A DNA stretch of 64,000 nt from Streptomyces sp. NBC_00102 (GTDB lineage: Bacteria; Actinomycetota; Actinomycetes; Streptomycetales; Streptomycetaceae). Under the pieces are notes generated by a model. That model saw only the letters and a list, made by a program, of their open reading frames with translations, made no database searches and was not told where the DNA came from. Positions 1-64,000 of this stretch are shown here, in pieces (the first letter of the stretch is position 1; each line of letters starts with the position of its first letter). The stretch is taken from assembly GCF_026343115.1 (NCBI RefSeq), contig NZ_JAPEMC010000001.1, forward strand, positions 1,736,001-1,800,000. The letters are read 5' to 3'. Both the position numbers and the translations under genes were made by a program.

Positions 1-1613
1 AGGAGGCGTCGTTCACCGGGGCGGACCTGTCGACCAAGCTGAAGCTGCTCGGCGTGGACGTGGCCTCGTTCGGTGACGCGCACGGTACGGCCGAGGGCTG
101 CCTCGACGTGGTGTACGCGGACTCCCGCTCGGGGGTCTACAAGAAGCTGGTGATCGGCGCGGACGGCACCCTGCTCGGCGGGGTGCTGGTCGGGGACGCC
201 GATCAGTACGGCATGCTCCGCCCGATGACCGGCACGGTGCTGCCGGTCTCCCCTGAGCAGCTGGTGCTGCCGGCCGGTGCGGGCACCCCGGTCGCGCTGG
301 GCCCGTCCTCGCTGCCGGACGAGGCCGTGATCTGCTCCTGCCACAACGTGACCAAGGGCGCGATCTGCGAGCACACCACGATGCCCGAGGTGAAGAAGTG
401 CACCAAGGCCGGTACGGGGTGCGGGAGTTGCGTCAAGGTCATCGGACAGCTGCTGCCGCAGAGCGCGGACGCGGGGTTGTGCGGCTGCTTCGCCCACACC
501 CGCGGCGAGCTGTACGAGATCGTGCGGACCCTCGGCATCACCACCTTCGCCGAGCTGCTGGACTCGCACGGCCGCGAGGAGGCGCGCGGCGGTGACGGCT
601 GCGAGGTCTGCAAGCCGACGGTCGGTTCGGTCATCGCCTCGCTCGCCCCGACGGTGGGCGCGAGCGGTTACGTGCTGGACGGCGAGCAGGCGTCGCTCCA
701 GGACACCAACGACCACTTCCTCGCCAACCTCCAGAAGAACGGCTCCTATTCGATCGTGCCGCGCATCCCGGGCGGTGAGATCACCCCGGAGAAGCTGATC
801 GTGATCGGCGAGGTGGCCCGCGACTTCGGGCTCTACACGAAGATCACCGGCGGTCAGCGGATCGACCTCTTCGGCGCCCGGGTCGACCAGCTCCCGCTGA
901 TCTGGACCCGGTTGGTGGACGCCGGATTCGAGTCGGGGCACGCGTACGGGAAGTCGCTGCGGACGGTCAAGTCCTGCGTGGGGCAGACCTGGTGCCGGTA
1001 CGGCGTGCAGGACTCGGTGAAGATGGCCATCGACCTGGAGCTGCGCTACCGGGGCCTGCGCTCCCCGCACAAGCTGAAGTCGGCGGTCTCCGGGTGCGCC
1101 CGCGAGTGCGCGGAGGCCCGGGGCAAGGACTTCGGGATCATCGCCACCGCCGGCGGCTGGAACCTCTACGTGGGCGGCAACGGCGGCGCGACCCCGCGCC
1201 ACGCGGACCTGCTCGCGCAGGACCTGTCGGACGCCGAACTCGTGCGCCTCATCGACCGGTTCCTGATGTTCTACATCCGCACCGCGGACCGGCTGGAGCG
1301 CACCTCCGCCTGGCTGGACCGGATCGAGGGCGGCCTCGACCACGTGCGGGACGTGGTGGTCCACGACTCGCTCGGGCTCTGCGACGAGCTGGAGCGGATG
1401 ATGGCCGACCACGTGAAGGGCTACCGCGACGAGTGGGCCGAGACCATCAACGACCCGGAGCGGCTGCGCCGCTTCGTGACCTTCGTGAACGCGCCCGACG
1501 CGCCGGACCCCTCGGTGCGGTTCGTGCCCGAGCGCGACCAGATCAAGCCCGACCTCGACATCCTCGCGGGCCCGGTGCTCGCGATCCGCACCCTGGAAGG
1601 GACCGCATCCTGA
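1..1613 (+). CDS. nirB: Nitrite reductase [NAD(P)H] large subunit, C-terminal part (5' end outside window)
   Basis: This cytoplasmic siroheme enzyme reduces nitrite to ammonium with NAD(P)H for nitrogen assimilation. The reading frame is open from base 3 and continues upstream of the window, so the N-terminal FAD/NAD(P) domains are missing. What remains begins in the linker to a BFD-like [2Fe-2S] domain (ICSCHNVTKG, then CTKAGTGCGSC, bases about 329-440) and a second Cys-rich helical segment near base 480. Next come the ferredoxin-like half domain and the siroheme/[4Fe-4S] core. The cluster ligands are visible as SCVGQTWC (C-x5-C) near base 972 and SGCARECAEA (C-x3-C) near base 1090. The stop codon TGA shares one base with the nirD start, so the two subunits are translationally coupled. 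The identification is very secure. Confidence 0.96.
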   Translation, partial: EASFTGADLSTKLKLLGVDVASFGDAHGTAEGCLDVVYADSRSGVYKKLVIGADGTLLGGVLVGDADQYGMLRPMTGTVLPVSPEQLVLPAGAGTPVALGPSSLPDEAVICSCHNVTKGAICEHTTMPEVKKCTKAGTGCGSCVKVIGQLLPQSADAGLCGCFAHTRGELYEIVRTLGITTFAELLDSHGREEARGGDGCEVCKPTVGSVIASLAPTVGASGYVLDGEQASLQDTNDHFLANLQKNGSYSIVPRIPGGEITPEKLIVIGEVARDFGLYTKITGGQRIDLFGARVDQLPLIWTRLVDAGFESGHAYGKSLRTVKSCVGQTWCRYGVQDSVKMAIDLELRYRGLRSPHKLKSAVSGCARECAEARGKDFGIIATAGGWNLYVGGNGGATPRHADLLAQDLSDAELVRLIDRFLMFYIRTADRLERTSAWLDRIEGGLDHVRDVVVHDSLGLCDELERMMADHVKGYRDEWAETINDPERLRRFVTFVNAPDAPDPSVRFVPERDQIKPDLDILAGPVLAIRTLEGTAS

Positions 1614-1981
1614 TGACGGTGACGACGACGGCCCAGGCGCCCGCCACGGACCTCGGCACGGTGCTGCAACTCAGCTACGAAGGCGGCTGGTTCACTCTCT
1701 GCGAGCGCTCCCTGCTGGCCCCCGGGCGCGGGGTGGCGGCGCTGCTCCCGGACGGGCGCCAGGTGGCGGTGTTCACGGACCGGGCGGGACGCGCGTACGC
1801 GATCGACAACCGGGACCCGTTCACGGGGGCGTACGTCCTCTCGCGCGGGCTGCTCGGGTCGGCCGACGGACGCCCGTTCGTGGCCTCGCCGTTGCTGAAG
1901 CAGCGGTTCGACCTCGCGACGGGCGCCTGCCTGGACGACGACGGGGTGACGGTGGAGGCGTACGAGCTCCGGGAGGTGTAG
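1613..1981 (+). CDS. nirD: Nitrite reductase small subunit NirD
   Basis: This 122-residue Rieske-like small subunit partners NirB in assimilatory nitrite reduction. The ATG overlaps the nirB stop by one base (TGATG), and a purine-rich GGAAGGGA lies a few bases upstream inside nirB. The fold is recognisable from FTLCERSLLAPGRGVAALLP, then VAVFTDRAGRAYAIDNRDPF and the closing PLLKQRFDLATGACLDD. As in other NirD proteins, the Cys/His ligands of true Rieske clusters are absent, so it is a structural rather than redox subunit. It is the last gene of the nirB-nirD unit; a GC-rich hairpin follows at 2006-2040. Confidence 0.95.
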   Translation: MTVTTTAQAPATDLGTVLQLSYEGGWFTLCERSLLAPGRGVAALLPDGRQVAVFTDRAGRAYAIDNRDPFTGAYVLSRGLLGSADGRPFVASPLLKQRFDLATGACLDDDGVTVEAYELREV

Positions 1982-2005
1982 GCCTCGCAGCCCGGTTCTC
2001 CGGTG

Positions 2006-2040
2006 CGGTCCGGGCCCCCGCCCCTGCGGGTGCCGGACCG
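2006..2040 (+). terminator. Possible terminator after nirBD
   Basis: An 8-bp perfect stem CGGTCCGG/CCGGACCG (2006-2013 with 2033-2040) encloses a second 5-bp CCCGC/GCGGG stem. It lies 25 bases behind nirD and before the SDR start. There is no T-run, which is usual for terminators in high-GC actinomycetes. Confidence 0.4.
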
Positions 2041-2074
2041 TACGGCCGTGCCCGCCGGTCGTACCCTGGGGCGC

Positions 2075-2998
2075 ATGATCCAGGGCTGGAACACGCGCGA
2101 CATTCCCGACCAGAGCGGCCGCACGGCCGTGGTCACCGGGGCCAACAGCGGTCTCGGCCTCGTCACGGCACGGGAGTTGGCCCGGCACGGTGCCCGGGTA
2201 CTGCTGGCCTGCCGCGACGAGGAACGCGGCGGCGTCGCGGCGGAGCGCATCCGGCGGGCGGTCTCCGGGGCGGACGTGGCGTTCGCCCCGCTGGACCTGG
2301 CGGACCTGGCCTCCGTACGGAAGTTCGCGGCCTCGCACGCCCCGGACCGGATCGAGCTGCTCGTCAACAACGCGGGCGTGATGGCCCTCCCGTACGGGCG
2401 GACCGCGGACGGCTTCGAGACCCAGTTCGGCGTCAACCACCTCGGGCACTACGCCCTCACCGGACTGCTGCTGCCCGCCCTGCGCGCCGCCGGCAAAGCC
2501 CGGGTGGTGACGGTGTCGAGCGGGCTGCACGCTCTGGCCGACATCGACATGGGCGACCTCAACAGCGAGCACCACTACCGGCGTTGGATCGCCTACGGCG
2601 CGTCCAAGTCGGCCAACCTGCTCTTCGTCCACGAGTTCGCGCGGCTGCTGGCGCGGTCCGGTTCGCCGATCGTGGCAGCCGCCGCCCACCCCGGGTACGC
2701 CTCCACCAACCTGGCGACGGCGGCGCCCCGGCTGGAGCAGCGGCCCCTCAGGGAGCGGGTGATAGGGCTCGGCAACCTGCTTCTCGCGCAGACCGCCACG
2801 GCCGGAGCGCTGCCCGTGCTGTACGCGGCGACGGCGCCCGGAGTGCGCCCCGACTCGTTCACCGGACCGGGGCGGCTGGGGTGGCGCGGTGCGCCGGCCC
2901 CGTCCTGGCGGGCCCGGCGCACCCGGGACGACGTGGCGGGCGAGCGGCTCTGGTCGGCCTCCCAGCAGCTCACCGGGGTGACCTACCCGGGGCTCTGA
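2075..2998 (+). CDS. SDR family NAD(P)-dependent oxidoreductase
   Basis: A 307-residue classical short-chain dehydrogenase of the retinol-dehydrogenase/WWOX-like group common in actinomycetes. It shows the Rossmann glycine motif TGANSGLG near residue 21, the acidic turn D-E-E-R after beta-2, LVNNAGVMALP (the NNAG motif), VTVSSGLHAL with the catalytic serine, and YGASK (Y-x3-K) as catalytic Tyr/Lys. The open frame extends upstream to 2003, but that stretch is Pro/Arg-rich and unlike the family. I place the start at ATG 2075, which gives the usual N-terminus of this group (WNTRDIPDQSGRTAVVTG). The substrate cannot be read from sequence. It is convergent with the VOC gene at 3012, only 13 bp away. 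Confidence 0.88.
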   Translation: MIQGWNTRDIPDQSGRTAVVTGANSGLGLVTARELARHGARVLLACRDEERGGVAAERIRRAVSGADVAFAPLDLADLASVRKFAASHAPDRIELLVNNAGVMALPYGRTADGFETQFGVNHLGHYALTGLLLPALRAAGKARVVTVSSGLHALADIDMGDLNSEHHYRRWIAYGASKSANLLFVHEFARLLARSGSPIVAAAAHPGYASTNLATAAPRLEQRPLRERVIGLGNLLLAQTATAGALPVLYAATAPGVRPDSFTGPGRLGWRGAPAPSWRARRTRDDVAGERLWSASQQLTGVTYPGL

Positions 2999-3011
2999 CG
3001 CTCCGGGGAGG

Positions 3012-3422
3012 TCAGGAGCGTTCGGCGACGGCGGCCGGGTCCATCCACATGACCTCCCAGACGTGGTGGTCCGGGTCCTGGAAGGAGCGGCCGTACATCG
3101 TGCCGTAGTCCTGGGTGGCGCCGGCCGGGAAGCCTCCGGCGGCCAGCGCCGTGTCGACGGTCTCGTCCACCTCGGCGCGGCTCTCGGCGCTCAGACAGAG
3201 CATGACCTCGGTCGTCTTCCGTGCGTCCGCGATCTCCTTGGTGGCGAAGTCCTTGAAGCGCGGTTCGGTGAGCAGCATGGCGTAGATCGTGTCGCTGATG
3301 ACGACGCAGGCGGCGTGCTCGTCGGTGAAACCGGGGTTGCAGTGGTAACCGAGCTTCTCGAAGAAGGCCTTGCTGACGTCGAGGTCCTTCACCGGGAGGT
3401 TCACGAAGATCATCTTGTCCAT
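3012..3422 (-). CDS. VOC family (glyoxalase/bleomycin-resistance fold) protein
   Basis: A 136-residue single-unit VOC protein. The N-terminus MIFVNLPVKDLDVSKAFFEK and the C-terminal QDPDHHVWEVMWMDP are the two beta-alpha-beta-beta-beta modules of the fold. This subtype is usually annotated as glyoxalase/bleomycin resistance or extradiol dioxygenase-like. The C-terminal glutamate of HVWEVMW is a typical metal ligand, but the N-terminal His ligand is not obvious, so catalysis is uncertain. It is divergent from the TetR gene at 3641 across a 218-bp gap, and convergent with the SDR gene. Its substrate is unknown. Confidence 0.88.
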   Translation of the reverse strand: MDKMIFVNLPVKDLDVSKAFFEKLGYHCNPGFTDEHAACVVISDTIYAMLLTEPRFKDFATKEIADARKTTEVMLCLSAESRAEVDETVDTALAAGGFPAGATQDYGTMYGRSFQDPDHHVWEVMWMDPAAVAERS

Positions 3423-3604
3423 GGTGGTCCCACTCCTCCGTTTCGCCGCCGCCGGGGTTCGGCGGCGGTCCGCGCGGCGCTTCGGAGCCTGTCCGATGCC
3501 TCGGCCGTCCTGGCTCCGCTTCCGTGCGCTTTCGGAGAGGTAGACGGTCCACGCGCCGGGAACTCATCGGCCGGAGCGGGGGATCGGCCCGAAAAGAATG
3601 AACT

Positions 3605-3641
3605 TTGCAGACTGTGCACTTTTGCATAGCATGCACCTTCG
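3605..3641 (+). promoter_or_regulatory. Predicted promoter and autoregulatory operator of the TetR gene
   Basis: A -35-like TTGCAG (3605-3610) and a -10-like TAGCAT (3627-3632) are spaced 16 bp apart. They would place the transcription start at or next to the GTG at 3641, meaning a leaderless transcript. An inverted repeat GTGCA (3614-3618)/TGCAC (3632-3636) straddles the -10 and suits a dimeric TetR regulator. The promoter and operator are inferred from sequence only. Confidence 0.4.
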
Positions 3642-4252
3642 TGACCTCCTCTCCCCCTCCGCCGCCCGGCCTGCGCGAGCGCAAGAAGCGCGCGACCCGT
3701 GACGCCCTGGTCGACACGGCCCTGCGCATGGCGGTCGAGCACGGGCTCGACCAGGTGACGGTGGAAGCGGTCACGGCGGCCGTCGGGGTCTCGGTGCGGA
3801 CCTTCTTCAACTACTTCGCCCATCTCGAGGACGCGATCCTCGTCCCGGACCCGGACAGCGCCGCACGCACCCGTACCGCGGTCCTCGCCGCGCCCGCGGA
3901 CCTCGGCCCGCTCGCCGTACTGCGCCAGGTCCTCGGGGAGGAACTCGCCCACATCGAGGACGCGCCGGAGCGGTGGGAACTCCAGTGCACCGTGCTGGAC
4001 CGCACCCCGGCGCTCTTCCCCCGCTTCCTCGCGGCGCGCGGCGCCGACGAGGAGGCGCTGATCGCGGCGGTCGCCGAACGCCTCGGCCAGGACGCCAAGA
4101 CCGGCCTGCGCCCCCGGCTGCTGGTGCACGCCGCCGTCGCCGCCGTCCGGGCGGCGGTGGAGATCTGGACCGCCACCGGCCGCTCCCGCGCCTTCCTGAC
4201 CTACTACGACGAGGCGTTCGACGAACTCGCCGCCGGTCTCGGCGACCGATAG
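3641..4252 (+). CDS. TetR/AcrR family transcriptional regulator
   Basis: A regulator of about 203 residues. The N-terminal helix-turn-helix is clear: RERKKRATRDALVDTALRMAVEHGL, then VTVEAVTAAVGVSVRTFFNYF, the TetR recognition helix with its S-x-R-T-F-x-x-Y-F signature. The C-terminal half is a variable ligand-binding helical domain. An upstream ATG at 3605 would add 12 residues rich in Cys and His that are foreign to the family. GTG 3641 is preferred, and a promoter placed just before it suggests a leaderless start. It sits 105 bp upstream of the efflux gene at 4358 on the same strand and most likely represses both itself and that pump. Confidence 0.9.
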   Translation: MTSSPPPPPGLRERKKRATRDALVDTALRMAVEHGLDQVTVEAVTAAVGVSVRTFFNYFAHLEDAILVPDPDSAARTRTAVLAAPADLGPLAVLRQVLGEELAHIEDAPERWELQCTVLDRTPALFPRFLAARGADEEALIAAVAERLGQDAKTGLRPRLLVHAAVAAVRAAVEIWTATGRSRAFLTYYDEAFDELAAGLGDR

Positions 4253-4357
4253 GCCCGCCGGACCACCCCACACCCCCGCCGTCCCGACCCGGGCCGGCCC
4301 GTCCGCCGCTCCCCCGAGGAACGGCCGCACCATCAGGAACAAGAGGTACGCCAGCCG

Positions 4358-5935
4358 ATGTCCGCTGCCGTGACGCCCGAAACCCGGGAGTCCTCATCCA
4401 TGAACCACCGCCAGATAATCCAGGCCATGTCCGGGCTCATGGCCGGAATGTTCGTGGCCATCCTCGCCTCGACGGTCGTCGCCAACGCGCTTCCGCGCAT
4501 CATCACCGACCTGCACGGCAGCCAGTCCTCGTACACCTGGGTGGTCACCGCCGAGCTGCTCGCGATGACGGCGACCGTGCCGGTCTGGGGCAAGCTCTCC
4601 GACCTCTACGACAAGAAGGTGCTGCTCCAGCTCTCCCTGTCGATGTTCGTCGTCGGCTCGCTCGTCGCCGGCTTCTCCCACAGCGTCACCGTGCTCATCA
4701 TCAGCCGGGTGCTCCAGGGCATCGGCGCCGGTGGCCTCACCGCGCTCGCCCAGGTCGTGATGGCCTCGATCATCCCGCCGCGTGAACTCGGCAAGTTCTC
4801 CGGCATCTTCGGCGCCGTCTTCGCGGTCGGCACCGTCGCGGGACCGCTGATCGGCGGCGTGCTCGTCGACACCTCGTGGCTCGGCTGGCGCTGGTGCTTC
4901 TTCATCGGCGTACCGTTCGCACTGCTCGCCATCTTCCTCCTGCAGAAGACGCTCAAGCTGCCCGTCGTCCGCCGCGAGGCGAAGATCGACTACCTCGGCG
5001 CCTTCCTCATCATGGCCGGGGTCAGCGCACTCCTGCTCTGGGTGACCCTCGGCGGCTCGAAGTTCGACTGGGTCTCCGGCCCGTCGGCCGCGCTCGTCCT
5101 CGGCGGTGCCGCCCTGATCGCGCTCGCCGTCCTGGTCGAGTCGAAGGTCCAGGAACCGATGATCCCGCTGAGCATCTTCCGCAACCGGACCGTCTCCCTG
5201 ACCACCGTGGCGAGCTTCCTCGTCGGTGTGGCCATGTTCGGCGGCACCGTCTTCCTCTCGCAGTACTTCCAGATCTCGCTGGGCAAGTCCCCGACGATCG
5301 CCGGCCTGATGAGCCTGCCGATGATCCTCGGCCTGATGGTCTCGACGACCGTCGCCGGGCAGCTCATCAGCCGGCGCGGCAAGTGGAAGGCGTTCCTGGT
5401 CGCGGGCGGCATCATCATGACGGCCGGCATGTGCCTGCTCTCCACCATCGGCGCCGGCACGTCCTTCCTCGTCATCGCGCCCTGCATGGCCGTCCTCGGC
5501 ATAGGCGTCGGCATGCTGATGCAGAACCTGGTCCTCGCCGCCCAGAACGACGTGCCCGCCGCGGAGTTGGGCGCCGCGACCTCCACCCTCTCCTTCTTCC
5601 GCAGCCTCGGCGGCGCGGTGGGCACCAGCGCGCTGGGCGCGGTGCTCAGCCACCGGGTCGCCTCGGAGCTGGAGAAGGGCTTCGGCAGCTCCGCGTCGGG
5701 CGGCGGTGACGGGGCGATCCCTGACCTCACGACCCTGCCGGAGTCGGCCCGCGTGATCGTGGAGAACGCGTACGGGGTGGCGACGGGCTCCGTCTTCCTC
5801 GCCGGCGCGCCCTTCGCGCTGCTCGCGCTGATCGCGGTGATCTTCATCAAGGAGAAGCCGCTGAAGACGAAGAGCGGTCTGGAGCGCCTCGCCGAGGAGG
5901 GCGAGGAGCAGCCGCCGGTCGTGCCGGTGCACTGA
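4358..5935 (+). CDS. MFS drug:H+ antiporter, DHA2 (EmrB/QacA) 14-TM family
   Basis: A 525-residue inner-membrane exporter. It starts with a short hydrophilic N-terminus and then 14 hydrophobic segments. The motif-A loop appears as WGKLSDLYDKK between TM2 and TM3, and motif C as FAVGTVAGPLIGG in TM5, both signatures of proton-driven drug exporters. Residues 461-481 (FGSSASGGGDGAIPDLTTLP) are a typical extracytoplasmic loop before the last helix. ATG 4358 gives the full N-terminus; an internal ATG at 4400 is possible. With the upstream TetR gene it forms a standard inducible efflux cassette, and the exported compound is unknown. Transcription probably ends at the hairpin at 6002-6034. Confidence 0.93.
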   Translation: MSAAVTPETRESSSMNHRQIIQAMSGLMAGMFVAILASTVVANALPRIITDLHGSQSSYTWVVTAELLAMTATVPVWGKLSDLYDKKVLLQLSLSMFVVGSLVAGFSHSVTVLIISRVLQGIGAGGLTALAQVVMASIIPPRELGKFSGIFGAVFAVGTVAGPLIGGVLVDTSWLGWRWCFFIGVPFALLAIFLLQKTLKLPVVRREAKIDYLGAFLIMAGVSALLLWVTLGGSKFDWVSGPSAALVLGGAALIALAVLVESKVQEPMIPLSIFRNRTVSLTTVASFLVGVAMFGGTVFLSQYFQISLGKSPTIAGLMSLPMILGLMVSTTVAGQLISRRGKWKAFLVAGGIIMTAGMCLLSTIGAGTSFLVIAPCMAVLGIGVGMLMQNLVLAAQNDVPAAELGAATSTLSFFRSLGGAVGTSALGAVLSHRVASELEKGFGSSASGGGDGAIPDLTTLPESARVIVENAYGVATGSVFLAGAPFALLALIAVIFIKEKPLKTKSGLERLAEEGEEQPPVVPVH

Positions 5936-6001
5936 GGTTCCGGACAGCAGATCGGAGGTCTGATTCGGCACTGCCGCCAACCTCCGCCGCCGCACCGCGC
6001 G

Positions 6002-6034
6002 GAAGCCCCGTCAGGACGCACCTGACGGGGCTTC
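6002..6034 (+). terminator. Rho-independent-like terminator of the MFS gene
   Basis: A perfect 13-bp stem GAAGCCCCGTCAG/CTGACGGGGCTTC (6002-6014 with 6022-6034) with a 7-nt loop, 67 bp after the MFS stop. Confidence 0.8.
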
Positions 6035-6151
6035 TGTCATCGCCGCGGGCTCTTCGTGAACCCGGCGGATCGGCGCGTGAAGACTCCCCCCGGGGCAGAA
6101 ACCGGCCCGGGGGCCGAGGCAGGGTGAACAGAGGCCTGACCGAAAACACGG

Positions 6152-6185
6152 CAAGCCCCGCCGGAGGACGTCCCGGCGGGGCTTG
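6152..6185 (-). terminator. Terminator behind the toxin-immunity transcript
   Basis: A perfect 13-bp stem CAAGCCCCGCCGG/CCGGCGGGGCTTG (6152-6164 with 6173-6185) with an 8-nt loop. It lies 110 bp downstream of the immunity gene on the minus strand. Confidence 0.75.
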
Positions 6186-6294
6186 TCGACTGTTTCTCCG
6201 GAGTCTCAGCGGCTGCACATCGACGGGGGCAGAACCGACTCAGTACCGCCTGAGCGACGATCCCGCCGATCCCTCCCGAACGCAACCGCTGCGG

Positions 6295-6738
6295 CTACCG
6301 GTCAGGAATTTCCAGCTTCACAGCCTTGACTCCCCTGATCATGCTGGTGAGGCCTTCCGTACACACACCCAGCCGGAATGCCCACACCCCGACCAGATAC
6401 AGAACCGCCTCTTCGTCGATGGCGATAAAAAACTCACCACGTCCGATTTCTCCAACAGGAAAAAATTTTCGCTGGAATTTCTGCGAGAGCTCTTCGAACC
6501 TGCCCTCTTCGCCGATCGCCAGCTCCGGATCGATCTCGAAGGGTTCCCTCGCGACCGACTGTCCCGCGCCATGCACATCGACGGAGATCCCGCCGAACTC
6601 CCCAAGAAATTTCTCCGCAGCCTCATGCCAGGTGAAGCCGGAAAGTTCTTCCTTGTAGCCTTCGATTCCCACCGTTCGTCCGGGGAACCATCCGGACCGA
6701 CGCAATACGCTCTCCACGTCCGCGGCAAACACGTCCAT
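6295..6738 (-). CDS. SUKH-3-type immunity protein
   Basis: A 147-residue cytoplasmic protein of the SUKH (Smi1/Knr4-like) superfamily, which neutralises polymorphic toxins by binding them. The SUKH-3 pattern is clear: VLRRSGWFPGR at the N-terminus, AAEKFLGEFGGI, FEIDPELAIGEE, FPVGEIGRGEFFIAIDEEA and a final long strand-helix. It starts 3 bp after the RHS toxin stop on the same strand, with a GGGGTGA-like ribosome site inside the toxin's last codons. This is the classical toxin-then-immunity order. Base composition is clearly lower in GC than the flanking genes (runs such as AAAAAATTTTC near 6460), pointing to recent acquisition together with the toxin tip. The family call is firm; the assignment as partner of this toxin is inferred from position. 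Confidence 0.85.
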   Translation of the reverse strand: MDVFAADVESVLRRSGWFPGRTVGIEGYKEELSGFTWHEAAEKFLGEFGGISVDVHGAGQSVAREPFEIDPELAIGEEGRFEELSQKFQRKFFPVGEIGRGEFFIAIDEEAVLYLVGVWAFRLGVCTEGLTSMIRGVKAVKLEIPDR

Positions 6739-6741
6739 CCG

Positions 6742-9700
6742 TCACCCCGTCTCGAATTCGATACCGAAATGCTTGACCAGGGCCTTGCAGCTGTCGCACG
6801 GACCGATCCCCAGCATGAAATTCTTATTCCCTCTTGCTCGCCCCACGACTGAGGCTGCCGTGGCACCAGTCGGATCCTGACCGGAGTTCAGAGCCTGAGT
6901 GAGACACTCCACGAGCCCGCATCCTCCGTGGTTGTTCCCTCTGTTCAGAACAGGAACCGAATCAAGGATGGACTGCACCACGGGATGAACCTGGCGGTCG
7001 CCGGCACCCCCGTCGCTGTGCGCGAGGATGGGCTCCCCATCGCCGATCTTCAGCGTCTCGATCGTGTTGGGGCGCTGTGACTTCGTCAGATCAGCGACTC
7101 TTTCCGCCTCGGCGTTGGCGGCGTCGAGAGCAGTGTCGCAGTTGTGCACGAGTACCGGCGCGGTACCCGCCAGCACATAGTACGTGTGGAGGTCGTTGAC
7201 GGTGAGGTTGTGGACGGTGGCGTCCGGCGCCGTCCAGCGATCGATCGCGCTGATCTGGACGTAGGTGCCGGCGCTGGTACGGAGCCACTGACCGGGCTTC
7301 AGGTCCGTGGCGTCGAGCCACTTCCCCACGGCCTCGACCCAGAAGGGGTGGTTGTACGTCGCCGTGACCGAGGCGGTCTTGTCGCCCTTGTCGCCATCGG
7401 TGTCGATGGTGACCTCGACCAGGTGCTTGGAGCCCTCACCCTTGATCTCGGCGGTGACGGTCTCGGAGGTCGTCTCACCGGTCTCGGGGTCGGTGGCGAG
7501 GACCTTGTCGCCGTTCTTGACCTTTTCGATCGGCTTGGTCGACCCGTCGGCCATCACCACCAAGGTGCCCGGAACGAAGCTGTTCGGCTTCGAGCAGCTC
7601 TCCCCCGCGGGCGCGCTCTCGTCGACTCCGTCCTTGCCGTTCTCCTTCTTGGACTTCCGGGAGACCTTCTGCGCCGCGCTCTTGACCTTTTCGTTGGCCT
7701 TGGCGGCAGCCCTCTTGGCCTTCTGGGCTGCGTTTCCTGTCTTCTCGGCCGCCTTTTTCGCCGCCCGGGTGGCCGCTTCCTTTGCCTTCTTCTTCGCCAG
7801 CTGTGCGGCCTTCTTGGCAGCCGCCTTGGCCGCCGCCTTGGCCGCCTTGGCCGCGGCGCGCGCCGCCTTGGCCGCAGCGATGATCTTGCGGGCCTTCTCC
7901 TGGGCCTTGCGCCAGGCACTGATCGCGCTGAAGGTCTTCTCGACCGCGCGCCAGATCTTCTTGCCCTTGCTGAAGACCGAGGTCCACGGAATGGCGTCGA
8001 TGATCAGCGAGCCGCAGGCCCACATGTCGCCGCGGGAGAAGCAGCTGACGACGTCGTTCCAGCCGATGAACTCCTTGAACACCGCCCAGCCGACATTCAT
8101 GATGATGTCGGCCATCGACGTGTTCACCTGCTGGTTGGCCCAGGCCTCCTCAGCGGTCTCGGCACCGCCGCCACCTCCGCCGCCTCCACCGACGGAGTCC
8201 ATCATCATGCCGCTCGGGTCGGCGTAGGTGACGGGGTTGTTCTCGCAGTAGACGTACCCGTTCATCTGCACCGGGTCGGCCAGGTCGAGCACCGGGTCGG
8301 CGGAGATGAAGCGGCCGGTCTCGGGGTCGTACTCACGGGCCCCGAGGTGGATCAGGCCGGTGGCGTTGTCGTCGTCACCACCGATGTAGCCCTTGTGGGA
8401 AAGCCAGTTGGCGTTCTCCTTGCGGGCGACTCCGAAGGCGTCCGTCTTGTCGAACTTCACCGCGTTGCCGGCGGCGAGCTTGACGTTGATGTAGGCGGTG
8501 CCGTTCTGGTCGGTCACCTGCATCGACAACTGGTCGGCGCCGCCGCCCTGCTTGAACCGCATCACCAGCGGGCCGCCGGCCTGCTGGTAGTAGCGCTCCG
8601 AGAAGTTCGGCGTGCCGTCGACGTTGACCGAGATGGTGGTGTCGCCGAGGTACAGGGTCCGGGTGCTCGCGGTGACCGCCATCAGGCGGTTGCCTGAGGG
8701 CCCGTAGATGTACTTCGTCTCGTTGGCCGGGGCCCAGGACTGGGCGGCCCCGCTCGCGTCACAGGTGCCGAGCGTGAGATCGGTACCCGCGGCCGTGTTG
8801 GCACCGGGGACGACCAGGCACTTGCCGGAAGCGACGTGCTTGAGCTTGTGGCCCGCGTCGGCCGTCGTCCACTGCTGGGCCGCGGCCCCCGTGCACGCGG
8901 CGATCACGACCGCCGTGCCGTCGGCGGTGGCGCCGTCCTTCGGCACCACGCACTGACTCATGATCTTCAGTGCGCCCTTGGAGGAGTCGGTGGGCGTGGA
9001 GCCCTCGATCCTCAGGTTCTGGGCCCGGGTGCCGTTGCAGCCGTAGAGCTGGATCGCGGTGCCCGCGACCGTCGAGGACGAGGACAGGTCGATGCACTTG
9101 CCGGACAGCCCGACCCAGGGACCGGAACCGCTCTCGCCGAAGCCGGTGACCGTCTCCAGGTTGCCGTCCCAGGTCCAGGTCAGACCTTGCTGGTCGCCGC
9201 CGTCGGTCCGGGTCTCGGTGTTGCCCGTCTTGTCGTACGTACGGGTCGAGGCCTCGGTGACCTTGGCTCCGGCGTCCGTCAGATAGGTGGACGACATCCC
9301 GGTCAGGGTGTGCGGCTGGGTGCCGTCCGCCTTGCCGTAGGTGTAGGAGGTGGAGGCGTCCTTCGCCGGGTCCAGCACGGTGGTGGTGGTGCCGGGGGCG
9401 CCGAGGTAGTGGTCGACCTCGGTCTTGCGGTTGCCCATCGCGTCGTACTCGTACGACTTGTGGTAACCGTCCCCGTCCGCACCGATGGTCGGCGCGCTCG
9501 GCGTGCCGGTGGACGTCACCGCACACGCGGTGTCGGACGCCGTCCACGCCTGGGTCAGCTGACCGAGCACGTCGTAGCTGAAGCACTGGCGGTCGGTCTT
9601 GGAGTCGACCGCGTCCTCGATCTTGGTGACGTTGCCCGCCGCGTCGTACCCGTAGGAACGGACGTTGACCCGGTTGCCGAGGACGGTGGAGGTGTCGCTG

Positions 9701-12700
9701 GTGGACTCGCGGTCGGTGTACGACTTCGTCAGCTCACCGGTGCGCTCGTCGTACAGGTTGGAGGTCCAGACACGGTTGGGGTTCTCACCCGTGACCGCGC
9801 GCAGGACCTGGCCGTAGACGCTGTAGTCGGTGTCCGCGTTGTACCAGTCGATACCCGATGTCGAGACCGGCAGCCCGTCCTCGTTGTACCGGGTGACGAT
9901 CTTCTCCGGGGAGAGACCGCCCGCCGCGGGCAGCGAAGCCGTCTTCAGCTGGCCGGACTTGCTGTACTCGTACGTATAGGCGTACGTCTCCTGCAAGCCG
10001 TACTGCGAGGCGATCGTCGCCGGCAGCGTCAGCTTGGTCCCGGTCGGCTGGTAGTCGGCGTCGTATCCGGTGATGGTGTTGGTGTACGGCAGTCCGTCGG
10101 TGTAACGGGTGGTGGTGGCCGGCTGGCCGAGTCCGCCGATGACCGAGTCGTAGGTGGCCGAGGTCAGCAGCTCGCCCGAGGACGAGTCCTTCCGCTGCTC
10201 GACCGTCCGGCCGAGTTCGTCGTACTTCACCCAGATCTTGCTCTGCTTGCTGTCCGTGACCGTCTCGGCCCGGCCCAGCACGTCGTACGTGGTGCTGCTC
10301 GTGCCCGTGTCCGGGTCGGTGGAGGTCAGCTGCTGGCCGAGCGCGTCGTACGTCCAGGACCAGGTGTTCTTGGACGAGTCCTTCGCCTCGACCTGGTCGC
10401 CGCGTGCGTCGTAGCCGTAGGTGGTCGACCGGAACGCGCTGCGTGCGGCGTCCGTGTAGGTGTCGACCCGTACGGTCCGGCCGAGCGCGTCGCTCCAGCT
10501 GCGCTGGGCGGCGCCGCCGGTCGGCGGGATGACGGTGGACCAGTCGTAGCCGTACTGGTAGTTCGTCGCCTTGGCGGCCACGGTGGCGCCCGCCATGTAC
10601 GGAGTCTCCGAAAGGACGCGGCCCTGGCCGTCGTACTTGTAGAGGGTCGCGTTCGGGATCTTGAAGTCGGAGTCGACCTCGTACATCACCGACTGCGGCT
10701 CGCCCTCGGCGTAGTAGCCGTTGTTGGTACGGGCGATCGTGCCGTTGGCGCTGTAGATGGTGTCGGTGATCAGGCGGCCTTCGCCGACCGCGGGCTCCTG
10801 GCGCTGACGCTCACGTCCCAGACCGTCGTAGAAGACGACGGAGTCGTCGTAGCCGGTGCCGTTGTCCTTCAGCGTGGAGCTGATGACGTTGACCGGCTCA
10901 CCGGGGGCCGTGTTGTAGGTGAACTTCACCGAGGGAGCCTCGGTGGCCTCCTGCGAGGTGCCCCACCCTGCGGTGGTGCGGCCCAGCGCGTCGTACTGGT
11001 AGAGCGTCGTGCGCCCGTTGGCGTCGACCTCCTTCAGCGTGGTGCCGCGCGCCGGCTCCAGGTAGGTGGTGGACGTGTAGTGCTTCGCGTTCTCCTCGGT
11101 GATCGAGTAGACCTGGCCGGTGGACGGCGTATAGGTGGTCTTCTCGGTCTCGTTCTTCGCGTTGGTGGTCGTCAGGACCCGGCCGAGGGAGTCGTAGGTG
11201 AGCTTCGCCGTCTGCTGCCAGGCGCTGCCCGCCCCGTCCAGCGACCAGGTGGTGGTCGCCGCGCCCGAGGTCGGGGTGGCGCCGAACGCCAGGTCGTCGT
11301 AGGCGACGCGCGAACCGGCCATGCGGGCGGACACCGGCGCGGTGGCGGCGGCGGCACAGGTGCCCGCCGTCGTCAGCGTCTCTTTGTCCAGGCCGATCAG
11401 GTTCTTCGACGTGTTGTGGACGTAGCTGAGGACCGAGCACGACTCGTCGCCGCTCTTGCCGGTGTCACCGAGGGACTCCACGGTGAGCGGCAGACCGTAG
11501 GTGTCGTCGTACGTGGTGTTGGTGCGCAGCGACCGCCACTGCCGCGTCTCGTTCACGTCGTACGTGCCCGAGGAGCGCGTGGTGGTGATGGTGTGGTCGT
11601 CCAGCACCCGGTACGCCTTGAGGGCCGGGATGCCGCCATCGCGGGCCCGGCTGGCCAGTTCCACGACCTTCGGGTAGTCCACGGACCGGGAAACCAGGGT
11701 GCCGTTGTTCGCCGTGTAGTCGAGCTCCTCGGCGACCCGGCCCTGGAGGGCCTCCACGTCGTCGGCGATCTTGGCGCCGTCGTTGTCGTTGACGACCACC
11801 GAGCGCTTGGAGCCGCCCGGCAGCGGGTCCCCGTCCATGCCGCGGAAGTAGCGCACGTCCGACATGGACTTCGCGCTGCCTTCGTACGTGTCCGCGGAGT
11901 CGGCGCCGCTGACCGTGCGGACCCGGCTGAAGCCGCGCCACTGGTCGTAGGTGCGGGTCTTCTTCTTCGAGAACTCGGCCTGGTTCAGCGCCCAGGCACC
12001 CTTGGTGTCACCGTCGTCGCCGTAGACGTACGAGGTGGTGACGGGCTCGACACCCTTGACGCCCGGGAGTTCCTGGACGTTGTCGACGACGTACTTGTTG
12101 AACCACTCGATCGACTCGTCGACCTTGTCCGGGTCCGGGTGCCAGTACGCCGGGTAGCAGAGACCGGTGTTGGACTCGACCGCCGGGAAACCGGAGCCGG
12201 ACTTGCAGGCGCCGGTGGGCTCGCGGTAGTCGACGAAGGTCTCGCCGCCGTACTCGCTGATGATCCGCTCGATCCGCAGCCGGTCGAACGTCGGGCTCGG
12301 GTCCTTCTCACCCCGGCGCACACGGTTCGGCATCGGCTGCGTGTTGGCCACGAACGTCACCGGACGCAGTGCCTGGGACTCGCCGTCGGTGCCGTACCCC
12401 GAGCGGGTGATGGAGTCGAGCCAGAGCGCGGTGCCCTCGTCGGTGCGCTCCGCGGGGAGCGACTGCTCCAGCGTCCAGGAGTCGACCTTCGACAGAGTGG
12501 CGGAGCCCTCGGTGCGCTGGGTGAAGGTGGTCACCTGGGCCAGGCGCTTGCGGGTCCAGAACGTCGGGATCGGGACGTAGCAGTCCTTGCCGGACTCGCA
12601 GAGGAGGTCGGCGGGGGTGTCGTACCAGATGTGGTTCTTCGCGAAGTCGCCCGAGGTGAAGTTCTCCTCGGAGCACGCGATGCCGTCCTCGACGAAGCAC

Positions 12701-14589
12701 CGCTCGTCGACCGAGAAGTCGACGCGGGCGAGCGGCGCGGCGCTGAACAGGGTGCCGGCGCGCTGGCCGTAGTCGATGCGCTTGAGGTAGCCGCCCCGGT
12801 CGTAGGAGACGGGCTTCTTGAACTGCATGTTCTGGGCGTAGAGGGACTTCTCCTTGTCCCACCACAGGGACATGGCGCTGCCGGAGGTGTCGACGACGTA
12901 GTCGAGGTTCCAGCGCCAGCCGCGGGTGCAGAAGGACTTGGCGAAGTCGGCGTCGTAGCAGTCCTCGCCGGGCTGGTTGCCCGAGACGGGCACGGTCAGC
13001 ACGGAGTTGGTGACCGGGTCGTCGGCGGCGGTGCCGTTGTCGCTCCAGCCGGGGAGCTTGTGCTTGCCGAAGTAGTAGACCGTGCCGTCGCGGGTGGTGA
13101 CCTCCCAGTACTCGCCCAGGGAGTCGCCGTTGCCCAGCGAGGTGTCCTTCAGCAGCCGCACCCGCGAGCCGTCACCGTTGGCGGTGACCCACTCGTTGCC
13201 GGTCTCGTCGTCGTCCTTGACCAGCTCGGTGGTCGTACCACCCAGGGACAGGGTCGCGTTCTCCGAGCCCTCGCAGAGGTCGCTCGTCTTGCGCTTGGCG
13301 TTGTTGCCGCCCTCGGTGTCGTCACGGCAGGACTTGTACGTCCGCGTGATCGACCCCGGGTTGTAGTCCCAGCCATCACCGATCCACGACGCCTGGTTGT
13401 TCGTCGCCGACGTACGCCCGTCCACACCCTGGGAGTTGTACCCGAAGGCGAGGCTCGGGGCCGGTCCGCCGGGGACGCTGGGCGCCTGGAGGTTGTACGT
13501 GTACGTGAACCCGCCCGAGCTGCTGCCCGCGGCCCAGGAACCGGCGCTGGCCAGCGGAGTCGCGGAGAAGTCACCCTTCGCGCCACTGCCCGCCGAGGTC
13601 GCCATGAACACCGAAGAGCCCGAGTTGGAGGCCGCGCTCAGCGCCGCCACCCGGGTCAGCGGGGACGACCCGGAGGTCGGCTTGACGTACAGGGCGGTGG
13701 AGACCGTGCCGGTCGAGGTGGCCTCGGCCGTGGTCACCGTGGTGCCGGTGTCGGTGAGGTCGGCGACGTCGAGGGTCGCCTCGATGCGGCGCTCACCGTC
13801 GAGGACGCCGTCACCTTCGACGTCGGTGTCCTGCGGGGCGACGACGTTGGTGGTGTCCACCTCGGTCGGCTCCGCACAGCCCTCGACATCGGGCGTGGTC
13901 AGGAAGCACTCGGGGAACTTGACCAGCTGGAGCCGGTCCGCCCAGTTCGCCCCGTACAGCTCCGCGAAGTCGGTGTAGTCGATCGCCACCACCGCGTCGC
14001 CGGTCGCACCGGCCGGCGGGGTGACCGTGAAGACCAGGCCCTCGACGTCGGCGGCCGAGGACTCGGCCTGGCTCGCCAGAGCGACCTGCCAGTCACCCTC
14101 CAGCGCCGTCGTCTCCGCAGGGGTCGCCTCGGCCGGAGCACCGATCTCGATCGGCAACGTGCTGATCGGCTGGGTCTCCCCCGGCGTCAGCGCGTCCACC
14201 GTCCCGGTCGCCGGCGTCGTGATGCCGGTCCCCTCCGGAGCGGTGATCTTCTTCGGCTCGTAGTCCTCCGCCGGCGGCACGTCGGCCGTCGTCATGTCGG
14301 CGAGACCGCCACCGTCCTCACCGTCGGCGAGTTCGGGCTTGGGCAGGTCGACGAGGTCGACGCCCGAGCGGCTGCTGGGCGGAGGTACGGCATACGAGCT
14401 CGGCAGCATGCCGATCGTCACGGCGGTCGCCGCGACGACGACCACGCCGACGCGCGCTCGCCTCCGACGACGGCGCTGCTCCTCGGTGCCGGGGAGATAC
14501 CCCCGGCCACTCCATGAAAGCGATCCCCACACGACGGCCGCGGCCCCCCACAGTCGATCCCGACCACCGGCCGATCCATGCGTAAGCAC
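6742..14589 (-). CDS. RHS-repeat polymorphic toxin with embedded ricin-type lectin, HINT autoprotease and deaminase-like C-terminal toxin
   Basis: A giant secreted protein of about 2,600 residues. The N-terminus has an Arg cluster followed by a hydrophobic helix (VGVVVVAATAV), which looks like a signal peptide. Next come beta-rich regions, then many YD repeats (about residues 1150-1820). A ricin-type beta-trefoil at about 1820-1955 has QxW-type repeats such as GCNGTRAQNLR, AAAQQWTT and AAQSWAP. The RHS core motif LGAREYDPETGRFISADP lies near 2095, and an Ala/Lys-rich helix at about 2226-2323. A HINT domain (FVPGTLVVMADGSTKPIEKV to HTYYVLAGTAPVLVHN) spans about 2333-2478. The last ~130 residues are the toxin tip, with HGGCGLVEC and CDSCKALVKHFGI resembling YwqJ-type nucleic-acid deaminases. 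The RHS shell should encapsulate the tip until HINT cleavage frees it. The start is uncertain: GTG 14589 is the outermost, GTG 14532 is an alternative, and neither has a clear ribosome site. Confidence 0.88.
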   Translation of the reverse strand: MLTHGSAGGRDRLWGAAAVVWGSLSWSGRGYLPGTEEQRRRRRRARVGVVVVAATAVTIGMLPSSYAVPPPSSRSGVDLVDLPKPELADGEDGGGLADMTTADVPPAEDYEPKKITAPEGTGITTPATGTVDALTPGETQPISTLPIEIGAPAEATPAETTALEGDWQVALASQAESSAADVEGLVFTVTPPAGATGDAVVAIDYTDFAELYGANWADRLQLVKFPECFLTTPDVEGCAEPTEVDTTNVVAPQDTDVEGDGVLDGERRIEATLDVADLTDTGTTVTTAEATSTGTVSTALYVKPTSGSSPLTRVAALSAASNSGSSVFMATSAGSGAKGDFSATPLASAGSWAAGSSSGGFTYTYNLQAPSVPGGPAPSLAFGYNSQGVDGRTSATNNQASWIGDGWDYNPGSITRTYKSCRDDTEGGNNAKRKTSDLCEGSENATLSLGGTTTELVKDDDETGNEWVTANGDGSRVRLLKDTSLGNGDSLGEYWEVTTRDGTVYYFGKHKLPGWSDNGTAADDPVTNSVLTVPVSGNQPGEDCYDADFAKSFCTRGWRWNLDYVVDTSGSAMSLWWDKEKSLYAQNMQFKKPVSYDRGGYLKRIDYGQRAGTLFSAAPLARVDFSVDERCFVEDGIACSEENFTSGDFAKNHIWYDTPADLLCESGKDCYVPIPTFWTRKRLAQVTTFTQRTEGSATLSKVDSWTLEQSLPAERTDEGTALWLDSITRSGYGTDGESQALRPVTFVANTQPMPNRVRRGEKDPSPTFDRLRIERIISEYGGETFVDYREPTGACKSGSGFPAVESNTGLCYPAYWHPDPDKVDESIEWFNKYVVDNVQELPGVKGVEPVTTSYVYGDDGDTKGAWALNQAEFSKKKTRTYDQWRGFSRVRTVSGADSADTYEGSAKSMSDVRYFRGMDGDPLPGGSKRSVVVNDNDGAKIADDVEALQGRVAEELDYTANNGTLVSRSVDYPKVVELASRARDGGIPALKAYRVLDDHTITTTRSSGTYDVNETRQWRSLRTNTTYDDTYGLPLTVESLGDTGKSGDESCSVLSYVHNTSKNLIGLDKETLTTAGTCAAAATAPVSARMAGSRVAYDDLAFGATPTSGAATTTWSLDGAGSAWQQTAKLTYDSLGRVLTTTNAKNETEKTTYTPSTGQVYSITEENAKHYTSTTYLEPARGTTLKEVDANGRTTLYQYDALGRTTAGWGTSQEATEAPSVKFTYNTAPGEPVNVISSTLKDNGTGYDDSVVFYDGLGRERQRQEPAVGEGRLITDTIYSANGTIARTNNGYYAEGEPQSVMYEVDSDFKIPNATLYKYDGQGRVLSETPYMAGATVAAKATNYQYGYDWSTVIPPTGGAAQRSWSDALGRTVRVDTYTDAARSAFRSTTYGYDARGDQVEAKDSSKNTWSWTYDALGQQLTSTDPDTGTSSTTYDVLGRAETVTDSKQSKIWVKYDELGRTVEQRKDSSSGELLTSATYDSVIGGLGQPATTTRYTDGLPYTNTITGYDADYQPTGTKLTLPATIASQYGLQETYAYTYEYSKSGQLKTASLPAAGGLSPEKIVTRYNEDGLPVSTSGIDWYNADTDYSVYGQVLRAVTGENPNRVWTSNLYDERTGELTKSYTDRESTSDTSTVLGNRVNVRSYGYDAAGNVTKIEDAVDSKTDRQCFSYDVLGQLTQAWTASDTACAVTSTGTPSAPTIGADGDGYHKSYEYDAMGNRKTEVDHYLGAPGTTTTVLDPAKDASTSYTYGKADGTQPHTLTGMSSTYLTDAGAKVTEASTRTYDKTGNTETRTDGGDQQGLTWTWDGNLETVTGFGESGSGPWVGLSGKCIDLSSSSTVAGTAIQLYGCNGTRAQNLRIEGSTPTDSSKGALKIMSQCVVPKDGATADGTAVVIAACTGAAAQQWTTADAGHKLKHVASGKCLVVPGANTAAGTDLTLGTCDASGAAQSWAPANETKYIYGPSGNRLMAVTASTRTLYLGDTTISVNVDGTPNFSERYYQQAGGPLVMRFKQGGGADQLSMQVTDQNGTAYINVKLAAGNAVKFDKTDAFGVARKENANWLSHKGYIGGDDDNATGLIHLGAREYDPETGRFISADPVLDLADPVQMNGYVYCENNPVTYADPSGMMMDSVGGGGGGGGGAETAEEAWANQQVNTSMADIIMNVGWAVFKEFIGWNDVVSCFSRGDMWACGSLIIDAIPWTSVFSKGKKIWRAVEKTFSAISAWRKAQEKARKIIAAAKAARAAAKAAKAAAKAAAKKAAQLAKKKAKEAATRAAKKAAEKTGNAAQKAKRAAAKANEKVKSAAQKVSRKSKKENGKDGVDESAPAGESCSKPNSFVPGTLVVMADGSTKPIEKVKNGDKVLATDPETGETTSETVTAEIKGEGSKHLVEVTIDTDGDKGDKTASVTATYNHPFWVEAVGKWLDATDLKPGQWLRTSAGTYVQISAIDRWTAPDATVHNLTVNDLHTYYVLAGTAPVLVHNCDTALDAANAEAERVADLTKSQRPNTIETLKIGDGEPILAHSDGGAGDRQVHPVVQSILDSVPVLNRGNNHGGCGLVECLTQALNSGQDPTGATAASVVGRARGNKNFMLGIGPCDSCKALVKHFGIEFETG

Positions 14590-15165
14590 ACGGCGCCGAA
14601 GGCTAATTGATTCGCCGAATGTTCGAGCACGGATTCACAACTCGTCAAATCAGGGAGCCAGCAGGTGATTTCACTCACGCAACAATTTCCGCCATCCTCT
14701 CTTTACCGTTCCTATGCCATGGATTGCGAAATGAGGGCCCAGTACGTCAAAGACCGTCCGCTATGCGAACAAAGCAGAGTTCTCGACATGCACAGGACAT
14801 CCCAGAGAGCCTTTTGTGCCGTTTTATGCGTAAATGCGGACTTCCATCACCGGCCCGAGGCCCCTCGGGGAGGGAATGGCCCCCGCTCGGCGACTGCAGC
14901 GCGGGTCAGGGGATGAACGAAGGGTGACGAACACGGGACGGCCACATCTGTGGATGCCCGGTGCTCCGTCCGGCATGCTTCTCACTCGCCCCACCTCTCA
15001 CAAACGGTCTCCGTTCACCGGACGGAGCCGACAAAGGGCGGGGTCTACTGAAAAGTTGACGGCGCACGCACTCCGGAACGCCCGGGTCAATACGGCTGGA
15101 CAGCCGCCGGGACATGTCCTCCGGGGGATGACGCGCGCCGTTTTTGGGGGAGGGAATCCAGCACC
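14590..15165. other. Divergent promoter region between the RHS toxin and the DNRLRE protein
   Basis: This 576-bp stretch has no convincing gene. It is markedly poorer in GC (roughly half GC around 14640-14860) than anything nearby. It must carry the promoters of both divergent secreted-protein genes. A GGGAGGGAA ribosome site at its right end (about 15147-15155) serves the GTG at 15166. Short open frames here (for example 14665-14916) have no codon bias, recognisable domain or ribosome site. Confidence 0.6.
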
Positions 15166-18100
15166 GTGGAACGTCGTCGACCAAGCCGGGCAACCGTCCG
15201 GCGCACCGCGGCGGGAGTGGCGGCACTCGTCGCCGCCGGCCTCGGTTTCGCCATGCTCGGGCCCGCCCCCGATGACCCGGTGCGGGAGTCCGCCGCGCCG
15301 GTCACGCCCGCCACCGCCCCGCTCGACGAGAACGGCGCGCAGAAGCAGGCCGTCCGCACCGGCAAGCGCGTCGAGGTGACCGCCCTGCGCGACGCCACCT
15401 CCACGACCTTCGCGCTGCCGAACGGCAGCTTCGAACTCACCGCGCACGGCGCTCCGGTACGCGCGAAGGTCGACGGGGTCTGGAAGCCGCTGGACTCCAC
15501 CCTGGCCCGCACGGAACGGGGTTGGGAGCCCAAGGCCGCCTCCGACCCCGTGGTGTTCTCGGCGGGCGGAGGCGCCCGCACCGGCGGGAGGAGCAAGGGC
15601 GGTTCCGGCGGGGCGAAGCAGGCGTCGTTCACCGTGTCGCGCGCCTCGGCCGTCACGCCGGTGGCCGACGACTCCGCCTCGTTCCAGGATCTCGTCACCC
15701 TCAGCTCGGGCGGTCACGAGATCACCATGAGCTGGCCGGGCGAGCTCCCGACGCCCCGGATCGACGGCGACACCGCCCTCTACCCGGGCGTGCTCGACGG
15801 CGTCGACCTGCTGCTGACCGCGCGGGACAGCGGCTTCACGCACGTCCTGGTCGTGCACGACGCCGAGGCCGCGGCGACGCTGGCCGACGCGGACCTGTCG
15901 TACCGCCTCAGCTCTCCGGACCTCTCCTTCCACCTGGACGCGGTGACGCACGCGGTCACCGCGCAGGACGAGGCGGGTGCGGAGATCGCGGTCTCGCCGA
16001 CCCCGTTCCTCTGGGACTCCGCGGGCCGTCCGGCCCTGACGGAGGGCGAGGACCCCGACGCGCCCGAGGCCCCCGAGCCCGGCGTCGACCCCTCGCCGTC
16101 CTACTCCGAGGAGCCCGGCACGGAGTCCAGCGAGGCCCCGGCCGACCCGGACGCCCCCGAGAGCGACGACACCGCCGCCCCGGAGAGCGCCTCCCCCTCG
16201 CCGTCCGCGCCCCAGGACGCTCCGTCCGCCGGTACCGCCGAGCAGTCGTCCTACGGCTCCGCCCGCTCGGGCGGAGCCGTCTCCCGCGCTTCCTTCCGCT
16301 CCGCCGACGCGACGGACGTACTCGACCTGCCCGGTCTCGCCGGTCCGCAGATCGGGGCGCACAGCGCGGTGGGCACCGCCGCCCTCACGGGTGAGGGGAC
16401 GGCCGAGGCCACCTTGGCCATCACGCCGGACAAGGCGCTGCTGACCAGCGAGAAGACGGTGTTCCCCGTCTTCATCGACCCCTCGATCACCGGCAAGACG
16501 AAGAACTGGACGACGACGTACAAGAAGTACCCGACGTCCAGCTTCTACGACGGCGCCAACTACAACACCGGCACCACCGAGGCGCGCGTCGGCTACGAGT
16601 CGACCACCGGCGGCCTGTCCCGTTCCTACTTCCGGCTCGGCTGGACGTCCAGCATCAAGGGCGCCACCGTCACCAAGGCCGACCTCCGCCTCTACGAGAC
16701 GTACAGCTGGTCCTGCTCCGCCCGCGAGATGCAGGTCTGGCGCACCGGCGGCATCTCGTCCTCCACGACGTGGAACAACCCGCCGTCGAAGTCCGCGGAG
16801 ATCGGCACGAAGTCCTTCGCCAACGGCTGGAGCTCCTCCTGCCCGGACTCGTACGTGATCTACGACGGCAAGTCCGTCGCGCAGGACGCGGCGGACGGCG
16901 GCTGGACCAACTTCACCATCGGCCTCCAGGCGACCACCGAGGACTCCTCGTACTCCTGGAAGAAGTTCAAGGCCGAGGGCGAGTCCGCCCCGAAGATCGT
17001 GATCACCTACAACCGCAAGCCGGCCGAGCCCACCAGTCTCGACATCTCCCCCGGCACCGGCTGCGACTCGGTCAGCCCGTACCCCTCGGTGGGTCTGAGC
17101 GACGTGACGCTGGCCGCCAAGTCCTCCGACCCGGACGGCGACCTGAAGTACCTGGACTTCGAGCTCTGGCAGTCCGGCAGCACCACCAAGATCTACGACG
17201 GGAACCGGACGGTCGACTCGAACGGTGCGGCGAGCGTCGTCATCGACGGTGCGGACGGCACGGCGAGCGAGTTCACCAACGGCAAGACGTACTACTGGCG
17301 GGTGAGGGCGCTCGACTCGTCGGGAGCCGCGTCCACCTACGGGCCGCCGACCACCGCCAACTGCGGCTTCGTCTACGACTCCTCGGCGCCCAACTCGCCG
17401 GAGATCACCTCCACCGACTACCCGGAGGACGACGGCAACGGCACCAACTGGAGCAAGGTCAAGTTCGGCACCACCGGCAAGTTCACCTTCAGCGCGGCCG
17501 GTTCGACGGACACGGTGAAGTACCTGTACTCGGTGAACTCGTCCAGCCTCAGCAAGACCACCGCGACCGTCGCCGCCGGCGGTTCCGTGACAGTGGCGAT
17601 CCCGCCGCTGTCCTCCGGGCCCAACATCCTCTACGCCAAGGCCGCCGACGCCTCCGGCAACACCTCCTCCACCGCCACGAAGTACCTCTTCTACGTCACC
17701 CCGCGCGACGCGGCGGACAAGGCCGGCGACGTGACCGGGGACGGGGTAGCCGACCTCTATCTGCTCGACGCCACCGGTGACCTGCGCCTCTACCCGGCCA
17801 CCACCACCGGCGACATCCACGTCTCGCTCCAGGCCGCCCACCACGACGGCATCAGTCTGGAGGCCGACCTCGACGAGGACGGTGTGTCCGACGGCGGCAC
17901 CTACTGGCTCGACGCGGCCGGAAAGCCCTCGTTGATCACCCACAACGGTGACTTCCTGCCCGGCGACGGCATCCAGGACGTCGTCGCCCGGACCGGCGAC
18001 GGAAAGCTCTGGATCTACCGCGGCGACGGCTACGGCAGCGTGGACGTCGACCAGCGCACCGAGGTGTGGCTGCCCTCCAACGCCCCCGACCCGTCGACGT

Positions 18101-18618
18101 TCAGCCAGATCCTCGCGACCGGCGACATCACCGGCGACAAGCGCCCGGAGCTCTTCGCGACCTCCGGTGACGCCCTGTGGGTCTTCTCGGGCTACACCGG
18201 CGGCACCTTCCAGACCGCGACCCGGCTTGCCGCCACCACCTGGGCCGACCGCGACCTCGTCAACGTCGGCGACTACAACGGCGACGGCGTCGCCGACCTG
18301 GTCTACCGGACCTTCGTCAGCGACCGGCTGCTGCTGCGCATCGGCAAGGCGGACGCGGCGGGCGGCACCAGCCTGACCTCGCTCTCCAGCGCGGTGAACT
18401 CCGCGACCGGAGTGGACGCAGAGTTCGGTACGGGCTGGAGCCTGGCGAACATCCCGCTGATGACGGGCACCCCGGACGTCAGCGGCGACGGCATCCCCGA
18501 CATCTGGGCGCTCATGGCGGACGGTACGGTCCGCTTCTACAAGGCCACGGCCACCTGGGGCGGCACCCCCACCACCGTCATCAGCGGTGGCTGGGAGAAC
18601 AAGATGGCGATGGGCTGA
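15166..18618 (+). CDS. Secreted DNRLRE-domain protein with Fn3-like and FG-GAP/VCBS repeats
   Basis: An 1150-residue exported protein. GTG 15166 is preceded by GGGAGGGAA at good spacing, and the first 40 residues form a signal peptide (ATVRRTAAGVAALVAAGLGF). Residues about 60-430 are a beta-rich region containing an acidic Pro/Glu/Asp/Ser linker (EAPEPGVDPSPSYSEEPG and following). A DNRLRE domain follows at about 440-620 (AKTGLRLY-like motif KADLRLYETYSWSC, then WNNPPS and WTNFTIGLQ), next a fibronectin-like module (KTYYWRVRALDSSG), then FG-GAP/VCBS-type calcium-loop repeats (GDVTGDGVADLYLLD, GDYNGDGVADLVYR, DVSGDGIPDIWAL). DNRLRE proteins often neighbour RHS/YD toxins in actinomycetes, so a role in display or delivery of the divergent toxin is a reasonable guess, not shown. 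No catalytic motif was seen. Confidence 0.85.
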   Translation: MERRRPSRATVRRTAAGVAALVAAGLGFAMLGPAPDDPVRESAAPVTPATAPLDENGAQKQAVRTGKRVEVTALRDATSTTFALPNGSFELTAHGAPVRAKVDGVWKPLDSTLARTERGWEPKAASDPVVFSAGGGARTGGRSKGGSGGAKQASFTVSRASAVTPVADDSASFQDLVTLSSGGHEITMSWPGELPTPRIDGDTALYPGVLDGVDLLLTARDSGFTHVLVVHDAEAAATLADADLSYRLSSPDLSFHLDAVTHAVTAQDEAGAEIAVSPTPFLWDSAGRPALTEGEDPDAPEAPEPGVDPSPSYSEEPGTESSEAPADPDAPESDDTAAPESASPSPSAPQDAPSAGTAEQSSYGSARSGGAVSRASFRSADATDVLDLPGLAGPQIGAHSAVGTAALTGEGTAEATLAITPDKALLTSEKTVFPVFIDPSITGKTKNWTTTYKKYPTSSFYDGANYNTGTTEARVGYESTTGGLSRSYFRLGWTSSIKGATVTKADLRLYETYSWSCSAREMQVWRTGGISSSTTWNNPPSKSAEIGTKSFANGWSSSCPDSYVIYDGKSVAQDAADGGWTNFTIGLQATTEDSSYSWKKFKAEGESAPKIVITYNRKPAEPTSLDISPGTGCDSVSPYPSVGLSDVTLAAKSSDPDGDLKYLDFELWQSGSTTKIYDGNRTVDSNGAASVVIDGADGTASEFTNGKTYYWRVRALDSSGAASTYGPPTTANCGFVYDSSAPNSPEITSTDYPEDDGNGTNWSKVKFGTTGKFTFSAAGSTDTVKYLYSVNSSSLSKTTATVAAGGSVTVAIPPLSSGPNILYAKAADASGNTSSTATKYLFYVTPRDAADKAGDVTGDGVADLYLLDATGDLRLYPATTTGDIHVSLQAAHHDGISLEADLDEDGVSDGGTYWLDAAGKPSLITHNGDFLPGDGIQDVVARTGDGKLWIYRGDGYGSVDVDQRTEVWLPSNAPDPSTFSQILATGDITGDKRPELFATSGDALWVFSGYTGGTFQTATRLAATTWADRDLVNVGDYNGDGVADLVYRTFVSDRLLLRIGKADAAGGTSLTSLSSAVNSATGVDAEFGTGWSLANIPLMTGTPDVSGDGIPDIWALMADGTVRFYKATATWGGTPTTVISGGWENKMAMG

Positions 18619-18662
18619 TGATCATCCCGCCCGAGGACCAGGACCGTACGGAGGACGACACG

Positions 18663-19397
18663 ATGAAGCGGTACGCACGTGGGCCGGCCGGCCGCCGGAT
18701 CACCGCCTGCGCGGTGTCGGCAGCGGCCCTGGTCCTCGCGACGGGATGCACCGTCAGCGGCAGCAGCGGCGGAGGCGGGGCGGGCATCCAGCGCCAGGGC
18801 GCGCCCAGCCCCGCCGCCACCGGCCCCGGCGGCCTCGGCGCGAAAGCGCTGAAGACCGACAGCGTCCCCGGAGCCACGGTCACCACCCCGACCGGCGCCC
18901 AGGCCCCCCGGCCCAAGGACGTCCAGGCCGACAAGCCGTGCGGGCCCCTGGCCCGCGCGGTCGCCGGCACCGCCCTCGGCGCCCCGAAGGACACCGTGGT
19001 GCGCCGGGTCACCGGCGAGGGCCTCGTCACCACGGTCACCCTCGCCCTCTACCAGGACGAGGAGAAGGCCACCGCCGCGATGACCGCACTCTCCGACGCC
19101 GCCGACGCCTGCGCCCACGGCTTCACCCTCAAGGTCTCCGGCACCGAACACCAGGTCACCGCCGCGGCCCGCGAACTGGCACCCCCCGGCGCCGACCAGG
19201 CCATGGGCTTCGGGATCACCCGACGCACCGGCCGGAGCGGCACCGAGACCACCGAGAAGATCGCCGTCATGCGCCGCGGCTCCACCATCGCCCTCTTCAC
19301 CACCACCGCCGACACGGCCAAGGGCACGGCCAAGGCCCCCACGGACCTCGCCGTACCCCCCGCCGTCGTCGACACCCAGTCCGTGGCCCTGGCCTGA
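18663..19397 (+). CDS. Putative lipoprotein of unknown function
   Basis: A 244-residue predicted lipoprotein. ATG 18663 follows a GGAGG ribosome site 8 bases upstream. The N-terminus has a Lys/Arg region, a hydrophobic helix and a lipobox LATGC, followed by a Gly/Ser/Pro-rich spacer typical of surface-tethered proteins. The mature part contains two cysteines (KPCGPLARAVAG and ADACAHGFTL) spaced as in actinobacterial PknH-sensor-like lipoproteins, but I cannot assign the fold with confidence. It starts 45 bp after the DNRLRE gene on the same strand, so the two are probably co-transcribed, and a strong hairpin follows at 19416-19451. Confidence 0.8.
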   Translation: MKRYARGPAGRRITACAVSAAALVLATGCTVSGSSGGGGAGIQRQGAPSPAATGPGGLGAKALKTDSVPGATVTTPTGAQAPRPKDVQADKPCGPLARAVAGTALGAPKDTVVRRVTGEGLVTTVTLALYQDEEKATAAMTALSDAADACAHGFTLKVSGTEHQVTAAARELAPPGADQAMGFGITRRTGRSGTETTEKIAVMRRGSTIALFTTTADTAKGTAKAPTDLAVPPAVVDTQSVALA

Positions 19398-19415
19398 ACC
19401 GGCCCCCGGCCTGCC

Positions 19416-19451
19416 CTCCGGGCCCGCACCCCACCAGGTGCGGGCCCGGAG
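19416..19451 (+). terminator. Terminator of the DNRLRE-lipoprotein unit
   Basis: A perfect 15-bp stem CTCCGGGCCCGCACC/GGTGCGGGCCCGGAG (19416-19430 with 19437-19451) with loop CCACCA, 19 bp after the lipoprotein stop. Confidence 0.8.
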
Positions 19452-19488
19452 CCGTACCCGGGGTGAGGGGAACGCCAACGGCGCGAGG

Positions 19489-19782
19489 TCAGCCGTCCTG
19501 CTCGGTCCTCAGATACCTGCTCCAGATCCGCGCCTCGTAGTAGGGTCCGCAGCCTTCGCTGTCCCTCTGCGAACGGTCGAACCGGATCCAGTACGCCAAC
19601 TCCCCTTCCGCCGCGTCCGGGTGCTCCACCGGAGCCGGAGGGAACAGGTCGTCGACCGTGCCGCGGAACTCCACGGGCCAGGGGCCGGCCCACTCCGGGG
19701 ACTGGACGACCCGGACCCGGGTACCGGACGGCCAGGCGCTCTCGGGCCATCCCTCCGGAGGGGTCCCCGACTCGTTTTCCAT
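19489..19782 (-). CDS. Hypothetical small protein
   Basis: A 97-residue Trp/Tyr-rich acidic protein. ATG 19782 has an AAGAGG ribosome site; a GTG six bases further up (19788) is less likely. The sequence WPSGTRVRVVQSPEWAGPWP near the N-terminus suggests a small SH3-like beta-barrel, and the end (GPYYEARIWSRYL) is strongly patterned, which favours a genuine gene. No domain or catalytic motif is recognised. It lies alone between the lipoprotein (convergent) and the GH43 operon terminator at 19907-19944. Confidence 0.65.
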   Translation of the reverse strand: MENESGTPPEGWPESAWPSGTRVRVVQSPEWAGPWPVEFRGTVDDLFPPAPVEHPDAAEGELAYWIRFDRSQRDSEGCGPYYEARIWSRYLRTEQDG

Positions 19783-19906
19783 CCCCACCTCTTCTTGGTC
19801 GTCCGTGCGAACCGACGCGCCCGGCAGGGTCGTCGGGAGCGCATCGGGGGACCCTACCTCCGGCTGCCCCCGGTCGACCGGGAATTCCGGGGCGGCCCCG
19901 GACGCG

Positions 19907-19944
19907 GAGAAGCGCCCGTACCCCGAGGGGTGCGGGCGCTTCTC
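19907..19944 (-). terminator. Strong terminator of the GH43-sulfatase-ABC operon
   Basis: An 18-bp stem GAGAAGCGCCCGTACCCC/GGGGTGCGGGCGCTTCTC with a single T-G wobble and a minimal loop. It is located 27 bp after the GH43 stop on the minus strand. Confidence 0.85.
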
Positions 19945-19970
19945 CTCACCTGCCGGAGGCAGTGGTCAGG

Positions 19971-22496
19971 TCACCTCTTCGCCCGACCGGGCTTCACCGC
20001 GGGCTTCCCGTGTCCGGGCTCCGAGGGAGAGTTGCCGTGCCGGGACTTCCCCGGCTTCGCCGGTGCGACGGTGGCCGCGGCGGGCCCGTAGGTCCGTACG
20101 TAGTCGAAGTCGGCCACCGCGCCGGTGTGGTTGTCGGAGATGAGCCCGATCCTGAGGTCGCCCTTGACCGGCAGCGTCCACACCCCGCTCAGCGTCCAGT
20201 GCACGCCGTCGCGGCTGGAGGAGGCACGGACCTCGTGTTCCTGGTTCGCGGTGTCGAGGTGGTGGGTGAGCCGCAGCCAGAGGGTGTCGGCGGTCGGGCC
20301 GCCGAACATCGGTGCGTTGGCGACCGCGGTGGGCGGGGTGGTGGTGGGGCGTTCGCCCTCCTTGCCGAACTCGGTGACGTGGAGCATGGCTCCGTTGCCG
20401 TTGTTGAGCGGCAGCACCGAGTGGGTGAGCTTGAACCAGCGGTCGTCGTTCTCGTAGAGCACCAGCCCGGCCTGCTGGGCGTTGGTGGTGGGGGTGAAGT
20501 GGAGCTTGGTCTCCACCGTGTAGTCGCCCGTGGGTGCGGGGCGCAGCAGGACCGGGGCGGTGTTGTCGCCGAGGTAGAGCTCGGTGTTGGAGGTGGGCCA
20601 GGAGAGCGCGCCGTTCGCCGTGGTGGTGCCGGCGGCGGGGCCGCGTACCCAGCTCCAGGCCGATTCGGCCGTGGTGCCGGGGAGCGTCGTGGTGTCGAAC
20701 TCGTCGCTGTAGGCGGGGAGCAGGGCTCCGGGCTGGGCGACGGGGGCCCGCCGGGTGACGGGGGTGTAGAGCGCGGTGGCCCCGACGTTGTCGGCCTCGG
20801 CTCCGGCTCCCTTGGCGGCGGCGGAGACCGATCCGGCGTGGACGGCGGCGGCGGGCAGGGTGCGGGTCTGCTCGGCGACGGGGTCGCGGAGCCGGTCGCC
20901 GGTGACCTCCACGGTGAGCCGGGTGCCCCGGATCTCGGCGGAGACGGTGTGCCAGGTGTTCCAGGAGAACCCGGTGGGCAGGGCGCTCACCTGGTCCGGC
21001 TGGGTGACACCCTTCACGCGGACCTCGGTGACCAGGGCGTTCTTCGCCCGGTCCAGCCAGACGGCGACCCGGTTGTCGGCGTCGGTCTGGGCGAGGGTGA
21101 GGCCCGCCGCGCCTGTGTCGGCGGTGACCCGGAGGTCCGCCTCGGCGCGGACGGCGGCGGGGGCGGTGCCGGTGGAGACCAGGTAGCCGGTGGCGGTGGA
21201 GCCTGTCGCGGGTGCGTAGCGGACGTAGCCGTGGCCGTCGGTCTCGGTGGCTGTGGTCCAGCCGGCCGGGGTGGCGCCCTGGGTGCGCCAGCCGGTGAGG
21301 CCGGTCTCGAAGGTGCCGCCGGCGCTCCAGGTGGTGACCGGTGCGGCGGTCGGGGTGTCCGAGGGGCCCGTACCGGCCCGGACGACGGGCCAGCCGTCGA
21401 TCCAGTCGAGCCGGTCGACCAGCATCGGGCGCCGGGACAGCTTGAGGGTGCCGCCGGAGGCCGGGGCGAGGTCGGGCGACTCGGCGGGGATGCCGTGGTA
21501 GACGAGCCAGTCCTGCCCGGAGAGATCGGTCTGGATGGCGTTGTGGCCGGGGCCGATCCACCGGTCGCCGTTGGCTCCGACGACCACGCCGCCCTTGCTG
21601 CCGAGGGCCATCAGGTCGGTGCCCTCGTCGTCGGTGAAGGGGCCGGTGGGGCTGGTGGAGCGGCCCGCCTTCACCTGGTAGCCGCTGTAGGCGCCGTCGC
21701 AGCAGCCCGCGTCCGAGTAGAAGAGGTAGTAGTAGCCGTCGCGCCGGACGACGAACCCGCCCTCGACCCGCCGGCCGCGCGCGACCTGGGTGACGGCGCC
21801 TTCGACGCGGGTGCGGTCCCCGTTCATCTTGGCGACGCAGATGGTGTCGTAACTGCCCCAGTAGAGGTAGGGAGTTCCGTCGGTGTCGGTGAACTGTGCC
21901 TGGTCGATGCTGCCGGTGGGGCAGCCGCTGGGCGTGGGCAGCACCGCGCCCTTGTCGGTCCACGGGCCGGTGGGCGTCGGGCCGGTGACCAGGCCGACGG
22001 TGCCGCGGCCGGGGACGGAGTAGTAGAGGTAGTACTGCCCGAAGGCGTAGTGGATGTCCGGCGCCCAGAGCCGCGAGCCCTGGAGCCAGGCGGGCCGGGT
22101 CTCGGGGGTGAAGACCTCACCGGCGTACGTCCAGTTCACCATGTCCGGGGAGCGCAGGATCGGCAGGATGCGCTCCCCGTCCTCGCCCTGGGACTGGAAG
22201 ACGGGGTTCTGGGTGCCGTAGGCGTACCAGTAGCCGTCCTTGCCCCGGATCATCGTGGGGTCGGGGAAGGTGTCGACGGTCCCGGTGGTGACGGGGTTGG
22301 TGTACGTGGCGGGGGCGGCGGCAGCGGTCTGGGAGGCACGGCGGGCCTGCCCGGCGGGCCGGCTCTGCTGCCCGTGGGCCGCGTCGGCCCCGTAGGAGGG
22401 GGCGGTGGCCAGGGTGAACAGGCAGATCAGGGCCGCGGCGGGGGCTGCCCAGCGCGGCAGCCGGTGTGGCCGTGCGGTCGTGCGGGTGCGTCTCAT
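19971..22496 (-). CDS. Secreted glycoside hydrolase family 43 protein with two C-terminal jelly-roll-like modules
   Basis: An 841-residue exported glycosidase, probably acting on arabinan, xylan or a related side-chain-rich glycan. The signal peptide covers residues 1-37 (cleavage near PSYGADA). The five-bladed GH43 propeller spans about 60-390, with the three acidic catalytic positions visible as FPDPTMI (D79, base), LWAPDIHY (D147, pKa tuner) and VEGGFVV (E245, acid). A middle concanavalin-like module follows (about 420-590), then a DUF1349/beta-xylosidase-C-like module (SDEFDTTTLPG to GLISDNHTGAVADFDYVRTY). The ATG overlaps the sulfatase stop (ATGA), so it is translationally coupled as the last gene of the operon starting at 27968. 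The exact bond cleaved cannot be told from sequence. Confidence 0.88.
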   Translation of the reverse strand: MRRTRTTARPHRLPRWAAPAAALICLFTLATAPSYGADAAHGQQSRPAGQARRASQTAAAAPATYTNPVTTGTVDTFPDPTMIRGKDGYWYAYGTQNPVFQSQGEDGERILPILRSPDMVNWTYAGEVFTPETRPAWLQGSRLWAPDIHYAFGQYYLYYSVPGRGTVGLVTGPTPTGPWTDKGAVLPTPSGCPTGSIDQAQFTDTDGTPYLYWGSYDTICVAKMNGDRTRVEGAVTQVARGRRVEGGFVVRRDGYYYLFYSDAGCCDGAYSGYQVKAGRSTSPTGPFTDDEGTDLMALGSKGGVVVGANGDRWIGPGHNAIQTDLSGQDWLVYHGIPAESPDLAPASGGTLKLSRRPMLVDRLDWIDGWPVVRAGTGPSDTPTAAPVTTWSAGGTFETGLTGWRTQGATPAGWTTATETDGHGYVRYAPATGSTATGYLVSTGTAPAAVRAEADLRVTADTGAAGLTLAQTDADNRVAVWLDRAKNALVTEVRVKGVTQPDQVSALPTGFSWNTWHTVSAEIRGTRLTVEVTGDRLRDPVAEQTRTLPAAAVHAGSVSAAAKGAGAEADNVGATALYTPVTRRAPVAQPGALLPAYSDEFDTTTLPGTTAESAWSWVRGPAAGTTTANGALSWPTSNTELYLGDNTAPVLLRPAPTGDYTVETKLHFTPTTNAQQAGLVLYENDDRWFKLTHSVLPLNNGNGAMLHVTEFGKEGERPTTTPPTAVANAPMFGGPTADTLWLRLTHHLDTANQEHEVRASSSRDGVHWTLSGVWTLPVKGDLRIGLISDNHTGAVADFDYVRTYGPAAATVAPAKPGKSRHGNSPSEPGHGKPAVKPGRAKR

Positions 22497-24022
22497 CGGG
22501 TCTCCGTGGTCTCCGTGGCCGTCGCGCCCACCGGGCGGGGACGGGCCGGTGCGGTCGGGGTGGTGCCGTCCGGTTCGAAGGAGCTGAGGGTCACGTCGAT
22601 GTCGGAGCCGCCGATGTCGTACATCGACGTCATCCAGTGGTAGAAGTTGTCGCCGCGGTCGCGCAGCAGCGTGTAGAGCCGCTGCATCAGCCGGTCGCGT
22701 ACGCCCGTCGACCCGGGGTGCTCGTAGCGGTTCTCCAGCTCGTGGGGGTCGTCCACGAGGTCGTACAGCTCGTTCACGGACTCCGGGTTGACGACCAGCT
22801 TGTAGCGGTCGTCGCGGATCATCCGCTGCGGGTACGGGAAGTGGTGGCCGTGGAACTCGGCCACCAGCTCCGGTGCCCAGTCGGGGTGTTCGCCGCGCAC
22901 CAGCGGGAGCAGGGAGCGGCTGTCCACGGCCTGGGAGGGGTCGGCCCCGGCCAGGTCGAGCAGGGTCGCGGTGCAGTCGGTGAGGTTGACGAGTTCGTCG
23001 CGCACCTGGGGCGCCGCGCCGGGGACGCGCACGATCCCGGGGATGCGGTAGATGTCCTCGTACATCGCCGGGCCCTTGTCGTGCAGCCGGTGGGCGCCGG
23101 TGAACTCGCCGTGGTCGGCGGTGAAGAAGACGGACGTGCCGTCCTGAAGGCCGAGTTCGTCCAGGCGGGTCAGGATGCGCCCGATCTGCTCGTCGATGAG
23201 GGTGACGTAACCCCAGTAGACGGCGATGAGTTTGCGGCTGACCTCCAGCGGCATGGTGTCGAAGGCCCAGTGCGCGCTGTAATTGGCCTGTACCGGCGGC
23301 TTGTTCTCGAAGGTTTCCGCGATCGACGGCGGCAGCTCGACGAGTTCGGGGTCGTAGAGGTCGAAGTAGGAGTCGGGCAGCAGATAGGGCAGGTGCGGGC
23401 CGAAGAAGTGGGTGGCCAGGAAGAACGGCCGCCCGTCCGCCGCGTACTTCTCCAACTGCTCGATGGCGCGGGTGGCGAGGTAGTACTCGAACGTCGCCTC
23501 CACCGGCTGGTGCAGCCGGGCCGCCAGCAGGTTCCCGGGGTTGCCGGCCGGTGCCGTCCCCCGGATGTGGTCCGAGATGCGGTACGGGGGCAGGCCCCGC
23601 TCCTCCAGGTAGGCGAGGTAGTCGGGGTGGTCGACGGGGTTGTGCCAGCCGGGCAGGTCGGGGCCGTCGAAGCCGTAGGAGGCGGCGTTGCGGCGGGTGC
23701 CGCCGTGCCACTTGCCGATCAGCCCGAGCTGGTAGTCGCGCTCCCGCAGGGCGGCCGGGAAGGTGAAGACGTCCTCCCGCAGGTCCTCCAGGTAGCCCAC
23801 GTTCCGCTCGTAGTTGGCGAGCAGCCGGTGGCGGAAGGGGGCCTGGCCGGTGAGCAGGCTGGCGCGGGCCGGGGTGCAGATGGCGGTCGGGGTGTAGAAC
23901 CGGTCGAAGCGGGTGCCGGCGGCGGCGAGCCGGTCCAGGTTCGGGGTCTTGACGTGCGGGTTTCCGTAACAGCCGAGGGTGTCGACCCGGTGCTGGTCGG
24001 TCATGAGGAACAGCAGGTTCAC
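22493..24022 (-). CDS. Type I sulfatase
   Basis: A 509-residue alkaline-phosphatase-superfamily sulfatase. The metal-binding N-terminus (LLFLMTDQHRVDTLGCYG) and the formylglycine motif C-x-P-x-R (ICTPARASLLTG, Cys49) are intact; this cysteine must be oxidised to formylglycine by a maturation enzyme not in this window. Further active-site motifs are GKWHGG and TADHGEFTGAH. No signal peptide is seen, so it is probably cytoplasmic, which suits hydrolysis of an imported sulfate ester. The GTG start overlaps the binding-protein stop (GTGA), and its own stop overlaps the GH43 ATG (ATGA). The substrate is unknown; context suggests a sulfated sugar or an aliphatic or aryl sulfate. Confidence 0.93.
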   Translation of the reverse strand: MNLLFLMTDQHRVDTLGCYGNPHVKTPNLDRLAAAGTRFDRFYTPTAICTPARASLLTGQAPFRHRLLANYERNVGYLEDLREDVFTFPAALRERDYQLGLIGKWHGGTRRNAASYGFDGPDLPGWHNPVDHPDYLAYLEERGLPPYRISDHIRGTAPAGNPGNLLAARLHQPVEATFEYYLATRAIEQLEKYAADGRPFFLATHFFGPHLPYLLPDSYFDLYDPELVELPPSIAETFENKPPVQANYSAHWAFDTMPLEVSRKLIAVYWGYVTLIDEQIGRILTRLDELGLQDGTSVFFTADHGEFTGAHRLHDKGPAMYEDIYRIPGIVRVPGAAPQVRDELVNLTDCTATLLDLAGADPSQAVDSRSLLPLVRGEHPDWAPELVAEFHGHHFPYPQRMIRDDRYKLVVNPESVNELYDLVDDPHELENRYEHPGSTGVRDRLMQRLYTLLRDRGDNFYHWMTSMYDIGGSDIDVTLSSFEPDGTTPTAPARPRPVGATATETTETR

Positions 24023-25023
24023 TTGGCGTACGCCTTCGTGTAGAGGTCGCCCTCGTAGTACGTGTCCGACTTCGGCACGGTCTTGAGCTGGCCGGTGGAG
24101 ACGAAGAACTCGCCGAGGCCGTCCAGCCAGGAGGCGACGGTCCCGTCACCGGTCTTCGCGACCAGGTCCGCGGTGGTCATCGTCTTCACGTTGGCGGCGT
24201 CGGCGGCGACCTTGGCGCGGTCGACCTTCAGCAGCTTCGCGGCGGCGTCGATCGCCTCCTCGGGGTGGGCGGCCCGGTAGTCGTTGGCCTGCTGGAGGAC
24301 CTTGACGACCTTGGTGGTGAGGCCCTTGTCGGTCTTGGTGCCCGAGACGAACGCGGTGGGGAACGCCTTGTCGGAGAAGTCCTTGGTGGAGCCGACCTCG
24401 TTGAGGCCGGGCTTCTTCGCCTTGATGGAGTCGATGAGCGGGTACCAGAGGCCGGCGCCGTCGATCTGCCCGGAGACGAAGGCGGAGACGACGGTGGCCG
24501 GGTCCATCGGGACCTTCGTGATGTCCTCCGGCTTCATCCCGGCCTTCTGGAGCGCCAGGTTGAGGACCATCTCGCCGGAAGTGCCGGCCGGGACGCCGAC
24601 CTTCTTGCCCTTGAGGTCCTGGATGGTCTTGATGCCGGGCTGGGCGATGACCCGGTCCGCGTAGGCGAGGGTGTTCACGGCGACGACCTTGGCCTTGCCG
24701 GTGGCGGGCAGCCACATCGCGCCGGGGCCTATGTAGCCGAAGTCGAGGGAGCCGCCGCCGAGCGCCTGGATCTGCAGCGGGCCGTTGGTGAAGACGCTGT
24801 ACTGGGGCGAGAGCCCCTCCTTCTTCCACAGGCCCTGCTGGTCGGCGATGGCGAGCAGGCTGGCGCCGTTGTAGTCGCTGATGTACCCGAAGCGCACCTT
24901 GGCGGTTCCGCCGGCGGCGGAGGCGGAACCATCGGCGGAGGAGCCGTCGGAGCAGCCGGTGACGGAGAGTGCCAGGACGGACACGGTGGCGGCGGCCGTG
25001 AGGGCGCGCTGGGAGAGACTCAT
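24019..25023 (-). CDS. ABC transporter substrate-binding lipoprotein, TauA/SsuA/NMT1-like
   Basis: A 334-residue periplasmic-binding-fold type II lipoprotein of the sulfonate/nitrate/taurine group. The N-terminus has a signal with lipobox SVTGC (Cys near residue 24). The mature protein shows VRFGYISDYNGASLLAIADQ, then GALDFGYIGPG-like LDFGYIGPGAM, DLKGKKVGVPAGT and DGAGLWYPL, all typical of TauA/SsuA/ThiY relatives. It is the capture component for the importer encoded by the two upstream genes, 58 bp after the ATPase gene. An AAGGA ribosome site precedes the ATG. Coupling to a sulfatase supports an organosulfur ligand, which is an inference. Confidence 0.92.
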   Translation of the reverse strand: MSLSQRALTAAATVSVLALSVTGCSDGSSADGSASAAGGTAKVRFGYISDYNGASLLAIADQQGLWKKEGLSPQYSVFTNGPLQIQALGGGSLDFGYIGPGAMWLPATGKAKVVAVNTLAYADRVIAQPGIKTIQDLKGKKVGVPAGTSGEMVLNLALQKAGMKPEDITKVPMDPATVVSAFVSGQIDGAGLWYPLIDSIKAKKPGLNEVGSTKDFSDKAFPTAFVSGTKTDKGLTTKVVKVLQQANDYRAAHPEEAIDAAAKLLKVDRAKVAADAANVKTMTTADLVAKTGDGTVASWLDGLGEFFVSTGQLKTVPKSDTYYEGDLYTKAYAK

Positions 25024-25081
25024 GGCGGAACGATCCTTCGGTGGGTGTGGGTGAGGGGGCGGAGAAGGTGCGGCAGACCGG

Positions 25082-25852
25082 TCAGGCCGCTGCGGGCTGG
25101 TGGTAGACGGCCTGCCAGACGGCGTTGCGGATGTCGGCGAACTCCGGTGAGAGCCGGACCGCTTCGGTGCGCGGGTAGGGCAGGTCGACGTCGATGACCC
25201 GGTGGACTCGGCCCGGCCGGGCGGCCATCACGATGACGCGTCCGGCCAGGTACACGGCCTCGTCCACGTCGTGCGTGATGAAGAGGACGGTCCGCCGGTC
25301 GCGGCTCCAGGTGTCCAGCAGCTGGTCCTGGAGCTGTACCCGGGTCAGCGCGTCCAGCGCGCCGAACGGCTCGTCCATCAGCAGGACTTGCGGGTCGACG
25401 GCGTAGGCGCGGGCGATGGCGCAGCGCTGCTTCATGCCGCCGGAGAGCGTCTTGGGCAGGGCGTCCGCGAAGTCGCCGAGGCCGACGAGTTCGATGGCCC
25501 GCTGGGCCCGGGCCTTGCGCTCGGCCGCCGGTACGGAGGCGAGCTTGAGCCCGAACTCGACGTTGCCGCGCACGGTCAGCCAGGGGAAGAGGGCGTACTG
25601 CTGGAAGATCACGCCACGTTCGGGGCCGGGGCCGGTGACCGGCTTCCCGTCGACCAGGACGGTGCCGGAGGTGGGTTCGGCGAGTCCGGCGGCGAGGTTC
25701 AGCAGGGTGGACTTCCCGCAGCCGGAGGGGCCGACGACGGTGACGAACTCCTCGTCGCCGATGTCCAGCGACACGTCGTCGAGCGCGGTGAAGACCGTGT
25801 TCTTGACGGGGTAGGTCCGGGAGACCCCACGGAAGGAGATCTTGGCGTTCAT
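25082..25852 (-). CDS. ABC transporter ATP-binding protein, SsuB/TauB-like
   Basis: A 256-residue ATPase subunit of the importer. The Walker A motif is GPSGCGKST, the Q-loop lies in [10 protein letters not shown], the signature is LSGGMKQR, Walker B is [13 protein letters not shown] and the H-loop is [10 protein letters not shown]. The C-terminus ([18 protein letters not shown]) is the usual tail of the nitrate/sulfonate/taurine ATPase family. Its ATG overlaps the permease stop (ATGA). Together with the permease and the binding protein at 24019 it completes a transporter. Confidence 0.94.
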
Positions 25853-26706
25853 CGGGTTTCCTGCCAGTGGGTGAGGCGTCGTTCGGCGACGAGGAGCAGC
25901 CGGTCCATCAGCAGGCCGAGCACTCCGATGGAGATCAGCCCGACGAAGATGGTGGGGAGGTCGTAGTAGAGCTGGGCCTGCTGCATGCGGAAGCCCAGGC
26001 CCTCGGGGGCGGCGATGAGTTCGGCGGCGACCAGGGTTCCCCAGGCCGAGCCGAGGCCGATCCGCATGCCGACGAGGATGAACGGCGCGGACGCGGGGAC
26101 GACGACCTTGAGGAAGATCGTCCCGTCCTTCGCGCCGAGCACCCGTGCCGCGTCGATCAGGGTGCGGTCGACCCCGACGACGCCCTGGAAGGCGGCCAGC
26201 ACGCTGGAGAGGAAGGCGGCGAGGAAGATCACGAAGATCTTGGGCGTCTCGCCGATACCCATCAGCACGATGGTCAGCGGGATCAGGGCCAGCGGCGGGA
26301 CGGTGCGGAAGAACTGGACGTACGGCTCCAGCAGGCCCCGGGCCACCGGGTACCAGCCCATCAGGAACCCGACCGGTACGGCGGCCAGGGTGCCCAGCGC
26401 GAAGCCGGTCAGCACCCGGCGCACGCTGGCGAGGGCGTCGTCGGCGAGGGTGCCGTCGGCGATCATGTCGCCCGCCCGGGAGACGACCGCGCCGGGGCCG
26501 GGCAGCACGTCGTAACCGAGCGGGTTCAGCAGCGCCCAGACGCCGAGTCCCACGGCGAGCGCGATCAGGTTGAGCCCGAGCGAGGAGAGCAGGGCCCGCG
26601 GGGAGCGCCTGCCGGTCCGGGCCGTCCGGCCGTCGCCGGGCGGGGCGGACGCGGGGGTCTCGGGGGCGGGGGCTTCCTTGACCAGGGGCCGGGAGGGGGA
26701 TGTCAT
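25849..26706 (-). CDS. ABC transporter permease, SsuC/TauC-like
   Basis: A 285-residue inner-membrane subunit. A Pro/Ala-rich cytoplasmic tail of about 35 residues precedes six hydrophobic segments. The EAA-loop that docks the ATPase is visible around [23 protein letters not shown], followed by [21 protein letters not shown]. Both its start (with the ROK gene) and its stop (with the ATPase gene) lie in ATGA overlaps. The family handles sulfonates, taurine, nitrate or aromatic sulfonates. Confidence 0.93.
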
Positions 26707-27968
26707 GCGTCGTCCTCGGGGAGTGCCGGGCCCGGGTAGCGGGCGAGCAGCGGCGATTCGTGCAGGGCCAGGGCGACGCCGCCGTGCGCGCCGCCCGCTT
26801 CGCCGAGCGCGGCGGGGCGCAGCGTCACGCGGTCCCGGGCGAGCGGCAGGACGTGGGCGTCGAGCGCCTCGGCGACCGGGCCGAGCAGGGCCTCCCCCGC
26901 CTCGGCGAGTTCACCGCCGAGCACGATCGTGCCGGGACCGAGGGCGCCCACGACGGAGGCGAGTACGGTCCCGACGAAGGTCCCCGCCGTGCGCAGCACC
27001 TCCTGGGCGGTCTGGTCGCCGGCCTCCAGCGCGGCGAGGAAGGCGGCGAAGTCCGTGGCGTCGCCGCCCCGTTCGCGGTACGCGGCGAGTACGGCTCCGA
27101 CGGATGCGACGGTCTCCAGGCATCCGGTGCCGCCGCATTCGCAGGGGCCGCCCGCCGGGTCGGCGGTGATGTGGCCGAGTTCGCCGGCGAGCCCGTCGAC
27201 GCCCCGGTGCAGGGCGCCGTTGACGACGAGGCCGCCGCCGACACCGTGCGAGAGCCGCAGGTAGAGCACGTCGGGGCTGCCGGCGGCGGCGCCCCAGGTG
27301 GCCTCCGCGAGGGCGGCGAGGCGGGTGTTGTTGTCGATGAGCACGGGGGCGCCGAAGCGGCTGGTCAGCAGCTCCACGAGGTCGGAGAGCGCGCCCCCGT
27401 GGCCGCCGCCGGGCCGGGTGATCCCGTGGCCGTGCGTCGTGCGTCCGGCCTCGGTCCCGGCCTCCGTCTCCGTACGGCGCACCGGCCCGACGACGCCCAC
27501 GCCGACCGCCCCGGTGGTGCCGAGGGCGGAGAGTCGCAGCGCTCCTCCGGCCAGCGAGGCGACCAGCTTCTCGGCGAGGTCGACGCGGCCCTCCCAGGGG
27601 AGGTCCGGCGGGTGCGGGAGGCTGGCCGAACCGATCATTTCGTGCGCGACGTTGGCGGCGGCCACATGGACCGAGCGGCGTGCGAAGTCGATGCCGAGCG
27701 CCTGCCCGGCGGCCGGGTCCAGGGTCAGGTGCTCGACGGGCCGGCCGCGTTTGCGCGGCCCGGGGTCGGCCGCGCCCGGGACCACCGCGCCGCCCGCGAC
27801 GAGGGTCGCCACGATGTCGTACAGCGTGGTGCGCGAGAGCCCCGAGAGCCGCCCCAGCTCGGCGCGGCTCAACTGCCCGTGCCGGCGCAGCAGGCCGAGC
27901 ACGCGCTCTTCGTGACCCCGCCTCAGCTGCGCGAGGGGACCTCTGTGGGAGTGCATGGCCCCCAGCAT
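26703..27968 (-). CDS. ROK family transcriptional regulator
   Basis: A 421-residue repressor-like protein with an N-terminal winged helix ([24 protein letters not shown]) and a C-terminal ROK sugar-kinase-like domain. The ROK zinc motif is intact ([12 protein letters not shown]). The sugar-binding region ([18 protein letters not shown]) and the glycine-rich phosphate loop are recognisable. As first gene of the coupled operon it is the likely local regulator, sensing a sugar, which fits GH43/sulfatase genes downstream. Two ATG starts are possible, 27968 and 27956; neither has a strong ribosome site. Confidence 0.9.
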
Positions 27969-28102
27969 GAGGAGGCCGGAATTTTTTCGTCAACCTCCCG
28001 GAAAAATGTTCATGCTGCCGCAATGCGGCGCCGCGTGCTTCCCCCGACGCGGGGCGTCGCGGACCCGGTCAGGATCCGCCGGACACGCTCTACGCTCGGG
28101 CC

Positions 28103-28387
28103 ATGACGACTACGCACACCTACGACGTCTCGGTCGAGTGGACGGGCAACCTCGGTTCGGGCACGGACGGTTACGCGTCCTTCAGCCGCGACCACGAGAT
28201 CCTCGCCGACGGCAAGGACGGGATCGCGGCCTCGTCCGATCCGGCGTTCCGCGGCAACCCTTCCCGCTGGAACATGGTGGAGAAGGCCCGCGCCCTGCAC
28301 GGCGACGTCCCCGCGCTCTGCTTCATCGCCCGCTCGGTGAACTTCCCCGTCACCCACGAGCCCGTCGTCCACGTCCAGGAGGACTGA
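28103..28387 (+). CDS. OsmC-like protein with in-frame internal deletion
   Basis: A 94-residue frame that matches both ends of the OsmC family but not its middle. The first 56 residues (THTYDVSVEWTGNLGSG to AFRGNPSRWN) are the N-terminal strands and dimer arm of a 150-160-residue OsmC protein. They are followed directly by EKARALHGDVPALCFIARSV and NFPVTHEPVVHV, the normal C-terminal helix and strand. The central segment, which normally begins with PEELL and carries one of the two redox cysteines plus the adjacent strands (about 60 residues), is absent. Only the second cysteine (ALCFIA) remains, so peroxidase activity is unlikely. The frame is uninterrupted. It is either a fixed deletion allele (a cryptic pseudogene) or a reduced non-catalytic protein. 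The comparison is from memory of the family. Confidence 0.7.
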   Translation: MTTTHTYDVSVEWTGNLGSGTDGYASFSRDHEILADGKDGIAASSDPAFRGNPSRWNMVEKARALHGDVPALCFIARSVNFPVTHEPVVHVQED

Positions 28388-28420
28388 GCGGCCCGCGCCC
28401 CTGAGGTACCGCGGGCCGCT
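28387..28420. terminator. Bidirectional terminator between the OsmC-like and DUF5682 genes
   Basis: An 11-bp perfect stem AGCGGCCCGCG/CGCGGGCCGCT (28387-28397 with 28410-28420) with a 12-nt loop. It fills the 42-bp gap between two converging genes. Confidence 0.7.
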
Positions 28421-28429
28421 CCGGCCGTG

Positions 28430-31330
28430 TCACGCCCCCACGAGCAGCGCCTCCAGCGCACCGGCCGGCTCCGGGTGACGGGCGAGGAGCGCGGCGCCCG
28501 CCGGGGCGGGGTCCGCCACCGTCCACGTACCGTCGCAGCCGAGCAGCGCGGCGACCGCGTCGCAGCTCTCCGGGTGCGCGGCGAGCAGGGCGGCACCGGT
28601 ACGCGCGCCGGTACCGGCTCCGGGGCGCCGGGGCGCCCCCGCCGCCGGGTCCGGCGACTCGCGCCACGGCGGTACGAAAGTGTCCAGCGCGTCCAGCCGG
28701 CCGGGAAAGATCCGTCCGGCCTCCCGGATCAGCAGCGGGGCGAGGTCGGCGCCCTCGGCCCGCAGGGTGGTGATGAGCGTCGGCAGCCAGGGCAGCAGCA
28801 CCCGGTCCGGCAGGCGCGCGAAGGCGTTCGACACGGCCTCCACCACGAAGTCGGCGAGTTGCGGCACCGGCTCCAGGGCGTGCAGGAATCCGCTGAGGTA
28901 GCGCGGATAGGCGGGCACCACCAGGGGGTTGCCGAGCAGCCCGTCGCAGCGTTCGCGCAGTTCCTCCCGGGAGAGCTGTCCGAGGTGGGTACGGGCCGCC
29001 CACAGCAGGGCCACCCGGGCGGGATCCTCGGGGTGCGCCTGGGCGAGGGCCAGCTCCAGCTGGGTCCGGTCGCAGCCGAGCGAGAGCGCCAGCCCCTCCA
29101 TGGAGAAGAGGAAGCCGAGCGTGGCGGCGACCTGGCGGCCGGTGGCGTCCTCGTCGTGGAACGCGGTCGGCAGCAGGGTGCAGTAGTGCGCGTAACCGGC
29201 CTTGACGAAGGACTCGATCCACGGCGGCAGCACCGGTTCACTGGTGCGGTAGTACGCCAGCAGCCGGCGTATCCGGCTCAGCACCTCGGGGGCGCCGTCC
29301 ACGCCGCGCTCGCCGGTGAGCACCTCCAGGGCGCGGGCGCCGAGTTCGGCGGCGAGGCGGCCGCCGCGCAGGTGGAGCGTGGCGTCCTCCACCGCCCCGA
29401 GCACGATCGCGGCGGTCGCCCGCGGGTCGTACGCGGCCTTCCGCAGCCGCTGTTCCAGGACCTGTTCGATGGTGACGCCCTCGTACCCCAGCTCGATCAG
29501 GGCGCGTTGGTTGGTGCCGAGGGCGAGGTCCCAGGACTCCTGGATGGAGCGCTCGCCGAGCCGCCGCTCGCCCATGATGGGCCGGGCGGTGTCCTGGGGC
29601 ATCAGCCGGCGCAGCATCCAGAGCACGTCGGAGCAGCGCTCCAGCTCGGGTCGGGAGGCCATGTCGAGCAGGGCCCGGCGCACCCCGCGCTGCTGGAGGT
29701 CGAGTCCCAGCGGGGCCAGCCGGTCGTGGACGTCGCGGGCGAGCGGCGGCAGCGAGTCGTACCCGACCCGGCCGATCCGGTCGCCGCCCATCATGATCTC
29801 CACGAGCCGGCGCACGTCCCGGCGCCCGGGGACGGCGTCCTTCTCGATGCAGGTGACGGCCGCGTCCTGGAAGTCGTACGGGGTGGGGCGGGCCCGGTCG
29901 CGCATCCCGGCCAGCAGGATCGAGGTCTCGAAGACGGCGATGGCGTCGGCGGTGGAGGCGAGGTAACCGTTGCGGCGGGCGGCGCGCACGATCTCCACGG
30001 ACCAGCCGAGGAGTTCGGCCTCGTCCAGGCCGTCGAGTACGGGCGGCAACCGCAGGAATCCGGAGAGCCGGTCGGGGGCCGTGTCCGGCGCCGCGGCGGG
30101 TGCGGGAGCCTTGGGGGCGGCTTGCGCGGATCGCTTCGCGGCTTGCGCGGCCTTCTTCGCGCCCGCCTGGCCGGCCAGGCGGTAGGGCTTCACCCGGGTG
30201 CGCTTGAGGTTCTTCGTCCACTGGGTCGCGGCGATCGACACCGACCCCGGGGCGAGGCCGAACTGCGCCTCGATGGCCGTGTGGCTGGAGGGGATCAGGC
30301 CGTAGCTCCAGACGCTGGCGCTCGGCGGGCTGATCCCGAAGCCGTCGGCGCCCGCGACACCGAACTCGGCGACCCGGCTGGCCGCGTGGAACGCGCCGCA
30401 GACGTAGATGCAGTCGGCGGGGTCGGTGCCGGTCTCGGCCAGGTGCGCCCGCATCCGGGTCCACATGTACCGCTCGCGGTCCTCGTCCACGCGCGTACGC
30501 CGCGCGTCCTCGGGCGCGAGGCGCCGGAACAGGCTGCCGATCAGCAGCATGACCTGCCGGTACGTGTCGTGGTCGGCGTCGCCGAGCGGGAGTTCGACGT
30601 ACTGGTGCCACCATTCCGACCAGTGCCGCACCCGCCCGTGGTGCAGCAGGTGCTCCTCCAGTTCGGCGAAGCGCGGGCGCAGGTCGCCGATCTCCACGCC
30701 GACCGCGTCACCGTGCAGCGCGGCCTCCTCGTCGGGGGAAGCGGGGGAAGCGGCGGAAGCGGCGGCGGGCGCCGGGGACATGTCCTCGCTCCCGTCCTCC
30801 TCGTCGCGCGTCTGCCACTGGAAGACGTGGTCCGACGACCGGTCCACGAGGACGAGTTCGACGCCCGGGGTGTCCAGCGCGTAGGCGATGGCCTGGTACT
30901 CGGCGGACGCCTCCGTGATCGGCGCGACCACCGAGAGCGGGGCCCATGCGGCGGGGAAGCCCTCGACCTCGCTCGCGAAGGCCTGCACCGCCACCGGGAG
31001 CCGGCAGTTGCGCAGCTCGGTGAGGAGCGGCGCCATGTCCTCGCACAGCTCCAGGTAGACGACCTTCGGCTGCTTCTCGCGCAGCCGGCGCGCCATCGCG
31101 GTCGCCGAGGCGGGCGAGTGGTGACAGACCGGGAAGATCTCCAGCGGCTCGCGCACCGCGCGGTCCACGTCGTCGACGAGCCCGAGGAGGATGCCCTCCA
31201 GGGCGTCCGGCCCGTCCGCGAAGGCCGTGGCGGCCTCCTTCAACTGGCCCCGCAGCGCGTCGAAACCGGCGTTCCCCCGCTGCCCGGCCGCCGTCTCCGG
31301 CACGGTGTTCCCCTCCCTCGTCCCGTACAT
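28430..31330 (-). CDS. DUF5682 family protein
   Basis: A large cytoplasmic protein of about 966 residues, last gene of the SWIM/VWA/AAA cassette. The N-terminal domain has the conserved core FPVCHHSPASATAMARRL, then KVVYLELCEDMAPLL, characteristic of DUF5682 and faintly like erythromycin-esterase/TraB-type folds. An Ala/Lys/Pro-rich linker follows (around 30060-30180), then a long alpha-helical C-terminal half. The open frame extends to GTG 31375, which overlaps the AAA stop (GTGA). However, ATG 31330 has a GAGGTGA ribosome site and is preferred. The function is unknown. In this genomic context the family is thought to work with MoxR/VWA pairs. Confidence 0.85.
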   Translation of the reverse strand: MYGTREGNTVPETAAGQRGNAGFDALRGQLKEAATAFADGPDALEGILLGLVDDVDRAVREPLEIFPVCHHSPASATAMARRLREKQPKVVYLELCEDMAPLLTELRNCRLPVAVQAFASEVEGFPAAWAPLSVVAPITEASAEYQAIAYALDTPGVELVLVDRSSDHVFQWQTRDEEDGSEDMSPAPAAASAASPASPDEEAALHGDAVGVEIGDLRPRFAELEEHLLHHGRVRHWSEWWHQYVELPLGDADHDTYRQVMLLIGSLFRRLAPEDARRTRVDEDRERYMWTRMRAHLAETGTDPADCIYVCGAFHAASRVAEFGVAGADGFGISPPSASVWSYGLIPSSHTAIEAQFGLAPGSVSIAATQWTKNLKRTRVKPYRLAGQAGAKKAAQAAKRSAQAAPKAPAPAAAPDTAPDRLSGFLRLPPVLDGLDEAELLGWSVEIVRAARRNGYLASTADAIAVFETSILLAGMRDRARPTPYDFQDAAVTCIEKDAVPGRRDVRRLVEIMMGGDRIGRVGYDSLPPLARDVHDRLAPLGLDLQQRGVRRALLDMASRPELERCSDVLWMLRRLMPQDTARPIMGERRLGERSIQESWDLALGTNQRALIELGYEGVTIEQVLEQRLRKAAYDPRATAAIVLGAVEDATLHLRGGRLAAELGARALEVLTGERGVDGAPEVLSRIRRLLAYYRTSEPVLPPWIESFVKAGYAHYCTLLPTAFHDEDATGRQVAATLGFLFSMEGLALSLGCDRTQLELALAQAHPEDPARVALLWAARTHLGQLSREELRERCDGLLGNPLVVPAYPRYLSGFLHALEPVPQLADFVVEAVSNAFARLPDRVLLPWLPTLITTLRAEGADLAPLLIREAGRIFPGRLDALDTFVPPWRESPDPAAGAPRRPGAGTGARTGAALLAAHPESCDAVAALLGCDGTWTVADPAPAGAALLARHPEPAGALEALLVGA

Positions 31331-31371
31331 CCTGGTCACCTCGCCCGCCTCCGGAACTCCGGTCGCTCGCG

Positions 31372-32496
31372 TCACGAGAGGGTGGCGATCGCGTCCCGGC
31401 CGCCCTCCAGGAACTCGGGCCAGGCGCCGCCCTCCTCCTTGCCGCGCGGCTCCACGACCCCGTGCAGGTACTTGTTGAGGATGGCTAGGTCCTCGGGCTC
31501 CCGCCGGACCAGCGATCCCACGAGCGAGGAGGCGAGGGTACGGGCGGTGAGTTCCCGCTCCCCGAAGAAGTTGCTGTGCAGGATGGCGTCCTCCAGCACG
31601 CCGATCTGCTCGGCGCTGGAGAGCGCGGACTCCAGCTTCTCGTCGTCGCTGCCCGCCGCCGCGGCGGTGGCGCGCAGGTCGGCGAAGCTCTGCAGCAGCA
31701 CGTCCAGCAGCGTCGGCGGCACGTCCAGCTCGATCCGGTGGCGGCGCAGGAGTTCCTCGGTGCGGAAGCGGACGATCTCGGCCTCGCTCTTCTTGTTCGT
31801 CACCACCGGGATGCGGACGAAGTTGAAGCGGCGCTTGAGCGCGGACGAGAGGTCGTTGACGCCCCGGTCGCGGCTGTTGGCGGTGGCGATGACCGAGAAT
31901 CCGGGCTTGGCGAAGACGATGTTGTCGCCGTCGCCGCCGCTCTCCAGTTCGGGGACGGAGACGTACTTCTCCGAGAGGATGGAGATCAGCGCGTCCTGGA
32001 CGTCGCTGGTGGAGCGGGTGAGTTCCTCGAAGCGGCCGATGGTGCCGGTCTCCATCGCGGTCATGATCGGCGAGGGGATCATCGACTCCCGGGACTGGCC
32101 CTTGGCTATCACCATGGAGACGTTCCAGGAGTACTTGATGTGATCCTCGGTGGTGCCGGCCGTACCCTGCACCACCAGCGTGGAGTTGCGGCTGATGGCG
32201 GCGGACAGCAGCTCGGCCAGCCAGCTCTTGCCGGTACCCGGGTCACCGATCAGCAGCAGCCCGCGGTCGGAGGCGAGGGTGACGATGGAACGCTCCACGA
32301 AACTGCGGTCGCCGAACCACTTCTGGGCGATCTCGCGGTCGATGCCGTCGGCACGTTCGGAGCCCAGGATGAACAGGCGGACCATCTTCGGCGACAGGCG
32401 CCAGGAGAACGGCTTGGGGCCGTCGTCCACCGATTCCAGCCAGTCCAGCTCCTCGGCGTACTTGATCTCGGCGGGGGCGCGCAGCAGGTCGGACAT
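31372..32496 (-). CDS. MoxR-type AAA+ ATPase
   Basis: A 374-residue ATPase. Walker A is GDPGTGKSWL and Walker B/sensor 1 lie in the region GRFEELTRSTSDVQDALISI and FSVIATANSRDRG; an arginine-finger candidate is in SALKRRFNFVRIP. MoxR-like ATPases act with VWA-domain adaptors to remodel or activate target proteins, and the neighbouring gene encodes exactly such a VWA protein. The gap to the VWA gene is 47 bp, and the stop abuts the DUF5682 frame. The target is unknown. Confidence 0.92.
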   Translation of the reverse strand: MSDLLRAPAEIKYAEELDWLESVDDGPKPFSWRLSPKMVRLFILGSERADGIDREIAQKWFGDRSFVERSIVTLASDRGLLLIGDPGTGKSWLAELLSAAISRNSTLVVQGTAGTTEDHIKYSWNVSMVIAKGQSRESMIPSPIMTAMETGTIGRFEELTRSTSDVQDALISILSEKYVSVPELESGGDGDNIVFAKPGFSVIATANSRDRGVNDLSSALKRRFNFVRIPVVTNKKSEAEIVRFRTEELLRRHRIELDVPPTLLDVLLQSFADLRATAAAAGSDDEKLESALSSAEQIGVLEDAILHSNFFGERELTARTLASSLVGSLVRREPEDLAILNKYLHGVVEPRGKEEGGAWPEFLEGGRDAIATLS

Positions 32497-32543
32497 GTCG
32501 GGCCTTTCGGGGATCGGGAGGGAGCCGGGCGGGAAGCGCGTGC

Positions 32544-34064
32544 TCAGGTGAGGAAGTTCTTCAGCTCGTGGACGAGCTTGCGTATGTGGCCGGAGAGGAC
32601 GGGCGTCCCGAGGTCCTTGAAACGTTCGCGGAACCACGGGTTGACGCTGCCGCGTCCCGCGCTGGTCACGGAGCCCACCGGGATGAACTTGACGCCCGAG
32701 CGGTGGAGGGCGGCCATGGACTCGAAGAGCGGCTCGCACCGCCATTCGTAGAAGTCGGAGATCCACACCACGACGGTGTTGCGGGGCTCCGCGACCTTCG
32801 GCTGGGCCAGTGCCATGGCGACCGTGCCGTCGGTGCCGCCGCCGAGCTGGGTGCGGAGCAGTGTCTCGAAGGGGTCGTGCACCCAGGGGGTGAGGTCGAG
32901 GGCCTTGGTGTCGTACGCGACGAGGTGGACGTCGACCTTGGGCAGTCCGGCGAAGATGGAGGCCAGGATGGTGCAGTTGACCATCGAGTCGACCATGGAA
33001 CCCGACTGGTCGACCACCACGATCAGCCGCTGGGGCGTGGTCTTGCGCGTGGTGTGGCGGTAGTAGAGGCGGTCGACGTAGAGCCGCTCCTCCTCGGGGC
33101 TCCAGTTGGTGAGGTTCTTCCAGATCGTGCGGTCGACGTCGAGGTTGCGGAAGACCCGCTTCGGCGGGACCGAGCGGTCCAGCGGCCCGACGGTCGCCTT
33201 CTCCACCTGGGTACGCAGCACCTCGGCGACCTCGTCCACGAACCTCCGGATCAGCGCCTTGGCGTTGGCCAGGGCGACACCGTCCAGGTTGTTCTTGTCG
33301 CGCAGCAGCTGTTCGATCAGCGACATGCTCGGGGTGAGCCGGGCGGCGAGCTTCGGGTCGGCGAGCACCTCGCGCAGCCGCATGCGCCGGACGAGATCCG
33401 CTTCGAGGGCGCCGAGTTCGGGGCCGATCGCCGGAATCAGCCGGCTGAGGTCGGGGGACGTACCGCCGCCCGATCCGGTGGGGCTCACGCCGGTGCCTCC
33501 GGCGGGGCGTCCGCCGCGCAGGGCGCCTGGCTCGCAGCCGAGCGCCCGCTCCAGCCAGCCCGCGTCGGCCTGCCACCGCGACAGCTGCCCGGCGGTGACC
33601 GCTCCCCGGCCCGTCGCGAAGACGTTCAGCAGCACCTTCGAGACCAGCGCGGCACGCCGCACCTCGGCGGCCCGGTCCCGGCCGGAAGCGTCCGGCGCGT
33701 CGTCCGCGTCGGGGTCCGTACCGGCTCCGGCGTCCGCGGCGAGCAGCCCGTCGAACTCGGCGGCCAGTCCCGGGTGGCGCTGCACGACCGAGTCGACCGA
33801 GGCCTGCGGGTCCAGCAGGGCGGGCGGCAGGCCGATGTCCTCGACCACGGCGAGGCTCGCCGACTCCAGCGCCGGCTGCTCCTCGGGGTCGAAGAGCCGG
33901 GCGAGGAGCCGCCAGTAGAGGACCTGGCGTCGGTTGTCCTGGGATTCCGCGCCGGGCACACCGTCCGGGGCGGCCATGTCTGCGGGCACACCGTCCGGGG
34001 CTCCCTGCACGTCAGGGTCCCCCGTGGCTTCGCGCTGTCCGATGTCGTCCGTCCGTCCGGTCAT
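32544..34064 (-). CDS. VWA-domain protein (MoxR partner)
   Basis: A 506-residue protein with an N-terminal helical region and a C-terminal von Willebrand A domain. The MIDAS metal site is complete: D-x-S-x-S in VVVDQSGSMVD, T in GGGTDGTVAMALAQ, and D in VWISDFYEW. The linker preceding it contains Gly/Pro-rich sequence (RGGRPAGGTGVSPTGSGG) and a helical bundle (SLIEQLLRDKNNLDG). Its ATG overlaps the upstream gene's stop (ATGA). It would bind substrate or cofactor proteins through the MIDAS and present them to the AAA ATPase encoded next. Confidence 0.92.
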   Translation of the reverse strand: MTGRTDDIGQREATGDPDVQGAPDGVPADMAAPDGVPGAESQDNRRQVLYWRLLARLFDPEEQPALESASLAVVEDIGLPPALLDPQASVDSVVQRHPGLAAEFDGLLAADAGAGTDPDADDAPDASGRDRAAEVRRAALVSKVLLNVFATGRGAVTAGQLSRWQADAGWLERALGCEPGALRGGRPAGGTGVSPTGSGGGTSPDLSRLIPAIGPELGALEADLVRRMRLREVLADPKLAARLTPSMSLIEQLLRDKNNLDGVALANAKALIRRFVDEVAEVLRTQVEKATVGPLDRSVPPKRVFRNLDVDRTIWKNLTNWSPEEERLYVDRLYYRHTTRKTTPQRLIVVVDQSGSMVDSMVNCTILASIFAGLPKVDVHLVAYDTKALDLTPWVHDPFETLLRTQLGGGTDGTVAMALAQPKVAEPRNTVVVWISDFYEWRCEPLFESMAALHRSGVKFIPVGSVTSAGRGSVNPWFRERFKDLGTPVLSGHIRKLVHELKNFLT

Positions 34065-35458
34065 TTCCGCAGCAGCCTTCCGGCGCGTTCGCGCAGTACG
34101 GCCGCCGCGTCGGTGGCGGCCTTCTCGGCCCTGATCCCGGCCTTGTCCGTGGTGCCTCCGGCCCAGGCTCCGGCGTGCACCGCCACCGCTTTCTTCCGCA
34201 CGGTGGTCTCCACGGCGAGCGGCTGGAGGCGGAACTCCCCCGCGTCCCAGCGGAGCAGTCCGACGCAGGCCCCCGAAGCGAGGACGGCCTCCGGGGTGAG
34301 CGGTCCGGCGGCCGGAATCCGGTCCACGTCGACGCCGAGGGTGTGCCCGGCGAAGGCGAACGTCACCGAGCCGTCCTCCCCGGCCGCCGCCGCGTAGCCG
34401 TCGACGAAGATGGGCACGGCGACGGCCGTGGGGTGACGGTCCAGCGGGGCGGTCGCCCGGCCGGTCGCGGTGGGCAGGGCGACCCTGGCGGTGGCGAAGG
34501 AGTCGGCGGGCTCGCCCGTGCGGGCGTGCCCGGCGCTCCAGATCAGGTCGCCCGCCGCGGTGAGGGGCATGCCGGTCAGTTCGGCCGCGCGCCCCTCGCC
34601 CACCGCTGCCAGCAGCGAGAGGTGGGGGCGGAGCAGTTGCCAGAGTCCGGCGCCGACGACCGAGTCGGGCTTGGGCGCCGACACCGACGCCCGCACCAGG
34701 AACGGCGTGGAGCCGTCCGCGGGTTCGAACACCGCGTGCACCTGGGCCTGTACGGCGGTGGCGTGCTCCTGCACGTCCACCCCGAGCGGCAGCAGCCGGC
34801 CGGTGGCCGGGACGGTCCGCGGGGCGACGATCGCACCGGGCAGGGTGAGCAGCATCGCCCGCGCCCAGAGGTCGGCCCAGCGCCGGACCGGTACCCGTTC
34901 CAGGCCGGCTCCCGGGCAGGATGCGGCGAGTTCGGCGGCGAAGCCGTCCAGGAGGGCGGCCAGGCGGCGCAGTTCGGGGTCGTCGAGCATCGCGGAGACG
35001 ATCCGGGCCGCTCCCTGGACCACCTCGTGGTCGATGCCGCGCCAGCCGCAGCGGGCCAGGTCGCAGAGCCAGGAGCGGGCGGCGACCAGCAGGTTCGCCG
35101 GGGTCCCGGCGACGGCGACGGCGGCGGGGGCGGCCGGCGCGGCCGGGGCGCGGCCCGCCGCCTCCTGGGCCCGGGCGGTCAGCGCGTCGTGGGCGGCGCC
35201 GAGCAGCGCGGCACGGCCCGCGGCGAGGGCGGTGAAGTGCTCCTCCCCCGCGGCCCCGGTGGCGGCCTTCCCGGCCGCCTCGGCGACCCGGGCGGCGAGC
35301 GGGCTGCCGGTGAGGGCGTCCGCGAACTCCGCCAGCGCGGCGGCCTGGGCGGGGGCCGGCCGGAGCAGGCCGGTCACGAGGACTCGGTCGAAGGCGTCGA
35401 CGGCGGCCAGCGCCTCGTCGAGCCCGTCGATCTCCTGGGCGAGCAGGTCGGCGCGCAT
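34061..35458 (-). CDS. Hypothetical protein of the SWIM/VWA/AAA/DUF5682 cassette
   Basis: A 465-residue protein with no recognised domain. It is very Ala-rich in the N-terminal 150 residues (helical) and turns beta-rich after about residue 180, with repeated patterns such as GRLLPLGVDVQEHATAVQ and VSAPKPDSVVGAGLWQLL. ATG 35458 shares its last base with the SWIM gene stop (TGATG), and its own stop overlaps the VWA start, so it is an integral part of the operon. An extended frame upstream to 35503 lies inside the SWIM gene. Proteins of this size and position accompany SWIM and VWA genes in other Streptomyces as far as I recall. Confidence 0.85.
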   Translation of the reverse strand: MRADLLAQEIDGLDEALAAVDAFDRVLVTGLLRPAPAQAAALAEFADALTGSPLAARVAEAAGKAATGAAGEEHFTALAAGRAALLGAAHDALTARAQEAAGRAPAAPAAPAAVAVAGTPANLLVAARSWLCDLARCGWRGIDHEVVQGAARIVSAMLDDPELRRLAALLDGFAAELAASCPGAGLERVPVRRWADLWARAMLLTLPGAIVAPRTVPATGRLLPLGVDVQEHATAVQAQVHAVFEPADGSTPFLVRASVSAPKPDSVVGAGLWQLLRPHLSLLAAVGEGRAAELTGMPLTAAGDLIWSAGHARTGEPADSFATARVALPTATGRATAPLDRHPTAVAVPIFVDGYAAAAGEDGSVTFAFAGHTLGVDVDRIPAAGPLTPEAVLASGACVGLLRWDAGEFRLQPLAVETTVRKKAVAVHAGAWAGGTTDKAGIRAEKAATDAAAVLRERAGRLLRK

Positions 35459-35979
35459 CAGGCCGCCACCGCCCCGAGCGGCGAACGGGTCGGCGGGAAC
35501 CACTGCATCTCGGGCAACGGCAGCCTGGTCGGCGTGAGTTCGAGGTAGGCGAGGTGGTGGAGGAACCGGCTGAAGACGGGCGCGGCGGCCCTGGCGTCCG
35601 CCGGTCCGGGGCGGCCCGCCGTCATGGTGGCCGTGATGCCCTGGGCGCTCGGCTCTCCGTCGGCGGGCTCGGCCTTCAGATAGCGGGCCACGCGCTCGGC
35701 GCCGTACTGGAGGACCGACTCGTTGACCAGGGCGCGTATGTGGTTGCAGAAGCCGCCCCGCGCCCCGCCGCAGGGGCGGTTGTTGTTGGTGCTGCAGGCG
35801 TAGGCGAAGGTCCGCGTCTCGACGGACGAGACGTAGACGCGCTCGATGTCCGACCCGCTGGAGACCACGCCCTGCAACCTGCCGTCGGCGAGTTCCACGA
35901 ACGGGACCTTGGCGAGCTTGCGCGGCCGGGCGGGCGGGATCACCCGCGCCGTGCTCGACCTCTCCACATCTGACGACAC
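35458..35979 (-). CDS. SWIM zinc-finger family protein
   Basis: A 173-residue protein, first gene of the five-gene cassette. GTG 35979 is chosen because AGGAGA lies just upstream; the longer open frame (to 36219) is Pro/Arg-rich shadow sequence. The SWIM-type zinc site is YACSTNNNRPCGGARGGFCNHI, with Cys, Cys, and the closing C-x-H typical of SWIM (C-x-H at FCNH). SWIM domains bind DNA or protein. The downstream overlap (TGATG) couples it to the unknown gene at 34061. Confidence 0.88.
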   Translation of the reverse strand: MSSDVERSSTARVIPPARPRKLAKVPFVELADGRLQGVVSSGSDIERVYVSSVETRTFAYACSTNNNRPCGGARGGFCNHIRALVNESVLQYGAERVARYLKAEPADGEPSAQGITATMTAGRPGPADARAAAPVFSRFLHHLAYLELTPTRLPLPEMQWFPPTRSPLGAVAA

Positions 35980-36343
35980 GTCATCTCCTGCGTGTTCGAG
36001 GGGCCTTGCGACCCGAGGGGGTTTCCGCGCACAGGGGGGGCCACCGCGTCGCGACGGCGGAAGCGGAACACGACTGAACATACGTGCGCCCACTGACAAC
36101 GCGACCGGCCCGCGGAGCGCCGCCCCGGGCGCGCCGGGGACACCGCCGGGCACGGCGCCGGATCGTCGCCTCCCAGGTCGCCGCGCCACCCCACCCCCGT
36201 TCGCGCCACCCCCCGCCACACGGCCGTATGCGGGGACTCTCGCGTGTCAACCCTGGCGAATCGGTGTTTCGGGGTGACCAGGAGGGCTTGGCGTCGTTGG
36301 CGACTGTGTTTGCGCAAGAAACAACTTCATGGAGGACGGCACG
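35980..36343. other. Divergent promoter region between the SWIM cassette and the ACP operon
   Basis: A 364-bp gap. The left end is GC- and C-rich without structure. The last 110 bp before the ACP gene are lower in GC. No operator or leader peptide could be supported. The GGAGG ribosome site of the ACP gene is at 36331-36335. Confidence 0.55.
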
Positions 36344-36712
36344 ATGTACGAGACGCTGACCAGACTGCTGGTCGAGGAGTTCGGGCTGGACGAGGAACAG
36401 GTGCGGCCCGACGCGACGGCCCGTCAACTGGAGCTGGACTCCCTCTCCCTGGCGGAGCTGGCGGTGATCATCACCGAGGCCACCGGGGTACGCCTGGAGG
36501 ACGTGGAGGTGAACCCCGACAGCACCCTGGGGCAGATGGCGGAGGCGTTCGACCGGGCGCTCCCCCCGGGAGCCGCTTCCGCGCCCTCCTCCGCCCCGGA
36601 CCGCCCCGCGGCCCCGGCCTCCGCGCCCGGCCAGGAACGCCCCACGGCCCCGGCCACGGCTCCCGCGACCTCGTTCGGCCAGGCTCTGCCCGTCGCGCCC
36701 GCTCAGTCGTGA
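36344..36712 (+). CDS. Acyl carrier protein
   Basis: A 122-residue carrier protein, first gene of a four- to five-gene operon. ATG 36344 is chosen because GGAGG at 36331-36335 is its ribosome site; ATG 36329 lies upstream of that site. The phosphopantetheine attachment motif is LELDSLSLAEL (Ser33), in a normal ACP helix II context, followed by ITEATGVRLEDVEV. After about residue 78 the protein continues in a Pro/Ala/Ser-rich tail of some 44 residues, unusual for a discrete ACP; it could be a flexible linker or docking tail. Its stop overlaps the ketosynthase GTG (GTGA). Confidence 0.9.
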   Translation: MYETLTRLLVEEFGLDEEQVRPDATARQLELDSLSLAELAVIITEATGVRLEDVEVNPDSTLGQMAEAFDRALPPGAASAPSSAPDRPAAPASAPGQERPTAPATAPATSFGQALPVAPAQS

Positions 36713-37935
36713 AAGCCGGTGTCGTCGTGACGGGCCTCGGCCTGGTCACGCCCGGCGGAATCGGTGTGGAGGCCGGCTGGCGGGCAGCCCTCGCCGGAGT
36801 GTCCACGGCCACCCGTGACCCGCTGCTGGCCGGACTGCGGGTGGACATCTCCTGCCGCGTGCCGGACTTCGACGCCGACGCGCTGCTCGGACGGCGGCTC
36901 GCCCGCCGGACGGACCGGAACACCCAGCTCAGCCTGGTCGCCGCCCGCGAGGCCGTGGCCATGGCAGGGCTCGACGGACGGGACTGGGACCCGGTCCGCG
37001 TCGGGGTGGTCATCGGTACGGGCGGCTCCAGCGTCGACGGCCTCATCGACATCTGCGGCAAGCTCGCCGCCGGCCGCCCCGAAACCGTCCCGCCGACGGC
37101 GCTGCCCCGCAGCCTGCCCAGTGCGAGCGCGGCCGAGGTCGCCCTCGATCTCGGCGCGGCCGGACCGAACTTCGCGACCTCGGCGGGCTGCGCCTCCGGG
37201 CTGACCGCGATCGGCGTCGCCCGCGACCTGCTGCGCTCCGGCGCCCTGGACATCGCGGTGGCCGGCGGTTCCGAGTGCCTCCGCCACCCCCTCACCGTGA
37301 CGGCCTTCGACCAGCTGGGCATCCTGTCCACCCGCTCCTGCGACCCGCGCGCCGCGGCCCGCCCCTTCGGTGCCGGCCGGGACGGCTTCGTGGTCGCCGA
37401 GGGCGCCGGAATCCTGGTGCTGGAGCGCGCCACGCACGCCCGGGCCCGCCGCGCACCGGTACTGGCCTGGACGGCCGGTTACGGGGCCGCGGGCGACGCC
37501 CACCACATCGCCGCCGTCCACCCCGAGGGCCGGGGCGCCGAGCGGGCGGTACGCGCCGCGCTCGCCGACGCCGGCTGGCGGCCGGAGGACGTGGAGCACG
37601 TCAACGCCCACGGTGCGGCGACCCCCTCCAACGACGCGGCCGAGGCCTCCTGGCTGGCCCGGCTGCTGCCGCACCGCCCGCCGGTCACCGCCACCAAGGC
37701 CGCCCTCGGCCACGCCGGCGCGGGTTCGGGAGGCATCGAGGCCGTCCTCAGCGTGCTCACCCTGGCCCGGCGGGCCATCCCGCCGACCGCGAACCTCACC
37801 GAACCCGACCCGGCGTTCGCCGGGGGGATCGATCTCGTCACCAAGGTCCCCCGCCCCGGCGTGGCCCGCGCCGCGCTGTGCGTCTCCACCGCCCTGGGCG
37901 GCCAGAACAGCGCCCTGGCGCTGATGGCCTCCTGA
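36709..37935 (+). CDS. Beta-ketoacyl-ACP synthase (FabF-like), first copy
   Basis: A 408-residue condensing enzyme of the KAS II/type II PKS KS-alpha group. The Cys-His-His triad is intact: TSAGCASGL (Cys161), VNAHGAATPSND (His301) and TKAALGHAGAGSGG (His335, with Lys330). The GTG start overlaps the ACP stop by four bases. Because the active Cys is present it is not a chain-length factor (where Gln replaces Cys). No acyltransferase, ketoreductase or dehydratase is encoded nearby, so it must borrow these from primary metabolism or act on a preformed acyl chain. The paralogue at 39649 is only moderately similar. Confidence 0.93.
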   Translation: MKAGVVVTGLGLVTPGGIGVEAGWRAALAGVSTATRDPLLAGLRVDISCRVPDFDADALLGRRLARRTDRNTQLSLVAAREAVAMAGLDGRDWDPVRVGVVIGTGGSSVDGLIDICGKLAAGRPETVPPTALPRSLPSASAAEVALDLGAAGPNFATSAGCASGLTAIGVARDLLRSGALDIAVAGGSECLRHPLTVTAFDQLGILSTRSCDPRAAARPFGAGRDGFVVAEGAGILVLERATHARARRAPVLAWTAGYGAAGDAHHIAAVHPEGRGAERAVRAALADAGWRPEDVEHVNAHGAATPSNDAAEASWLARLLPHRPPVTATKAALGHAGAGSGGIEAVLSVLTLARRAIPPTANLTEPDPAFAGGIDLVTKVPRPGVARAALCVSTALGGQNSALALMAS

Positions 37936-38054
37936 CCCGCGCCCGGCCCCGCCCGGCACCCGCGCCCACGCGCCGTGCGCACACCCCGCGCCCCCGCCCC
38001 GCACGCACCCCGTACCCGCCCCTAACGCACCCCCGTACCGAACCGCCCGCCGCC

Positions 38055-38084
38055 CCGCACCCGCACCCGCACCCGCACCCGCAC
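38055..38084 (+). repeat. Tandem hexamer (CCGCAC)5
   Basis: Five perfect CCGCAC units in the 276-bp C-rich spacer between the first ketosynthase and the P450 gene. The spacer holds no gene. Confidence 0.8.
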
Positions 38085-38211
38085 CCCGCCGTCCCCGCAC
38101 CCACCCGCGTATCCCCGGACCGCACGAACGGCGAACCGCCGCACCCGTGAAAGCACCGAACGGCGCGGCGCACCCGCCGCTCCCCGTGAACCACTGGAAG
38201 CACCGAAGCCC

Positions 38212-39513
38212 ATGAGCGCCGTCCTCCCCACCGCCCCGACGCCCTACCCCGCCGCCCCTTCCGTCACCGAGCCCGAAGCCGCAGGGCCCCAGGCCCAGGT
38301 GATGCGCCTGCTCCGCCGGCTGCGCACCGAGGCCGACCCGTACCCGGTGTTCGACCGGCTGCGGGAGCTCGGCCCGGTGATCCCCGTCCCCGCCCTGAAC
38401 GCCGCCGTCGTCACCGGCTTCCAGGAGTGCCGCCACGTGCTGCGCGATCCGGGGTTCGTCCTCCCGGACACCGCCTGGCGCGACGCGCACGCCGGCGGCT
38501 GGCGCCACCACCGCAGCGTGGTCAGCTACGCGGCCTCCCTGCCCAACGCCAATCCGCCCCGCCACACCGCGCTCCGGGCCCACCTGGCCCAGGGTTTCCA
38601 CCGCACCGCGCTCGCCGAGCTGCGGCCCGTGGTGACCGGCCTGGTCCACAGCGGCCTGAACGAGCTGGGGGCCGCGCTCGCCGCCCACGGCACCGCCGAC
38701 CTGACCGAACACATCAGCCGGCCGCTGCCCTCCCGGGTCATGTGCAAGGTCCTCACGCTGCCCGACGAGGACGCCCCGATGCTCGCGGGACTGACCGCCC
38801 GCTGGACGGCCGCCGCCGAACTCTTCCCCTCGGAGGCCGACCTGGACGACGCGGACGCGGCGGACGCCGCGCTGGTCGCGTACTTCCTGCGGGTCGTCCA
38901 GGAGCGGGAGCGGTGCCCCGGCACGGACTTCCTCTCCCGGTGGGTGGCCGCCGCCCGGGCGGACGGGGTGGGGATCGACGACATCGTGGTGCACACCGCC
39001 CAGTTGTTCGTCACCGGCTTCATGACCGTCCAGTCCTCGCTGACCAGTGCGGCGTACGCCGTGCTGAGCAGCCCCGAGCTGACGGCCGCGCTGCGCCGGC
39101 GGCCCGAGGAGATGGGGGCGGCCGTGGAGGAGGTGCTGCGCAACCGGCCGGCCGCCGCGGTCGTCGGACGCGTCGCGACCCGCGGCTGCGTGCTGGCGGG
39201 GGTGCCCGTCGCCGCCCAGCAGCGGCTGATCGTGGTGATCCCGGCGGCCAACCGCGACTCCCGGGCCGCCGCAACCGCCCATCTGACCTTCGGGGTCGGT
39301 GTCCACTACTGCCTGGGCGCGGCCCTCGCCCGCCTCCAGCTGGGCGAGTTCCTCCCCGCCCTGCTCAGCCGGTTCCCCTCCCTGCGCCTCGCGGACGTCC
39401 CGGAGACCGGCGACCCCGTCCCCGGCGCGGCGCAGGACCCCGCGCCGATGGCCGGTATCGCGCTCCCCCACCACGTCCGCCTGCTCACCACCACCGCGAG
39501 AGCCTCCCGATGA
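38212..39513 (+). CDS. Cytochrome P450 with altered I-helix and shortened meander
   Basis: A 433-residue bacterial class I P450. The heme loop is LTFGVGVHYCLGAALAR (Cys367 as thiolate ligand), and the ExxR pair is E307-x-x-R310 in VEEVLRNRP. The I-helix oxygen-activation motif, normally A/G-G-x-D/E-T-T, reads VTGFMTVQSS here. The acid is replaced by Met271 while Thr272 is kept. The segment between AANRD and HLTFG is only 7 residues, where about 18 including an F-x-P/D-x-x-F/L-D motif is usual. The protein may therefore be a non-canonical P450 (peroxygenase, or substrate-assisted, or acting on an ACP-bound chain). Its stop overlaps the small frame at 39510 (ATGA). Confidence 0.92.
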   Translation: MSAVLPTAPTPYPAAPSVTEPEAAGPQAQVMRLLRRLRTEADPYPVFDRLRELGPVIPVPALNAAVVTGFQECRHVLRDPGFVLPDTAWRDAHAGGWRHHRSVVSYAASLPNANPPRHTALRAHLAQGFHRTALAELRPVVTGLVHSGLNELGAALAAHGTADLTEHISRPLPSRVMCKVLTLPDEDAPMLAGLTARWTAAAELFPSEADLDDADAADAALVAYFLRVVQERERCPGTDFLSRWVAAARADGVGIDDIVVHTAQLFVTGFMTVQSSLTSAAYAVLSSPELTAALRRRPEEMGAAVEEVLRNRPAAAVVGRVATRGCVLAGVPVAAQQRLIVVIPAANRDSRAAATAHLTFGVGVHYCLGAALARLQLGEFLPALLSRFPSLRLADVPETGDPVPGAAQDPAPMAGIALPHHVRLLTTTARASR

Positions 39514-39659
39514 CCCTCCCCCGCACGACCACACCACCGTCACCGTCCCCGCCCGGCCCCGTTCCCGCGGTACGCCGGCACGCCTCCACCACCGCCCCCG
39601 CACCCGCCCCCGCCTCCACCACCGCCTCCGCCTCCGAGGGGACGCACCATGCCGGTTGA
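39510..39659 (+). CDS. Possible small coupling peptide between P450 and second ketosynthase
   Basis: A 49-residue frame rich in Pro, Thr, Ser and Ala (TTTPPSPSPPGPVPAV, APAPAPASTTASAS). It begins in an ATGA overlap with the P450 stop and ends 11 bases inside the next ketosynthase, so it could carry ribosomes across the 135-bp gap. It has no domain. It may only be a low-complexity spacer that happens to be open. Confidence 0.35.
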   Translation: MTLPRTTTPPSPSPPGPVPAVRRHASTTAPAPAPASTTASASEGTHHAG

Positions 39660-40863
39660 GGCCGCCGTCACCGGCATCGGCATGATCACCCCGGCCGGCC
39701 CGAACACCGCCGCCACCTGGGACGGCGTGTGCGCGGGCAAGAGCCTCGCCCGGCCCGATCCCGTACTGGCGGGCCTGCCCGTCGACATCTCCTGCCCCGT
39801 CGACTTCGACCCGGACGCCGCCCTCGGGCGCCGCCTGGCCCGTCGGCTGGACCGTTTCTGCCAGCTCGCCCTGGCGGCCGCCCGCCAGGCCGTGGCGGAC
39901 GCCGAGCTCTCCCCGGCCACCTGGGACGCCGACCGGATCGGTGTCGTCCTCGGCGTCAGCTGCAACAGCATGGAGACGTACGTACGCGAGTTCACGCTGC
40001 TCGGCGAGGACCGGCAGCACCTGGTCTCGCCCCTGGCACTGCCCCGCAGCGTGGCCAGCATGGCCGCCGCCGAGGTCGCGCTCGATCTCGGTGTACGCGG
40101 ACCCAACTTCACCGTCACCAGCGCCTGCGCCTCCGGGGCCACCGCGCTCGGTGTCGCCCGGGGCCTGATCGCCTCAGGCGCCTGCGACATCGTGCTGGCC
40201 GGGGGCGCCGAGTCCGGGCGTTCCCGGATGGCCGCCACCTGCTTCACCCAGATGCGGGCCCTCTCCCGGGGCGGGCCCGAGGTGGCGTCCCGCCCGTTCG
40301 ACACGGACCGCGACGGGTTCGTCCTCTCCGAGGGGGCCGCCGTCCTCGTCCTGGAACACCCCGACCGCGCGCCGGCCCGGGGCGCGCGCACCCGGGCGCT
40401 GCTGCGCGGCTTCGGCTCGACCAGCGACGCCCACCACCCCGTCGCCCCGCACCCGGAGGGCCGGGGCGCCGAGAGCGCCCTGCGGGCCGCCCTCGCCGAC
40501 GCCGGCTGCGCCCCCTCGGACGTCGGTCACGTCAACGCGCACGGCACGTCCACCCAGGCCGGGGACACCGCAGAGGCGAGGGCCCTGCTCCGGGTCTTCG
40601 ACGGCACGCCCCCGCCCGTCACCGCCCCCAAGGGCGTCCTCGGTCACTCGCTGGGCGCGGCGGGCGCCGTGGAGGCGGCCCTGACGGTCCTCACCCTGGA
40701 GAAGCAGCTCGTCCCGCCGACCGCCAACCTCTCCCGCCAGGACGAGGGCCTGGAACTGGACGTGGTCACCGGGGCCCCGCGCCCGGTCGCGCTCTCCGCC
40801 GCCGCGTCCAACTCCTTCGGCTTCGGCGGCCAGAACGCGGCGCTGCTCTTCACCACTGCCTGA
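39649..40863 (+). CDS. Beta-ketoacyl-ACP synthase (FabF-like), second copy
   Basis: A 404-residue condensing enzyme with full Cys-His-His triad: VTSACASGATAL (Cys160), VNAHGTSTQAGDTAE (His298) and KGVLGHSLGAAGAVEA (His333). The closing strand NSFGFGGQNAALLF is typical of FabF. It is closer to canonical FabF/type II PKS KS than the first copy (which has GHAGAGSGG and ALGGQNSAL). It is the last gene of the ACP-KS-P450-KS operon, followed by tandem 41-bp repeats and a terminator. Two catalytically competent KS genes and no chain-length factor make a minimal type II PKS unlikely. Confidence 0.93.
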   Translation: MPVEAAVTGIGMITPAGPNTAATWDGVCAGKSLARPDPVLAGLPVDISCPVDFDPDAALGRRLARRLDRFCQLALAAARQAVADAELSPATWDADRIGVVLGVSCNSMETYVREFTLLGEDRQHLVSPLALPRSVASMAAAEVALDLGVRGPNFTVTSACASGATALGVARGLIASGACDIVLAGGAESGRSRMAATCFTQMRALSRGGPEVASRPFDTDRDGFVLSEGAAVLVLEHPDRAPARGARTRALLRGFGSTSDAHHPVAPHPEGRGAESALRAALADAGCAPSDVGHVNAHGTSTQAGDTAEARALLRVFDGTPPPVTAPKGVLGHSLGAAGAVEAALTVLTLEKQLVPPTANLSRQDEGLELDVVTGAPRPVALSAAASNSFGFGGQNAALLFTTA

Positions 40864-40888
40864 CCGCGACGCCGCGCGCACGGGTCAC

Positions 40889-41012
40889 CGCGCCCGTACG
40901 TGGAAGGGCGACGGCACCCCGGACAGGGCCGCGCCCGTACATGGAAGGGCGACGGCACCCCGGACAGGGCCGCGCCCGGACGTGGAAGAGCGGCGGCACC
41001 CCCGCACAGGGT
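40889..41012 (+). repeat. Three tandem copies of a 41-bp unit behind the second ketosynthase
   Basis: Units start at 40889, 40930 and 40971 (consensus beginning CGCGCCCGTACGTGGAAGGG). The first two differ at one base within the unit, and the third is diverged. The third contains the left arm of the terminator at 40990-41020, so the array may derive from repeated terminator copies. Confidence 0.8.
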
Positions 41013-41020
41013 GCCGCCGC
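40990..41020. terminator. Terminator between the second ketosynthase and ppdK
   Basis: A perfect 12-bp stem GCGGCGGCACCC/GGGTGCCGCCGC (40990-41001 with 41009-41020) with loop CCGCACA. It can serve both converging transcription units. Confidence 0.8.
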
Positions 41021-41119
41021 TCGGGTTCCGGAAGCGCCGCCCGGGCCGGGGCGAGGGTCGGGGTGGCCCGGTGGTGGCGGTTCCGGAAGTCGATGGCCCG
41101 GAGGCCGCGAAAAGGCTCG

Positions 41120-43831
<2,712 letters not shown>

Positions 43832-44144
43832 GGGTCTCGACTCCTTGAGGACGCGGTGGGTGCCCTGACGGCCAGGAACATACCCAGATCAAAGGTGTCT
43901 CGGTACGTCCACTTCTCCATCGTGCGACCGCAACCACCCGTCTGCCAGCAGATCGAAAGTGAGGGGGCTCGGCCGCCTTGCCGGGCGCAGCGTTCACCTC
44001 TCGAACACAGGGTGACGCAGCGCCACCGGACACGGACGAATCGCCACCCCTGGTGACGATCGGGTCGATCGATCAAAGTCTGCACATCTGGCACGCAGTG
44101 CCGTCATTTGAGAAGTTGAGTCGCTCAAGAGGCGCCCGCGCGCC

Positions 44145-44156
44145 GCTCATATGAGC
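44145..44156. repeat. Palindrome GCTCATATGAGC, copy 1
   Basis: A perfect 12-bp palindrome. A second copy with one changed base lies 192 bp away at 44337-44348. It could be a protein-binding site; its function is unknown. Confidence 0.5.
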
Positions 44157-44281
44157 CAAACCACCCTCAGGCGTGGCGAGGATCACGTCGACCAGGCGGC
44201 CCTGATGCCACCATGCGGACACCCCCTCGCCACCCTTCGCACATCCATGCACACCACGAGTCAGGAAGCGGTCACGGAGAA

Positions 44282-44315
44282 GGCCCCGGCTCGCACATCT
44301 CTGCGAACCGGGGCC
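44282..44315 (-). terminator. Terminator of dusB
   Basis: A stem GGCCCCGG + TCGCA paired with TGCGA + CCGGGGCC (44282-44295 with 44302-44315), interrupted by one mismatch and closed by a 6-nt loop. It lies 79 bp behind the dusB stop. Confidence 0.75.
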
Positions 44316-44336
44316 GTCGTTCCTCGCCACTCAGGC

Positions 44337-44348
44337 GCTCACATGAGC
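44337..44348. repeat. Palindrome GCTCACATGAGC, copy 2
   Basis: A near-perfect copy of the palindrome at 44145, extended by one C-G pair on each side (44336-44349). It sits between the dusB stop and its terminator. Confidence 0.5.
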
Positions 44349-44393
44349 GGGGTCCCGAGGAGGCACTCCGTACCCTCGTGGCCCGTCTCTCCG

Positions 44394-45542
44394 TCAGCCG
44401 CCGGAGGTGTCCAGCTCGGCGTCCGCGCTCACGCCGGAGCAGTCGTACGGGTCCTTCAGCCAGCCGTCCGGGAGCACGACCCGGTTGTTGCCCGAGGTGC
44501 GTCCGCGCGGGCCGTCCGCGCCGTCCGGCCAGGGCTGGTCGAGGTCCAGCTCGTTCAGCTGCCCGGCCAGCTCCTCCAGGGAGGAGGTGATCGCGAGCTT
44601 CTTGCGCATCTCCGAGCCCACCGCGAAGCCCTTGAGGTACCAGGCCACGTGCTTGCGGAAGTCGATCACTCCGCGCGCCTCGTCGCCGATCCACTCACCC
44701 AGCAGGGTCGCGTGGCGCACCATCACCTCGGCGACCTGGCGCAGGACGGGCTCGTGCTTGGCGTTCGTACCGTCGAAGGCGCCGACCAGGTCGCCGAAGA
44801 GCCAGGGGCGGCCGAGGCAGCCGCGGCCGACGACCACACCGTCGCAGCCGGTCTCGGCCATCATCCGGCGGGCGTCCTCGGCGGACCAGATGTCGCCGTT
44901 GCCGAGGACCGGGATCTCCGGGACGTGCTCCTTCAGGCGGGCGATGGCCTCCCAGTCGGCGGTCCCGCCGTAGTGCTGGGCGGTGGTCCTGCCGTGCAGC
45001 GCGACGGCGGCCACACCTTCCTCGACGGCGATCCGGCCGGCGTCGAGGTAGGTGAGGTGGTCGTCGTCGATGCCCTTGCGCATCTTGATGGTGACCGGCA
45101 GCTCACCGGCGTTGGCGACGGCCTCGCGCAGGATCGCGCGGAGCAGCGGCCGCTTGTAGGGGAGCGCCGAGCCGCCGCCCTTGCGGGTCACCTTGGGGAC
45201 CGGGCAGCCGAAGTTCAGGTCGATGTGGTCGGCGAGGTCCTCGTCGACGATCATCCGGACGGCCTTGCCGACCGTGACCGGGTCCACACCGTAGAGCTGG
45301 ATCGACCGGGGGGTCTCGCTCGCGTCGAAGTGGATGAGCTGCATCGTCTTCTCGTTGCGCTCGACCAGCGCCCGTGTGGTGATCATCTCGCTGACGAACA
45401 GCCCCTTGCCGCCGGAGAACTCCCGGCACAGGGTGCGGAACGGCGCGTTGGTGATGCCGGCCATGGGGGCGAGAACCACCGGCGGCTGCACGGTGTGCGG
45501 GCCGATGCGGAGCTGCTGGGGCGCGGGGGCGAGCGTGGTCAT
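44394..45542 (-). CDS. dusB: tRNA dihydrouridine synthase
   Basis: A 382-residue FMN enzyme reducing uridines in the D-loop of tRNA. It shows the TIM-barrel FMN motif LAPMAGITNAPFR, the Dus signature with catalytic Cys DLNFGCPVPKVTRKGGG, and LHGRTTAQHY, GNGDIWS and GRGCLGRPWLF for cofactor binding. The C-terminal helical tRNA-binding domain follows. ATG 45542 is chosen with a G-rich ribosome site; the upstream frame to 45659 is Gly/Arg-rich shadow. It is divergent from the beta-lactamase gene. Confidence 0.95.
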   Translation of the reverse strand: MTTLAPAPQQLRIGPHTVQPPVVLAPMAGITNAPFRTLCREFSGGKGLFVSEMITTRALVERNEKTMQLIHFDASETPRSIQLYGVDPVTVGKAVRMIVDEDLADHIDLNFGCPVPKVTRKGGGSALPYKRPLLRAILREAVANAGELPVTIKMRKGIDDDHLTYLDAGRIAVEEGVAAVALHGRTTAQHYGGTADWEAIARLKEHVPEIPVLGNGDIWSAEDARRMMAETGCDGVVVGRGCLGRPWLFGDLVGAFDGTNAKHEPVLRQVAEVMVRHATLLGEWIGDEARGVIDFRKHVAWYLKGFAVGSEMRKKLAITSSLEELAGQLNELDLDQPWPDGADGPRGRTSGNNRVVLPDGWLKDPYDCSGVSADAELDTSGG

Positions 45543-45775
45543 CCCCCCATTGTCCCGCACGCCGGGAACTCCTCCGCCGGGCCGGTACGCCTCCGGCTTC
45601 GCGCCCGGCCTCCGCCCGGCTTCCCCCGGCCCTCGCGCCCCGCCCCGCGTGCGTCCCACGTGTCACGCCCGTCACGCCCGCCACGCCCGCCCCTGGCGGA
45701 ACACGGGGTTCCGGCAACCGATGGCTAGCGTCGGGCGGCATGACCTTACGTACCGAACGACGAGAGGTTCCCACC

Positions 45776-46702
45776 GTGCCGCACCCCTCGCCCGCCTCAC
45801 ATCTCTCCCGCCGGGGCCTGCTGACGCTCGCCGGGGCGGCCGGCGCCGGCACGCTCCTCGCCGCCGGGCCCGCGTACGCGGCCGGATCGCCCGGGGCCGT
45901 GGACGGTCCCGCACGGGACGCGCTGCGGGCCCTGGGCTCCCTGGAGCGGGAGCACGGCGCCAGGGTCGGCGCGTACGCCCGCAACCTCGCCACCGGCCGC
46001 ACGGTGGCCCACCGCGCCGGCGAGCGCTTCCCGCTCTGCTCCACCTTCAAGACGCTCGCCGCGGCGGCCGTCCTGCGTGACCTCGACCGGGACGGGGAGG
46101 TGCTGGGGCGGCTGGTGCGCTACACGGAGGCGGACCTGGTCGACGCCTCCGACGTCACCCGGGCCCACCTGGCCACCGGGATGACGGTGGCGGAGCTCTG
46201 CGACGCGGCGATCTGCGACAGCGACAACACGGCGGGCAACCTGCTGCTGCGGCAGCTGGGCGGCCCGGCGGGGGTCACCCGCTTCTGCCGGTCGCTCGGC
46301 GACGTCACGACCCGGCTGGACCGGTGGGAGACGGAGCTGAACTCGGCCGAGCCCTGGCAGTGGCGGGACACCACCACGCCGTACGCCCTCTCCCGCACCT
46401 ACGCCTCGCTCGTCGTCGGGAACGCCCTCGCCCCCTCCGACCGGGAGCGGCTGACCGGCTGGCTGCTGAACTGCCGTACCAGCGCGACCCGTTTCCGCAC
46501 CGGGCTGCCGAAGGACTGGACGATCGCCGACAAGACCGGCGGCGGCTCCTACGGCACCTGCAACGACGCGGGCGTCGCCTGGACCGCCGCGGGCGAGCCG
46601 GTGGTGGTGACCGTGCTGACCACCAAGCCGCAGCAGACGGCGGCCGCCGACCACCCGCTGGTGGCGAAGACGGCGGCGGTACTGGCGGCGGCGGTCGGCT
46701 GA
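45776..46702 (+). CDS. Class A beta-lactamase, Tat-exported
   Basis: A serine beta-lactamase of about 308 residues that hydrolyses beta-lactam antibiotics outside the cytoplasmic membrane. The twin-arginine signal is SRRGLLTLAGAAGAGTLLAA, with likely cleavage after PAYAAG. Class A motifs are complete: S-x-x-K (STFK, Ser89/Lys92 in this numbering), SDN, ETELN (general-base Glu) and DKTGGG. GTG 45776 has a GAGAGG ribosome site 8 bases upstream. An ATG at 45740, just behind a -10-like TAGCGT (45726-45731), could give a leaderless longer form. Such chromosomal enzymes are common in Streptomyces. The substrate range cannot be told. Confidence 0.93.
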   Translation: MPHPSPASHLSRRGLLTLAGAAGAGTLLAAGPAYAAGSPGAVDGPARDALRALGSLEREHGARVGAYARNLATGRTVAHRAGERFPLCSTFKTLAAAAVLRDLDRDGEVLGRLVRYTEADLVDASDVTRAHLATGMTVAELCDAAICDSDNTAGNLLLRQLGGPAGVTRFCRSLGDVTTRLDRWETELNSAEPWQWRDTTTPYALSRTYASLVVGNALAPSDRERLTGWLLNCRTSATRFRTGLPKDWTIADKTGGGSYGTCNDAGVAWTAAGEPVVVTVLTTKPQQTAAADHPLVAKTAAVLAAAVG

Positions 46703-46727
46703 GCGGCGCCGCGCCCACCGGGAACGG

Positions 46728-46773
46728 CCGTGGGGCCCGGACCGTCGGGAAGGCGACGGTCCGGGCCCCACGG
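46728..46773. terminator. Bidirectional terminator between beta-lactamase and the DUF6243 gene
   Basis: A 20-bp perfect stem (46728-46747 with 46754-46773), core GTGGGGCCCGGACCGTCG, with loop GGAAGG. It is placed exactly between two converging genes and is the longest hairpin in the window. Confidence 0.88.
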
Positions 46774-46793
46774 GCCCGCTCATGCGCTCGGCG

Positions 46794-47015
46794 TCAGCTC
46801 CGGTCCTCGGAGGCGGCGGTGTCCGCCGCCTCCGTGCCGGACTCCTGGGTGGTACCGGTGGCGCGCTCGCGCATCTTGCGCACCAGCTCCTGCTTCTTGT
46901 CCTCCGCCGCCTTGCGGTCGGCGTCGCGGACGGTGCCCGCACCCTGCTGGTCGGCACGGGACAGCTTCTTGCGCTGTCCGCCGACGCCGAGGAGGTTGTT
47001 GCGGCTCTTGGCCAT
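46794..47015 (-). CDS. DUF6243 family small protein
   Basis: A 73-residue highly charged protein (MAKSRNNLLGVGGQRKKLSR, then a Lys/Glu/Arg-rich helix and an acidic Thr/Ala/Ser tail). This is the pattern of a small conserved Streptomyces protein family annotated DUF6243. No membrane or catalytic feature is seen. The N-terminus resembles basic, ribosome- or nucleic-acid-binding tails, which is only suggestive. It is a single gene with the long terminator downstream. Confidence 0.8.
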   Translation of the reverse strand: MAKSRNNLLGVGGQRKKLSRADQQGAGTVRDADRKAAEDKKQELVRKMRERATGTTQESGTEAADTAASEDRS

Positions 47016-47275
47016 GGTGATGTTCTCCGATGTGGGGTGAGAAGGGGGTGTCCGTGATGTTCACGGATCGATCCGTGGGGCGGCGGGCTCAGCGGGTCGT
47101 ACGGGGGCGTACTGCCCGGCCCTGCCGCGCGCTCACTCGTAGATCTGGAAGAACGGCATGCCGGAAACCGTACCCCGCACCCGGCGCGGCCCGCACCGGA
47201 TTTCCGCCCGCCCCGCCCGCCTCCCCGTCCCGTATCTCCCGTCCGCCCGCCCGATTCCCCTCGGCCGGCCCCCGC

Positions 47276-47479
47276 TCAGGCGCTCGGGTCGACCGTCGCC
47301 TGATGGGCTTCGGCGAGGTGCTCCTGCGCCTTGAGCCAGGGCAGGAACTGCGCCCCCTTGCGCCAGCCGCAGGTTCCGCAGCTCAGCAGCCGCTGCATCC
47401 CCGACTTCGTGACGCGGACGACGTGTTCGCGGCCGTGCCCGTCCCAGCGGGTGACCTTGCTCTCGGTCGTGGACACCAT
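47276..47479 (-). CDS. Small zinc-finger-like protein
   Basis: A 67-residue protein. ATG 47479 has a strong GGAGG ribosome site. The C-terminal half carries C-x2-C (LSCGTCGW) and H-x4-H (AQEHLAEAHQ) spaced 17 residues apart, a plausible C2H2 zinc site. The N-terminal 30 residues are beta-like (ESKVTRWDGHGREHVVRVT). It is found behind glyS and its terminator. The function is unknown. Confidence 0.78.
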   Translation of the reverse strand: MVSTTESKVTRWDGHGREHVVRVTKSGMQRLLSCGTCGWRKGAQFLPWLKAQEHLAEAHQATVDPSA

Positions 47480-47516
47480 CGCGACCTCCGGGGTAGGGGT
47501 GCGCCCAGTGTGCGAC

Positions 47517-47551
47517 GAAGCCCCCGGACCCGTGCGGGGTCCGGGGGCTTC
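47517..47551 (-). terminator. Terminator of glyS
   Basis: A perfect 15-bp stem GAAGCCCCCGGACCC/GGGTCCGGGGGCTTC with loop GTGCG (47517-47531 with 47537-47551), 61 bp behind the glyS stop. Confidence 0.85.
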
Positions 47552-47560
47552 GGAGCGAAA

Positions 47561-47600
47561 CCGTGATGCGTGGAGCCGTGATGCGTGGAGCCGTGATGAG
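47561..47600. repeat. 15-bp tandem repeat between glyS and its terminator
   Basis: Two perfect units CCGTGATGCGTGGAG (47561-47575, 47576-47590) followed by a partial third (CCGTGATG). Confidence 0.75.
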
Positions 47601-47611
47601 CGCCGTCGGGG

Positions 47612-48994
47612 TCAGCAGCCCAGCAGACGGGCGCCCAGGTACGCCTGGATCTGGTCCAGGGAGACGCGCTCCTGCTTCATGGTGTCGCGCTCGCGGACGG
47701 TCACCGCGTTGTCGTCCAGGGTGTCGAAGTCGACGGTGACGCAGAACGGCGTACCGATCTCGTCCTGGCGGCGGTAGCGGCGGCCGATGGCGCCGGCGTC
47801 GTCGAACTCGATGTTCCAGTTCTTGCGCAGGTCCGCGGCGAGGCCCTTGGCCTTCGGCGACAGCTGCACGTTGCGGGAGAGCGGCAGCACGGCGACCTTG
47901 ACCGGCGCGAGGCGCGGGTCGAGGCGCATCACGGTGCGCTTCTCCATGACGCCCTTGGCGTTGGGCGCCTCGTCCTCGACGTAGGCGTCCATGAGGAAGG
48001 CGAGCATCGCGCGGCCGACACCGGCGGCCGGCTCGATGACGTAAGGCGTCCACTTCTCGTTGGCCTCCTGGTCGTAGTAGACCAGGTCGGTGCCGGAGGC
48101 CTTGGAGTGCGCCTTCAGGTCGTAGTCGGTGCGGTTGGCGACACCCTCCAGCTCGCCCCACTCGCTGCCGCCGAACTGGAAGCGGTACTCGATGTCGGCG
48201 GTGCGCTTGGAGTAGTGGGAGAGCTTCTCCTGCGGGTGCTCGAACCAGCGCATGTTCTCCTCGCGCATGCCGAGGTCCGTGTACCAGTTCCAGCGCTGGT
48301 CCATCCAGTACTCCTGCCACTCCTCGTCCTCGCCCGGCTTGACGAAGAACTCCATCTCCATCTGCTCGAACTCGCGGGTGCGGAAGATGAAGTTGCCCGG
48401 AGTGATCTCGTTCCGGAAGGACTTGCCCATCTGCGCGATGCCGAACGGCGGCTTCTTGCGGGAAGTCGTCGACACCTGGTTGAAGTTGGTGAAGATGCCC
48501 TGGGCGGTCTCGGGGCGCAGGTAGGCGACCGAGCCGGAGTCCTGGGTCGGGCCGAGGTGGGTGGAGAGCAGACCCGAGAACTGCTTGGGCTCGGTGAAGG
48601 TGCCCTTGTTGCCGCAGTTGGGGCAGTTGAGGTCGGCGAGGCCGCCCACCGGGGGCTTGCCGTGCTTCGCCTCGTACGCCTCCTCCAGGTGGTCGGCGCG
48701 GTAGCGCTTGTGGCAGGAGGTGCACTCGGTCAGCGGGTCGCTGAAGGTGGCGACGTGACCCGACGCGACCCAGACCTCGGGGGCCAGGATCACCGACGAG
48801 TCGAGACCGACCACGTCTTCGCGCGAGGTGACCATGTAGCGCCACCACTGACGCTTGAGGTTCTCCTTCATCTCCACGCCCAGCGGGCCGTAGTCCCAGG
48901 CGGCCTTCTGGCCACCGTAGATCTCACTGCAGGGATAGACGAAGCCACGGCGCTTGCTCAGGCTGACGATGGAGTCGATCTTGTCGGCGGCCAC
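47612..48994 (-). CDS. glyS: Glycyl-tRNA synthetase (alpha2 type)
   Basis: A 460-residue class II synthetase charging tRNA-Gly. The sequence is standard: [15 protein letters not shown] at the N-terminus, the motif-2 loop [20 protein letters not shown], motif 3 near [12 protein letters not shown], and the C-terminal anticodon-binding domain. The zinc-binding cysteines [10 protein letters not shown] and [10 protein letters not shown] are present as in bacterial dimeric enzymes. GTG 48994 is preferred (AGAGAG upstream); the longer open frame runs into the divergent znuA gene. It shares a 222-bp divergent region with znuA, and the neighbourhood matches the glyS-znu-zur order of Streptomyces. Confidence 0.97.
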
Positions 48995-49179
48995 GGTGCT
49001 CTCTTCATTACGACGGCGAAATGGGACAGAAGCGGCGCTGAGCGCCTCGCTGGGGTGTGGTGCGCAGGAGACGGGCGAGCGAATGCCCAAGATTACCGGC
49101 GGGCGCACCCCTCGGATCAAATCGGGGGCCGGAGTGCGCTCCCGACCCCCTCGCGCTTCCGGTCTGCTCATCATCCTTG

Positions 49180-49217
49180 TTGACAATCGTTTCCAGCTTT
49201 GTTGAAAATGGGATTCA
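49180..49217 (+). promoter_or_regulatory. znuA promoter with two candidate Zur boxes, leaderless start
   Basis: A consensus -35 TTGACA (49180-49185) is followed after 17 bp by a -10-like TGAAAA (49203-49208), which puts the transcription start at the A of ATG 49217. Two 7-1-7-type imperfect palindromes resembling actinobacterial Zur boxes (TGAAAATGATTTTCA-like) cover these elements: TGACAATCGTTTCCA (49181-49195) and TGAAAATGGGATTCA (49203-49217), with centres 22 bp (two helical turns) apart. Zur plus zinc would block RNA polymerase here; this is known for znu operons of the family but inferred for this site. Confidence 0.65.
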
Positions 49218-50173
49218 TGAACGTACGCCGCCTCATACCCGCCACCGCCGTCACCGGCGCGGTCGCCCTCGGCATCACCGCGCTCTCCGCCTGTTCGGGC
49301 CCCGACACGGCCGGCGGGTCGGACGGCAAGCTGGACGTGGTCGCGTCCTTCTACCCGATGCAGTACCTGGCCGAGGAGATCGGCGGCGCCCACGTCTCGG
49401 TCACCACGCTGACCAAGCCCGGCGTCGAACCGCACGACCTGGAGCTCAGCCCCCGCCAGATCGGCTCGCTGAGCGACGCCGACTACATCCTGTACCTCAA
49501 GGGCATCCAGCCCGCCGTGGACGACGCCATCGCCCAGTCCGGTGCGAAGAACACCGTGGACGCCGCGACACTGACCACGATGGAGACGCACGGCGCCGAG
49601 GTCGACGGCCACGACCACGCCTCCTCCGATGACCACGACGAGGAGACGGCCGGCCGCGACCCGCACGTCTGGCTGGACCCGGTGAAGTACGCCGAGGTCG
49701 CCCAGGGCGTCGGGAAGTCCCTGGAGAAGGCCGACCCGGACAACGCCGCCGACTACCGCGCGAACACCGACGCGCTGGTCAAGAAGCTGGACGCGCTGAA
49801 CACGGAGTACGCGGCCGGGCTGAAGTCCACCACCACCAAGACCTTCCTCACCACGCACTCCGCCTTCGGCTACCTCGCCGAGCGCTACGGCCTCACCCAG
49901 GAGGGCATCGCCGGAGTCGACCCCGAGGCGGAGCCGAGCCCGGCCCGCATCAAGGACCTCCAGCACATCGCGGAGGAGGAGAACGCCACCACCGTCTTCT
50001 TCGAGACGCTCGCCAGCGACAAGACGGCGAAGACCCTCGCGAAGGACACCGGGCTGCGCACCGACGTCCTGGACCCGCTGGAGGGCATCACGAAGAAGTC
50101 CGAGGGCCACGACTACATCGAGGTCATGGAGTCCAACCTCGCCGCCCTCCAGAAGGCCCTGGGCGCGAAGTGA
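49217..50173 (+). CDS. znuA: Zinc ABC transporter substrate-binding lipoprotein
   Basis: A 318-residue cluster A-I metal-binding protein that captures Zn2+ outside the membrane. The lipobox LSAC follows a hydrophobic signal. Zinc ligands and family marks include [13 protein letters not shown], a His/Asp-rich flexible loop ([20 protein letters not shown]) just before [23 protein letters not shown], and [19 protein letters not shown] 49217 is chosen because the predicted promoter would start transcription there; ATGs at 49199 and 49208 lie inside the operator. It is the first gene of znuACB, overlapping znuC by GTGA, and is divergent from glyS. Confidence 0.94.
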
Positions 50174-51045
50174 CCGACGCCACGACCCCCGCGACCGGAC
50201 CGGAGACGCGCATGGACGAGCCCAGCATTCCCGCCCCGGCCTCCGCCGCCGACAGCAAGACCGGCACCGGGGCCGGAAAGCCGGACGCCGAAGCCGTGAT
50301 CCGGCTCACCGGCGCCACCGCGACCCTCGGCTCCCGCCCCGTCCTGCGCGGGGTCGACCTGGCCGTGCACCGCGGCGAGGTCGTCGCCCTGCTCGGCGCC
50401 AACGGCTCCGGCAAGTCCACCGCCGTACGCTCCGCCATCGGCCAGGTACCCCTCACCGGCGGCACCGTCGAACTCTTCGGCACCCCGCTCCGCCGCTTCC
50501 GCCGGTGGGCGCGTGTCGGGTACGTACCGCAGCGCACCACCGCCTCGGCGGGGGTACCCGCGACCGTCCGCGAGGTCGTCTCCTCCGGGCGGCTGTCCCG
50601 TACGAAGCTGCGCATCCCCGGCCGCGCCGACCGCGCCGCCGTCGACCGGGCCATCGCCCTCGTCGGCCTCACCGACCGCGCCGGGGACTCGGTGAGCGCC
50701 CTCTCCGGCGGCCAGCACCAGCGGGTCCTGATCGCCCGCGCGCTGGCCTCCGAGCCCGAGCTGCTGATCATGGACGAGCCGATGGCCGGGGTCGACCTGG
50801 CCAGCCAGGAGATCCTCGCCGCCACCCTGCGCGAGCAGGTCGCCGCCGGCACCACCGTGCTCCTGGTCCTGCACGAGCTGGGCCCGCTGGAGCCGCTGAT
50901 CGACCGCGCGGTCGTGCTGCGCGACGGCTGTGTGACGCACGACGGCCCGCCGCCGCGCTCGGTCGGGCAGCACGCGCTCCCCGGCCACGACCACGTCCAC
51001 CCCCACGCGGCTTCCGAGCCCGTCCGAACGGGACTGCTGACCTGA
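50170..51045 (+). CDS. znuC: Zinc ABC transporter ATP-binding protein
   Basis: A 291-residue ATPase of the zinc importer. Walker A is GANGSGKST, the Q-loop lies in [13 protein letters not shown], the signature is LSGGQHQR, Walker B is [14 protein letters not shown] and the switch His is in [11 protein letters not shown]. The His-rich C-terminus ([13 protein letters not shown]) is common in zinc-importer ATPases and may sense zinc. GTG 50170 overlaps the znuA stop; ATG 50212 with GGAGA upstream is an alternative that would drop 14 variable residues. The stop overlaps the znuB ATG (TGATG). Confidence 0.94.
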
Positions 51046-51938
51046 TGGAATTCCTCGAACCCGCCTTCATGCAGCGCGCGCTGATCGCCGCCGTCCTGGT
51101 CGGCATCACCGCCCCCGCCATCGGCATCTACCTCGTCCAGCGCCGCCAGGCCCTCATGGGCGACGGCATCGGGCACATCGCGATGACCGGGGTCGGCCTC
51201 GGCTTCCTGCTCTCCACCAGCCCCGTCTGGATGGCCACCGCCGTCGCCGTCGCCGGCGCCGTCGTCATGGAGCTGATCCGCTGGTTCGGCCACACCCGCG
51301 GCGACATCGCGCTGGCCATGCTCTTCTACGGCGGCATGGCGGGCGGGGTGCTGCTGATCAACATCTCCGACACCGGCTCGAACGCGAACCTCACCTCGTA
51401 CCTCTTCGGCTCGCTCTCCACCGTCTCCTCCGCGGACGTGTGGGCGATCACCCTGCTCGCCGCGTTCGTGGTGCTGGTGACCGTGGGGCTGCGCCGCCAG
51501 CTCTTCGCGGTCAGCCAGGACGAGGAGTTCGCCCGGGTCACCGGACTGCCGGTGCGACTGCTGAACCTGCTGATCGCGGTGACCGCCGCCGTGACGGTCA
51601 CCGTCGCCATGCGGGTCGTGGGCCTGCTGCTGGTCAGCGCCCTGATGGTGGTGCCGGTCGCGGCCGCCCAGCAGGTGTCGAAGTCCTTCCGGCTGACCTT
51701 CGTGCTCTCCGTGGTGATCGGCACCGCCGTCACCCTGGCCGGCACCGTCACCTCGTACTACCAGGACGTCCCGCCCGGCGCGACGATCGTGCTGCTGGCC
51801 ATCGCCGCCTTCGTCGCGCTCACCGCGCTGGCCGCCCCGCTGGCCCGCCGCAGGGCCCGGGCACGCACGGTCGAGAGCGAGAAGTGCACCCTGGAGGTAC
51901 CGGCGAGCCGGACCGCCGAGGAGGACGTGCGCGTATGA
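51045..51938 (+). CDS. znuB: Zinc ABC transporter permease
   Basis: A 297-residue inner-membrane protein of the ABC-3 family with about eight hydrophobic segments. Typical sequence includes the N-terminal EPAFMQRALIAAVLVGITAP, GIGHIAMTGVGLG, and MVVPVAAAQQVSKSF in the coupling region. The ATG shares one base with the znuC stop. It completes the transporter; its end overlaps a possible alternative zur start at 51935. Confidence 0.94.
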   Translation: MEFLEPAFMQRALIAAVLVGITAPAIGIYLVQRRQALMGDGIGHIAMTGVGLGFLLSTSPVWMATAVAVAGAVVMELIRWFGHTRGDIALAMLFYGGMAGGVLLINISDTGSNANLTSYLFGSLSTVSSADVWAITLLAAFVVLVTVGLRRQLFAVSQDEEFARVTGLPVRLLNLLIAVTAAVTVTVAMRVVGLLLVSALMVVPVAAAQQVSKSFRLTFVLSVVIGTAVTLAGTVTSYYQDVPPGATIVLLAIAAFVALTALAAPLARRRARARTVESEKCTLEVPASRTAEEDVRV

Positions 51939-52003
51939 GGGTTTCGCCCGGTGCGGCTGGCACAATGGCCCGACACCTGTACGGGCGACATGAGGAGGCA
52001 GCT

Positions 52004-52444
52004 GTGACGGCGCCGATCAGTGGCACGAACGCGGCTCCGGTACGGGGGCGGTCCACCCGCCAGCGGGCGGCGGTCGCGGCGGCGCTCGACGAGGTCGACG
52101 AGTTCCGCAGCGCCCAGGAGCTGCACGACGTCCTCAAGCACCGCGGCGACTCGGTGGGCCTGACCACCGTCTACCGCACCCTCCAGTCCCTCGCCGACGC
52201 GGGCGAGGTCGACGTGCTGCGCACCACCGAGGGCGAGTCCGTTTACCGCCGCTGCTCCACCGGCGACCACCACCACCATCTGGTCTGCCGGGTCTGCGGC
52301 AAGGCCGTCGAGGTGGAGGGCCCGGCCGTGGAGCAGTGGGCCGAGACGATCGCCTCCCAGCACGGCTACGTCAACGTGGCGCACACCGTGGAGATCTTCG
52401 GGACCTGCGCGGAGTGCGCGGACTGCGCGGCCGAGAAGCACTGA
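52004..52444 (+). CDS. zur: Zinc uptake regulator (Fur family)
   Basis: A 146-residue Zn2+-dependent repressor. The start GTG 52004 has an excellent GAGGAGG ribosome site, and the N-terminus then matches Streptomyces Zur (RSTRQRAAVAAALDEVDEF). The wing-helix segment is VGLTTVYRTLQSLADAGEVD. Zinc ligands are visible in RCSTGDHHHHLVCRVCGKAVE and TCAECADC. It closes the znuACB-zur group and should repress it through the boxes at 49180-49217. A perfect 19-bp terminator follows. Confidence 0.95.
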   Translation: MTAPISGTNAAPVRGRSTRQRAAVAAALDEVDEFRSAQELHDVLKHRGDSVGLTTVYRTLQSLADAGEVDVLRTTEGESVYRRCSTGDHHHHLVCRVCGKAVEVEGPAVEQWAETIASQHGYVNVAHTVEIFGTCAECADCAAEKH

Positions 52445-52460
52445 CACGCACGGCACACAG

Positions 52461-52501
52461 CGAGAGGGGGGAGAACCGGTGGCCGGTTCTCCCCCCTCTC
52501 G
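52461..52501. terminator. Bidirectional terminator between zur and uppS
   Basis: A perfect 19-bp stem (52461-52479 with 52483-52501), CGAGAGGGGGGAGAACCGG paired with its complement across a TGG loop. It lies between convergent genes. Confidence 0.88.
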
Positions 52502-52507
52502 TGGTTC

Positions 52508-53341
52508 TCACGCCTCGGGCGCGGGCTCCACGGCCGGGTCGGTCTCCTGCGCGCCGCCGAAGCGGCGGTCGCGCTGGGCGTACTCCAGGCAGGCGCGCCA
52601 CAGGTCGCGGCGGTCGAAGTCGGGCCACAGCACGTCCTGGAAGACCATCTCGGCGTACGCGCTCTGCCAGATCAGGTAGTTGGAGGTGCGCTGCTCGCCG
52701 CTGGGGCGCACGAAGAGGTCCACGTCCGGCATGTCCGGGTAGTAGATGTACTTCGCGAACGTCTTCTCGTTGACCTTCGACGGGTCGAGCTTCCCCGCCG
52801 CGACGTCCTCGGCGATGCGCTGCGCGGCGTCGGCGATCTCGGCCCGGCCGCCGTAGTTGACGCAGAAGTACAGCGTCATCTTGTCGTTGTCCTTGGTCTG
52901 CTCCTGGGCGACCTGGAGTTCCTGGACGACGGACTTCCACAGCTTGGGCATCCGGCCGACCCAGCGGATGCGGATGCCGAGTTCGTCCATCTCGTCGCGG
53001 CGGCGGCGGATGACGTCACGGTTGAAGTTCATCAGGAACTTCACCTCGTCCGGGGACCGCTTCCAGTTCTCCGTGGAGAACGCGTAGAGCGAGAGGTTCT
53101 TGACGCCCATCTCGATGCAGCCCTTGAGGACGTCCATGACGACGCCCTCGCCGACCTTGTGGCCCTCGGTGCGCGGGAGACCGCGTTCCTTGGCCCAGCG
53201 GCCGTTCCCGTCCATCACGACGGCCACGTGCTGGGGCACCAGCTCGGCGGGGATCTTCGGGGGCGTCGCACCGGAGGGGTGCGTCTCGGGGGTCTTGTAC
53301 GTGCGCCGGTTACGGCCGCCGAGGATCCCGCGTACTGCCAT
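52508..53341 (-). CDS. uppS: Isoprenyl transferase (undecaprenyl diphosphate synthase type)
   Basis: A 277-residue cis-prenyltransferase making the polyprenyl diphosphate carrier used for cell-wall synthesis. The family motifs are complete: [19 protein letters not shown] (catalytic Asp and pyrophosphate site), [28 protein letters not shown] and [19 protein letters not shown]. The C-terminal tail ([12 protein letters not shown]) is a disordered extension. ATG 53341 is preceded by purine-rich sequence. It is followed downstream by the terminator shared with zur and is located 48 bp behind recO. Confidence 0.95.
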
Positions 53342-53389
53342 GAGCTTCTCTCGTCTCCCTGTGTCGCTTCTCCACCAACCGCTGCGAGG

Positions 53390-54136
53390 TCACTGTTCCA
53401 CGTACCGCAGCGAGCGCAGACCGCGCTCCAGATGCCAGTGCAGATAGGCGGACACCAGCCCGCTCCCCTCCCTGGCATGACGCGCCTCGCACGCGTCCGC
53501 CGTCGCCCAGTCGCCGCTGAGCAGCGCGCTCAGCAGGGTCAGGGCCTCCGCCGAGGGTACGACGCTCCCGGGGACCCGGCAGTCGCCGCATACCGCTCCG
53601 CCTGCGGCGATGGAGAAGAAACGGTTCGGTCCGGGCATTCCGCACCGCGCGCAGTCCTCGAAGCTGGGCGCGTAGCCGTTGACGGCGAGGGAGCGCAGCA
53701 GGAACGCGTCGAGGATCAGGTGGGGGGCGTGCTCGCCCCGGGCGAGGGTGCGCAGCCCGCCGACGAGCAGCAGGTACTGCTGGACGGCCGGTTCGCCCTC
53801 GTGGTCGGTGAAGCGCTCGGCGGTCTCCAGCATCGCGGTGCCGGCGGTGTAGCGGGCGTAGTCGGTGACGATCCGGCCGCCGTACGGGGCGATGGTCTCG
53901 CTCTGCGTGCAGAGCGGCAGCCCGCGTCCGATCAGCTCGCTGCCGCGCGCGAAGAACTGCACGTCGACGTGGGAGAAGGGTTCGAGGCGGGCCCCGAACT
54001 TGGACTTGGTGCGGCGCACCCCCCGGGCGACGGCCCGCACCCGGCCGTGGCCGCGGGTCAGCAGGGTGATGATCCGGTCGGCCTCGCCCAGTTTCTGCGT
54101 ACGCAGTACGACGCCGTCGTCCCGGAACAAGCTCAT
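53390..54136 (-). CDS. recO: DNA repair protein RecO
   Basis: A 248-residue recombination mediator that helps load RecA onto SSB-coated DNA in the RecFOR pathway. It has an N-terminal OB-fold (RDDGVVLRTQKLGEADRIITLL), a central helical region, and a C-terminal zinc site with two Cys pairs (DCARCGMPG and AVCGDCRVPG). ATG 54136 is chosen; the longer frame to 54214 is Arg/Gly-rich. It is probably co-transcribed with uppS, as in other actinobacteria. Confidence 0.94.
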   Translation of the reverse strand: MSLFRDDGVVLRTQKLGEADRIITLLTRGHGRVRAVARGVRRTKSKFGARLEPFSHVDVQFFARGSELIGRGLPLCTQSETIAPYGGRIVTDYARYTAGTAMLETAERFTDHEGEPAVQQYLLLVGGLRTLARGEHAPHLILDAFLLRSLAVNGYAPSFEDCARCGMPGPNRFFSIAAGGAVCGDCRVPGSVVPSAEALTLLSALLSGDWATADACEARHAREGSGLVSAYLHWHLERGLRSLRYVEQ

Positions 54137-54260
54137 GCACCCATTGTCGCCCACCGGCCCGCGATCGGGCCGTCGGCCTCGAAGGCCGCCCCGGAACCCA
54201 CGGACCCGCCGCACCCGGCCGCAGGGCGACCGCTGGGCACCCGGGAGCGCCCAGGGGCGC

Positions 54261-54962
54261 TCAGGACGGCATGCGGGCGGCCGCGGTGAGCAGCCGGGCG
54301 GTGTCCTCGGGGCAGAGCCGCAGCGCGCGGCCCACGGTCGTCAGGACCTCGCGCTCGGCGGCGCCGTACGGGCCGTCGGCCAGCGCGATCCGGGCGCCCT
54401 GGAGCAGGACCGACTCGCGGCCGGCCGGGACCAGGTGGCGGGCGAGCGGGGTGAGCACCTCGTGCAGCTCGATGGCGAGGGCCGCGCCGCAGGCCCCGGC
54501 GGTGGCGCCGACGCCGTCGTCGTGGCCGATGTCGGCGGTCAGCACCTCCACGACGGTGAGGAGCTGCTCCTCCGAGCAGTCGTCGAGGCCGGCCTCGCGG
54601 ACGGTGCAGGCGGCGGTCTCCAGAGCGGTGCGGGGGGTGCCGCCCGAGGCGAGGACGGCCAGCGCGACCGTATGCACGGCCTCCCGGAGCATCGAGGAGA
54701 ACCGGGTGGTGGTGGGGTGCTCCAGGGCGTCGGTGCCGAAGTGCGCGTGGCAGTCGGCGCACTCGACGACGGGTCCGGTGCCGCCGCGCCGCAGCACGGG
54801 CACGCCGAGCACGGCGAGCCGGTGACGGCCGGTGAGGCGGCGGTAGTTGCGGTCCCCGCCGCAGTCCTGGCAGAAGAACTCGCCGTCGCCGACGACGTCC
54901 CATGCGGTGCGGATGCCGTACAGGCCCGTTCTCAGGGCGCGTTGTCCTTTGACTGACCGCAC
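54261..54962 (-). CDS. TerB family tellurite-resistance-like protein
   Basis: A 233-residue protein. GTG 54962 has a GGAGG ribosome site seven bases upstream, which sets the start. The N-terminal 80 residues carry a treble-clef-like zinc site (FFCQDCGGDRNY and VVECADCHAHF). The C-terminal part is a TerB-type helical bundle (SSMLREAVHTVALAVLASGG to TVGRALRLCPEDTARLL), with the acidic helix motif of the family. TerB domains bind divalent metal and link membrane stress to signalling in some systems. This standalone conserved copy next to recO has no known role. Confidence 0.85.
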   Translation of the reverse strand: MRSVKGQRALRTGLYGIRTAWDVVGDGEFFCQDCGGDRNYRRLTGRHRLAVLGVPVLRRGGTGPVVECADCHAHFGTDALEHPTTTRFSSMLREAVHTVALAVLASGGTPRTALETAACTVREAGLDDCSEEQLLTVVEVLTADIGHDDGVGATAGACGAALAIELHEVLTPLARHLVPAGRESVLLQGARIALADGPYGAAEREVLTTVGRALRLCPEDTARLLTAAARMPS

Positions 54963-55071
54963 GTCGCACACCTCCGTAACGCTCCGGCAACATTGCCGTG
55001 TGTTGCACGTGATGTTAACCACATGCGTCGGGCGGCGTCATCACCTCCTCTGTCACAACACCCGGAAATGG

Positions 55072-55110
55072 CCGAACCCCGCCCACCCGGAACGGGCGGA
55101 CGGGGTTCGG
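55072..55110 (-). terminator. Terminator of leuA
   Basis: A stem CCGAACCCCG/CGGGGTTCGG (10 bp perfect) continuing as CCCACCCG/CGGGCGGA with two mismatches around a GAA loop, about 100 bp behind the leuA stop. Confidence 0.7.
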
Positions 55111-55213
55111 CGAACAGTGCGCCACCGGATCAACCGGACATGTGCGCGAGGGGTACTCCCCCGGCGGGCGGCGGACGCGTCGACACGCCTCCGCCGGACT
55201 CGGCCGGACCGGG

Positions 55214-57080
<1,867 letters not shown>

Positions 57081-57085
57081 TACGA

Positions 57086-57133
57086 CTACAGGCCCTCGCC
57101 GCGGCAGCTAAGGAGAAGCAGCCCGAAACGCAT
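57086..57133 (-). CDS. leuA leader peptide (leucine attenuator)
   Basis: A 15-codon frame on the leuA transcript, MRFGLLLLSCRGEGL and stop TAG. It contains four consecutive Leu codons (CTG CTT CTC CTT), two of them CTT, which is rare in high-GC Streptomyces. This is the hallmark of ribosome-mediated transcription attenuation for leuA, known in actinobacteria. The stop lies 87 bp upstream of leuA. No clear ribosome site precedes the ATG, so the leader may be translated from a leaderless transcript. Confidence 0.8.
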   Translation of the reverse strand: MRFGLLLLSCRGEGL

Positions 57134-57291
57134 GATGCGACGAGAGTAACCGAGAGGTGCGCGGGACGCCGGTCCGTATCAGTATGCGGGACCGTGCACG
57201 CATGACGAGTAAACAGTGATGCATCACTCTATTTCGTCAATTGCCGTCGCAACCAGTGACAGGGCGATGACAGAGTGCCACAGTCATTTGC

Positions 57292-58374
57292 ATGATCTCT
57301 CGATCCCCCGACGGTTCCGGTATCCACCCCGTCTTCTGCACCATCGTTCCGCCGCACCTCCTCGACCAGCTGGCGCAGTCCGACGACCCCGCGGTCGCCG
57401 GACCCGCGCGCCGTACGCTCGACGCGGACGGCGAGCGCCGCACCCTGCGCAGAGAGGCGTCACTGGCCGCCATCGCCCCGGAACCCGCCACCGCGGGCGC
57501 CGTCCCCAGCAAGCCCCGCCGCACGCTCTACGACTGCCGCCACCACACCATGCTGCCGGGCCGCAAGGTCCGCGGCGAAGGCGACGAGCCCACCGGCGAC
57601 GCCAGCGTCAACCGCGCGTACGCCGGCTTCGGCGCCACCTTCGACCTGCTGCTCTCGGCGTACGGCCGCAGCTCGCTCGACGGCAAGGGCATGCGCCTCA
57701 TCGGATCGGTCCACTACGACCGCGACTACAACAACGCCTTCTTCGACGGCCGGCAGATGGTCTTCGGCGACGGTGACGGCGAGATCTTCCTCGACTTCAC
57801 CCTCTCCATCGACGTGATCGCCCACGAACTGGCGCACGGACTCACCCAGCACACCGCCAACCTCGTCTACGAGGGCCAGGCCGGCGCGCTCAACGAATCC
57901 GTCTCGGACGTCTTCGGCTCCCTGGTCAAGCAGTACTCCCTGGGGCAGAGCGCCGAACAGGCCGACTGGCTGATCGGCGCGGGCCTGCTCGCCCCCCGGG
58001 TCACCGGGGAGGGGCTGCGCTCGCTGAAGTCGCCCGGCACCGCGTACGACGACGACGTGCTCGGCAAGGACCCGCAGCCGGCCTCGATGGAGGACTACAT
58101 CGAGACCGACGACGACAACGGCGGGGTCCACCTCAACTCCGGCATCCCCAACCGTGCCTTCTACCTCGCCGCTTCCGCCCTCGGCGGGAACGCCTGGGAG
58201 CGGGCCGGACAGATCTGGTACGACGTGCTGACCGGAGGCGAGCTGACCGCCAACGCCGAGTTCGCCGACTTCGCCCGGCTGACCGTGGCCGCCGCCCGCG
58301 ACCGCTTCGGCGAGGGGGACGAGCAGGAGGCCGTCGTCAAGGGCTGGTCGGAAGTGGGCGTACCGACCGAGTAG
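57292..58374 (+). CDS. M4 family metalloprotease, protealysin-like
   Basis: A 360-residue thermolysin-family zinc peptidase. The short N-terminal propeptide with PPHLLDQLAQ and the lack of a signal peptide mark the protealysin subgroup. Zinc ligands are H178 and H182 in HELAH and E202 in LNESVSDVFG; the catalytic His lies in VHLNSGIPNRAFY. The C-terminal helical domain is complete. The start ATG 57292 has no obvious ribosome site. The next gene encodes an emfourin-type inhibitor, as in other bacteria with protealysin-like enzymes. It may act in the cytoplasm or be exported by an unknown route. Confidence 0.94.
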   Translation: MISRSPDGSGIHPVFCTIVPPHLLDQLAQSDDPAVAGPARRTLDADGERRTLRREASLAAIAPEPATAGAVPSKPRRTLYDCRHHTMLPGRKVRGEGDEPTGDASVNRAYAGFGATFDLLLSAYGRSSLDGKGMRLIGSVHYDRDYNNAFFDGRQMVFGDGDGEIFLDFTLSIDVIAHELAHGLTQHTANLVYEGQAGALNESVSDVFGSLVKQYSLGQSAEQADWLIGAGLLAPRVTGEGLRSLKSPGTAYDDDVLGKDPQPASMEDYIETDDDNGGVHLNSGIPNRAFYLAASALGGNAWERAGQIWYDVLTGGELTANAEFADFARLTVAAARDRFGEGDEQEAVVKGWSEVGVPTE

Positions 58375-58393
58375 GCGGGTCAGTATGGGTCAC

Positions 58394-58660
58394 ATGCGCA
58401 TTCATGTGAGCCGGACAGGCGGGTTCGCCGGCCTCTCCCGCCGGGCCGGGATCGACACGGCCGAGCAGGAGGACGCCGCCGTCTGGGAGTCCCTGGCCCG
58501 TTCCGCACTCGCGGAGGGGGCCGGGACTCCGCCGTCGGGAGTGCCCGACGGCTTCCGGTACGCGATCACCGTCGACGGGCGGACCGTGCACTGCGCGGAC
58601 CCGGACCTGACCGACGACCAGCGCACGCTGGTCTCACGCGTCCTCCGTGAGGGGGCGTGA
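58394..58660 (+). CDS. Emfourin-type inhibitor of the M4 protease
   Basis: An 88-residue protein starting RIHVSRTGGFAGLSRRAGI, with a helical middle and an ending FRYAITVDGRTVHCADPDL then DQRTLVSRVL. This matches the protealysin-inhibitor emfourin family (beta-sheet face with a conserved R-x-G-G-F-A-G loop). It starts 20 bp after the protease gene on the same strand. The first of two in-frame ATGs is at 58385; 58394 is preferred because the family begins RIxVxRxGG. Confidence 0.85.
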   Translation: MRIHVSRTGGFAGLSRRAGIDTAEQEDAAVWESLARSALAEGAGTPPSGVPDGFRYAITVDGRTVHCADPDLTDDQRTLVSRVLREGA

Positions 58661-58717
58661 GACCGGCGGTGCCGTCAACACGGCTCGGCTGTCGGGGCGG
58701 CCCGGCAGCCGGGCCGC

Positions 58718-59683
58718 TCAGAAACCGAGCTTGCGCAGCTGCTTCGGGTCGCGCTGCCAGTCCTTGGCGACCTTGACGTGCAGGTCGAGGAAGACCGGCG
58801 TACCGAGCAGCGCCTCGATCTGCTTGCGGGACTTCGTCCCGACGTCCTTCAGCCGCTGCCCCTTCGGGCCGATGATGATGCCCTTCTGGCTGGGGCGCTC
58901 GATGTAGACGTTGGCGTGGATGTCCAGCAGCGGCCGGTCGGCCGGACGGTTCTCGCGGGGCAGCATCTCCTCGACGACGACCGCGATGGAGTGCGGCAGC
59001 TCGTCGCGCACGCCTTCGAGCGCGGCCTCGCGGATCAGCTCCGCGACCATGACCTGCTCGGGCTCGTCGGTGAGGTCGCCCTCCGGGTAGAGCGGCGGGC
59101 TCACCGGCAGCAGCGGGGCGATCAGGTCGGCGAGCAGCCCGACCTGCTCGTCCTTGACCGCCGAGACCGGCACGATCTCGGCCCATTCAAAGCCGAGCTC
59201 CTGGCCCAGCTGGGAGACGGCCAGCAGCTGTTCGGCGAGCGCCCGGGAGTCGACCAGGTCCGTCTTGGTGATGACCGCGATCTTCGGGGTCTTCTTGATG
59301 GCGGCGAGTTCCTTGATGATGAACTTGTCGCCGGGGCCGAGCTTCTGGTCGGCGGGCAGGCAGAAGCCGATGACGTCGACCTCGGCCCAGGTGGTCCGCA
59401 CGACGTCGTTCAGCCGCTCGCCGAGCAGGGTGCGCGGCTTGTGGAGTCCGGGGGTGTCGACCAGGATCAGCTGCGCGTCTTCGCGGTGCACGATGCCGCG
59501 CACGGTGTGCCGGGTGGTCTGGGGGCGGTTGGACGTGATCGCCACCTTCTGCCCGACCAGAGCGTTCGTGAGGGTGGACTTGCCCGCGTTGGGGCGGCCC
59601 ACGAAGCAGGCGAAACCGGCCCGGTGGGGGGCGGGGTCCGTGGCCTGCCGCGCAGCGGCTTCGGGGTTCGGTCGAGCGCTCAT
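58718..59683 (-). CDS. era: GTPase Era
   Basis: A 321-residue GTPase that binds 16S rRNA and helps 30S maturation. G-motifs are GRPNAGKST (G1), DTPG (G3) and TKTD in place of the usual NKxD (G4). The KH domain carries IIGPKGQRLKDVGTKSRKQIE near the C-terminus, and the ending VKVAKDWQRDPKQLRKLGF is the family standard. ATG 59683 is preferred; a second in-frame ATG lies at 59692. It is divergent from the YnfA-like gene. Confidence 0.96.
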   Translation of the reverse strand: MSARPNPEAAARQATDPAPHRAGFACFVGRPNAGKSTLTNALVGQKVAITSNRPQTTRHTVRGIVHREDAQLILVDTPGLHKPRTLLGERLNDVVRTTWAEVDVIGFCLPADQKLGPGDKFIIKELAAIKKTPKIAVITKTDLVDSRALAEQLLAVSQLGQELGFEWAEIVPVSAVKDEQVGLLADLIAPLLPVSPPLYPEGDLTDEPEQVMVAELIREAALEGVRDELPHSIAVVVEEMLPRENRPADRPLLDIHANVYIERPSQKGIIIGPKGQRLKDVGTKSRKQIEALLGTPVFLDLHVKVAKDWQRDPKQLRKLGF

Positions 59684-59795
59684 GGCGCCCATTGTCCCCG
59701 ATCGCGGCGGCCCGGCGCACAACGGTCGCCGGCCGGACCGCGGCGCGGGGCGGCCCGGCCCCGGGGAACGGGCTCCGCGGCGATAGCGTGCCCCC

Positions 59796-60131
59796 ATGCT
59801 CGTCGCCCGTTCCGCCGCCCTTTTCCTCGTCGCCGCCCTCTTCGAGATCGGGGGCGCCTGGCTGGTCTGGCAGGGCATCCGCGAGCACCGGGGGTGGGCC
59901 TGGATCGGCGCCGGGGTGATCGCCCTCGGCGTGTACGGCGCGGTGGCGACCCTGCAGAGCGACGACAACTTCGGGCGCATCCTCGCCGCTTACGGCGGGG
60001 TCTTCGTGGCCGGCTCGATCGCCTGGGGCATGGTCGCGGACGGCTACCGCCCGGACCGGTACGACGTCGCGGGCGCGCTGATCTGCCTCGCCGGCATGGC
60101 CATGATCATGTACGCGCCCCGGGGGCACTGA
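59796..60131 (+). CDS. YnfA/UPF0060 family small membrane protein
   Basis: A 111-residue protein with four predicted membrane helices, beginning [20 protein letters not shown] and containing [16 protein letters not shown] and [21 protein letters not shown]. These are the conserved YnfA/UPF0060 segments, thought to be related to small multidrug-resistance-like transporters. The function is unproven in actinobacteria. Confidence 0.9.
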
Positions 60132-60176
60132 ACCGGCCACGGCCGACCCGCGTCGTCCGCGAGGACGTGGGGGAAG

Positions 60177-60530
60177 TCACCCCGCGGTGACCCGCACCCG
60201 CACCGTCCCGTCCGGACCCGCCAGGAACACCGGAGTGTCGGCCCCACCGAGGTCGCGCACCGCGGCCCGGTCCTCGTCGGCCGGGTTCTCGGCGTCCGAG
60301 ACCACGGCTGCGGCTTCGAGCGAGGTGGCCCCGCTGGCCACGGCCATCGCGACGGCCGTCTGGAGGGCGGTGAGCCGCAGCGACTCCAGGGCCACCGTGC
60401 CCGCCACGTACGTACGTCCCGTCTCGTCCCGTACGGCCGCGCCCTCCGGCACTCCGTTGCGGGCGCGGGCGCTGCGCGCCAGGGTGACGATCTTGCGGTC
60501 CTCGGCCCCGAGGTCGGTGCTGTCAGTCAT
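60177..60530 (-). CDS. Cytidine-deaminase-like protein lacking the zinc site
   Basis: A 117-residue protein with the overall length and strand/helix pattern of homotetrameric cytidine deaminase (RKIVTLARSARARNGVPEGA, then YVAGTVALESLRLTALQTAV). However, the H/C-A-E motif is replaced (LRLTALQTAVAMA) and the second P-C-x-x-C motif is absent (VSDAENPADEDRAAV). Without zinc ligands or the catalytic Glu it cannot deaminate by the known mechanism. It sits near era in a conserved position as far as I recall. A binding or regulatory function is possible. Confidence 0.8.
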   Translation of the reverse strand: MTDSTDLGAEDRKIVTLARSARARNGVPEGAAVRDETGRTYVAGTVALESLRLTALQTAVAMAVASGATSLEAAAVVSDAENPADEDRAAVRDLGGADTPVFLAGPDGTVRVRVTAG

Positions 60531-60562
60531 GTGCCGAGCATACGAACCGTGTGGCGCGCGCC

Positions 60563-61456
60563 TCATCCCGGTACCGGGTACATCGCGTCGCGCCGCCCTT
60601 CCGGGGACGCCAGCCACTTGAGCCGTTCCTCGGTGCCGGTGCCGGGCAGCGGGGTGTGCAGCACGATCGCCAGGTCCGGGCGGGCGGGCACCCGCAGCTG
60701 GGTGGACTCCACCTGGAGCGTCCCGGCCGTCGGATGCTCCAGTTCCTTGCGCATCTGCCCGCCGGGCGCGATGTCGCGCTGCTCCCAGAGCGCGGCGAAC
60801 TCGGAGCTGGCCTCCTTCGCCTCGGCGACCACGGCCTGGAAACCCTCGTCCTCCGGGTTCTCCGAGCAGCCCGCGCGGAACTGCGCGACGACCATCGGGG
60901 CGATCTGCTCCCAGGTGGTGGCGCGGGAGCGGTAGACGTCGTCGGTGAAGAAGGAGATCAGGCAGTTCTGCACGATGCCGGGGCGCAGCCCGAGGACGAG
61001 GGAGGCGGCGTCGTTGTAGAGCACGACGTTCCAGTACCGGTCCATGATGTGCGCCGGGAACGGCATCCACGCGTCGATGAGCCGCCGCAGCCCGTCGCAC
61101 ATGTCGGCGTCGGCCGGATCGACCTCCGGGGCGGGCGGGTTGAGCCCGGCCAGTACGTACAGGTGGCGGCGCTCGGCGCTGGTGAGCCGCAGGACGCGCG
61201 CCACCGAGTCCAGCACCTGCGGGGAGACGGTGATGTCGCGCCCCTGCTCCAGCCACTGGTACCAGGAGACCCCGACGCCCGCGAGGACGGCGACCTCCTC
61301 CCGGCGCAGCCCCGGGGTGCGGCGGCGCGCACCGCCGTCGGGGAGACCGGCCAGGGCCGGGGTGACCCTGGCCCGGCGGCTCATCAGGAACTCCCGCAGC
61401 TCGGCGAGCCGGTGGGCCTTGGCGTTGTCCGTCGTCGAGCGGGCCGGTGTCGCCAC
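60563..61456 (-). CDS. XRE-family regulator with MmyB-like ligand-binding domain
   Basis: A 297-residue transcription regulator. GTG 61456 is supported by GGGGAG five bases upstream; the longer open frame is the antisense shadow of the MFS gene. The N-terminal helix-turn-helix is RRTPGLRREEVAVLAGVGVS then WYQWLEQGR. The C-terminal MmyB domain (MPFPAHIMDRYWNVVLYNDA, WEQIAPMVVAQFR) may bind fatty-acid-like ligands. It is divergent from the MFS gene at 61562 across a 105-bp operator-containing gap and probably regulates it. Confidence 0.92.
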   Translation of the reverse strand: MATPARSTTDNAKAHRLAELREFLMSRRARVTPALAGLPDGGARRRTPGLRREEVAVLAGVGVSWYQWLEQGRDITVSPQVLDSVARVLRLTSAERRHLYVLAGLNPPAPEVDPADADMCDGLRRLIDAWMPFPAHIMDRYWNVVLYNDAASLVLGLRPGIVQNCLISFFTDDVYRSRATTWEQIAPMVVAQFRAGCSENPEDEGFQAVVAEAKEASSEFAALWEQRDIAPGGQMRKELEHPTAGTLQVESTQLRVPARPDLAIVLHTPLPGTGTEERLKWLASPEGRRDAMYPVPG

Positions 61457-61475
61457 GTCACTCCCCTGGGTCGGC

Positions 61476-61511
61476 ACCACCTGGTCGCACCAACTGGTGT
61501 TCGTACCAACA
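61476..61511. promoter_or_regulatory. Tandem ACCA-N2-TGGT inverted repeats between the MmyB regulator and the MFS gene
   Basis: ACCACCTGGT (61476-61485) and ACCAACTGGT (61489-61498) are two inverted repeats 13 bp apart. A degenerate third (ACCAACAGGA) lies at 61505. They sit in the middle of the divergent promoter gap and are the likely binding site of the regulator. Confidence 0.45.
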
Positions 61512-61561
61512 GGATAAAGAGCGTCTCCCCACCCCTGCCGCGTGCGACCGAAGGTTGGGAC

Positions 61562-62992
61562 ATGGCGATCGAATCCCCTCCCGAGGCCACCGGCATCCCC
61601 GGTCCCGCTGCCCCCTCCCTTCCGGATGCAACCCGTCCGGCCCGGCTCTCCGGCCGGTCCCGGCTGATCCTCATGGTCCTGTGCGCCGCCCAGTTCATGG
61701 TGGCGCTCGACTTCTCCGTACTGAACGTGGCGCTGCCCGCACTCGGCACCGACCTCGGGCTGAGCACCTCCCAGCTCCAGTGGGCCATCACCGCGTTCGC
61801 CCTCCCCTCCGGCGGATTCCTGCTGCTCTTCGGGCGGATCGGCGACCTCTTCGGGCGGCGGCGGCTCTTCCTCGCCGGTCTGGTCGTGTTCGGGGCGGCC
61901 TCGCTGCTGGCCACGCTCGCCTGGAACCCGGCGGCCTTCCTCGCCGGACGCGCCCTCCAGGGGCTCGGCGCAGCCGCGATCGTGCCCACCGGGATGTCGC
62001 TGCTGACCACCACGTTCAAGGAGGGCCCGGAACGCGACCGGGCGCTGGGCATCAGCGGCACGCTGCTCTCCCTCGGCTTCACCGTGGGCATGGTGGCCGG
62101 CGGCGTACTCACCGACACGCTGGGCTGGCGCTCCACCATGGGCCTGCTGGCACTCGCCTCGGCGGGCGTCCTGACCCTCGCCCCGAAGGCGCTGACGGAG
62201 TCCCGTACCCCGCACCGGCCCAAGCTGGACGTACCGGGCGCGGTCACCGTCACGGGCGGACTGCTGGCCCTGATCTACGCACTGTCGACCGCCGCCCAGG
62301 ACGGCTTCGGGCACACCGACGTCCTGCTCACGCTGGTCCTCGGAGTGGCACTGCTGGTGACGTTCGCGGTGGTGGAGTCGCGGGCCGCCGAGCCGCTGGT
62401 CTCCCTGCCGATGCTGCGCCGCCGGACCGTGGCGTTCGGCAACCTCGGCGGGCTGCTGACCTTCGCCCTGATGTCCACCGTGGTCTTCGTGCTGACGCTC
62501 TACCTCCAGGACGTCCTGGGTCTGTCGGCCTTCGCCACCGGGCTGGTCTTCGGGGTGCAGGGCCTGCTCTCGGCGGTGGCCGGTACGTACGCCCCCCGGG
62601 TCATCGGCCGCTTCGGCGCCCGCCGCACCCTGGTCGGCTCGCTCCTCGGCCAGGGCGCCTTCGTCGCCCTGCTGCTGGCCCTGGGCGCGCACGGCGGAGT
62701 GCTGGTCGCCACGGTCGGCGTCTCGCTGGCGAGCATGTGCCACCTGGGCGCCATCGTGAGCTACGGCCTCGCGGTGACCTCCGGCGTCCCGGACGCCGAA
62801 CAGGGCCTGGCCACCGGCCTGGTCACCACGACCCAGCAGGTCGGCCTGACCCTCGGCATCCCGCTGCTGGGCGTGCTGGCCACCACCCAGGGCGAGCTGT
62901 TCACGGGGGTCCGTACCGTCATGGCGCTCGACGCGGCGCTGCTGCTGGTCGGCGCGGCGGTGGTGGGGGTGGGGCTGCGGCGGCGGGGGTGA
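61562..62992 (+). CDS. MFS transporter, EmrB/QacA-like drug antiporter
   Basis: A 476-residue inner-membrane exporter with about 14 hydrophobic segments. FMVALDFSVLNVALPALGTDL (TM1, with the D-x-x-x-x-N-V-A-L-P pattern of DHA2 pumps), GRIGDLFGRRR (motif A) and LGFTVGMVAGGVLTD (motif C) are clear. The ATG 61562 is followed by a Pro-rich cytoplasmic tail. It is probably induced through the divergent MmyB-type regulator. The substrate is unknown. Confidence 0.93.
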   Translation: MAIESPPEATGIPGPAAPSLPDATRPARLSGRSRLILMVLCAAQFMVALDFSVLNVALPALGTDLGLSTSQLQWAITAFALPSGGFLLLFGRIGDLFGRRRLFLAGLVVFGAASLLATLAWNPAAFLAGRALQGLGAAAIVPTGMSLLTTTFKEGPERDRALGISGTLLSLGFTVGMVAGGVLTDTLGWRSTMGLLALASAGVLTLAPKALTESRTPHRPKLDVPGAVTVTGGLLALIYALSTAAQDGFGHTDVLLTLVLGVALLVTFAVVESRAAEPLVSLPMLRRRTVAFGNLGGLLTFALMSTVVFVLTLYLQDVLGLSAFATGLVFGVQGLLSAVAGTYAPRVIGRFGARRTLVGSLLGQGAFVALLLALGAHGGVLVATVGVSLASMCHLGAIVSYGLAVTSGVPDAEQGLATGLVTTTQQVGLTLGIPLLGVLATTQGELFTGVRTVMALDAALLLVGAAVVGVGLRRRG

Positions 62993-63030
62993 GGCGGGCG
63001 GTGCTGCGCGCGCCCCGCACCTTGGAGGAA

Positions 63031-63062
63031 CGGCCCCTGACCAGGTCAACGGTCAGGGGCCG
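63031..63062 (+). terminator. Terminator of the MFS gene
   Basis: A perfect 12-bp stem CGGCCCCTGACC/GGTCAGGGGCCG (63031-63042 with 63051-63062) with an 8-nt loop, 38 bp after the stop. Confidence 0.8.
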
Positions 63063-63098
63063 TCGCGGTGTCAGTGCCACCTGGCAGACTCCGCCGGT

Positions 63099-63575
63099 AT
63101 GAGTGATCAGGTGCGTCTGCGAGACGTCGAACCGGTCGATCTGGAGGAGTTCCTCGCGCAGGAGCACGATCCCGAGGCGGTACGGCGGTCGAAGTTCCCG
63201 CCCCGGGAGCGGGACGCCTTCATGATCCACTGGAGGACGAAGGTCCTCGGGGACCCCGCCAACTTCGTGCAGGCCATCACGGTGGACGGAGAACTGGCGG
63301 GCAACGCGGTGGCCTGGTGGGCCGAGGACCGGCGCTTCATCGGGTATTGGCTCGGTCGGCAGTACTGGGGCCGGGGCATCGGCACGCGGGCGCTGGGCCT
63401 GTTCCTGGAGCGGGAAACCGCCCGCCCCCTGCACGCCGATCCTTTCGCCGGGAACACCGGCTCGGTGCGGCTGTTGGAGAGGCTGGGCTTCCGGCGTACG
63501 GGGACGGTGACGTACGGCGAGAACGAGCACATCATGCTGGTGCTGGACGGGGGCCCCGGGCAGGCCGCGTCGTAG
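63099..63575 (+). CDS. GNAT family N-acetyltransferase
   Basis: A 158-residue acetyl-CoA-dependent transferase of the RimJ/RimL-like group. The pyrophosphate-binding motif appears as YWGRGIGTRALGLFL, and NTGSVRLLERLGFRRTG is the characteristic last helix and strand. The acceptor (an amino group of a protein or small molecule) cannot be deduced. It is a single gene between the MFS terminator and a convergent second GNAT. Confidence 0.92.
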   Translation: MSDQVRLRDVEPVDLEEFLAQEHDPEAVRRSKFPPRERDAFMIHWRTKVLGDPANFVQAITVDGELAGNAVAWWAEDRRFIGYWLGRQYWGRGIGTRALGLFLERETARPLHADPFAGNTGSVRLLERLGFRRTGTVTYGENEHIMLVLDGGPGQAAS

Positions 63576-63649
63576 CTGTCCTGCGGTTTTCGGCAGGCGG
63601 GCTGACACCCCTTCAGCAGCACACGACCGGACGTTGCCTCGCGGGAGCA

Positions 63650-64000
63650 TTAACGCTGGCGCACGGGCCTGGTCATGGACGCAAATACCGGGGAGTCGGA
63701 GAACGGCTGCTGGTCGCCGACCTTCCGGTAACCCCAGGCTTCGTACCTGGCAAGGACAGCGCCGTTCCCAGCCGTCGGGTTGACGAGGAGAGTGACACGT
63801 TCCTCCTTGCGCTGAGCAAGCCACGCCTCGTGAATCTGCCAGGCAATGCCACGCCCTCGCCAAGGCTTACGAACGACGATTTCGTTCAGGGCGACGGTAC
63901 GTGTGCCGTTCTCTTCGGTGTATCCGTCCGGCAGTGGTGTGGTCATCGCGGACCACCAGCGGGTGTCGGGGCCGAGCGGCACACCGAATGCGAAACCGAC
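63650..64000 (-). CDS. GNAT family N-acetyltransferase, N-terminus outside window
   Basis: A C-terminal portion of a GNAT enzyme; the frame stays open to the window end (it reads VGFAFG before the GTG at 63982), so the true start lies beyond 64000. The acetyl-CoA loop VRKPWRGRGIAWQIHEAWLA and the helix NGAVLARYEAWGYRKVGDQ are typical. The stop is TAA at 63650-63652, unusual in this GC-rich genome. The substrate is unknown. Confidence 0.88.
   Translation of the reverse strand, partial: VGFAFGVPLGPDTRWWSAMTTPLPDGYTEENGTRTVALNEIVVRKPWRGRGIAWQIHEAWLAQRKEERVTLLVNPTAGNGAVLARYEAWGYRKVGDQQPFSDSPVFASMTRPVRQR

Follow-up and report, generated by a model that had tools for sequence, protein, structure and literature searches.

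A candidate Streptomyces cassette for oxidation of acyl chains on a dedicated carrier protein, with the apparent stub of a desaturase gene

Described relatives of the locus

Among described systems, the acyl-chain modules of CDA (FabF3, FabH4, ACP, HxcO and HcmO) and cystargamide (CtmA-D) come closest to the locus considered here; in these, primary fatty acid synthase (FAS) is reused and the chain is desaturated or oxidised on the acyl carrier protein (ACP) (PMC9136287), and the same is proposed below. A second point of comparison is P450BioI (CYP107H1) of biotin synthesis, which cleaves ACP-linked fatty acyl chains (PMC10741444).

The locus lies in a stretch of 64,000 nucleotides from Streptomyces sp. 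NBC_00102, hereafter the window, and comprises an ACP, two ketosynthases (KS1 and KS2) and a cytochrome P450. The window unit resembles the modules of CDA and cystargamide in having a dedicated ACP next to a FabF-type KS, ACP and KS1 here even overlapping, but differs in its other enzymes: those modules include a KASIII and an acyl-CoA dehydrogenase-type oxidase and have an NRPS beside them (PMC9136287), none of which is found among the window proteins scanned, whereas the cassette has a P450, a soluble acyl-ACP desaturase (in relatives) and two KS. By analogy, the best reading is that these modules are the precedent for such a unit, with different oxidases here. A plasmid cluster of strain NBC_01012 (ACP-KS-P450-hypothetical-P450-P450-condensation-domain) has a KS 66% identical to KS2, but its P450s are only ~30% alike, it has one KS, and a condensation domain and a hydrolase are present. 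Across plasmid records the best match to KS1 is 58%, in Embleya, and that to the P450 is 35%. A search of the open-access literature, which is not proof of absence, found no description of this gene combination.

As originally predicted, no acyltransferase, dehydratase or thioesterase is encoded nearby, none being found by Pfam in the 31 other window proteins or in 10 open reading frames (ORFs) from two gaps. The same set, in which ORFs of up to 158 aa were covered in part, contains no KASIII, NRPS or PKS, and the sole short-chain dehydrogenase among the scanned window proteins lies at 2003-2998, 33 kb from the unit.

Layout, distribution and a probable lost fifth gene

The four genes of the original prediction are all present on one strand (Table 1), but the close packing with GTGA and ATGA overlaps that it described applies only in part. 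The GTGA overlap joins ACP and KS1, whereas KS1 and P450 are parted by a spacer, with rows of tandem repeats at 37935-38109, and KS2 starts 135 bp 3' of the P450 stop. The ATGA behind the P450, at 39510, exists but opens a stub ORF, not KS2; this stub touches both neighbours, its start lying in the P450 stop and its own stop in the KS2 start. At the counterpart of the spacer in Streptomyces sp. 8K308, KS1 and P450 can overlap.

Table 1. Features of the unit (positions in the window)
Feature	Position	Strand	Remarks
ACP	36344..36712	+	122 aa; PF00550, E 2.2e-9
KS1	36709..37935	+	PF00109/PF02801
KS1-P450 spacer	37936..38211	+	276 bp; short GC-rich tandem repeats, ~63%
P450	38212..39513	+	PF00067; HYCLG and EEVLR
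Stub ORF	39510..39659	+	49 codons; read as acyl-ACP desaturase remnant
KS2	39649..40863	+	PF00109/PF02801

The unit was taken to consist of four genes, which does not hold for its origin, since relatives carry an acyl-ACP desaturase between P450 and KS2 where the window has the stub ORF only. In 8K308 the genes ACP-KS1-P450-desaturase-KS2 are contiguous (L135), the desaturase matching PF03405 at E 1.9e-56 and having M. tuberculosis DesA2 (1za0; PF03405) as its best solved relative; S. hainanensis has the same five genes over two contigs (L074 and G120:C485), linked by 1200 bases of the G120 KS1 that are identical in L074. In both strains the desaturase gene runs into the KS2 start, and the bases holding that start, ATGCCGG, encode the THAG of the S. 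hainanensis desaturase and likewise the HHAG of the stub. At the stub position in G691, a closely related sister genome, there is an ORF of 29 codons. Aligned with the first 24 aa of P0253, the desaturase of the related strain NBC_00101, this 29-aa ORF scores 47, a value reached in 0 of 2000 shuffles, and the next among the 120 listed desaturases scores 33; its last 8 aa score 24 with the final 10 aa of that desaturase, first among the same 120, and the score against the last 12 aa was reached by 42 of 2000 shuffles. Because relatives hold the desaturase and both ends of the G691 ORF match one, the window unit is read as a five-gene cassette with a shrunken desaturase, the full set being found neither in the window nor in G691, each with four genes and a stub. 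Elsewhere in the genome a single PF03405-family member was found, C2:424370, which is not linked to the unit and is 52% alike. The homologue searches, those for the P450 and the desaturase among them, scored the 8000 candidates that shared most words with the query and listed the best 120 of these; the lists are incomplete, because the P450s of 8K308 and S. hainanensis, found by DNA, are missing from the P450 matches listed. P0253 and P0011 are protein records without surrounding DNA.

The expectation of conserved gene order in actinomycete relatives was borne out in G691, 8K308 and S. hainanensis. Between the window and G691, KS1, P450 and KS2 are 93-94% identical and the ACP 67%; S. avicenniae has ACP-KS1-P450 only. 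The unit has different flanks at its three sites, one in the window and G691, one in 8K308 and S. hainanensis and one in S. avicenniae. Retention of the four-gene order in G691 and, with the desaturase added, in 8K308 and S. hainanensis goes beyond chance. In G006, G004 and G561 the AAA/VWA block is present, and no clean empty site beside PPDK could be defined because neither the unit nor PPDK matched near that block in the 18-19.5 kb fetched. Values of dN/dS against G691 are 0.195 for KS1, 0.227 for P450 and 0.278 for KS2, with 0.07, 0.13 and 0.25 for PPDK, Dus and the VWA gene, respectively; judged by these ratios, KS1, P450 and KS2 are still under purifying selection.

Properties of the encoded proteins

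The ACP domain occupies approximately residues 1-74, with the serine of the DSL motif present, and the remainder is a low-complexity tail; dN/dS against G691 is 0.35 in the domain and 1.5 in the tail. Nine of 10 KS1-type loci have an ACP 5' of KS1, and in the remaining one (L072) the sequence preceding KS1 is just 290 bp long. A possible shared regulatory motif upstream of the ACP, 15 bases long and containing a TTGCGCAA palindrome, was dropped, because it is near-unique in the genome (one exact copy and one at two mismatches) and because the 120 bp upstream of the ACP, 92% identical to G691, differ little from surroundings at 89-90%. A consensus scan gave no promoter- or terminator-like sites.

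Both KS retain the predicted Cys-His-His residues in the alignment (C161, H301 and H335 in KS1, together with Lys K330, and the same columns in KS2). In FabF a C-terminal loop gates malonyl entry; KS2 has its usual NSFGFGG, which the KS1 clade lacks, carrying STALGG instead. The two are paralogues, ~52% identical, and account for 2 of the 27 matches in a whole-genome search with PF00109, being the only two that lie in the window. FabF (TIGR03150) is the best NCBIfam model for both, but at 347.9 (KS1) and 410.9 (KS2) they fall below 493.75, the equivalog cut-off, whereas fabF of this genome passes it at 501.4; KS2 does score above the cut-off of a wider model, that of the FabF-type subfamily NF005589 (401.8 against 387). 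Trees were built from 98 rows chosen among fetched loci and proteins, with clade supports from a second tree of 51 of these. KS1 falls in a clade of 15 rows (support 100/99), whose membership is taken from the tree itself and not from names, by which P0137 of Embleya would count as KS1, the unit KS2 in one of five rows (99/97), and fabF outside both, the split having support 100/100. Of the two placements weighed originally, clades of their own or recent fabF duplicates, the first is thus upheld; by sequence, KS1 and KS2 are separate clades inside an ACP-associated KS family. The cut-off and the split also agree with the earlier statement that this is not a FAS set.

In the alignment the Cys-ligand (HYCLG) and ExxR (EEVLR) motifs of the P450 are intact, and by these it belongs to the cytochrome P450s. 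The I-helix acid is replaced by Met (TGFMTV), an E-to-M change shared by 6 of 6 P450s of the clade and by P0008 of NBC_00101. Cytochrome P450s have a meander with a PERF-like motif. This stretch is missing from all 10 close relatives aligned, the window P450 and five-gene forms included, whereas the other P450s aligned (9/9) keep the longer segment. Kinship was judged by sequence identity: the best match with a solved structure is CYP164A2 (3r9b; ~30% identity; phmmer E 9.2e-42 over residues 27-399), and P450BioI stands 25th at ~24%. When a structure model (pLDDT 80) was searched with Foldseek, chains of the P450BioI-acyl-ACP complex, from three PDB entries, stood at places 1-6 and 12 among the top 14, a first place shared, within 1 Z, with other P450s. 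Differences from P450BioI are the adjacent dedicated ACP, the missing meander/PERF stretch and the Met in the I-helix. That the P450 may act on an ACP-bound chain, as originally suggested, is consistent with the genes present and with the P450BioI-like ranking of the modelled fold.

Proposed function and competing accounts

The reading we favour, at a probability of roughly 60%, is that of a rare mobile cassette that diverts acyl chains from FAS for oxidation while they are attached to its own ACP, the desaturase having been lost in the window lineage. KS2, with its normal condensing-enzyme loop, would lengthen an acyl chain attached to the dedicated ACP, for which housekeeping FAS would provide the malonyl units as well as the ketoreduction, dehydration and enoyl reduction steps; KS1, with its changed loop, may prime this ACP with a particular chain, or transfer or extend one onto it. 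The P450, and ancestrally also the desaturase, would oxidise the chain while it is ACP-bound, and off-loading would fall to a gene elsewhere. In the window lineage the desaturase step would have been dropped and the remaining genes kept, and translation of KS2 may still be coupled to that of P450 through the stub. A more ambitious version, which we put forward tentatively, is an undescribed stand-alone pathway in which an unusual P450 and a soluble desaturase successively oxidise an ACP-held chain between two non-equivalent KS, to yield epoxy-, hydroxy- or oxo-acyl products of a new class, with the P450 acting alone in the window. If the diverted-chain reading is true, the cassette would allow fatty chains to be oxidised on a carrier protein by a minimal, portable set of genes, and the natural loss of the desaturase a built-in comparison, in which four- and five-gene strains could reveal which enzyme places which double bond or oxygen. 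The locus also teaches that a reading ended at four genes can overlook a fifth surviving as a stub.

The pathway might instead be a decaying remnant, dead since the desaturase was lost and with its other genes on the way out, an account that draws on the stub itself, the simple repeats filling the KS1-P450 spacer, the unconstrained ACP tail, the reduced set in S. avicenniae, and the altered I-helix and lost meander of the P450. Yet frames are open, catalytic residues are kept and dN/dS is low for KS1, P450 and KS2; the I-helix change occurs also in NBC_00101, a strain in which such a desaturase (P0253) is still encoded, and the meander is lost in five-gene forms too, so that we consider decay rather unlikely. 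Somewhat similar doubt, but stronger, attaches to a type II polyketide synthase of an unusual kind, its product tailored by the P450, in which KS1 and KS2 would pair as do KS-alpha and chain-length factor (CLF) and no fatty acid would be diverted. The window, G691, 8K308 and S. hainanensis each have one of each paralogue, and the KS1 loop is altered, as such a heterodimer might lead one to expect. A minimal type II PKS, however, consists of KS-alpha, a CLF without active Cys, and an ACP; because both KS hold the active Cys they fall outside it, there is no CLF, and the original exclusion of this class stands. Within 10 kb of fetched sequence, KS1 moreover occurs without KS2 in S. avicenniae and the Embleya group; the unit adjoins no cyclase, aromatase or ketoreductase, and the desaturase of the ancestral unit speaks for fatty-acyl chemistry. 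The genome's adjacent KS-alpha/CLF-like pair (L154) is only 35-40% identical to KS1 and KS2, a distance that rests on identity and not on the 98-row tree, of which the pair is the outgroup. Polyketide synthesis by such a pair is thus improbable.

Least probable is that the KS and ACP are lipid-housekeeping paralogues tuning membrane fatty acids beside an unrelated P450. The FabF model ranking and the passage of NF005589 by KS2 would fit it, and ACP-KS pairs are common without a P450, since among 69 loci strongly matched by KS only 2 have one within 3 kb; against it are the equivalog scores and the separation of both KS from fabF in the tree. Moreover, wherever a KS1-clade locus has DNA beyond KS1 (the window, G691, 8K308 and S. 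avicenniae; P0133-P0136 and P0139, being protein records only, stand outside the neighbour counts), a P450 follows, in 4 of 4 loci at three unrelated sites, whereas none of the five sister-group loci (L070/L140, L072, L138, L141 and L142) has one there.

Gene content and a stub in place of a desaturase

The acyl carrier protein (ACP), two ketosynthases (KS1, KS2) and P450 of the original prediction are present at the positions it gave. The tight packing that it described, through GTGA and ATGA overlaps, holds for ACP and KS1, which share GTGA, but not beyond: a 276-bp gap, some 63% occupied by short tandem repeats, separates KS1 from the P450, and the ATGA at the P450 end opens a 49-codon ORF whose stop overlaps the KS2 start. 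Acyltransferase, dehydratase and thioesterase, predicted to be missing nearby, were indeed not detected by Pfam in 35 window proteins (the unit's included) and 10 gap ORFs, nor were ketosynthase III, PKS or NRPS; the sole short-chain dehydrogenase among the scanned window proteins lies 33 kb from the unit. Directly 3' of the KS2 stop is a 41-bp tandem repeat (40888-41011; three copies, 91% matches).

Positions of the unit and of the short ORF within it
Feature	Coordinates	Strand	Location
Window	G000:C1:1736001-1800000		Streptomyces-type chromosome
ACP	36344-36712	+	window
KS1	36709-37935	+	window
P450	38212-39513	+	window
Stub ORF, 49 codons	39510-39659	+	window
KS2	39649-40863	+	window

Gene order, which the original prediction had proposed as a check, is kept across relatives, in some with one gene more. 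Streptomyces sp. 8K308 has ACP, KS1, P450, an acyl-ACP desaturase (PF03405, E 1.9e-56 by Pfam) and KS2, with frames overlapping at all four junctions; the desaturase start is an ATGA shared with the P450 stop, like that of the window's short ORF. S. hainanensis has the same five genes, divided by a contig end (locus L074 and G120:C485); the two sequences were taken as one strain because 1200 bases of the G120 KS1 are identical in L074. The close sister genome G691 (DNA ~90% identical to the window) carries the four-gene form at the same site, with a 29-codon ORF at the stub position.

Strain NBC_00101, whose P450 (P0008) is 81% identical to that of the window, encodes a desaturase, P0253, on a contig of matching length. 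The G691 stub matches the first 24 residues of P0253 with a score of 47, equalled in 0 of 2000 shuffles, versus 33 for the next best start among the 120 desaturases listed; for the stub end, too, P0253 is the best fit among the 120 listed (42/2000 shuffles on the last 12 residues). The window stub fits the P0253 start no better than shuffles do (771/2000), but aligns with the G691 stub and fits the P0253 end (35/2000). Neither stub fits the desaturase starts of 8K308 and S. hainanensis (395 to 1521 of 2000 shuffles). In S. hainanensis the bases holding the KS2 start, ATGCCGG, also code the desaturase's THAG, and both stubs end in HHAG over the equivalent bases. The sole desaturase family member found in the window genome is unlinked to the unit and 52% alike. 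From these comparisons it is concluded that the desaturase gene was lost through an internal deletion, the stub still bridging P450 and KS2. This lost fifth gene is of more interest than the four remaining, which form a real, rare unit of conserved order. The in-frame stub lengths are weak evidence of selection, because the window stub, the one examined for this, consists partly of 6-bp repeats.

With G691 as the comparison, dN/dS is 0.195 for KS1, 0.227 for P450 and 0.278 for KS2; the comparison values are 0.07 (pyruvate phosphate dikinase), 0.13 (Dus) and 0.25 (VWA gene). For ACP it is 0.35 in the domain and 1.5 in the tail. These values, from one genome pair, suggest selection on KS1, P450, KS2 and the ACP domain.

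A moving cassette and its surroundings

In the window and G691 the unit lies between a VWA-gene block and pyruvate phosphate dikinase. S. avicenniae has ACP-KS1-P450, and Embleya loci and genome G317 have ACP-KS1. Because the flanks are unlike among three sites (window/G691, 8K308/S. hainanensis and S. avicenniae), the gene set is, as judged from its surroundings, a moving cassette. Each of KS1, P450 and KS2 groups the window and G691 together, and likewise 8K308 and S. hainanensis (KS by tree, P450 by identity). The unit is rare among same-genus genomes: P450 matches at E <=1e-60 occur in 3 of 392 drawn, the window's own counted.

The neighbouring minus-strand block (28430-36219) holds AAA_5 and CoxE-like VWA genes and proteins of 981, 480 and 253 aa without Pfam match. 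Among 26 genomes searched, 6 have the VWA gene; in G006, G004 and G561 it is grouped with the 981-, 480- and 253-aa genes. Also on the minus strand are a 2615-aa protein that combines an RHS repeat with ricin-type lectin domains and a pretoxin HINT domain (6742-14589), a glycosyl hydrolase family 43 protein found among extra ORFs of gene-call gaps (19971-22490), and consecutive genes for a sulfatase, an NMT1-type binding protein, an ABC transporter and a ROK regulator (22493-27968), a row that looks like one for sulfate ester uptake and use.

Two ketosynthases and a proposed working

Phylogeny had been suggested as a means of distinguishing dedicated ketosynthases from recent fabF duplicates. 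In a bootstrapped tree of 51 rows, KS1 falls within a 15-row clade (support 100/99) and KS2 within a 5-row clade (99/97) of unit KS2s and one BHT-5-2 plasmid KS; the window genome's fabF lies outside both at 100/100. That fabF, which adjoins a fabD match, scores 501.4 bits against the FabF cut-off of 493.75. Both KS1 and KS2 score below this cut-off, KS2 passing that of a broader FabF-type subfamily model. Tree placement and cut-off rule out a recent fabF copy in either case. In FabF structures an NSFGFGG loop gates malonyl entry. KS2 has this common loop. In the KS1 clade it is replaced by STALGG and variants, and HGTST often by HGAAT. Because of this difference in the gating loop, KS1 and KS2 probably have different jobs.

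Gene content, the stub in place of an absent desaturase, and selection on the other genes are what the sequences show. In the proposed working, the dedicated ACP would be loaded from the housekeeping FAS, KS1 may prime or transfer, KS2 would elongate the acyl chain, the P450 (in relatives the desaturase too) would oxidise the ACP-tethered chain, and an unlinked enzyme would remove the product from ACP. The closest known parallels are the acyl modules of CDA and cystargamide, together with P450BioI. In those modules, according to PMC9136287, FabF3 and FabH4 cooperate with primary FAS, and HxcO/HcmO oxidise the acyl-ACP; work on FabF3 and chain length is cited in PMC7804268, and cleavage of ACP-linked fatty acids by P450BioI is described in PMC10741444. 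Membership in the CDA type was rejected because, unlike that type, the unit is accompanied by no KASIII, HxcO/HcmO-type oxidase or NRPS among the scanned window proteins.

The wider ACP-KS family

Related ACP-KS pairs lie near varied chain-modifying genes. A plasmid of NBC_01012 (L147, 5012-13493) carries a compact cluster, ACP-KS-P450-hypothetical-P450-P450-condensation domain-hydrolase, and the BHT-5-2 plasmid (L149, 7907-11224) has ACP, an aminotransferase-fold enzyme, which presumably resembles alpha-oxoamine synthase, and then the KS of the KS2 clade. Desaturase matches lie near such pairs in genomes G159, G223, G351 and G261 (Pfam covering one G159 match only), with a cyclopropane synthase homologue near the pair in G261, and an acyl-CoA dehydrogenase lies near the pair of S. 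anthocyanicus. At loci L164 and L169 an ACP-KS pair lies close to a desaturase match as well as a GDSL hydrolase (by Pfam in L164), and in L169 also to a cyclopropane synthase homologue. Named genomes supplied 70 loci, 69 of them with a strong KS match; among these 69, a detectable ACP was near in 35, a P450 in 2 and a desaturase in 1. The 70 were picked by KS1-like patterns, so these neighbour counts are not frequencies. The KS1 homologue of Embleya scabrispora (L138, 10001-10723) gives matches in three disjoint segments, an in-frame stop falling within one of them, and looks broken.
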